Assembly: GCA_945947155.1 (NCBI GenBank)
Contig: CAMEXM010000018.1
Coordinates: 1-33,876 of the forward strand
Reading direction: 5' to 3'
DNA length: 33,876 nt
DNA from: Polynucleobacter meluiroseus
Lineage (GTDB): Bacteria > Pseudomonadota > Gammaproteobacteria > Burkholderiales > Burkholderiaceae
Positions 1 through 33,876 of the stretch are shown piece by piece; position 1 is the stretch's first letter, and the number at the start of each line of letters is the position of its first letter. The notes beneath the pieces were generated by a model. It was not told the DNA's origin. It searched no databases and saw only the letters and a list, made by a program, of their open reading frames with translations. A program made the position numbers and the translations under genes.

Positions 1-504
1 GGAATGCGCCACAACGCAGTTACGATTCTAGAGACTGTCGGTGTCGATGAGTTAGTCGGCCTAAGTAAAATTCATGGTGAAAAGATCATCGAAATGATCA
101 CCTACCTATCAAACAATCCCGATTCCGTTCCTCAAAGCCAAAAAGAGATCGCTTTAGATGGTGCGCTTGCTAGCTCAGCATTGAAAATTGCTATGAAAAG
201 ACACTGTGGCTCGGTAGAGGTTGTTTACACTGCTACCGGTCCAGTGACGGCGCAAGATGGTAAAGACCTGACTCAAATTAAAACCCTGATTGGAACTGGT
301 GGGGTTATCGCCCATAGCAACGATCCCATATCCCTCCTCAAATGCACCCTTTCCTCTGCAGATGAACCTAACTCCCTGAGGCCAATATCACCGCAAATTT
401 TGATAGACAGGGACTACATTCTATTTGCATGCGGTCTTTTAAGTCAGGTTGACCCAAAAGCTGCATTCAACTTAGCAATAGAGCATCTTACTAACAGTAA
501 ATAA
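1..504 (+). CDS. glmL: GlmL/MutL-type mutase-associated ASKHA protein, C-terminal part (5' end outside window)
   Basis: The frame is open from the first base, so this is the last 167 residues of a longer protein (family about 460). The segments EVVYTATGPV, a GTGG loop followed by HSNDP, LRP, and a terminal IDRDYILFACGLL block match the C-terminus of MutL/GlmL. These are ASKHA-fold proteins encoded beside B12-dependent glutamate mutase and thought to act as its repair chaperone. The gene ends 13 bases before the glmE-like ATG, consistent with one operon. The Met at base 4 is internal and not a real start. The small cobalamin-binding subunit (glmS), if present, would lie upstream of the window. 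Confidence 0.8.
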   Translation, partial: GMRHNAVTILETVGVDELVGLSKIHGEKIIEMITYLSNNPDSVPQSQKEIALDGALASSALKIAMKRHCGSVEVVYTATGPVTAQDGKDLTQIKTLIGTGGVIAHSNDPISLLKCTLSSADEPNSLRPISPQILIDRDYILFACGLLSQVDPKAAFNLAIEHLTNSK

Positions 505-517
505 AGAAAATAATATT

Positions 518-1987
518 ATGAGCAATGAAGCGTCCATATCCGAAAAAAGAATTGATGAATCTGAATTTCTTGAAATGCGTAAAGCCAATCTGCTGAGATG
601 GCCAACGGGATCAGGCGTTGATTTTGAGCGCGCATTGGAAAGACAAAAATCACTTCCCGACCACAAAAGACTCGACTTGGTCATGAGAAAAGCAGTTGCT
701 CAGGGCAGGTGCTTAGTCCAACCTCGCGGCGGATTTGGTACCTTTAAAGATCAAAAAGAGCTGATGCAGATCATCGATAAAGAAGGTTTAGCTGACATCG
801 TCCCAACAACAACCGATAGTTACACCCGCAATGAGCAATTTGCGCTGGCCCAAAAAGGCGTTGATGAATCAGAAAAATTAGGCCGTTCACTTTTAAATGG
901 TTACCCAATAGTGAATTATGGGGTTGCAAAAGCCAGCGAACTCATTGATGCAATCGATAAGCCTGCAATTATGCTAACCGGCACCACTATGCCTAAGCTA
1001 ACCGGCGAGATTGGTTTTGCAGCTGGATATACTGGCTACCTCGGATCCGGTATTGCCTACACCACATCCTATATTAAAGAGTTGTCTATCGAAGATGGTA
1101 TTAAAAACTACCAGTACTTAGATCGGCTTTCTGCAATGTATCTTGATCATGGTGTAGAGCTACATCGTCGCCAGCCCAGCTTTTTAACTGGCACCAATAT
1201 ACCGCCTTCAATTGCAATCATTATTGCAATACTGGATTTACTGCTTGCTGCGGCTCAAGGCGTCAAGAATTACGGACTAGAAATGGGTGAAACACTGCAT
1301 CTCATACAAGATGCAGCAGCCGTGAAGGCCTGTAAAGAACTCTGCCAGGAATATCTCAGCATTAAAGGCTACCACGATGTATTTACTCCAATCACGCTGT
1401 TGCATTGGATGGGGGCTTGGCCACAAGATGAAGCGCAAGCAGCCTCTTTAGTGAGTTACGGTGGTACCCTTGCGGCTATTTCTGGAGCAACTTCAGTAAC
1501 CACCAAGACACTGCATGAGGCTTTTGGTATTCCTACTCCGAAAATTAATGCGGATGGCTTAAGAATGACAAGAATGGCCATTTATCTTGCTAGAAATATT
1601 AAATTAGACTCTATGCATGAATTTCAGAATGAAGTCAATTTGATTAAGAGCGAGGTCCGCCCAATCGTCAATAAAGTATTGGAAATGGGCGATGGTGATG
1701 TCGCCCTTGGATCTGTCAGAGCCTTTGAGGCAGGGATCTTGGATATTCCTTGGTCTCCAAATAAATGGGTAAAAAGCAAAGTCATGCCTGCCAGAGATGT
1801 TGATGGCTGCCTTCGAATATTGGATCCAGGCAATATGCCTTTTTCAAAAGAGGTAATGGAATTTCATACTGAGAAACTGAGGCTACGAGCTGAAAAAGAA
1901 AAGCAGCCTTTCGATATAAATCTAGCAGTGTCTAGTGTTTATGAGATGTCTGAATCAATGGAAACGCTTCTGAGCGATAAATGGTAG
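518..1987 (+). CDS. glmE: Glutamate mutase epsilon subunit-like B12-dependent carbon-skeleton mutase, altered active site
   Basis: At 489 residues it matches the full length of methylaspartate mutase E (about 483) and is colinear with it. Recognisable blocks are RWPTG (27-31), QPRGG (68-72), DSYTRN (100-105), LNGYP (126-130), LTGTNIPP, HWMG, KTLHE and GIPTP. In the family this TIM barrel binds adenosylcobalamin with GlmS and interconverts glutamate and 3-methylaspartate. Against the Clostridium cochlearium enzyme as I remember it, the substrate-claw residues R66 and R100 correspond to R70 and R104. R149 and H150 correspond to L153 and T154, and the amino-group ligand E171 to L175. Tyr177 and Tyr181 (here Y181, Y185) and the Lys/Glu pair in KTLHE are kept. 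The fold is secure, but a glutamate substrate is doubtful. A strong terminator follows. Confidence 0.85.
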   Translation: MSNEASISEKRIDESEFLEMRKANLLRWPTGSGVDFERALERQKSLPDHKRLDLVMRKAVAQGRCLVQPRGGFGTFKDQKELMQIIDKEGLADIVPTTTDSYTRNEQFALAQKGVDESEKLGRSLLNGYPIVNYGVAKASELIDAIDKPAIMLTGTTMPKLTGEIGFAAGYTGYLGSGIAYTTSYIKELSIEDGIKNYQYLDRLSAMYLDHGVELHRRQPSFLTGTNIPPSIAIIIAILDLLLAAAQGVKNYGLEMGETLHLIQDAAAVKACKELCQEYLSIKGYHDVFTPITLLHWMGAWPQDEAQAASLVSYGGTLAAISGATSVTTKTLHEAFGIPTPKINADGLRMTRMAIYLARNIKLDSMHEFQNEVNLIKSEVRPIVNKVLEMGDGDVALGSVRAFEAGILDIPWSPNKWVKSKVMPARDVDGCLRILDPGNMPFSKEVMEFHTEKLRLRAEKEKQPFDINLAVSSVYEMSESMETLLSDKW

Positions 1988-2008
1988 ATACTTAATCCTG
2001 TAGAAACG

Positions 2009-2043
2009 AAAAAGAGGTTCGCATAAGCGAACCTCTTTTTTTT
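2009..2043. terminator. Bidirectional intrinsic terminator between glmE and xsc
   Basis: A perfect 14-bp stem pairs 2009-2022 with 2027-2040 across an ATAA loop. It is A-rich on the left and followed by a run of T to 2043. The A tract on one side and T tract on the other let it end both the glmE transcript (plus) and the xsc transcript (minus), which converge here. Confidence 0.93.
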
Positions 2044-2059
2044 ACACCAAAGATTCTAT

Positions 2060-3868
2060 TTATACGTAATCTTTATACTTTTCCAAGAGACGCACTGGCT
2101 TAGATAAGGCATCGCGACGAAATGGATCGCCGAGTTCGCGTGTACACATAATTTCAATAACACATGTCTTGCCCTCTTTCATTTGCATCTCTACTGCCTT
2201 CTTCAATGCTGGACCAACTTGGTCAAGATCATCAACTACGATACCTTCCGAGCCCATTGCTATTGCCATTCCTGCAAAACTTGGGCTTTCTAATTCACCA
2301 GCTACAAAACGGCGATTGTAGAAATCAACTTGGTTTTTCTTCTCGGCACCCCATTGGCGATTATGGAAAACAATCGCCGTTACAGGAATATCGTGGCGCA
2401 CTGCAGTCATGACCTCCACCATGCTCATTGCCCAAGCACCATCACCGGCATAGGCAATCGCTGGCCTTTCGGGTGCGGCCGCTTTTGCACCAATCATGGT
2501 TGGCAATGCATAACCGCAATTACCAAAACTCATTGGGGCAAAAAAGCTCCGTGGATTTTCAAAACGCAAATAACTGTTTGCAACTGAGTTGATGTTTCCA
2601 ATATCAGTGGAAACCATTACATCGGCTGGCATGGCTTTTTCAAGCTCGCGCAAAACTTGTCTAGGGCTAAGGTAATTGCCACCGGTTGGGGTTTTTTCCT
2701 TTTTTTGCTCTTCAATCATGTCAAGGCTAAATGCATCTCGCTCATGAGTCCACTCATCCAGCTCTTTTTCCCAAGCCGCCTTTTCAGTAGCAATGGTTTT
2801 TGCTCGATCAGCCTTGCTTGCGTCACATGCTAAGGTTTTATTTGCGAGGCGCTGTGTCAGTGCAATGGCTGCAGCCTTCGCGTCTCCGCAAATACCAACA
2901 GAGATCTTCTTAACGAGGCCCAGCATTTTATTGTCAGCATCGATTTGAATAATCTTGGCATTCTTTGGCCAATAATCCATGCCGTGCTGCGGCAAAGTAC
3001 CAAAGGGGCCTAGGCGTGATCCCAGAGCAACTACAACGTCTGCTTGTGAAATCAATTTCATTGCTGCCTTAGAGCCTTGGTAGCCGAGCGGACCACACCA
3101 TAATGGGTGACTTGCTGGAAAGGAATCATTGTGCAAATAGCTATTGACAACTGGGGCGCCCAAACGCTCAGCCAATGCTTTGCATTCTTCCACTGCATCA
3201 CCCATGACAACGCCGCCACCAGAAATAATCACTGGAAACTTCGCTTTAGCTAAGAGTTCAGCAGCTTCATTTAGGCTGTGCTCGCCGCCAGGACCCCGAT
3301 CCAGGCGATTGGGTTGAGGAATCTCAACTTCGATTTCGCCATAAAAATAGTCCCTTGGAATATTCAATTGAGTTGGGCCCATTTCCGACATGGCGCGATC
3401 GAAACAACGGCCCGTATATTCAGCCATCCGCTTTGGATTGTTAACGTGGCCCTGATACTTCGTAAACTCCTCAAACATCGGGAGCTGATTTGCCTCTTGG
3501 AAGCCGCCAAGGCCCATTCCCATCGTGCCTGTTTCGGGGGTAATCATTACCACTGGGGTATGCGCCCAATATGCAGCAGCGATTGCAGTTACGCAGTTGC
3601 TAATTCCAGGGCCATTTTGTGCAATCACCACGCCATGCCGGCCGCTGACACGCGCGTAACCGTCAGCCATATGTGCGGCCCCTTGCTCATGCACTACGGG
3701 AATCAAACGTATGCCTGCTGGCGCAAAAATATCCATCGCATCCATAAAAGCAGAGCCCATAATTCCAAAGATGTCGGTTACGCCATTGGCAGCCATTGTT
3801 TCAACAAAGGCCTCTGAAGGCGTCATTTTTTGTGGGCCTGTTATTACTGCATGATCCGCTTTGGACAT
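2060..3868 (-). CDS. xsc: Sulfoacetaldehyde acetyltransferase
   Basis: This 602-residue ThDP-dependent enzyme converts sulfoacetaldehyde plus phosphate to acetyl phosphate and sulfite in the cytoplasm. It shows the Xsc-specific N-terminal pattern MTPSEAFVET, HEQGAAHMADG with catalytic Glu61, PETGTMGMGLGGFQE, and GPTQLNIPRDYFYG. The ThDP/Mg motif begins with GDG at 475-477 and ends at N503. Length is normal. The ATG has a GGAG site seven bases upstream. It is a single gene, convergent with glmE and divergent from cobS. Acetolactate synthase was considered, but the conserved blocks fit Xsc much better. Its presence implies that sulfoacetaldehyde is made by the cell. No phosphate acetyltransferase gene, which often accompanies xsc, is in the window. 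Confidence 0.92.
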   Translation of the reverse strand: MSKADHAVITGPQKMTPSEAFVETMAANGVTDIFGIMGSAFMDAMDIFAPAGIRLIPVVHEQGAAHMADGYARVSGRHGVVIAQNGPGISNCVTAIAAAYWAHTPVVMITPETGTMGMGLGGFQEANQLPMFEEFTKYQGHVNNPKRMAEYTGRCFDRAMSEMGPTQLNIPRDYFYGEIEVEIPQPNRLDRGPGGEHSLNEAAELLAKAKFPVIISGGGVVMGDAVEECKALAERLGAPVVNSYLHNDSFPASHPLWCGPLGYQGSKAAMKLISQADVVVALGSRLGPFGTLPQHGMDYWPKNAKIIQIDADNKMLGLVKKISVGICGDAKAAAIALTQRLANKTLACDASKADRAKTIATEKAAWEKELDEWTHERDAFSLDMIEEQKKEKTPTGGNYLSPRQVLRELEKAMPADVMVSTDIGNINSVANSYLRFENPRSFFAPMSFGNCGYALPTMIGAKAAAPERPAIAYAGDGAWAMSMVEVMTAVRHDIPVTAIVFHNRQWGAEKKNQVDFYNRRFVAGELESPSFAGMAIAMGSEGIVVDDLDQVGPALKKAVEMQMKEGKTCVIEIMCTRELGDPFRRDALSKPVRLLEKYKDYV

Positions 3869-3930
3869 ATGGAATCTCCGTTAATGGGTTAAAAATTACG
3901 CACTTAATGAATGAGCTTTACTCTGGAATC

Positions 3931-3974
3931 ATTCTAGCATTATTTCAAATTAACTGAACAATTTGTTCTATAAT
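3931..3974. promoter_or_regulatory. Divergent xsc/cobS promoter region with a 13-bp palindrome
   Basis: A perfect palindrome, GAACAATTTGTTC (3956-3968), sits between two candidate promoters. Rightward, TATAAT at 3969-3974 directly abuts it and could serve cobS, though its -35 is poor. Leftward, an extended -10 (TGCTAGAAT on the minus strand, 3939-3931) could serve xsc, with the palindrome lying over its -35 region. A regulator bound here could therefore affect both genes. The remaining intergenic sequence (3869-3930 and 3975-4093) shows no coding signal, no tRNA and no recognisable cobalamin riboswitch core. The protein that binds is unknown. Confidence 0.45.
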
Positions 3975-4093
3975 AATTAAAAATAAGCAAGAAATTAGGG
4001 AAATCCCGATGTTTAATCTATTAAGTGGAATGATATCGCTTATATATTCGAACAATCCCTGACTAAAATGAAATAACACTACCTGGAATCAAC

Positions 4094-5095
4094 ATGCAAA
4101 ATAGTCCTGAATTTGTCAACCTAGTAGAGGCCAAACCGGACGCCCTGGTTTCCGCCAAAAGCGCCTTCCCCGAATGCCAGTTTCCGTGCGACTTTGAGGT
4201 TCCGCGTTTTTCATCTCGGCATGATTTGGTCCCCGAAATCGACCCAAATTACCGACTCGATGGCGATACCACCATCGCCCTACTATCCGGATTTCGATTT
4301 AATCGCAGGGTACTGTTGCAAGGCATGCACGGCACCGGGAAATCAACGCACATTGAACAGGTTGCGGCAAGGCTGAACTGGCCCTGCCTGCGCATCAACT
4401 TAGATGGCCAGATTACGCGCATGGATCTGCTAGGCAAAGACGTTATTACCATTAAGGATGGCAAACAGGTAACCGAATTTCAATTGGGCCTTATTCCGTG
4501 GGCGATGCAAAGACCCATTGCTTTAGTACTGGATGAGTATGATGCTGGCCGGCCGGATGTCATGTTTGTGATACAGCGGATGCTTGAACGCGAAGGCAAG
4601 CTCACTCTATTGGATCAGAATCGGGTTATTGAGCCGCATTCTGCATTTCGAATATTCGCCACCAGCAATACAGTAGGCCTAGGCAACTGGAACAGCATTT
4701 ACCATGGCACCCAACTCCTCAATCATGGCCAAATGGATCGATGGGATGTGGTTGCCGCACTCAATTACTTAGAGCCTAAAGCCGAAGAGCAAATTATTAA
4801 GGCCAAAGTTCCAAGCCTAAATAATTCTGAAAATACCCTAGTGGTTGGACAAATGATTGCATTAGCCAATTTAACGCGCAATGGTTTTGCTGCGGGTGAC
4901 TTATCTACCCTCATGTCGACCAGAACAGTAATCACCTGGGCAGAAAATTGGGCCATTTTTGGAGATCTCGCATTGGCATTTCGCTTGGCCTTTTTAAATA
5001 AGTGCGAATCCGAAGAGAAAAAATTAATCGCCGAATACTACCAACGCTGCTTCAATACAGAATTGGTTTTACCGAAGAGCGACTTAGACCAATAG
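4094..5095 (+). CDS. cobS: Cobaltochelatase AAA+ subunit CobS
   Basis: This is the AAA+ ATPase partner in aerobic cobalt insertion into hydrogenobyrinate a,c-diamide, working with CobT and CobN. The 333 residues match the family length. Walker A is GMHGTGKST (77-85), Walker B LVLDEYD (144-150), sensor Asn192 lies in FATSNT, and the arginine-finger region is QMDRW (213-217). The block YHGTQLLNHGQMDRW and the later STRTVITWAENW are hallmarks of CobS and separate it from CbbQ/NorQ-type MoxR ATPases. The ribosome site is weak (GGA). CobT follows directly, in the same reading frame, after one stop codon. No cobN is in the window. The neighbouring B12-dependent mutase is a plausible consumer of the cofactor. 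Confidence 0.88.
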   Translation: MQNSPEFVNLVEAKPDALVSAKSAFPECQFPCDFEVPRFSSRHDLVPEIDPNYRLDGDTTIALLSGFRFNRRVLLQGMHGTGKSTHIEQVAARLNWPCLRINLDGQITRMDLLGKDVITIKDGKQVTEFQLGLIPWAMQRPIALVLDEYDAGRPDVMFVIQRMLEREGKLTLLDQNRVIEPHSAFRIFATSNTVGLGNWNSIYHGTQLLNHGQMDRWDVVAALNYLEPKAEEQIIKAKVPSLNNSENTLVVGQMIALANLTRNGFAAGDLSTLMSTRTVITWAENWAIFGDLALAFRLAFLNKCESEEKKLIAEYYQRCFNTELVLPKSDLDQ

Positions 5096-5104
5096 AAGAT
5101 TTCC

Positions 5105-6847
5105 TTGCAAACTCAATCCTCGCAAGAACTGCTCACACAGGAGCGCTATGGCGCAATTGTGCGATCGATATCGGGCGATGCGCAAGTCAATTTGCGCGAT
5201 TGGCTTTTTTATCGTGACGATGAAGTTATTGGTCAACTTGCACCACACCTCAATCCAGTTCATTTCGCCGAATCATGGGCAAATCATCGTGGAATGCTCG
5301 ATGGCCTTGGCCTTCGCCTTGCTCTCTCAAACCGAACATTACATCAAGCCAAACTGCCGAATGACCTAGTGGGATCACTGGTTTTCGAAGTTCTCGAGCA
5401 AATACGGGTTGAGAGTATTTGCCCAGCAGGGATGATTGGGGCTAAAGAAAATCTTCGATTGCACTTTATTGCTTGGTTAAATCAATTCATGGCAACCGGC
5501 AATACTGAAGGAAGTATTGGATTACTGCTCTTGGCGATATTTGGTGGAACGTGGTCAAGAATGAATAACGCCCCCCTCCCCCAATTAATGCAGGACACAA
5601 TTGAGATACCGCGTGCAGAGCTGTATGTGACTACCGGAACCCTGCTCGAAAAGTTAAAACGCCTTCGATACGATCAAGAAAAATATTCTGAAGTGGCCCT
5701 GGAACTTGCTAGCTTTGTTTCCAATTTGGTACAAAAAGAATATGAAAATGTACCCAGCATTCGCATTAAGCGCAAAAACCTAAATCAGACTCGACTTCCT
5801 ATTGTTTGGGAATTCTCTGATAAACAACGGCATCCCGTTGCAGCTAACAGCCTATTCTCAAATTCGCATACTAGCGAAGAACTTCAGTATCAACATGAAT
5901 TAAAGCGCTATCGTGTATTTGATCGCTCCCATGATCAAGAAATTAAGCCTTTCGACACCATTCGGCTTGCTCAGCTAGTTTCATTTCGCGAAGAAATGGA
6001 TCACCAAATTCAACGTTGGTCCATACCCTGGTCTAGGCTGATTAAGGTTTACACCCCGCTTTTTTGCGCTCCAAATGCAAGCGGTGTAGAGTCGGCAGAA
6101 GAAGGGGTTCTGAATCGAAAGCTATTAAGCCGAATTGTTACCTCCAATAATCCATCGTCGGTTTATCAAACGGTTTATTTAAAGCCGAAGCCCACAGCCA
6201 GCGTCACCTTTTTGATTGATTGCTCTGGATCCATGAAAGAGCAACGTGTCATCATGGCGTCTTGGATTGATGTGATGGTGAAAATACTCGATAAGATTGG
6301 GGTCCCAACCGAGGTGCTGGGATATAGCACGATGAGCTGGCAAGGTGGTAGATGCTTTAAGCAATGGCAATTGGCAGGTAAGCCTGATAACCCAGGTCGA
6401 TTAAATGAAGCTGCGCACTGGGTATTTAAGGACTTCAATTCCAGCTGGAGACAAGCACGGCTTGGACTGGCTGCGATGCTTAAACCCGATATCTATCGTG
6501 AAAGCATAGATGGGGAAGCGCTCCAATGGGCTGTTGCTCGATCGAATCAAGAGTCCTCTAAACGCATGTCCACCTCATCAAACCCCATTGAGCAAAACAT
6601 CGTTTTACTCTCCGATGGCTGCCCTATGGATCGCGCTACCCAACAAGCAAATGACGAAAACTACCTGATTGACCACCTAAAACTGGTCCTCAAGTGGAGC
6701 GAGCATCAAGCGAACACAACCATTTGGGGCTGTGGCGTAGGACAAGAGATGCGGGGCTTTTTTAAACGAAAGTTAAGCTGGAATAAGGATGATTCGATTA
6801 TTCAATCCATCCTGGCGTGGGCGGATGAATTCAAAAGGCAACGCTAA
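5105..6847 (+). CDS. cobT: Cobaltochelatase VWA subunit CobT
   Basis: This 580-residue partner of CobS forms the chaperone-like ring complex that drives CobN during cobalt chelation. The C-terminal von Willebrand A domain carries an intact MIDAS motif, DCSGSM (D372, S374, S376). It also has the CobT-typical block with IDGEALQWA and the later LLSDG strand. The start is a TTG nine bases after the cobS stop, preceded by AGAAGA that overlaps the cobS end. No ATG or GTG is available between the in-frame TAG at 5093 and this TTG. cobS and cobT are surely co-translated. The gene converges on the GntR gene with a 21-base gap and no clear terminator. Confidence 0.85.
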   Translation: MQTQSSQELLTQERYGAIVRSISGDAQVNLRDWLFYRDDEVIGQLAPHLNPVHFAESWANHRGMLDGLGLRLALSNRTLHQAKLPNDLVGSLVFEVLEQIRVESICPAGMIGAKENLRLHFIAWLNQFMATGNTEGSIGLLLLAIFGGTWSRMNNAPLPQLMQDTIEIPRAELYVTTGTLLEKLKRLRYDQEKYSEVALELASFVSNLVQKEYENVPSIRIKRKNLNQTRLPIVWEFSDKQRHPVAANSLFSNSHTSEELQYQHELKRYRVFDRSHDQEIKPFDTIRLAQLVSFREEMDHQIQRWSIPWSRLIKVYTPLFCAPNASGVESAEEGVLNRKLLSRIVTSNNPSSVYQTVYLKPKPTASVTFLIDCSGSMKEQRVIMASWIDVMVKILDKIGVPTEVLGYSTMSWQGGRCFKQWQLAGKPDNPGRLNEAAHWVFKDFNSSWRQARLGLAAMLKPDIYRESIDGEALQWAVARSNQESSKRMSTSSNPIEQNIVLLSDGCPMDRATQQANDENYLIDHLKLVLKWSEHQANTTIWGCGVGQEMRGFFKRKLSWNKDDSIIQSILAWADEFKRQR

Positions 6848-6868
6848 GCTTTTTAACTACTTCGCCGC

Positions 6869-7588
6869 TTAGGCCACCAACTCACTGAAATACTCATGGC
6901 TATTGGTATTCAAGGTTGATACCCGCCACTCCAGTGGTTCATCTTGTATACCGAGCGCTACACGCCGAATCACAAGAACAGGTGATGCTGGACTGACATT
7001 TAGCCATTCTGCGTACTGCTTATTGGCAAGTGCGGCGCGCAAACGCTCATTGGTACGCACTACCGTTTGACCATAATGCATTTGGTACAGCTGATAAATA
7101 CTGCCCTCCCTTGCAACAAAATCCTCACGAGTCAATTTTTTAAAACGCTTTTTGTCCAGGGTAATTTGATCAATCATGACGCAATGGCCATCCAGGTAAA
7201 GTCGATTGGTAATGCGCCAAACCGGCGATCCCTCTTTAATTGCAAGCTTTAATGACTCTTCCTTGCTGGCAGACGCAGATAAAAAAATGGCCAGATCCAC
7301 TTTGGGATAGACTTTTTTATCGACATCATGGCGCACAACATGGAAAAAATAATAGAGGAGCCGCTTTAAGTCGTGCTCAGCTACATAAGTACCTTTTCCT
7401 TGGCGCCGCGTAACAATTCCATCGGCTACTAACTCATCAACCGCCTTGCGTAGCGTGCCAATCGATACATCCAATTCTTTTGCAAAATCTTTTTCAGCAG
7501 GCAGGGCCTGGCCCATCGGAAAACGGCCCCTGACCAGATCTTCGGTGATTTTTTGTTTCACCTCTTGATAGGCGGTCAGGGACTTCAT
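6869..7588 (-). CDS. GntR-family (HutC/UTRA type) regulator, probably of the sulfolactate operon
   Basis: The 239-residue protein has an N-terminal winged helix (about 1-70), with the GntR signature FPMGQALPAEKDFAKEL followed by a recognition helix and RRQGKGTYV. A UTRA effector-binding domain follows (about 90-235) with PVWRITNRLYLDG and PVLVIRRVALG. UTRA domains bind small organic metabolites, so a sulfonate or hydroxyacid ligand is plausible. It is the last gene of the slcC-comC-suyA-suyB operon, 11 bases after suyB. Co-transcription suggests autoregulation. The 17-bp palindrome over the slcC -10 box is its most likely operator; that assignment is inferred. Confidence 0.85.
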   Translation of the reverse strand: MKSLTAYQEVKQKITEDLVRGRFPMGQALPAEKDFAKELDVSIGTLRKAVDELVADGIVTRRQGKGTYVAEHDLKRLLYYFFHVVRHDVDKKVYPKVDLAIFLSASASKEESLKLAIKEGSPVWRITNRLYLDGHCVMIDQITLDKKRFKKLTREDFVAREGSIYQLYQMHYGQTVVRTNERLRAALANKQYAEWLNVSPASPVLVIRRVALGIQDEPLEWRVSTLNTNSHEYFSELVA

Positions 7589-7599
7589 ACGTTGACTAC

Positions 7600-8772
7600 T
7601 TATGCAGATTCATACAGACGAGTCATCACAAACTCACGATGGCCCAGAATCTCAGCTGCAGTTAATTCGCCATTTGCAGTGCGCAATAGGGAATCAATCA
7701 GCTTTTCTCCAGCCGAATCCAGCGTTTCCTCTCGGCGTAACAAGCCAGATACATCCACATCAATGTGCTCTGACATCAGACGTACTGTTCTTGGGTTGGC
7801 GCATAGCTTAATAACCGGAAGGATTGCATTACCGATCACATTGCCCTGCCCGGTTGGGAAGAGGTGTGCAGCAAATCCAGAGGCTGCGCACAATGTCACC
7901 ATCTCAGCCGCAGCGGAAGAGGAGTCCATAAAGTGCAGTCCTGGAATGGTAGGCGTTTCTGCCTTATCCAGCACGCCATCCACAATGCATTTCTTACCGA
8001 TTTTCTGAATATTGCCTAAGGCTTTTTCCTCAATCGTTGTCAAGCCACCCGCAATATTGCCCTTGGTTGGCTGTGAATCCGACAAATCACTAGTTTTATT
8101 GCGCTCAATAACCCCTTGGTAGCGATCAAACATATCGCGAAACTTCTTTTTGATCTCAGGAGTACGGCAGCGGGCTTCTACTAAGTGCTCACCACCTGTT
8201 AATTCGGTTGTCTCACCAAACACCAATGTGGAGCCAATTTCATACAGGCGATCAAATGCATTCCCTACTGCCGGATTGGAAGCGCAACCCGATGTTGTAT
8301 CGGATTCGCCGCATTTGGTTGAAACCCAAAGCTCCGATAGGGGTGCTGAAACACGCTGCTGCTTTGATGCATGCTTGACCATTTTGTAAGCCGATTTACT
8401 GGCTGCAGTGATGGTTGCCGTATCGCCATTGCCGCTGATCCAAAAACCCTCCACTGGTTTGCCGGACGCTTTAATACCTTCTACTACCTTGCCAGTCCAC
8501 TGACTCTCAATACCAATCACCACTACTGCTGCCACATTCGGGTTACAGCCAGCACCAATTAGGGTGCGAAAATGGAGGTCTAAGTCAGCGCCAAACTGCA
8601 AACGGCCATATGGGTGTGGAATTGCAATAGCACCTTTGATGTTATTGGCAACTGCCTCACAGGCTGCATTGGATAGGTCATCCAAAGGCAGGATAACAAC
8701 GTGATTGCGAATACCCATGCGTCCGTTTTCACGGCGATAGCCCATAAATGTTGCTTCTTTTAAATTGATCAT
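7600..8772 (-). CDS. suyB: (R)-Sulfolactate sulfo-lyase, large subunit SuyB (UxaA family)
   Basis: The UxaA C-terminal-type subunit works with SuyA to split 3-sulfolactate into pyruvate and sulfite. It has the family opening [17 protein letters not shown], plus [23 protein letters not shown] and the late HLFPTGQGN block. These resemble altronate/galactarate dehydratase domains with conserved metal-site cysteines. I chose ATG 8772 (390 residues), which has GGAAAG seven bases upstream. The upstream TTG at 8787 overlaps that ribosome site and is unlikely. It lies 39 bases behind suyA. Other UxaA dehydratases are possible, but the pairing with a SuyA-like small subunit, two sulfolactate-type dehydrogenases and xsc supports SuyB. 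Confidence 0.83.
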
Positions 8773-8811
8773 CTTTAATCTTTCCAAGTAAATAAGGTTG
8801 CAAAAACTGGA

Positions 8812-9093
8812 TTACCAGCGCTTGGTCTTTACGTTTTGAACGTGGAGGTGCTCCCCTTTTTTGATGGGTGCAACCACTTTTCCAATATCGACGCCATATT
8901 TAATGACCGTATCACCAGCAACCAAGGGCTTTAATGCAATCTTGTGCCCGATTGGAATATCACTCTCAGACTTAATCGTTAAAGTAGTGTCGCCTTCCAT
9001 TACCCAGCCAGTTAACTCCGTTCCAGCTTTAATGTTTTCGACTACCACTACACCAACAACATCTCCTGGCTCATGCACGACAAAGTGGATCAT
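8812..9093 (-). CDS. suyA: (R)-Sulfolactate sulfo-lyase, small subunit SuyA (SAF domain)
   Basis: This 93-residue SAF-domain protein has the SuyA pattern FVVHEPGDVVGVVVVE, LTGWVMEGD, IPIGHKIALK, KYGVDIGKV and the C-terminal HVQNVKTKRW. It is the small subunit of sulfolactate sulfo-lyase; the SAF module is thought to help bind substrate or metal in UxaA-type enzymes. The start is secure: a perfect AAGGAG lies six bases before ATG. It sits 29 bases after comC. A separate small SAF subunit next to a UxaA-like large subunit also occurs in other hydro-lyases, but the sequence fits SuyA closely. Confidence 0.85.
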   Translation of the reverse strand: MIHFVVHEPGDVVGVVVVENIKAGTELTGWVMEGDTTLTIKSESDIPIGHKIALKPLVAGDTVIKYGVDIGKVVAPIKKGEHLHVQNVKTKRW

Positions 9094-9122
9094 TTATTGC
9101 TCCTTAAAAATTGTTATATAAA

Positions 9123-10133
9123 CTACTTCGCCCAATTCCGACGAATGCCGGATTGAATTTCTTCCAGTACCGCATCTGCAACATCAATTCCCCCATCCAA
9201 TGCATTGGCTCGCTGTTTAAAGCGACGCTGCCCTGGTAAGCGAACGCCTACATCAGCGGCCAGTGTCTTTAAAAAATCGCTCATGCGATTTGCAAACATC
9301 TGGCTACCGGCAAGACCTGGATCTATGGTCAATAGAAGCTGGCCAATACGGGGGCGATTGCCCTGCGCATCAAAGAAAGAGTCAGCTTCGTATGAAAAAC
9401 GGCTCCCCGATAATCCGACAACGAGCAACTCCACAATCAATGCCAATAAAGCACCTTTATCTCCACCCATCGGAACCATCAAGCCTTTGAGGCCTTCGTT
9501 TGGATTGGTGGTTGGTTTGCCGTCTATGGTTAAAGCCCAGCCCTCCGGTATTGACTCGCCTTTTTTTGCAGCTACGAGTAACTTGCCACGCGCTACAGCA
9601 GACAAGGACATATCAATCACAAGGGGGTTTGCTTTAGCAACTGGAAATGCAGCTGCCAAGGGGTTGGTTCCAAAGATGGCTTTACTGCCACCTACCATTG
9701 GCATGGCCGCGGGGGTATTACCAAAGATCAGTGAAATATACCCAGCACGCGCAGCCGCTTCGGTGTAATGACCTGCGACACCAAAATGGTGGCTATTGGT
9801 AACAGCTACAAGCCCTACGCCATTTTTGGAGGCTAAATGAACCGACAAATCGGTTGCCAGTTTTAGTGCTGGAAACGCAAGGCCATCGCATGCATCCACT
9901 AAGGCAGCGGCCGTTTTAAAGCGCTTTACCCGCGGCTTTGCTTTGAGCTCAATGCGGCCATTCATGGCGTGTCCAGCATATTGCCCGACGCGAGCCAAAC
10001 CATGCGATGCCAATCCATCCGCCTCAGCTAAAGCCAAAAATTCGGCAGTTTCGATTGCTGCTTTACGATCAATGCCGCTCGCTCGCAAACCAGACGATGC
10101 CAACTCCACACTCTGATCGAATGTCATCTTCAT
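9123..10133 (-). CDS. comC: Ldh2/MdhII-family dehydrogenase, probable (R)-sulfolactate dehydrogenase ComC
   Basis: The 336-residue NAD(P)-dependent 2-hydroxyacid dehydrogenase belongs to the Ldh2 (malate/L-lactate/sulfolactate) family. Visible blocks are ASHGLARVGQYA, VTNSHHFGVAGHYTEAAARAG with the family's conserved His region, FGNTPAAMPM, GTNPLAAAFP and the late PGQRR. In sulfolactate degraders ComC reduces sulfopyruvate to (R)-sulfolactate, the form used by SuyAB. The start codon overlaps the slcC stop by four bases (ATGA), so the two are coupled. With SlcC it would act as a two-enzyme racemase. A malate or ureidoglycolate dehydrogenase role cannot be excluded by sequence alone; context decides. 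Confidence 0.78.
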   Translation of the reverse strand: MKMTFDQSVELASSGLRASGIDRKAAIETAEFLALAEADGLASHGLARVGQYAGHAMNGRIELKAKPRVKRFKTAAALVDACDGLAFPALKLATDLSVHLASKNGVGLVAVTNSHHFGVAGHYTEAAARAGYISLIFGNTPAAMPMVGGSKAIFGTNPLAAAFPVAKANPLVIDMSLSAVARGKLLVAAKKGESIPEGWALTIDGKPTTNPNEGLKGLMVPMGGDKGALLALIVELLVVGLSGSRFSYEADSFFDAQGNRPRIGQLLLTIDPGLAGSQMFANRMSDFLKTLAADVGVRLPGQRRFKQRANALDGGIDVADAVLEEIQSGIRRNWAK

Positions 10134-11065
10134 TTACTGTTCCCCAAAAACCGATTTACCTCATCTGCAATCATCTGACTAACGCGGTCATTGCTCTCGC
10201 TTGTAACCCCAGCAATATGTGGCGTTGCAATGAGATTGCTTAATCCAGCAAAGTGAGAGAGGTCTGTCGCAGGCTCTTTTTCAAAAACATCCAAAGCTGC
10301 ACCGCCCAAGCGGCCAGAGCGCAGACGCTCAGCCAATGCTTTCTCGTCCACAATGCCTCCGCGTGCGGTATTAATTAAGCAGGCGCCGTGCTTCATTTTG
10401 TCCAAGGTTACCGCGGAAAATAGGCCGCGGGTTTCTGGCAAGAGGGGTAAGTGCAAGCTAACGGCATCACTGGATGCCAACAAGGTATCTAGCGTTACAA
10501 GCGGGACGGCAGAGCCGCCAACATCGATTGATGTACCAGACAGCATAGGATCATAAGCTAGGCATTTCAAACCAAAGGCAAGGGCCTTTTGTGCCGTTAC
10601 TCGGCCAATACTTCCAAAGCCAACTACGCCCAAGGTCTTACCGGTGAACTCATGGTACCCAGAAAAATGCGGGCGTGGCCAGCTACCACCTAAGGTTTGG
10701 ACTGTTGCCGGCAAAAAACCACGCGTCAATGCTAAGGCAGCACCGATGACATACTCTGCAACCGACTCTGCATTCGCACCGGTTGCTGGGATAACCTTTA
10801 TATTGCGCTGCGCACATGCAGGCAATTCGATGTTTTCTAGACCGACGCCAAGGCGACCCACCACTTTTAGGTTCGGTGCGCCATTTAAGAGCTCTTGATT
10901 GACTTGAGTCAAGTTACGAACAATGAGGGCATCACAATGCTGCAATGCAGAAATTAATTCTGTACGCTGTTTGTAGCTATCCGGGGCGTAAATAACCTCA
11001 TGGCTAGAACGGAGGGTTTCTAGGGCTTGACTTGTAATGAATTCGGAGACGAAAATAGAGGACAT
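10130..11065 (-). CDS. slcC: D-isomer-specific hydroxyacid dehydrogenase, probable (S)-sulfolactate dehydrogenase SlcC
   Basis: The protein belongs to the SerA/D-2-hydroxyacid dehydrogenase family and has 311 residues from ATG 11065. The NAD-binding motif GFGSIG is at 149-154, and the catalytic triad is R235 (NTARGG), E264 (FEKEP) and H283 (TPHIAG). It would oxidise (S)-sulfolactate to sulfopyruvate, which ComC then reduces to the (R) isomer. The upstream TTG at 11107 would add 14 residues that do not resemble the family. ATG 11065 lacks a Shine-Dalgarno sequence, but a good promoter places transcription start at or next to it. It is the first gene of the suy operon. Confidence 0.78.
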   Translation of the reverse strand: MSSIFVSEFITSQALETLRSSHEVIYAPDSYKQRTELISALQHCDALIVRNLTQVNQELLNGAPNLKVVGRLGVGLENIELPACAQRNIKVIPATGANAESVAEYVIGAALALTRGFLPATVQTLGGSWPRPHFSGYHEFTGKTLGVVGFGSIGRVTAQKALAFGLKCLAYDPMLSGTSIDVGGSAVPLVTLDTLLASSDAVSLHLPLLPETRGLFSAVTLDKMKHGACLINTARGGIVDEKALAERLRSGRLGGAALDVFEKEPATDLSHFAGLSNLIATPHIAGVTSESNDRVSQMIADEVNRFLGNSK

Positions 11066-11100
11066 ATCTATATCATATAGATGATTTAGATGTCTTGCAA
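11066..11100 (-). promoter_or_regulatory. slcC-suy operon promoter with operator palindrome over the -10
   Basis: On the minus strand, TTGCAA (11100-11095) and TATGAT (11077-11072) are separated by exactly 17 bases, a good sigma-70 promoter. The inverted repeat ATCTATA-TCA-TATAGAT (11082-11066) covers the -10 and ends one base before the slcC ATG. Repressor binding here would block polymerase. The expected transcription start falls at about 11066-11064, so the mRNA would be leaderless or nearly so. The likely binder is the GntR/UTRA protein encoded at the end of the operon. The rest of this 141-base divergent region, toward 11206, has no clear promoter hexamers for the Bug gene. Confidence 0.55.
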
Positions 11101-11206
11101 TACCCAAGTCTTTTTTTAGTTTTCCCTGTATTGTTAACGAATTACAAAAGTAAAAAGCGCCAAAAAAATAAAGGTGTTTTAGAATTTAAATCAACGGGAG
11201 AGATGC

Positions 11207-12196
11207 ATGTTTACGAAGCAGACTAGTTCTATTAAAAGAAATGCCATCAAGCTGTTTGGCTTGATACTCATTGCGGGTGTTAGCACTGTGGCACAAGCGC
11301 AAAGCTGGCCAACGAAACCAATCAAATTAATCATACCGTTTGCCGCAGGTGGCACAACCGACATTTTGGGACGCATCCTAGCCCAGCAAATGACTACTGT
11401 ACTGGGTCAAAATGTGATTGTTGAAAATCGCGGCGGTGCCGGCGGCAATATCGGAGCTGAGGCGGTAGCAAGATCCCCAGCGGATGGCTACACACTGCTA
11501 TTGGCCTCAGGCAGCATGCTTACCGTCAATCCATACATGTACAAAAAGATGAATGTAAATTATGGAACCGACTTTTCGCCTATTACTACTTTAGTTAGTG
11601 GCCCGATGATTATTTCTGTTAACCCGAAGTTGGGGGTAAAAAACTTAAATGATCTAATTGCCTTAGCCAAAACACGCAATCTCAATTTTGGTTCTGCTGG
11701 TATCGGTAGTCAGGTTCATTTGGCTGGAGAAAATTTCATTACAGCTGCAGGAATCAATGCCACCCATATTCCATACAAAGGGGAGGCAGCTGCGCTAACC
11801 GATTTAATCGCTGGGCAAATTGATTTTTGTGCCTGCAATGTGCCAGCGTCAACGGGCTTCATTCGAAATGGTCAGATCCAAGCGCTTGCAGTTACAAGTG
11901 CTAAACGCCTGGCCCAGCTTCCAAACATACCTACTGTTTCAGAGGCATCACTGCCAGGATTTGAAAATGTCGGTTGGTTTGCTTTAATGGCCCCATCCAA
12001 CACACCAAAAATCATCCGCGAGAAAATTTATGATGCTGCAGTGAAGGCCGTCAAAACAGAAGCGATGCAGAAGAGCTTAGAAATTAATAGCCTGACGCCA
12101 ATTCTTAACACCACCAAAGAACTAGAGGCACAAATTGCTTCCGAATCGACAAAATGGGAAAAGGTGATTAAGGCCCGTAACTTAACTGCCAATTAA
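11207..12196 (+). CDS. Bug/TctC-family periplasmic solute-binding protein
   Basis: The 329-residue protein has a signal peptide: a basic start, a hydrophobic stretch (about 15-29) and likely cleavage after AQA at 32, just before QSWP. The mature protein has the Bug hallmarks WPTKPIKLIIPFAAGG, NRGGAGGN and ADGYT, and the central HIPYKG. Bug proteins bind small carboxylates such as dicarboxylates or aromatic acids and deliver them to tripartite tricarboxylate transporters. No TctA or TctB membrane gene is in the window, so this is an orphan binding protein, as is common in Burkholderiales. ATG 11207 has GGGAG five bases upstream. Its position suggests it captures the hydroxyacid or sulfonate used by neighbouring enzymes. 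An intrinsic terminator follows. Confidence 0.88.
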   Translation: MFTKQTSSIKRNAIKLFGLILIAGVSTVAQAQSWPTKPIKLIIPFAAGGTTDILGRILAQQMTTVLGQNVIVENRGGAGGNIGAEAVARSPADGYTLLLASGSMLTVNPYMYKKMNVNYGTDFSPITTLVSGPMIISVNPKLGVKNLNDLIALAKTRNLNFGSAGIGSQVHLAGENFITAAGINATHIPYKGEAAALTDLIAGQIDFCACNVPASTGFIRNGQIQALAVTSAKRLAQLPNIPTVSEASLPGFENVGWFALMAPSNTPKIIREKIYDAAVKAVKTEAMQKSLEINSLTPILNTTKELEAQIASESTKWEKVIKARNLTAN

Positions 12197-12214
12197 CCTT
12201 TTTGAATTGCTTAT

Positions 12215-12245
12215 AAAGCCACGATGAATATCGTGGCTTTTTTTT
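12215..12245 (+). terminator. Intrinsic terminator after the Bug gene
   Basis: A perfect 11-bp stem, AAAGCCACGAT (12215-12225) with its complement (12230-12240), spans a GAAT loop and is followed by eight T in all. It lies between the Bug gene and the ThDP enzyme. It should therefore reduce downstream expression relative to the binding protein, or separate the two transcripts. Confidence 0.9.
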
Positions 12246-12289
12246 CAAACCAGTAAATTGGGTATCCAGTTTTTTTAAGAGAGTAAACA

Positions 12290-13927
12290 ATGTCTACCAA
12301 AACGAAACGTGGTGCTGATGCATTGGTTGAATCGATGCTGACTGCCGGAATAAGCAATATATTTACTTTATCTGGCAACCACATCATGCCTATATTTGAT
12401 GCTGTATATGATCAGAAAATCAATCTGATCCATACTCGGCATGAAGCTGCAGCAGTCCATATGGCCGACGCATGGACAAGGCTCACCGGAGAAATTGGTA
12501 TTGCTCTCGTAACAGGCGGTCCCGGTCATGCCAATGCGGTATCTGCACTCTACACTGCCGGAATGGCCGAGTCGCCTGTTGTACTGCTATCAGGACATGC
12601 GCCCATCAACCAATTGGGAATGGGGGCATTTCAAGAAATGGCGCAAGCTGACATTGCCGCCCCACTAACAAAGGCATCGTGGGTTTGCAAAAGCATATCT
12701 GAACTACCGAGTGATTTTGCAAAAGCCGTTTCAATCGCGAAATCTGGTAGGCCGGGTCCAGTACACATCAGTCTCCCCTCAGATGTTTTGGATAATGCCT
12801 TTAACAGCGGCACGTCAATGCCAAAGGCAGCTGATTTTGAATCCATTCCTATCACGGCAGACACACAAGTAATCAAAGAAATGATTGCTGGATTACTCAA
12901 AGCAAAGAAGCCCTTGATATTAACTGGGCCCATGATGCAATCGCAGGCAGGTCGTACAATTTTAGCCAGCTTAGAGGCCGCATTAGGTATCCCAGTCATC
13001 GGCATGGAAAGCCCGAGGGGCATTGGCGATCCTTGCTTAGGCGCCTTTTCCGAAGTGCTTGCTCAATCCGATTGCGTCTTACTACTTGGCAAAAAATTAG
13101 ATTTCACTCTGAGATTTGGAAAGGAGCCAAACTTTCATAAAGACTGCGTATTTTTTCAAATAGATCCCGAAGTAAGTGAGATTGAGCGAACCCAAAGGGC
13201 AGTTGGTTCGAATTTTCATTTATCAACATGTGCAGACGTGCACAGTGCCATTAACGCAATCATCGCGCTCAATACAGTTCCAAACGCAGAGGGTCGTAAA
13301 TGGCTCACGGAGGTACATGAAGCAATCGCCTATCGTCCAGCAAGCTGGAGCAGCGCTCCTTCCAGCGCAAATAAGTTGCATCCAGCTCAGGCATTTGCAC
13401 CATTGCAGGCAATTTTAGACAGTCATCCCGAATCCGTTTTAGTGAGCGACGGGGGCGAGATTGGTCAATGGGCCCAAGCATGCTTAAGCGCACCGAATCG
13501 AGTCATCAATGGGGTTGCAGGCTCAATTGGCGCGGGATTGCCGTTTGCCACAGCCGCCAGTTTAGCCAAGCCTGGCGCTCCCGTTATTGCGGTTGTAGGG
13601 GATGGTACTTTTGGTTTTCATAGCGCCGAAATCGATACAGCAGTTCGTTATCAACTTCCTTTTTTACTCATAGTCGGTAACGATGCCTGTTGGAATGCGG
13701 AACATCAAATTCAAATTAGAGAATATGGACAGGACCGCGTCATTGGCTGTGAATTACTACCAACACATTACGAAAAGGTCTGCGTTGCTTTTGGGGGGTT
13801 TGGTGAATTGGTCACCGATAAAGAACAGGTTTTGCCGGCAGCCCATCGGGCAATCGCCAGTAAGCTACCATCTTGCTTAAATATCATGATCGACGGGGTG
13901 CCCGCCCCAACCATTCGAAGAGCTTAA
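12290..13927 (+). CDS. Thiamine-diphosphate-dependent 2-oxoacid decarboxylase/lyase of the acetolactate synthase type
   Basis: This 545-residue protein has all three ThDP-enzyme domains. The N-terminal Pyr domain carries catalytic Glu52 in TRHEAAAVHMAD, and the C-terminal PP domain has GDG (437-439) through N464 in GNDACWN. It resembles acetolactate synthase, oxalyl-CoA decarboxylase and benzaldehyde-lyase relatives, but lacks a clear signature for any one of them. Glyoxylate carboligase is unlikely because Glu52 is kept. It shares an operon with the FAD oxidase, which starts two bases after its stop. The pair would oxidise a 2-hydroxyacid and then decarboxylate or cleave the 2-oxoacid. Next to sulfolactate genes and xsc, sulfopyruvate to sulfoacetaldehyde is an attractive but unproven reaction. 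The RBS AAGAGAG precedes the ATG. Confidence 0.75.
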   Translation: MSTKTKRGADALVESMLTAGISNIFTLSGNHIMPIFDAVYDQKINLIHTRHEAAAVHMADAWTRLTGEIGIALVTGGPGHANAVSALYTAGMAESPVVLLSGHAPINQLGMGAFQEMAQADIAAPLTKASWVCKSISELPSDFAKAVSIAKSGRPGPVHISLPSDVLDNAFNSGTSMPKAADFESIPITADTQVIKEMIAGLLKAKKPLILTGPMMQSQAGRTILASLEAALGIPVIGMESPRGIGDPCLGAFSEVLAQSDCVLLLGKKLDFTLRFGKEPNFHKDCVFFQIDPEVSEIERTQRAVGSNFHLSTCADVHSAINAIIALNTVPNAEGRKWLTEVHEAIAYRPASWSSAPSSANKLHPAQAFAPLQAILDSHPESVLVSDGGEIGQWAQACLSAPNRVINGVAGSIGAGLPFATAASLAKPGAPVIAVVGDGTFGFHSAEIDTAVRYQLPFLLIVGNDACWNAEHQIQIREYGQDRVIGCELLPTHYEKVCVAFGGFGELVTDKEQVLPAAHRAIASKLPSCLNIMIDGVPAPTIRRA

Positions 13928-13928
13928 G

Positions 13929-15362
13929 TTGGTCGAGAAAGCCAATTCCCTCCTTGTCGAGTTTGCCGATGCCATCGGAGAAGAATACGTACTCAGCAAG
14001 GATGAGGATAAAGCGCCTTATCTAACCGATTGGGGCAAGCGCTTTAAGGGAAATGCATTGGCTATTCTTCGGCCAAAAAATACCAGCGAGGTTGCAGCCC
14101 TTGTCAAGGTATGCAAGCGCCATCGAGTACCGATAGTCCCTCAAGGAGGAAATACCGGACTTTGCGGCGGAGCAACTCCCGACGCAAGCGGACATGCTGT
14201 CGTCATTTGCCTGCGTCGATTGAATCAGATTAAGCCACCAGACTTAGAAAACGCTACTATTACTGTGGGTGCTGGCGCTGTACTGAAGCATGTTCAAGAG
14301 GCCGCCTTTCTGAAAAATAGGCTTTTCCCCCTGAGTTTAGCTGCAGAAGGCAGTTGTACGATTGGTGGAAATTTAGCCACCAATGCAGGCGGAGTTCAAG
14401 TTCTTCGATATGGGAATATGCGAGACCTTACTCTAGGTCTTGAAGTCGTTACTGCAAACGGTGATATCTGGAATGGGCTACGCGGTCTTCGAAAAGACAA
14501 TACTGGCTATTCACTAAAAGACCTCTTTATTGGATCGGAAGGTACGCTTGGCATCATTACTGCAGCCACCTTAAAGATTTTCCCATTACCTAAAACAAAG
14601 ATCACAGCACTTGTAAAGGTGAATGATGCTGCATCCAGTATTGCCTTGTTACAGCAAGTGCAAAAAGTCTGCAGCGCCGATTTAACGGCATTTGAATTGA
14701 TCTCAAGCCGAGCAATTGAATTAGTCGCTGATCGATTTATGTTGGCTCAGCAACTACTGCAAGATCAGGCCGATTGGATTGTTTTAATCGAGCTCTCCAG
14801 TATGGATTCCGAAGAAAAAATTAGATTAGATATTCAAAATCTATTGATGGACGCCATGGATTCTAAGCTGGTTTTAGATGGCATTGTAGCGGATTCTATT
14901 CAGCAATCCAAAACAATGTGGGGAATTCGGGAAACCATCCCAGAGGCTCAGCTCCAACTTGGAAACGTCATAAAACATGACATCTCTCTCCCGATTTCAG
15001 AGTTGAGTAAATTTATCCAAACTACGAATGCAAAGTTAAAAAAAACTTGGCCCGATATCGACATTATTGTCTTTGGTCATGTCGGAGACGGTAATCTGCA
15101 TTACAACATAGTAGGCATGAATCTTGAAATATCTGCACTCCTAGAAAATAGACGGGGCGAGATAAATCAGCTGGTACACGACCAAGTGTATCTGCATAAT
15201 GGATCTTTTTCGGCTGAACATGGCATTGGGCAGGCGAAGGTAACGGAATTAACCGAGCGTAAATCTTCTGTTGAAATGACCTTAATGAGGGCCATTAAAA
15301 AAAGCTTAGATCCACTTACCGTCATGAATCCAGACAAGATATTTTTACGAGATCCTGACTAG
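13929..15362 (+). CDS. FAD-linked 2-hydroxyacid oxidase, GlcD/D-lactate dehydrogenase type
   Basis: The 477-residue flavoprotein has a PCMH FAD-binding domain with PQGGNTGLCGGATPD (71-85), GGNLATNAGG and GSEGTLGI. The C-terminal cap carries the metal-site motifs HVGDGNLH (384-391) and EHGIG (430-434) and ends in MNPDKIF. Relatives oxidise D-lactate, glycolate or D-2-hydroxyglutarate and pass electrons to quinone or cytochrome. SlcD, a sulfolactate dehydrogenase of marine bacteria, is as I recall of this type, so sulfolactate is a possible substrate. The start is TTG 13929, two bases after the ThDP gene stop, with AAGAG upstream; no ATG or GTG lies between the in-frame stop at 13887 and it. 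Its 3' end overlaps the convergent tauE by 18 bases. Confidence 0.82.
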   Translation: MVEKANSLLVEFADAIGEEYVLSKDEDKAPYLTDWGKRFKGNALAILRPKNTSEVAALVKVCKRHRVPIVPQGGNTGLCGGATPDASGHAVVICLRRLNQIKPPDLENATITVGAGAVLKHVQEAAFLKNRLFPLSLAAEGSCTIGGNLATNAGGVQVLRYGNMRDLTLGLEVVTANGDIWNGLRGLRKDNTGYSLKDLFIGSEGTLGIITAATLKIFPLPKTKITALVKVNDAASSIALLQQVQKVCSADLTAFELISSRAIELVADRFMLAQQLLQDQADWIVLIELSSMDSEEKIRLDIQNLLMDAMDSKLVLDGIVADSIQQSKTMWGIRETIPEAQLQLGNVIKHDISLPISELSKFIQTTNAKLKKTWPDIDIIVFGHVGDGNLHYNIVGMNLEISALLENRRGEINQLVHDQVYLHNGSFSAEHGIGQAKVTELTERKSSVEMTLMRAIKKSLDPLTVMNPDKIFLRDPD

Positions 15363-16115
15363 CTTCGGTACTTCCTTCAGCAATAGCATCGATCCTGAAA
15401 AAAGCAAAATGCTTCCATAGATAGTGAGAATCTTTGAACTACTTAGTTTGCTATGTACTTTAGAGCCAGCCCATAATCCAAAAATCATTGGTAAAAGCAT
15501 GCAAATGGCCAACACCATGACGTCTAAATGCAAGAGTAATTCCGCTACAAGCATGAATACAAATCGCATTGCCGTCAAAATCAAAATTGCAAAAGCCATG
15601 GTAGCTCTTAGCATGCGGGGATCCCTCATGCGCATTTCCAGATAGGATGCATAAATTGCACCCCCGGTAGCAAACAATGCCGTAAAGATGCCGCCAAAAA
15701 ATCCAAATGGCATTGCCCACCATTTATAAATAGGGGTCCGAAGTTCTACTTTTTTCTTCGTTAGCACCCTAGTTCCATTCGCTCCAGCAAATATTCCTAA
15801 AATAATCAGCAAGGGTTCGCTTGGCGCGTTAATCAATAGGGTAATACCAATAACCATACCTACTACGGTAAACGGAAATAACCAAAGCAGTTCCTTTTTA
15901 TCCGCCTCATTAGAGGATTTCCGGCCCAAATATAAAGAGGCGCAAATATCCATTAGAACCATCATGGGAACTACCGTTGTTAATGGAAATAGTTGAACCA
16001 ATAAGGGCACCGCAACGATGGATGAACCAAATCCAGATATGCCGAATATAAAATAAGCACAAAAGATAATAAGTACCGCAAGCGTTAGCGGTATGGGCTG
16101 CAGAATTTCTAAAAT
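15345..16115 (-). CDS. TauE/SafE-family anion (sulfite) exporter with apparent ATT start
   Basis: This hydrophobic, multi-spanning permease of the TauE/SafE family has 256 residues if started at ATT 16115. From the GTG at 16010 it would have only 221 residues and would lose the first membrane helix. The in-frame sequence upstream of that GTG encodes FGISGFGSSIVAVPLL, the conserved N-terminal TauE motif, so translation must begin further upstream. No ATG, GTG or TTG exists between the in-frame TAA at 16121-16119 and that motif. ATT 16115 has an ideal AGAAGG six bases upstream. TauE-like proteins export sulfite or organosulfonates, which fits the desulfonation genes. The gene is last in the SDH-like operon, 28 bases after the flavoprotein. 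Confidence 0.8.
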   Translation of the reverse strand: MLEILQPIPLTLAVLIIFCAYFIFGISGFGSSIVAVPLLVQLFPLTTVVPMMVLMDICASLYLGRKSSNEADKKELLWLFPFTVVGMVIGITLLINAPSEPLLIILGIFAGANGTRVLTKKKVELRTPIYKWWAMPFGFFGGIFTALFATGGAIYASYLEMRMRDPRMLRATMAFAILILTAMRFVFMLVAELLLHLDVMVLAICMLLPMIFGLWAGSKVHSKLSSSKILTIYGSILLFSGSMLLLKEVPKLVRIS

Positions 16116-16127
16116 ATTTTACCTTCT
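16113..16127 (-). promoter_or_regulatory. Ribosome binding site and ATT start deciding the tauE N-terminus
   Basis: On the minus strand AGAAGG (16127-16122) is followed by six bases and ATT (16115-16113). It is the only well-spaced site for the frame that contains the conserved first helix. Confidence 0.55.
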
Positions 16128-16143
16128 ACGTATTGAGTAAACA

Positions 16144-17880
16144 TTAAGCTAATTCCTCAACCAGAATAGTTTCACCGGGCTTTACACGATTAAACAATAC
16201 AGGTCTATTTTCAATCAGTAACTGGGCATTGAATAGCTTTACCGCAGTAAAGTAGGATGTATCTAATTCGCCTGGCTCCGGAAAGTCTTCACGGTAATGG
16301 GCGCCACGTGAATTCTCGCGGGCAATCGCAGCCTCAGTAACCGATTTGCTCACCAAAATTAGATTACGTAAATTCATCCAATCTTGCCACGTCAGGTTGT
16401 ATGCCCTTTGCAAATCACCTACACCCATCTGATTTAGAGAGCGCTCCAAGTCATCCAACTTTGTACGGGCCCGCAGCAAGCTTTCTTTGCTACGTGAGAT
16501 ACCAACGTCATCCCACATCACCTCAGCTAGCGCATCGCGTATGAGCTCAATATCCCCCGGTGCACGCTTTAGCGGCGCCTCATGCGCCTCGATGCTGGCC
16601 GCCACTTCCGCCATATTGCACTCTGCTAAAGGTTGATTTAAGACCCACTTGGCCATGACATCGCCGGCAATGCCACCAAACACCGTAGAGTTAGCCACAC
16701 CATTACCGCCTAAGCGATTAGCACCATGTACTCCACCCGTATCTTCACCCGCTGCAAATAGTCCTGGTAAATCGGTGCTGCAATCCGGCTTAAATACTAG
16801 GCCTCCCATCATGTAATGTGCGGTTGGAACCACTTCGACCATGTCCTCGGCCAAATTAAATCCGCTATCGGCACAGCGCTCAACCATTCCTTTAAATAAT
16901 TTCCGTACGGTATCTGGGCCGAGGTGACTCATTTGAATATAGACACCGCCATTTGGCGTTGCTCGCCCTGCCCGAATCTCGGAATTAATCGAACGCGACA
17001 CAATATCGCGCGTTGCACGCTCATTGCGCGCATCGTAATTACCCATGAAGCGCTCTTTATTGCCATTCAGCAAATATCCACCAGCCCCACGCAAACCTTC
17101 CTCAAGAACGGTACCGGTCATGCGCGTTCCAGGGCCAGCCAAGAGACCCGTTGGGTGAAACTGCACCATCTCCATATCGCGCAATACCAAACCAGCTCGC
17201 AGTGCCATCGCAAGACCATCGCAACTCTTATCACCCGATGGGGTGTGGTACTTGTACATGGTTGGGCCACCGCCGGTGGCAAGCAACACCGCCTTAGCAC
17301 GCACCAATGTAAATTCACCATTCTGCATATCCAGCATTAAAACGCCTGCAAGTGATTTACCATCTGCGCTATGAATCAACTCCACGGCACGGAATTCCTC
17401 GAGGCGGTGGATGCCGCGTGCCCATACCTGCTCAGCCAAGCGATTGATAATTTCAATGCCGGTTAAATCGCCTTTGTGCACAGTGCGATCAAAAGTCTGT
17501 CCTGCGAAGGCCTTTTGGTGAATCGTACCATCGGGATTGCGATCAAAAAAGCATCCCAACTCATTCTCAAGCTCTCGAATACGCTCAACTGAAATGCTCG
17601 CTAGGGTCCATGCTAAATCCTGATCGCATAACCATTTACCGCCTTCGATGGTATCCATAAAATGGCGCTCTACCGAGTCTCCTTCCGCCAAGGCCACGTT
17701 ATACCCGCCCTGAACCATGCGTGTGCATCCGCATTTACCTAAAAGGCCTTTAACCGCAATCGTAATGTGCAAATTGGGGTTGGTTTGATGCGCATGCAGG
17801 GCCGCAAAAAGACCGGCTCCACCGGAACCCAAAATTAAGATGTCGGTTTCAAGGGTTTTTATATTGAGGGGTGCATTCAT
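16144..17880 (-). CDS. Succinate dehydrogenase/fumarate reductase-like flavoprotein lacking the covalent-FAD His
   Basis: The 578-residue protein has the dinucleotide motif GSGGAG (18-23), QFHPTG (H242), EEGLRGAGG (R264), NERATRDIVSRS (R291 in the position of the catalytic Arg), HYMMGG (H355) and HGANRLGGN (R389). These keep the dicarboxylate site of SdhA/FrdA. The residue that carries FAD covalently in SdhA is a His in SHTxxAQGG; here the motif is GCTRMVQGG with C52 in that place, so FAD is probably non-covalent. That usually lowers the flavin potential and favours fumarate reduction over succinate oxidation. The start overlaps the stop of the hydro-lyase beta gene (ATGA). It must pair with the sdhB-like protein encoded five genes upstream. 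Confidence 0.82.
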   Translation of the reverse strand: MNAPLNIKTLETDILILGSGGAGLFAALHAHQTNPNLHITIAVKGLLGKCGCTRMVQGGYNVALAEGDSVERHFMDTIEGGKWLCDQDLAWTLASISVERIRELENELGCFFDRNPDGTIHQKAFAGQTFDRTVHKGDLTGIEIINRLAEQVWARGIHRLEEFRAVELIHSADGKSLAGVLMLDMQNGEFTLVRAKAVLLATGGGPTMYKYHTPSGDKSCDGLAMALRAGLVLRDMEMVQFHPTGLLAGPGTRMTGTVLEEGLRGAGGYLLNGNKERFMGNYDARNERATRDIVSRSINSEIRAGRATPNGGVYIQMSHLGPDTVRKLFKGMVERCADSGFNLAEDMVEVVPTAHYMMGGLVFKPDCSTDLPGLFAAGEDTGGVHGANRLGGNGVANSTVFGGIAGDVMAKWVLNQPLAECNMAEVAASIEAHEAPLKRAPGDIELIRDALAEVMWDDVGISRSKESLLRARTKLDDLERSLNQMGVGDLQRAYNLTWQDWMNLRNLILVSKSVTEAAIARENSRGAHYREDFPEPGELDTSYFTAVKLFNAQLLIENRPVLFNRVKPGETILVEELA

Positions 17881-18488
17881 GATTCGATTCCTAAGCTTTT
17901 GAGTACATCAACCTTGTTTCGTGCAACGTCGCTTTTGACTTCCTGATAGATGCTGCCGCCATGGCTATCCATCGCCACCAGCAAGGGGCCAAAATCATGG
18001 ATCTTGAAACGCCATAAGGACTCTGGATTAAGGTCATCCATATCGACGTCTTCGATTTGCTCGATCCAGGTGGTTTCGAGAGCGGCCGTGCCGCCAATAA
18101 TTGCTAAGTAAACACCGCCTAGCTCTGCAAACGCCTTAGAGGAACCTTCGCGCATTCCGCCTTTACCCACGATCATGCGTACGCCATTCTGCGTCATTAG
18201 TGGTTGGGTAAAGCGCTCCATGCGATCGGAGGTGGTTGTACCGATGCAAATCGGCTCGTACCCCGCTGGAAATTCAGCGCTAACTGCTACCTTACGCACG
18301 TTTGGGGCGGTATGAATGACGGCGTGGCCAGTCAAATCAAACTTCGTCTTGCGACCGTGATCAAACATATGAATCTGGGTTGCGTCGCGAATACCAAAAA
18401 GGGTGTTTTGTAGCGTTACCGTATCGTTGATTTTTAAGCGGCGGATATCGGACTCGCTTACAGGGGTAGGTAAATAGTAATGTGCCAT
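17877..18488 (-). CDS. Class I (Fe-S) hydro-lyase beta subunit, fumarase/tartrate dehydratase/mesaconase family
   Basis: This 203-residue swivel-domain subunit shows FDLTGHAVIHTAP, GTTTSDRME and VGKGGM (K109 region), then PESLWRFKIHDFGPLLVAMDSHG as in fumarase C-terminal domains and TtdB. The usual RDxxH motif reads RDATQIH here, so Gln replaces the conserved His, and the usual GPTTS is GTTTS. The alpha subunit lies eight bases upstream. Two-subunit class I enzymes hydrate fumarate, mesaconate or dehydrate tartrate; size alone does not separate these. The SDH-like partners point to a fumarate-like substrate. Confidence 0.8.
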   Translation of the reverse strand: MAHYYLPTPVSESDIRRLKINDTVTLQNTLFGIRDATQIHMFDHGRKTKFDLTGHAVIHTAPNVRKVAVSAEFPAGYEPICIGTTTSDRMERFTQPLMTQNGVRMIVGKGGMREGSSKAFAELGGVYLAIIGGTAALETTWIEQIEDVDMDDLNPESLWRFKIHDFGPLLVAMDSHGGSIYQEVKSDVARNKVDVLKSLGIES

Positions 18489-18496
18489 TGCTCTTC

Positions 18497-19372
18497 CTAA
18501 AATCCGTACTCAACACCATTCGGCGTAAAGGTGGCACGCGCACGCCTTGCCGAATGGCATTGCATATTGACAGCGACCGGATTCATCGTAATGTGGGTTG
18601 CGGCCAATTCGACATGAACTGCAAACGCAGTACCATCACCACCTAAGCCTTGCGGCCCAATACCAAGGCGGTTAACCGCAGCACTCAGCTCTTGCTCAAG
18701 CTTTGCACCCTCGGCATCGGCACAGCTACTGCCTATTGGGCGGGTAGCAGCGCGCTTAGCCATCGCCACACACTGATCCGAGGTTCCGCCAACGCCGACA
18801 CCAACGATGGTTGGTGGACAGGTTTTTCCACCCGAAGCAACCACACTCTCAATTACAAATGCTTTAACACCCAAAATACCTTCTGCAGGAATAGCCATCT
18901 TCAGATAGGAGTTGTTCTCTGAGCCACTGCCCTTGGGAATCATTTCAATCTCAGCCACCTCATTGTCAGAACTAAAATCAAGGTGTATCGCCGGCATATC
19001 AATGCCGCAGGAGGTGTGGTTATTCTTGCGGGTGATGGGATGCACCACCGAAGAGCGGAGTGGATACTCCGTAGTAGCCCGTTCACACCCTTTACGAATG
19101 GCGGCCTTCAATGCCATGCCATCGAATTCAACATTACGGCCAATCTTGACGTTATAGATCGGCAGCCCCGTATCCTGGCACAGTAAATTATCTTCGCGCT
19201 CTGCTACGGCGATGTTTGTCACCATGGTCTGCAAGACAACCTGAGCACGCTGATCAGTCTCAGATTGATTCAAACGGTCGATGCCTTGCTTTACGTCGTC
19301 TGGCAATTTTTTTAATGCACGGATATATAGCTCCTTGCATGCCTCTTCTACTAAGCTCATCTGTAGCTGCAT
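18497..19372 (-). CDS. Class I (Fe-S) hydro-lyase alpha subunit, fumarase/tartrate dehydratase/mesaconase family
   Basis: The 291-residue subunit carries the oxygen-sensitive [4Fe-4S] cluster. Ligand candidates are C65 in LLCQDTGLP, C185 in GGKTCPPT and C272 in MQCHSAR. Other family blocks are HPITRKNNHTSCG, IPKGSGSENNS and LGIGPQGLGGDGTAFAVHVE. With the beta subunit it would add water across a trans-2-enedioate such as fumarate or mesaconate. It lies 11 bases after the membrane cytochrome gene and inside an SDH-like operon, so oxidation/reduction and hydration steps are probably consecutive. L-tartrate dehydratase is the main alternative. Confidence 0.82.
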   Translation of the reverse strand: MQLQMSLVEEACKELYIRALKKLPDDVKQGIDRLNQSETDQRAQVVLQTMVTNIAVAEREDNLLCQDTGLPIYNVKIGRNVEFDGMALKAAIRKGCERATTEYPLRSSVVHPITRKNNHTSCGIDMPAIHLDFSSDNEVAEIEMIPKGSGSENNSYLKMAIPAEGILGVKAFVIESVVASGGKTCPPTIVGVGVGGTSDQCVAMAKRAATRPIGSSCADAEGAKLEQELSAAVNRLGIGPQGLGGDGTAFAVHVELAATHITMNPVAVNMQCHSARRARATFTPNGVEYGF

Positions 19373-19383
19373 ATTGATCCCAA

Positions 19384-19743
19384 TTAGCCCGCTAAGGCTA
19401 AAAATAAAAGGCCAGAAATAATCGAGAGAACGATAGCTGCCTGAATCCAGCCCTTACGTAATCCGCGCCATGTTCCAAACTCAATCATGAGGAGGCGAAC
19501 GCCGCCCACCAGATGAATTGTTAATAGCGTCACCAAACCCCACTCACCTGCTTTCACCGCCCAAAAATCAGTCAGTTTTAAATAGTGATCAAGCTCATCG
19601 GCACCGAAGAGGGACTGGGACAATAAAAAGAAATGGATGGGCAAAAAACAGGCGAGCAATAAGCCTGAAACCCGGTGCGCCATATAAATGAAATAAGACA
19701 GATGGGATTTAGCGCGGTGATCCAGTGTTGGTCTATTGCTCAT
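19384..19743 (-). CDS. SdhC-like cytochrome b membrane anchor subunit
   Basis: The 119-residue protein has three hydrophobic segments (about 17-46, 66-85, 95-118). It shows the SdhC signature SYFIYMAHRVSG near the N-terminus and HLVGGVRLLMIEFG in the second helix, where His is the probable haem b ligand. It would anchor the flavoprotein and Fe-S subunits and pass electrons to or from quinone. Its start overlaps the stop of the preceding membrane subunit by four bases, so the two subunits are translationally coupled. Confidence 0.72.
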   Translation of the reverse strand: MSNRPTLDHRAKSHLSYFIYMAHRVSGLLLACFLPIHFFLLSQSLFGADELDHYLKLTDFWAVKAGEWGLVTLLTIHLVGGVRLLMIEFGTWRGLRKGWIQAAIVLSIISGLLFLALAG

Positions 19744-20096
19744 CGCCCTATTCCGCCCCTAAAGACCCCAATTACGGCAGCAGTCCCCAATCCCAATATC
19801 AGAGTCGCCAAGACCCAAGGGAGTACGCTCACTCCGGATGAGCGCGGGAAGTTTTCACGCAAAATATTAGCCAAGCCAATCGGTGCATGGACCAAACAAG
19901 CCAAAACAAAGACTTCATAAAAAATAGCAAAAAACCAATTGCCCTGCGTGCGGCCTAAGATTTCACCGGCAGTAAGGCCACCCCGGATGGCGTAAAACAT
20001 AATGAATAAATGAATCGCCACACATAAACCCAAGACCATGGCACTGATGCGCTGGGCATACCAAAGCTTTGCTTGCAATATCGCGCTTCCATGCAT
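19740..20096 (-). CDS. SdhD/FrdD-like membrane anchor subunit
   Basis: A small protein with three hydrophobic helices. The first begins YAQRISAMVLGLCVAIHLF, like the QR-S and His motif of SDH/FRD anchors, and a second helix carries VHAPIGLANIL. It is the partner of the SdhC-like subunit. I chose ATG 20096 (118 residues), nine bases after the sdhB-like stop. A GTG at 20120 would add eight residues and overlap sdhB; neither has a convincing ribosome site, so the start is uncertain. Confidence 0.7.
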   Translation of the reverse strand: MHGSAILQAKLWYAQRISAMVLGLCVAIHLFIMFYAIRGGLTAGEILGRTQGNWFFAIFYEVFVLACLVHAPIGLANILRENFPRSSGVSVLPWVLATLILGLGTAAVIGVFRGGIGR

Positions 20097-20104
20097 CGCA
20101 GTGC

Positions 20105-20836
20105 TCACAACTTGCCCCACTTGGTGCCACGCACAGCGGCTCTAGCTACTAGCTTTTTCAATCCAGCAATACCAGCGGTCGGCTCTAGCTGCTTAGGGCA
20201 GCGCTCTGTACAGCTACCATGCGTATGGCAGGTATGGCAACCGGCATCGCCAGCCACCGCACGTAGTCGATCTAATTGCTGCGTATCACGTACATCGTTA
20301 GTCAGGGTCCAGGCGCGATTAAGTGCGGCCGGTCCTAAATAATTGGAGCGACTCGCCACCACATCGCATGATGCATAACAGACGGCACAGCCAATGCATT
20401 CAATACCCGCATTGGCTAACTGCCGCTCCTCTGAATCTGGCTTTACGATTGCAAAATCATCGTGGCGCGTTTGCTCGCCTTTGAAAAACCCAACTGCTCC
20501 TTTCCACTTATTGAAGAACTCACGCATATCGGTTGCAAGGTCTTTAATAACGGGTAAGTTATTCAGTGGCGCTATCTCGAGTGAATCGCCCTCCACAATC
20601 TTTGCTACATGGGTACGACAGGTCCAGCGGGCCACACCATTTACTGTCATGGCACACGAACCACACATCCCCACTCGACAAGCAAAACGATAGCTCAGCG
20701 TTGGATCTAATTTACGCTGAATGTAGGTAACCACATCGAGCACGGTTTGATTGGAATTACGCGGCACAAGGTATTCAACAAACTCGCCTTGCTCGGTTCC
20801 ACGCCAGACTTTGACTTTAAGGTTTACTTTAGACAT
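20105..20836 (-). CDS. Succinate dehydrogenase/fumarate reductase-like iron-sulfur subunit
   Basis: From ATG 20836 it has 243 residues. The N-terminal [2Fe-2S] plant-ferredoxin domain has C53, C58, C61 and C73 (FACRVGMCGSCAM). The C-terminal domain has CIGCAVCYASC (147-157) for [4Fe-4S] and CHTHGSC then ERCPKQLEP (203-218) for [3Fe-4S], spaced as in FrdB. It wires the flavoprotein to the membrane quinone site. The longer open frame to 21037 overlaps the LysR gene and the promoter region and has no family similarity, so I rejected it. It is the first gene of the operon and divergent from the LysR gene. Confidence 0.88.
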   Translation of the reverse strand: MSKVNLKVKVWRGTEQGEFVEYLVPRNSNQTVLDVVTYIQRKLDPTLSYRFACRVGMCGSCAMTVNGVARWTCRTHVAKIVEGDSLEIAPLNNLPVIKDLATDMREFFNKWKGAVGFFKGEQTRHDDFAIVKPDSEERQLANAGIECIGCAVCYASCDVVASRSNYLGPAALNRAWTLTNDVRDTQQLDRLRAVAGDAGCHTCHTHGSCTERCPKQLEPTAGIAGLKKLVARAAVRGTKWGKL

Positions 20837-20854
20837 GCCAAAATTATATCGGGG

Positions 20855-20912
20855 TATAGTAAATAATAAATCGAATTGTTTTTTTATCGAGATAAAGTAA
20901 TTCTTTACTATA
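20855..20912. promoter_or_regulatory. Divergent LysR/sdhB-like control region with inverted repeat
   Basis: The 84-base gap between the two start codons holds a perfect 9-bp inverted repeat, TATAGTAAA (20855-20863) and TTTACTATA (20904-20912), with arms 40 bases apart. Inside the right arm, AGTAA-TTCT-TTACT (20896-20909) forms a compact dyad. A dyad with separated half sites between a LysR gene and its divergent target is the classical arrangement for LysR activation sites. The exact promoter hexamers are not clear. Confidence 0.5.
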
Positions 20913-20920
20913 ATGAGCCC

Positions 20921-21808
20921 ATGTCCAGCATTCGTGTACTTAAAAACTTTATAGCCATTAGCCGCCATGGCAGTGTTGCTGCTGCTGCCCGGGAAATAGG
21001 CCTTACCGCCGCTGCTGCTGGCCAGCAATTGCAGCACTTGGAAGCTGAAATTGGCTTTGCCTTATTTGATCGGAATAAGCGGTCTTTGGTACTAAACAAC
21101 CACGGTAGAGCCCTAATTGAGCCGATTCAAGACATCATTGCCCGATATGAATCATTGGGAAGCGGCCTCAAAAATGAATTGAGCGGCACGATTGTGCTGG
21201 GCGCTTTAGTCTCAACCCTGATGGGTCATTTTGGCAAGGCATTGGATGAACTAAAACGCAACTACCCTGAACTTGAGATTAAATTGATTGCTGGATTATC
21301 GAGCGACTTCCTCGAGCAAGTCCTTGACGGAAAGCTCGATGCGGCCATTGTCACCGAGTCCCCGTTTGCGCTACCCCAAAGCGCCATATGGACTGAGCTA
21401 TACAAAGAGCCCATGGTTCTGATACTGCCGCAAACAGGCCAGAAAAGGAGTCGTTCAGCCGTAGATGACGAAACCATACCAAAAAGCTTGCCCTTTATTC
21501 GTTTTGAGCGAAAAACGTGGACTGGCCATTTAGTGGATCAAACGATAAAAGTGAACAAACTTGCAATTAATGAAGGCATGGAAATCAACTCCGTAGAAGC
21601 CATTATTGAACTGGTTAGACAGGGTCTTGGCTACTCCATCATCCCGCAATTAGCCAACGTTGACTGGAAGCATGATCAGCGCCTGCGCATTCATACCTTG
21701 CCAGGAAAAACCATTTATAGAAAAGTGGGTTTATTGGAGCGTAAGCGGCATGGAAGGCAAAGCATTACGGCTGCTATTAAAGCCCAATTCTTAAGCGTAC
21801 TTTCTTAA
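20921..21808 (+). CDS. LysR-family transcriptional regulator of the SDH/hydro-lyase operon
   Basis: The 295-residue regulator begins at ATG 20921 with MSSIRVLKNFIAISRHGSV, a standard LysR winged-helix start. The HTH (about 1-60) contains AAAREIGLTAAAAGQQL and LFDRNKR. The effector domain (about 90-290) has the usual periplasmic-binding-like pattern, including GLGYSIIPQ. The ATG at 20876 would add 15 residues of low-complexity, AT-rich promoter sequence and is unlikely. It is divergently transcribed from the sdhB-like gene and therefore its probable regulator; the ligand is likely a dicarboxylate. Its 3' end lies 13 bases from the convergent fdx stop, with no visible terminator. Confidence 0.86.
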   Translation: MSSIRVLKNFIAISRHGSVAAAAREIGLTAAAAGQQLQHLEAEIGFALFDRNKRSLVLNNHGRALIEPIQDIIARYESLGSGLKNELSGTIVLGALVSTLMGHFGKALDELKRNYPELEIKLIAGLSSDFLEQVLDGKLDAAIVTESPFALPQSAIWTELYKEPMVLILPQTGQKRSRSAVDDETIPKSLPFIRFERKTWTGHLVDQTIKVNKLAINEGMEINSVEAIIELVRQGLGYSIIPQLANVDWKHDQRLRIHTLPGKTIYRKVGLLERKRHGRQSITAAIKAQFLSVLS

Positions 21809-21821
21809 AGTACCAGGGCAT

Positions 21822-22175
21822 TTAATTCAGGTGCAATGAATGATTTTCTTTGGCGTGGTTGATTGAGTATTTTGGAATCTCAACCACCAGGTCGTTTTTC
21901 GCAATAATGGCTTGGCACGACAGGCGCGAGAGTGGATTAAGTCCCCATGCGCGATCAAGCAAATCTTCCTCATTTTCATCTGGCTCATTGAGGCTGTTAA
22001 AGCCTTCACGCACGATCACGTGGCAGGTAGTGCAGGCGCAGACCATATCGCACGCATGCTCAATCGGAATATCGTTTTCCAGTAAGGCTTCACAAATACT
22101 TGTACCAGGGGAAGCTTCGAGCACCGCGCCATCGGGGCAGTATTCGCTGTGCGGCAAAATCACAATTTGGGTCAT
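21822..22175 (-). CDS. fdx: ISC-type [2Fe-2S] ferredoxin
   Basis: This 117-residue adrenodoxin-type ferredoxin supplies electrons for Fe-S cluster assembly. Cluster ligands are C42, C48, C51 and C87, in HACDMVCACTTC and SRLSCQ. The acidic patch EPDENEEDLLD (64-74) matches the docking helix of Isc ferredoxins. It is the last gene of the isc operon, 21 bases after hscA. No iscX follows; the convergent LysR gene begins at once. Confidence 0.93.
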   Translation of the reverse strand: MTQIVILPHSEYCPDGAVLEASPGTSICEALLENDIPIEHACDMVCACTTCHVIVREGFNSLNEPDENEEDLLDRAWGLNPLSRLSCQAIIAKNDLVVEIPKYSINHAKENHSLHLN

Positions 22176-22196
22176 TGCTTGATCTCAATCGTTGAA

Positions 22197-24062
22197 TTAA
22201 ATTTCGGAAACGCTTTTACCGGTTAAGGCCTTTTGAATGCTTGCATTCATGCGCTTTTGTGCAAAATCATCGGTTGCCTTAGCGGCATGATCAACAGCAC
22301 GCCGCAACACATCGCTATCTTCCTCTGAGGATAGCGTGCTTTGCAATGTTGCCATAGCCTGAGCGACTGCAGCACGCTCGGCATCATTTAATAAATACCC
22401 ATCGCTCGTTACCGCAGCCTGCACCGCATCCAGTAGGCGCTGAGCCGATACCTGCTCTTCTCGCAGGGCTCTAGCTTTTAAATCAACCTGGGCAGATGCA
22501 AAACCATCTTGCAGCATCCGTGTAATGTCTGCATCGCTTAAACCATAGGATGGTTTGATATCGATCGAAGCCTCAACACCCGAGCCCTGCTCGGTAGCAC
22601 GCACCGATAACAAGCCGTCGGCGTCCACCTGAAAGGTCACCCGAATGCGTGCTGCCCCAGCAACCATCGGGGGTATGCCACGTAACTCAAATTGACCGAG
22701 TGAGCGGCAATCCGCCGAGGTTTCGCGCTCGCCTTGAACCACATGCAAAGCCAAAGCGGTTTGACCGTCCTTAAAGGTGGTGAACTCTTGCGCCCGCGCA
22801 ACCGGAATGGGTGTATTACGCGGAATAATCTTTTCCACCAAACCACCCATGGTTTCAATGCCAAGGGAAAGCGGAATCACATCCAGTAATAGCCACTCTT
22901 CATTCTTACCTTGATTTCCGGCAAGCAGGTCAGCCTGCATTGCTGCGCCCATCGCAACAACCTGATCGGGATTAAAATTATTCAGTGGTGCTGTACCAAA
23001 GAGATCGCCCACTGCGCGCTGCACATGCGGCATGCGTGTTGCACCACCGACCATCACAACGCCTTTGATTTCTTCTGCCTTTAGCCCAGAATCCCGCAAT
23101 GCCTTTCGTACTGCTGCCAATGTTTTAGCGACCAAGTTTTGCGTCATCTCAAAGAATTGCGCTTGACTGACCCCAACATTTACGACGGTACCGTCACTGA
23201 GTGTTTGGTGGACCCGCGCTAACGGATTATGGCTAAGCTGCTCTTTGGCTGTCTTACAAGCCATCAGTAAAGCACGGTGGTCTTGAATTGAAATCGGAGC
23301 TAACTTGGCTTGTTCGATTACCCAGCAGTAAAGGCGATGGTCAAAATCATCGCCGCCCAATGCCGAATCGCCACCGGTAGATAAGACTTCGAAGACGCCT
23401 TTGCTCATCCGCAAAATGGAAATGTCAAAGGTGCCTCCGCCTAAATCATAAACAGCATAAAGGCCTTCGGATGCGTTATCGAGCCCATAGGCAATCGCTG
23501 CTGCAGTTGGTTCGTTAAGCAAGCGCAAGACATCGAGTCCCGCTAATTTGGCGGCATCTTTCGTGGCTTGCCGTTGCGCATCGTCAAAGTAGGCCGGAAC
23601 CGTAATCACAGCACCAACGATGTCGTCGTTTACCGAATCCTCAGCCAACTGCCGCAGACGCGCCAAGATTTCAGCGGATACTTCGATTGGACTTTTGTCA
23701 CCGGCAACCGTTCGCAATTTCAGCATACCGGGTTGATCAACAAAGTCGTATGGGGCATTTTCCAAATGATCTACATCACCAAGGCCGCGACCCATAAAGC
23801 GCTTGACGGAGACAATCGTATTCTTTGGATCGCTTACTACACTCTCGAGTGCCTCAAATCCAGCCTGGGTTCGACCCCCTGGTAGATAGCGCACAACCGA
23901 TGGAAGCAATTCGCGTCCTTGCTCATCCGCCAAGACCTTGGGCAGAGCGTCGCGCACAACCGCAACTAAGGAGTTGGTGGTACCTAGATCAATACCAATC
24001 GCAATGCGCCGCTGATGGGGCGCAAGTGACATACCGGGTTCAGAAATCTGTAATAGGGCCAT
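22197..24062 (-). CDS. hscA: Fe-S assembly Hsp70 chaperone HscA
   Basis: The 621-residue DnaK-family ATPase takes the Fe-S cluster scaffold IscU from HscB and promotes cluster transfer. ATPase motifs are [11 protein letters not shown] (23-33), [25 protein letters not shown] and [11 protein letters not shown]. The substrate-binding domain follows, with a helical lid at the C-terminus. Length equals that of the E. coli protein within a few residues. It lies 11 bases after hscB, within the standard order hscB-hscA-fdx. Confidence 0.95.
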
Positions 24063-24073
24063 TGATTATTAAC

Positions 24074-24607
24074 TCAAGCAAGTGCCGCAATGGCGTCATC
24101 TAATTCAGTAGCAAATTTATCGATAAACAAAAGGCCGCGAAGCAATTCGGCTGCCCGCTGGTAATTATGCGTCCGATCCATTGCCTCTGCTAATTCAGCT
24201 AAAGCGGCATTATATGCAGAGTCAACTTCAATCGCCAATGCATCGAGTGCAGCAAAATCATCCACACTCTCCTCCAAACTGTCGCGCCACTCCATTTGCT
24301 GCAAAAGAAAAGCCGTTGGCATGGCCGTATTGGTCTCTAGGTTAGCTTCAACGCCATGCAGTTTGCACAGATACAAGCCGCGCTGAATCGGGTGCTTTAA
24401 GGTTTGGTGTGCCGTATTGGCAAGGGTCGCCATTTGCATAGCAATCCGCTGCTCACTATCGCTACCTTGGGTATGGCGATCGGGATGAACCTCTTTTTGA
24501 ATTGCCAAGTAGGAAAGATCTAGCTGCGCTAGATCCAAACTGAATTGCGGAGTTAAACCAAAGAAATGAAAATAATTCTCAGACGCGGAATGATTCGCCA
24601 CAACCAC
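24074..24607 (-). CDS. hscB: Fe-S assembly J-domain co-chaperone HscB, GTG start
   Basis: The 177-residue protein has an N-terminal J domain with HPD at 41-43 (EVHPDRH), preceded by NYFHFFGL, and a C-terminal helical IscU-binding domain. It stimulates HscA and delivers IscU. The frame has no ATG at the right place; GTG 24607 lies inside the iscA coding end (29-base overlap). It has AAGGA five bases upstream, so translation is coupled to iscA. Confidence 0.93.
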
Positions 24608-24902
24608 ACTCGTCCTTCATGTTTGGATTTTGGAACTTAAATCCCTCATTCAGGCCTTCCCGCACAAAGTCGAGTTCGGTGCCATCAAGATAAGCTAAGC
24701 TTTTGGGGTCTACAAAAATCTTAATGCCATTGGATTCAAACATCTGATCTTCAGGAGCGACATCGTCCACATACTCCAACTCATAGGCTAAGCCAGAACA
24801 GCCGGTCGTGCGAACGCCTAGACGCAAACCGCAGCCTTTGCCACGCTTTTGCAGATTGCGATTGACGTGTGCAGCGGCTTTTTGGGTGAGTGTAATTGCC
24901 AT
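24579..24902 (-). CDS. iscA: A-type Fe-S carrier protein IscA
   Basis: The 107-residue A-type carrier has the three conserved cysteines C35 (TTGCSGLAY), C99 and C101 (DECGCGESF). It receives clusters from IscU and passes them to target proteins. Length and sequence are typical. It lies 25 bases after iscU, and its end overlaps hscB. Confidence 0.95.
24605..24617 (-). promoter_or_regulatory. Internal ribosome binding site setting the hscB GTG start
   Basis: AAGGA (24617-24613, minus strand) lies within the last codons of iscA, five bases before GTG 24607. It fixes the hscB start and explains the 29-base overlap. Confidence 0.7.
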
Positions 24903-24927
24903 AAGGGATTCCTAAGTGCAGATCAAC

Positions 24928-25314
24928 TTAATTGCCTGGGTGCTTCTCTTTGTAATCCTGAACGGCTGCCTTGATGGCATCTTCCGCCAAAATGGAGCAA
25001 TGGATTTTCACGGGTGGTAAAGCCAACTCTTCCGCGATTAAGGAGTTTTTAATCTCTAAGGCTTGATCCAAGGTTTTACCTTTAACCCACTCGGTTACGA
25101 GCGAGGAAGATGCAATCGCTGATCCACATCCGTAGGTTTTGAACTTCGCATCTTCAATGATGCCCTGCTCATTCACGCGAATTTGCAATTTCATGACATC
25201 GCCGCACGCTGGCGCGCCCACCATGCCGGTGCCGACGTTGTCATCGGTTTTTGCAAAGGAACCCACATTACGGGGATTCTCATAATGATCAATTACTTTA
25301 TCGCTATATGCCAT
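24928..25314 (-). CDS. iscU: Fe-S cluster scaffold protein IscU
   Basis: The 128-residue scaffold has the invariant ligands C37 and D39 (GAPACGDVM), C63 (YGCGSA) and C106 (KIHCSIL), and the HscA recognition motif LPPVK at 99-103. It builds [2Fe-2S] clusters from sulfur supplied by IscS. Operon position is standard, directly downstream of iscS. Confidence 0.96.
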   Translation of the reverse strand: MAYSDKVIDHYENPRNVGSFAKTDDNVGTGMVGAPACGDVMKLQIRVNEQGIIEDAKFKTYGCGSAIASSSLVTEWVKGKTLDQALEIKNSLIAEELALPPVKIHCSILAEDAIKAAVQDYKEKHPGN

Positions 25315-25342
25315 GGTTCTTTCTCCTGCTGTCTTAATCTGC

Positions 25343-26602
25343 TTAGTGGGCAGCCCACTGAATCGTACTCAAATCAATGCCGTCTTTGAACATCTCCCAC
25401 AAAGGAGACAATTCGCGGAGCTTGGCGATCTTTTCTTTGACCAATTGCACCGTAAAGTCAACTTCCTCTTCGGTAGTAAAGCGGCCAATGGTAAACCGAA
25501 TGGAGCTGTGTGCCAGCTCATCATTGCGACCGAGGGCACGCAATACATAGGACGGCTCTAAAGATGCGGATGTACACGCTGATCCCGATGAAATGGCAAT
25601 GTCTTTCAAGGCCATCAACATCGATTCGCCTTCGACGTAATTAAAGCTAATATTGAGGTTGTGTGCCACGCGCTGATCCATGTCGCCATTGACATAGACC
25701 TCTTCGATATCACGCAGGCCATTTAAGAGGCGATCGCGCAAGGCACGAATACGTTTATTTTCTTCAATCATATCGAGGCGGGCAAATTTAAACGCCTCAC
25801 CCATGCCGACAATTTGATGTACGGGCAATGTGCCGGAACGCATGCCACGCTCATGGCCGCCGCCGTGAATTTGCGCCTCAATCCGAATGCGGGGCTTGCG
25901 CCGCACAAACAATGCGCCAATGCCTTTGGGTCCATAGGATTTGTGTGCAGAAAAACTCATCAAATCAACTTTGATTTTTTCCAAGTCAATTTCAATCTTG
26001 CCGGTGGCTTGGGCTGCATCCACGTGCAAGATGATGCCCTTCGAGCGCGTGAGCTCGCCAATGCGGGGGATGTCCTGAATAACGCCAATCTCATTGTTAA
26101 CGTACATCACCGAAACCAAAATCGTATCGGGACGAATGGCTGCCTGCAGTTGATCAAAATCAATCAGGCCATTGGGCAAGACATCTAAATACGTTACCTC
26201 GAACCCTTCCCGCTCCAGCTCACGACACGTATCTAAAGTCGCCTTGTGCTCGGTTTTGATGGTGATGAGGTGCTTGCCCTTTTCTTGATAAAAGTGTGCT
26301 GCGCCCTTAACTGCCAAATTAATGCTTTCGGTTGCGCCGCTAGTCCACACAATTTCGCGGGGATCAGCATGCACCAACTTCGCCACTTCATTACGCGCTT
26401 CCTCAACGGCTTCTTCTGCGGCCCAACCAAAGGCGTGGCTTCGCGATGCCGCGTTACCAAACTGCTCGCGTAGGTAAGGAATCATCTTATCCACTACCCG
26501 AGGGTCGATCGGTGTTGTAGAGGAATAGTCCATGTAGACTGGAAAATGCTTTGGGCTAAACAGCGATATTGGCTGGATTGCTTTGGTTTCGGGTGCGTTC
26601 AT
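25343..26602 (-). CDS. iscS: Cysteine desulfurase IscS
   Basis: This PLP enzyme converts cysteine to alanine and a protein persulfide for Fe-S assembly and tRNA thiolation. The PLP lysine is K221 ([12 protein letters not shown]), the catalytic cysteine C343 ([10 protein letters not shown]), and the N-terminus of the fold is [11 protein letters not shown]. It has 419 residues from ATG 26602, with about 15 residues more at the N-terminus than the E. coli enzyme. No ATG lies closer to the conserved region except the one inside YMDY, so the longer start is accepted although its ribosome site is weak (GAAGA). Confidence 0.95.
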
Positions 26603-26642
26603 AAATAGAAATCTTCAGTGGTAAACAATGCAATATTGAGAC

Positions 26643-27218
26643 TTAACTTTGCCGGGCAAGGTTAAAAACGGAATTCACGAGCAATGGCTTGGTGGCGATG
26701 CTAGGCTCTTTTTTTGTGAGCGGCGCAGGTACTGACTTCATTACCTTGATTGGCTCTGCTTTGATTTTGCGCTCACGCAAATCATGCACAACCTGGCCTC
26801 GATCTGCTTGCTGAGCAACTAAATCACGCAACGATACCGATGCAAGGTATTCCACCATACGGGTATTGAGATTGGCCCACAAGTCGTGTGTCATGCAGCG
26901 ACCATGTTGCTCATCATCGCCATGGCAATTGCCTTTGCCGCCACATTGGGTTGCATCCAAAGGCTCGTCCACCGCAACAATAATATCGGCCACGCTAACC
27001 TCTTCGGGCTTGCGTGCCAATGTATAGCCGCCGCCAGGGCCGCGTGTGCTCTCAACGATGTTAAAGCGGCGTAACTTACCGAACAACTGCTCAAGGTAAG
27101 AAAGGGAGATATGTTGCCTTTGGCTAATTCCGGCTAGGGTTACGGGGCCATGGGCCTCCCGTAGCGCCAAATCAATCATGGCGGTTACTGCAAAACGACC
27201 TTTAGTTGTAAGTCTCAT
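26643..27218 (-). CDS. iscR: Rrf2-family Fe-S regulator IscR
   Basis: From ATG 27218, with AAGG six bases upstream, it has 191 residues starting MRLTTKGRFAV, the usual IscR N-terminus. The winged helix contains ISLSYLEQLFGKLR and the wing STRGPGGGY. Cluster ligands are C92, C98, C108 and H111. The second gap is nine residues rather than the five of E. coli, and the C-terminal tail is longer than in E. coli. The frame extends upstream to 27290, but that part covers the promoter. It is the first gene of isc and should repress its own operon when loaded with [2Fe-2S]. Confidence 0.94.
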   Translation of the reverse strand: MRLTTKGRFAVTAMIDLALREAHGPVTLAGISQRQHISLSYLEQLFGKLRRFNIVESTRGPGGGYTLARKPEEVSVADIIVAVDEPLDATQCGGKGNCHGDDEQHGRCMTHDLWANLNTRMVEYLASVSLRDLVAQQADRGQVVHDLRERKIKAEPIKVMKSVPAPLTKKEPSIATKPLLVNSVFNLARQS

Positions 27219-27269
27219 ATGGCACCTTGGTAATGGATTTGTTATGGACAGCGCACAGTCGGGCGGGTA

Positions 27270-27294
27270 ATACCCAACCGTTATAGTCAAGAAT
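27270..27294 (-). promoter_or_regulatory. Candidate type 1 IscR binding site, proximal
   Basis: The 25-base stretch fits the E. coli type 1 IscR consensus at 21 of 25 positions by my reading: ATACCC at the left, TAGTCAAG near the right arm. It lies 52-76 bases upstream of the iscR start. It overlaps a perfect GGGTA-A-TACCC dyad (27265-27275). It is one of two sites five bases apart. Confidence 0.7.
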
Positions 27295-27299
27295 AACAG

Positions 27300-27324
27300 A
27301 TACCCTACTAATTTGCTCGGGTAC
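27300..27324 (-). promoter_or_regulatory. Candidate type 1 IscR binding site, distal
   Basis: This second 25-base match to the type 1 consensus (about 21 of 25) has ATACCC-TACT at the left and CTCGGGTAC at the right. It adjoins a further TACCC half site at 27325-27329, which forms a GGGTA-C-TACCC dyad. Two tandem sites upstream of iscR fit strong, cooperative autoregulation. Confidence 0.68.
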
Positions 27325-27336
27325 TACCCATGTTGG

Positions 27337-29514
27337 CTATAGGGCATCCTGGGATAAGGCGCCAAAGGCCATTTCTTTGACCTTGCTGAGGCGATCACGG
27401 GTCGCAGCTGCCTTTTCAAACTCGAGATTTTTGGCTTCGGCGTTCATTTGCTTCTCTAGGCGCTTGATTTCTGCCGAGAGCGCCCGCTCACTTAGTCCAG
27501 CATAGTGCGCCTGCTCTTCTGCGGCGACAAACTCAGAGCGCTTCTCTTTGACGTCGTAAACCCCATCAATGATGTCTTTAATGCGTTTGGTTACCCCGCG
27601 CGGCTCAATGCCATGCTCTTTATTAAAAGCAATTTGCTTGGTACGGCGCCGCTCAGTCTCACCCATAGCGCGGCGCATCGAATCGGTAATGCGATCGGCA
27701 TACAAAATTGCCTTGCCATTCATATTGCGCGCTGCCCTACCAATCGTTTGAATCAGGCTGCGCTCTGAGCGCAAAAAGCCTTCCTTATCGGCATCCAAAA
27801 TAGCAACCAGCGATACCTCGGGAATATCCAAGCCCTCACGCAGCAAGTTAATGCCAACAAGAACATCAAATGCGCCCAGTCGCAAGTCCCGAATAATTTC
27901 GACGCGCTCTACCGTGTCAATATCCGAGTGCACGTAGCGCACCTTGACGCCGTTGTCGGATAAAAAATCAGTGAGTTGCTCAGCCATCCGCTTAGTCAAT
28001 ACGGTGACCAAGACGCGCTCGCCTACCTTCACGCGCTCATGAATTTGGTTGAGTAAATCATCCACTTGTGAACTCGCGGGTAATACCTGAATTTGCGGAT
28101 CCACCAAGCCCGTTGGCCGCGCCACTTGCTCAACAACCTGTCCGGTTTTACTGGCCTCATAATCCGCTGGGGTGGCTGAGACAAAAATGGCTTGACGCAT
28201 TTTGGTTTCAAACTCCGGAAACTTAAGCGGCCGGTTGTCAAGCGCCGATGGCAGACGAAAGCCAAAATCCACCAAGGTTTGTTTGCGTGATCGATCGCCG
28301 TTATACATGGCGTTTAACTGCCCAATCATGACGTGGCTCTCATCCAAGAACATCAAGGCATCTTGGGGTAGGTAATCCACCAAAGTTGGGGGCGACTCGC
28401 CTGGTTTTGCGCCCGATAAATGGCGTGAGTAATTTTCAATGCCTTTGCAAAAGCCCAATTCATTTAGCATTTCGAGGTCAAAGCGCGTGCGCTGCTCTAA
28501 ACGCTGCGCCTCTACCAGCTTGCCATCCTTTACAAACTCCGCAAGGCGATCGCGCAATTCAGTTTTGATTGTCTCAATGGCGTTGAGTACGGTTTCCCGG
28601 GGGGTCACGTAGTGCGAACTAGGGTAAACCGTAAAACGCGGGATCTTTTGTTTGATCCGGCCCGTCAAGGGATCAAAAAATTGCAGGCTCTCAATCACAT
28701 CATCAAATAACTCAACACGGACTGCGAGCTCATTGTGTTCTGCAGGGAAAATATCGATGGTGTCGCCACGCACTCGAAATACACCCCGCTGAAAATCCAT
28801 TTCATTACGGTCATATTGCATCGCAATTAAGCGCGTAACGATATCGCGCTGACTCATCTTATCGCCGGGGCGCAAGGTCATCACCATGCTGTGGTAATCG
28901 CCAGGATTACCGATACCGTAAATTGCTGAGACCGAAGCTACGATCACAACGTCACGGCGCTCCAATAAACTCTTGGTGGCAGACAAACGCATCTGCTCAA
29001 TGTGCTCATTGATGGCCGAATCCTTTTCAATAAAAAGATCGCGATGCGGTACATAGGCTTCCGGTTGGTAATAGTCGTAATAACTTACAAAGTATTCGAC
29101 TGCATTACGCGGAAAAAACTCCCTGAATTCGCTATAGAGCTGGGCAGCCAGGGTCTTATTCGGCGCAAATACGATGGCGGGCCGACCCATGCGAGCAATC
29201 ACATTGGCCATGGTGTAGGTTTTGCCCGATCCCGTAACGCCTAATAGGGTTTGAAAGGATAGGCCGTCCTCAATCCCGGCAACCAAGAGATCAATGGCTT
29301 GGGGCTGATCACCCGCGGGAGGAAATGGCTGATACAACTCAAATGGCGAGTCCGGAAAACGCACAAACTTAGCCGGATCGAGACCTTCTGGCGCGCTGCT
29401 TAAGGGCAGATCTACCTCGAGGCCAGCGGCTAGGGGTTTGGGGCTTGATTTTGGCAACTTTGGGGGCATCTCGGCTATCATTTCATCTGCATACAATTTC
29501 ACAGAGAATTTCAT
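27337..29514 (-). CDS. uvrB: Excinuclease ABC subunit B
   Basis: This DNA damage-recognition helicase takes DNA from UvrA and recruits UvrC. Walker A is GVTGSGKT (92-99), the beta-hairpin [12 protein letters not shown], and the DEAD-like motif FLDESHV. The helicase block is [26 protein letters not shown], and the C-terminal UVR coiled coil is near 680-715. It has 725 residues from ATG 29514, about 50 more at the N-terminus than E. coli, rich in Pro and Ser. Alternative ATGs at 29481 and 29469 would remove 11 or 15 residues; none has a clear ribosome site, so the exact start is open. It is upstream of and co-directional with iscR. Confidence 0.95.
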
Positions 29515-29627
29515 ATAAACATTGATTTTGCCGTTTTTATCTAAAGATAGTCAGCCATTACTCTAAAAATCACCAATTCTTTGAGATCAAGCCTTCTTTT
29601 CAACCATTTACAGACGCCCACTACCCC

Positions 29628-30827
29628 ATGAACCTGTTTTCCTCCGTACAACTTGCCCCTAAAGACCCAATTTTTGGCCTGACCGAAGCCTATATGGCCG
29701 ACCAAAATCCAGAAAAGGTTAATTTAGGTGTTGGCGTTTACTACACCGATGAAGGCAAGGTCCCTTTGTTAAAGGCGGTTATTGAGGCTGAAAAAGAGAT
29801 CGTCGCCAAACAATCTCCACGCAGCTACGTCCCAATTGAGGGGCCAAGTCCCTACAACATGGGTGTCCAAAAACTCCTCTTTGGCGAAGACTCCCCGTTA
29901 ATTAAGGATGGTCGGGTTGTCACTGCGGAGTGCCTGGGCGGTACGGGCGCCTTACGTGTCGGCGGCGACTTTGTGAGACGCATTGAGCCAAACGTACCCG
30001 CAGCCATTAGTAACCCCAGCTGGGAAAACCACCGCGGCGTTTTCGAAGCTGCCGGTTATGAGGTGCTTGAATACACCTACTTTGACAGCAAAACACGCGG
30101 CGTGGATTTTGCTGGAATGGTCAAATCCCTAGAGTCTTTTCCGAAGCGCACCCTGGTTGTGCTGCATGTCTGCTGCCATAACCCCACTGGCGCAGATCTG
30201 ACTAAAGAACAGTGGCTTAAGGTAATTGAGATTTGCCGAGAGCGGGACCTCATTCCATTTTTAGATATGGCGTACCAAGGCTTTGCTCAAGGCATTGCAG
30301 AGGATGGACTTGCTGCGCGGTTATTTGCAGAATCAGGCATGTCTTTTTTTGTATCCAGCTCTTTTTCAAAATCGTTCTCGCTGTATGGCGAGCGTGTAGG
30401 CGCCCTGTCCATCGTCACCCAAAACCGAGATGAATCCGCACGCGTGCTCTCGCAACTCAAGCGCGTGATTCGCACGAATTACTCCAACCCGCCAACCCAT
30501 GGTGGCGCAATTGTGGCTGCTGTGCTCAATAACTCAGGCCTACGTCAGCAGTGGGAAGATGAGCTCGCAACCATGCGTGATCGTATTAAAATCATGCGCC
30601 ACGAACTGGTTGTCCGCTTGGCTGCCAACGGTGCAAAACAGGATTTCAGTTTTATCGAGTCGCAACGTGGCATGTTCTCCTATTCGGGCCTGAGTGCAGA
30701 ACAAGTGGCGCGCCTGCAAAAGGAGGACAGTATTTTTGCCCTGTCTACCGGTCGTATTTGCGTTGCAGCCCTCAATACCAAGAATATTGACCGCGTGGCT
30801 AAAGCAATTGCCCGCGTCTTAGCGTAA
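29628..30827 (+). CDS. Aromatic amino acid/aspartate aminotransferase (class I, TyrB/AspC type)
   Basis: The 399-residue PLP enzyme transfers amino groups between aspartate or aromatic amino acids and 2-oxoglutarate. The PLP lysine is K248 (SSSFSKSFSLYGERVG), with N185 in CHNPTG and the N-terminal LGVGVYYTDEGKVP. The C-terminal substrate-carboxylate region contains GRICVAALN. AspC and TyrB cannot be told apart safely by eye; TyrB-type annotations are usual in this genomic position. It is divergent from uvrB across 113 bases with no obvious promoter boxes or ribosome site. Confidence 0.9.
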   Translation: MNLFSSVQLAPKDPIFGLTEAYMADQNPEKVNLGVGVYYTDEGKVPLLKAVIEAEKEIVAKQSPRSYVPIEGPSPYNMGVQKLLFGEDSPLIKDGRVVTAECLGGTGALRVGGDFVRRIEPNVPAAISNPSWENHRGVFEAAGYEVLEYTYFDSKTRGVDFAGMVKSLESFPKRTLVVLHVCCHNPTGADLTKEQWLKVIEICRERDLIPFLDMAYQGFAQGIAEDGLAARLFAESGMSFFVSSSFSKSFSLYGERVGALSIVTQNRDESARVLSQLKRVIRTNYSNPPTHGGAIVAAVLNNSGLRQQWEDELATMRDRIKIMRHELVVRLAANGAKQDFSFIESQRGMFSYSGLSAEQVARLQKEDSIFALSTGRICVAALNTKNIDRVAKAIARVLA

Positions 30828-30858
30828 AGGCGGTTACACTGGTTTTCTAGGAGGCGTC

Positions 30859-32154
30859 ATGCTATATCAACTGTACGAGTTCCAAAAAGCATTGCTTCAG
30901 CCATTAAGCTCATGGGCACAAACTGCATCAGAGACGTTTATCAACGCGTCCAATCCATTATCCAAAATGCCTGGGGCGGAACGCATTGCTGCAAGCTATG
31001 AGTTACTGCACCGACTCGGAAAAGAATATAAAAAACCAGAATTCGGTATTCGAGCTGTAAAAGCCCACGGACGCGATGTTGCCATTCACGAAATCACCAC
31101 ACTCGAAAAGCCGTTCTGCAATTTAATCCGCTTTAAGCGCTATTCGGATGACATTGAAGTCATCAAACAACTCAAAGAAGATCCAGTCGTGTTGGTGGTT
31201 GCGCCCTTATCAGGTCACCACTCCACTTTGCTACGCGATACCGTACGTACATTGCTGCAAGACCACAAAGTTTATATCACCGATTGGCTGGATGCACGAA
31301 CAGTACCGGCCAACGAAGGTGAATTTGGGCTCGATGATTATGTGCACTACATTCAAGAGTTTATTCGCACCATTGGCCCTAAGAATCTCCACGTGATTTC
31401 AGTATGTCAGCCGACGGTACCAACTTTAGGGGCTGTCTCCCTGATGGCATCCAGCGGTGAAGAGACGCCTGCCTCAATGATCATGATGGGTGGCCCGATC
31501 GACGCGCGCAAATCGCCTACTGCAGTCAACTCCTTGGCTGATAAAAAATCATACGAGTGGTTTGAAAGCCATGTTATCTATGACGTACCCCAGCCTCATG
31601 CTGGCGCGGGTCGCCGAGTCTATCCAGGGTTTTTGCAGCACAAGGGTTTTATCGCAATGAACCCACGGAACCACATGCAATCGCATTGGGATTTTTTCCA
31701 GAACTTGGTGCGCGGCGATGAGTTGGATGTAAAAGCCCATATTCGCTTTTATGATGAGTACAACGCAGTTTTGGATATGGATGCTAAGTACTATTTGGAT
31801 ACCATCAAAACCGTATTTCAAGAACACGCTTTACCCAGCGGTACCTGGAAAGTCTCTGGTAAGTTAGTCAAGCCCCATGACATTACTGATGTTGCGCTCC
31901 TTACCATCGAGGGTGAGCTAGATGACATTTCTGGTAGCGGTCAAACCCGCGCCGCACATAAATTATGTAAAGGGATTCCTGCCGAACGCAAGGACCATTA
32001 CGAAGTAGTTGGAGCTGGTCACTACGGCATTTTTTCAGGTCGACGTTGGCGTGAAAAGGTGTATCCGCGTATTAAAGATTTCATCCGTGAGCATGAGCAA
32101 ACTTCCAAGGCATCAAAAAAGAAGGTAGCCAAAGCAGCGCTCGCGAGTGACTAA
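30859..32154 (+). CDS. phaZ: Intracellular polyhydroxyalkanoate depolymerase
   Basis: The 431-residue protein degrades stored PHB granules inside the cell. The catalytic triad known from Ralstonia eutropha PhaZ1 (Cys183, Asp355, His388) is present at exactly the same positions: C183 in HVISVCQPTVP, D355 in EGELDD, H388 in GAGHYG. The N-terminus MLYQLYEFQKALLQPL is typical. A strong AGGAGG lies five bases before ATG. It indicates that the organism stores PHA. It follows the aminotransferase by 31 bases, and its C-terminal tail is Lys/Ala-rich. Confidence 0.93.
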   Translation: MLYQLYEFQKALLQPLSSWAQTASETFINASNPLSKMPGAERIAASYELLHRLGKEYKKPEFGIRAVKAHGRDVAIHEITTLEKPFCNLIRFKRYSDDIEVIKQLKEDPVVLVVAPLSGHHSTLLRDTVRTLLQDHKVYITDWLDARTVPANEGEFGLDDYVHYIQEFIRTIGPKNLHVISVCQPTVPTLGAVSLMASSGEETPASMIMMGGPIDARKSPTAVNSLADKKSYEWFESHVIYDVPQPHAGAGRRVYPGFLQHKGFIAMNPRNHMQSHWDFFQNLVRGDELDVKAHIRFYDEYNAVLDMDAKYYLDTIKTVFQEHALPSGTWKVSGKLVKPHDITDVALLTIEGELDDISGSGQTRAAHKLCKGIPAERKDHYEVVGAGHYGIFSGRRWREKVYPRIKDFIREHEQTSKASKKKVAKAALASD

Positions 32155-32186
32155 GTTCGCAATTCTTACTTGCTGACAAACACCGC

Positions 32187-32891
32187 ATGAATCCAGTTGA
32201 ACTCTGCAATCAACTCGATGGTGTACTTCCTCAAACCCAATGTACGAAGTGCGGTTACCCCGACTGCCGATCCTATGCTGCGGCGATGGCCGATGAGGGG
32301 GTATTACCCAATCGCTGCCCGCCAGGGGGCGCCGAAGGAATAAAGCGTCTAAGCGCTATTTTGACGATGTCCGGACGGCAACTTCCGCCTCATCTTCAAT
32401 TGGAATCTGAGTGCGGCATCGAACGGCCGCGGCCAGTAGCCCTCATTGACCCTAAGACCTGTATTGGCTGCACCCTCTGCATACAAGCCTGTCCGGTCGA
32501 TGCCATTGTGGGCGCATCAAAACAGATGCACGTGGTGCTGACGGAGTGGTGCACGGGCTGTGATCTCTGCGTGCCGCCCTGCCCAGTTGATTGCATCAGT
32601 ATGGTTTCAGTGACCGAAAGCCGAACTGGCTGGGATGCATGGACGGCTGAGCAGGCTGATTTATCGCGGACACGCTACCACCGACGCGAAGATCGCCTAG
32701 AGCGCGAAGAGCGTGATAACAATCTACGCCTGTCTAAAAAAGCCGAGGCCAAGTTAAAGGCACTCAACGAAGCCGTTGGCGGTACAAGCCAATCCATAGA
32801 GCAAGCGCAAGAAAGCGAACGCAAACGTGCGATCATTGCAGCCGCAATTGAGCGTGCAAAGCTGGCTGCAGCCAAAGGCGACGCGAAATGA
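32187..32891 (+). CDS. RnfB/RsxB-like iron-sulfur protein without membrane anchor
   Basis: The 234-residue protein has an N-terminal 4Fe-4S domain (C19, C22, C27, C44 in CTKCGYPDC and NRCPPGG) and then two ferredoxin clusters (C92, C95, C98, C102 and C122, C125, C128, C132). The tail is charged and probably helical. It is the betaproteobacterial RnfB-like form lacking the hydrophobic N-terminal segment of true RnfB. Partners RnfACDGE are not nearby. Its stop overlaps the nth start by four bases, suggesting it supplies or maintains the Fe-S cluster or redox state of Nth; that link is inferred. Confidence 0.87.
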   Translation: MNPVELCNQLDGVLPQTQCTKCGYPDCRSYAAAMADEGVLPNRCPPGGAEGIKRLSAILTMSGRQLPPHLQLESECGIERPRPVALIDPKTCIGCTLCIQACPVDAIVGASKQMHVVLTEWCTGCDLCVPPCPVDCISMVSVTESRTGWDAWTAEQADLSRTRYHRREDRLEREERDNNLRLSKKAEAKLKALNEAVGGTSQSIEQAQESERKRAIIAAAIERAKLAAAKGDAK

Positions 32892-33544
32892 ATCTTGAGC
32901 AGCGCAACGCTTTTTTTGCTCAACTGAAAGTAAATAATCCCAACCCAGAAACTGAGCTAGAGTACAGCTCACCCTTTGAATTACTGGTTGCGGTTCTGCT
33001 CTCAGCGCAGGCGACCGACATATCCGTCAATAAAGGGACGCGTCAGTTATTTAAAATCGCCAATACACCTGCCGCCTTACTAGCTTTAGGCGAAGATGGC
33101 GTACGACCCTTCATCGAGCACATCGGCCTCTTTCGCACCAAAGGAAAACACTTACAAGAAACCTGCCGCATTTTGCTAGAGCAGCATGGCGGGGAAGTTC
33201 CTCGCACCCGTGAAGCGCTTGAAGCCCTTCCAGGAGTAGGTCGAAAAACAGCCAATGTTGTTTTAAATACAGCATTTGGGGAGCCTACCATGGCGGTCGA
33301 TACCCATATCTTTAGGGTATCGAATCGTACCGGCCTTGCTCCAGGAAAAGATGTGCTGAAAGTAGAGCAGCAACTCCTCAAACGCATTCCAAAAGAGTAT
33401 TTACTAGATGCGCACCATTGGCTGATTTTGCATGGGCGTTATGTTTGTAAGGCACGATCACCTGAATGTGCCCAATGCATTGTCGAGCCACTCTGTGGTT
33501 ACCGTCAAAAAACGGGAAAAGGACAAATTCGTGGCACTGTTTAA
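32888..33544 (+). CDS. nth: Endonuclease III
   Basis: This 218-residue DNA glycosylase/AP lyase removes oxidised pyrimidines. Helix-hairpin-helix LPGVGRKTANVVL carries K120, and D138 lies in VDTHIFR; both share the numbering of the E. coli enzyme. The [4Fe-4S] ligands C187, C194, C197 and C203 have the C-x6-C-x2-C-x5-C spacing. It is translationally coupled to the RnfB-like gene (ATGA). Confidence 0.96.
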   Translation: MNLEQRNAFFAQLKVNNPNPETELEYSSPFELLVAVLLSAQATDISVNKGTRQLFKIANTPAALLALGEDGVRPFIEHIGLFRTKGKHLQETCRILLEQHGGEVPRTREALEALPGVGRKTANVVLNTAFGEPTMAVDTHIFRVSNRTGLAPGKDVLKVEQQLLKRIPKEYLLDAHHWLILHGRYVCKARSPECAQCIVEPLCGYRQKTGKGQIRGTV

Positions 33545-33876
33545 TCCAAGCCGAGATGAAGTCCGGCGTTTCTTTTGCGATACCTGGCAGAAAAAGCAAG
33601 CCAGTACGATTTTGACGCCACTCGAAACGCTGGCTGGCCAGTGGATGGAAGAGCATCCTGAGTACCATGCCTTACTCGGCGATAGTGAAGCTGCACTGAG
33701 TCAAGATTACACTCCAGAGCGTGGCGAAACCAATCCCTTCCTACATCTCTCGATGCACCTATCCATTAGCGAGCAGATCTCAATTGATCAACCGCCAGGT
33801 ATTCGGCACGTCGCCAGCGTTCTTACGCAGCGACTTGATTCCGAACATGCGGCGCAGCATCGGATCATGGAGTGCC
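33531..33876 (+). CDS. DUF1841 family protein, N-terminal part (3' end outside window)
   Basis: The open frame starts at GTG 33531, inside the end of nth, and runs off the window after 115 codons. It reads VALFNPSRDEVRRFFCDTW at the start, then EHPEYHALL, TNPFLHLSMHLSISEQ and SIDQPPGIR, the conserved blocks of DUF1841, which is typical downstream of nth in Burkholderiales. AAAAGGA lies seven bases before GTG. Function is unknown. The overlap of 14 bases with nth suggests one transcription unit. Confidence 0.88.
   Translation, partial: MALFNPSRDEVRRFFCDTWQKKQASTILTPLETLAGQWMEEHPEYHALLGDSEAALSQDYTPERGETNPFLHLSMHLSISEQISIDQPPGIRHVASVLTQRLDSEHAAQHRIMEC

Follow-up and report, generated by a model that had tools for sequence, protein, structure and literature searches.

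The window, by which we mean the whole 33,876-nucleotide stretch of Polynucleobacter meluiroseus DNA analysed here, opens with the end of a reactivase gene and a gene for a glutamate mutase-like protein, and carries genes related to sulfonate and dicarboxylate metabolism farther along:

1..504, + strand, C-terminal part of GlmL (reactivase), truncated by the contig end (NF040745, 3.9e-42, partial)
518..1987, + strand, predicted GlmE-like large subunit of a B12-dependent mutase (TIGR01503, 461 bits, cut-off 390)
725..727, + strand, codon of R70, equivalent to R66 of glutamate mutase, the upper claw Arg, kept
827..829, + strand, codon of R104, equivalent to R100, the lower claw Arg for the acrylate half, kept
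974..979, + strand, codons of L153-T154, equivalent to R149-H150, lost
1040..1042, + strand, codon of L175, equivalent to E171, the amino-group anchor, lost
1058..1060, + strand, codon of Y181, equivalent to Y177 of glutamate mutase, kept
1169..1171, + strand, codon of R218, equivalent to E214; Arg throughout the clade
2060..3868, - strand, Xsc, sulfoacetaldehyde acetyltransferase (TIGR03457, 1066 bits, cut-off 676)
7600..9093, - strand, SuyB/SuyA-like sulfolactate sulfo-lyase pair (SuyB-like: GD_AH domains)
9123..11107, - strand, ComC-like and SlcC-like sulfolactate dehydrogenases (NF040650, 214 bits, below the cut-off of 500; Ldh_2 and 2-Hacid_dh domains)
11207..12196, + strand, TctC, substrate-binding protein of a tripartite tricarboxylate transporter (PF03401, 235 bits)
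15345..16010, - strand, TauE/SafE sulfite exporter family (PF01925, 84 bits)
16144..17880, - strand, SDH/FRD-like flavoprotein with an altered pocket (E. coli H45 to C, T254 to E, short insertion)
17877..19372, - strand, class I fumarase-like beta and alpha subunits (TIGR00723 just below cut-off, TIGR00722 over it)
19384..21037, - strand, SDH/FRD membrane and iron-sulfur subunits (Sdh_cyt, the second below cut-off; TIGR00384 over cut-off)

According to passages of PMC10947579, the glycyl moiety in glutamate mutase is gripped by the upper claw arginines R66 and R149 with E171 at the amine, R100 and Y177 bind the acrylate fragment, and Y181 is close to the methylaspartyl radical. The window protein is a TIM-barrel subunit of the GlmE type in which R66, R100, Y177, Y181, K326 and E330 of glutamate mutase are all retained, in line with an earlier note on this DNA that had read both arginines, both tyrosines and a Lys/Glu pair as kept. 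The same note had R149-H150 replaced by L153-T154 and E171 by L175, and these readings were borne out; E214 is additionally replaced by R218. L153, L175 and R218 are invariant in all rows (38/38) of an alignment of the window and 37 related loci, from which L010, L032, L036 and L040 were omitted as incomplete. The arginine claw is thus incomplete, with Leu at the R149 position and R66 and R100 present, and the amino-group anchor E171 is missing. Leu stands at both sites in all 40 loci that cover the region, and R218 is found in 41/41. In the window GlmE the acrylate half of the site is intact, R149 and E171 are gone from the three residues named as holding the migrating glycyl group, and an arginine (R218) is gained. 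With the acrylate ligands kept and two glycyl ligands lost, the migrating group should differ and is not expected to be an amino acid any more; the radical chemistry can stay the same. Chance or sequencing error as a cause of the substitutions was ruled out by the agreement of the 38 rows, and a dead gene by the intact frame together with the conservation across the clade.

The 41 related loci are found in MAGs labelled as alpha-, beta- or gammaproteobacteria (or subgroups of these) or plainly as proteobacteria, and in one labelled just Bacterium. In a maximum-likelihood tree that also includes 11 GlmE-type proteins from outside it, the mutase group forms one side of a single branch (100/99), the group comprising 39 rows (the window and 38 loci, with L032, L036, L040 and the fragment L047 omitted) and several of the other branches being very long. 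Whether proteins with Leu at both positions form a clade, as had been asked earlier, can thus be answered in the affirmative. The five GlmE proteins that adjoin a methylaspartate ammonia-lyase (L050-L054) have R-H, E and E at the corresponding positions. The divergent homologues L046 and L056 also deviate at some pocket positions, which indicates that changes to the pocket arose repeatedly in the broader family. Members of the clade are rare: in the class sample, 6/369 genomes have a TIGR01503 match at E <= 0.001, and the window's own genome alone lies over the cut-off. Overall, this is a real and conserved clade, whose members the family model TIGR01503 would misname. One record among the loci, L004, is titled Bordetella parapertussis; its mutase groups with those of environmental betaproteobacterial MAGs, and it is probably a mislabelled bin.

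DNA of the relative L002 matches C11:34091-39265 and then positions 1-517 of the window contig (C18:1-517), with about 40 query bases shared. Because this match spans both contigs, the window start is very probably preceded by contig C11. C11 carries a GntR gene, an enolase-superfamily gene, an MDR reductase, TctC, GlmS and the start of GlmL; the GlmS protein scores 174 bits with TIGR01501 (cut-off 136), and the GlmS and GlmL that belong to a glutamate mutase are therefore both present. The nearest PDB entry to the enolase-superfamily enzyme is 1jpm, an L-Ala-D/L-Glu epimerase, and the nearest to the MDR reductase are quinone oxidoreductase 1qor and 2-haloacrylate reductase 1wly. Farther upstream on C11 are SauS (NF047625, 738 bits, cut-off 600), an AMP-binding ligase, a Pta-type enzyme and a three-subunit molybdopterin oxidoreductase, which we take to be SoeABC.

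The earlier note had proposed to look upstream for methylaspartate ammonia-lyase as well as for glmS. The lyase was seen in none of the locus stretches (0/41) and was not found in the window's own genome (93% complete). It occurs over cut-off in 4/41 carrier genomes, in each case away from the mutase locus, and the 5-11 kb around it showed no canonical GlmE in any of these four. Among eight comparison loci, taken from 30 plasmid records with a GlmE-type match, five (L050-L054) adjoin the ammonia-lyase and three (L055, L056 and L057) are without it, the L055 GlmE lying beside NRPS-type genes and L056 being unannotated; an ammonia-lyase neighbour is therefore no fixed mark of an ordinary GlmE. 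On the Roseibium plasmid of L055, positions 3533-5527 encode a long GlmE-type protein, next to which are a gene with an adenylation domain and one for an amino acid racemase, with a GlmS-like match in the same stretch; this long protein is perhaps a biosynthetic mutase. The suggestion made earlier, that the mutase acts on a substrate other than glutamate and without the amino group, gains support from the predicted pocket residues, the clade and the missing ammonia-lyase, with the reservation that 4/41 carrier genomes have the lyase elsewhere.

For the most part, the genes surrounding the mutase make up a set for sulfonate catabolism. With Xsc the window encodes a desulfonating enzyme, as organosulfonate catabolism requires. 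The SuyB-like protein is 75% identical to a UxaA-family hydrolase from a Cupriavidus pinatubonensis plasmid, and both it and the SuyA-like protein match galactarate dehydratase below cut-off; the names SuyB/SuyA for the 7600..9093 pair, and SlcC for the dehydrogenase within 9123..11107, are our assumption. Between Xsc and the sulfolactate genes, at 4094-6847, lies a cobaltochelatase-type pair made up of an AAA protein resembling CobS and a VWA protein resembling CobT, both under their curated cut-offs (451/559 and 180/759 bits); the pair is thus close to the gene of a B12-dependent enzyme. At 12290-15362, beside TctC and the sulfolactate genes, there is an acetolactate synthase/hydroxyacyl-CoA lyase-type TPP enzyme together with a GlcD-like FAD oxidase.

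The sulfonate and dicarboxylate neighbours, which the earlier note had taken as a hint to the substrate, retain that value over the wider set of loci. In tblastn searches with the reference proteins as queries (E 1e-12, with identities down to 22-30% for some matches), the neighbours among the 41 loci are TctC (21), an enolase-superfamily enzyme (20), MDR (13), SauS (12), SdhA-like (9), SucC-like (7), Xsc (6), TauE (5), SucD-like (5), FumB-like (5) and FumA-like (4) proteins. Xsc, SauS, SuyA or SuyB are inside only 19/41 stretches, and many contigs are short. At the genome level the link is strong, Xsc over the curated cut-off being present in 34/41 carrier genomes vs 21/369 of the class sample (own genome included), where at most 3 candidates per class-sample genome and at most 24 per carrier were scored, so that some Xsc of the sample may have been missed. 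Three of the seven carriers (7/41) without Xsc over cut-off (G407, G401 and G394) have partial matches, which were left uncounted. The Fisher test gives p ~1e-28 with the own genome excluded, a value that is a guide only, as the test assumes independent genomes (L002, L003, L033 and L034 are close kin of the window) and sets carriers from three proteobacterial groups against a sample of one class.

The sulfonate genes are placed differently from lineage to lineage. In the alphaproteobacterial branch (L020, L021, L022, L027, L029 and L039) the tblastn match to SauS starts 97-162 bases past the GlmE match, SucC is next after SauS in 5/6 of these loci, and the SauS of L027 scores 774 bits with NF047625 (cut-off 600). 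Polynucleobacter-type loci have Xsc downstream of GlmE on the opposite strand, SauS is located beyond TctABC in L010 and L042, and in L030 ComC-SuyB-SuyA adjoin GlmE, again on the opposite strand. Since the arrangements vary by lineage, they suggest repeated functional coupling rather than a single inherited island, and part of the sulfonate linkage could reflect shared islands of sulfonate generalists. Among the matches listed, no title or abstract opening refers to a glutamate-mutase-like enzyme in sulfonate metabolism, the subscription literature being mostly outside the scope of the search.

Some other genes recur near the mutase. Upstream of GlmS, L022, L027, L029, L039 and L021 carry differing combinations of TcuA (tricarballylate dehydrogenase), PrpF and PrpD homologues, and a trypsin-like protein and AzlC also precede the mutase operon in these loci. 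In L063, a BKACE enzyme (3-oxoadipate:acetyl-CoA acetyltransferase model, 451 bits, cut-off 350) and a GMC oxidoreductase at 4408-6858 are near a SulP-like transporter, an acyl-CoA ligase and SauS of the same genome. DapA/NlpB, PBP-like and DUF1847 neighbours were set aside as apparently unrelated or present in few loci.

Relatives of the window SdhA, FumA or FumB with more than 55% identity are found in 8/41 stretches. The SdhA-like match starts 14 bases after GlmE in L038 and 23 bases after it in L004, and L016 has the order GlmL-GlmE-FumB-SdhA-SlcC-ComC on a single strand, with a broken SdhA frame. The own genome has another SdhA, which scores 914 bits vs 338 for the window SdhA, and a second class I fumarase, so the window copies are not the housekeeping enzymes; the FumC C-terminal domain was not found in this genome. 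Cys replaces E. coli H45 in the window SdhA and its close relatives in 9/9 rows covering the site, Glu replaces T254 with an adjacent short insertion in 7/7 rows, and H242, E255, R286, H354 and R399 are kept; the distant L024 SdhA is ordinary. We assume the usual roles for these residues, H45 presumably being the flavin-linking His in E. coli. Replacement of the flavin-linking His by Cys favours reduction over oxidation, and the Cys may therefore argue for the reductive direction, a point against the oxidative step proposed below. The SucCD-like neighbours are changed as well. The GIV motif of SucC and a Tyr of SucD sit at the succinate carboxylate in succinyl-CoA ligase, as passages of PMC11489063 describe, and the corresponding positions hold GAF in 6/6 SucC-like proteins and Thr in 5/5 SucD-like proteins covering the site (the L010 SucC is truncated). 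These motifs fit neither ordinary SCS nor HpfYZ, so that the substrate of the ligase may differ.

The invariant residues, the single clade, the lack of an ammonia-lyase at the locus and the enrichment of Xsc together indicate that the clade enzyme is most likely a B12 mutase of organosulfonate breakdown and not a glutamate mutase, and the SdhA-like and SucCD-like neighbours with their changed substrate-site motifs are counted for the same reading. Judged from gene context, the substrate is probably sulfonated. The best explanation overall, which we regard as somewhat likely on the sequence data, is that GlmE and GlmS form a mutase, dependent on adenosylcobalamin, that has been adapted to a sulfonated carboxylic acid. 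Such an enzyme would retain fragmentation-recombination through acrylate, Y-CH2-CH2-COO(-) <-> CH3-CH(Y)-COO(-), with the migrating Y no longer CH(NH3+)COO(-); the best guess is Y = SO3(-), that is, a migrating sulfite radical. Release of sulfite from a radical beside a C-S bond is the chemistry of glycyl radical sulfite-lyases. If dehydrogenation and hydration are to give sulfolactate, the starting compound would be 3-sulfopropionate, and with this as the linear partner Y would be SO3(-) and the branched partner 2-sulfopropionate. The interconversion of 2-sulfopropionate and 3-sulfopropionate is accordingly put forward as a tentative candidate for the specific reaction. In this scheme the enolase-superfamily enzyme would act as epimerase on the chiral branched acid, much as methylmalonyl-CoA epimerase does alongside its own mutase, the altered SDH would convert 3-sulfopropionate (a succinate isostere) to sulfoacrylate, and the fumarase-like pair would hydrate sulfoacrylate to 3-sulfolactate (a malate isostere), whose breakdown SlcC/ComC, SuyAB and Xsc would complete, with TauE exporting the sulfite.

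3-Sulfopropionate is described as a product of sulfoquinovose/DHPS fermentation by Enterococcus gilvus in passages of PMC11489063, where a thesis is cited according to which Roseovarius degrades 3-sulfopropionate via sulfoacrylate and sulfolactate. 2-Sulfopropionate is not named in the literature retrieved on 2-/3-sulfopropionate and hence has no known natural supply, which speaks against the specific reaction. The proposed reaction also leaves SauS and the SucCD-like ligase in the alphaproteobacterial operon unexplained; these point to sulfoacetate or another thioester. It is tempting to speculate, more hesitantly still, that a B12-dependent sulfonate mutase moving a sulfite radical opens a route for branched sulfonates via 3-sulfopropionate, sulfoacrylate and sulfolactate, with a patchy distribution among alpha-, beta- and gammaproteobacteria.

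If the substrate were another sulfonated acid, which we consider unlikely, this would account for the presence of SauS and SucCD-like genes within the mutase operon and for the homologues of TcuA, PrpF and PrpD that some alphaproteobacteria carry. The acid could be 4-sulfobutyrate, interconverted with 2-methyl-3-sulfopropionate by migration of the sulfomethyl group, or a sulfo-dicarboxylate such as 2-sulfoglutarate, interconverted with 2-methyl-3-sulfosuccinate, the product being dehydrogenated, hydrated and cleaved to pyruvate and sulfoacetate. However, there is no C-C lyase among the neighbour families annotated, which represent part of the neighbours; the loss of the claw Arg suits three negative groups badly, and SlcC/ComC in L016 indicates a C3 product.

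A mutase of plain dicarboxylates, converting glutarate to methylsuccinate or free methylmalonate to succinate and back, with the sulfonate genes as mere neighbours in a generalist, appears quite improbable. Methylsuccinate would continue through methylsuccinate dehydrogenase, mesaconase and citramalate, and in this respect it is relevant that genes of the SDH and class I fumarase type accompany the mutase and that class I fumarases are able to hydrate mesaconate, as stated in passages of PMC4682846. Yet the excess of Xsc in carriers (34/41 vs 21/369) would remain unaccounted for, the SdhA-like pocket is unlike that of SDH, the citramalate-cleavage references from L052 match weakly (CaiB, 28-35% identity, 2/41) or not at all (CitE, 0/41), and the next genes in L016 are sulfolactate dehydrogenase homologues. 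A mutase of 2-hydroxyglutarate or 2-oxoglutarate, with the glutamate skeleton and OH or C=O in place of the amino group, would suit the loss of E171 taken alone, but it would still need R149 for the alpha-carboxylate, which is lost in 38/38 rows, and would leave the sulfonate context unexplained, so that it is very improbable. That the enzyme is a glutamate mutase after all, with a different binding mode, as its family name of methylaspartate mutase, its score over the TIGR01503 cut-off and the ammonia-lyase somewhere in four carrier genomes might imply, is hardly credible given the clade-wide loss of R149 and E171 and the lack of the lyase in all 41 stretches, with none found in the own genome either.

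To our knowledge few B12 mutases that rearrange free acids have been described, and every new substrate of such an enzyme shows more of how the radical is controlled. Members of the clade satisfy the methylaspartate mutase model although they lack the glutamate pocket, which amounts to a systematic mis-annotation. If the mutase acts on a sulfonate, the organic sulfur cycle would gain a step that depends on B12, and the enzyme would show which sulfonates bacteria meet besides taurine, isethionate and sulfolactate.

The HpfXYZ system of Enterococcus gilvus uses a CoA-acylating aldehyde dehydrogenase and a SucCD-like ligase on 3-sulfopropionate, and similar gene types occur in the mutase operons; the passages of PMC11489063 that deal with HpfXYZ describe no mutase alongside, and the SucC motif of the clade is GAF, not GIN, so that the substrate may differ. 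Compared with GlmES of Clostridium cochlearium (EC 5.4.99.1), R149, H150, E171 and E214 are replaced by L, T/S, L and R in the clade, whose loci are without an ammonia-lyase nearby and have a sulfonate gene context. The methylaspartate pathway, with GlmSLE, MAL, a class I fumarase-type mesaconase and citramalate cleavage, resembles the clade loci in having an enolase-superfamily enzyme near the mutase and, in some of them, a class I fumarase-like hydratase. In contrast to that pathway, the enolase-superfamily enzyme of the clade resembles dipeptide epimerases and muconate cycloisomerases and not MAL, and an SDH-like dehydrogenase, SauS, Xsc and TauE are found around the mutase. In its overall design the proposed reaction would be the sulfonate counterpart of methylmalonyl-CoA mutase with its epimerase, in which a branched and a linear three-carbon acid are likewise interconverted.
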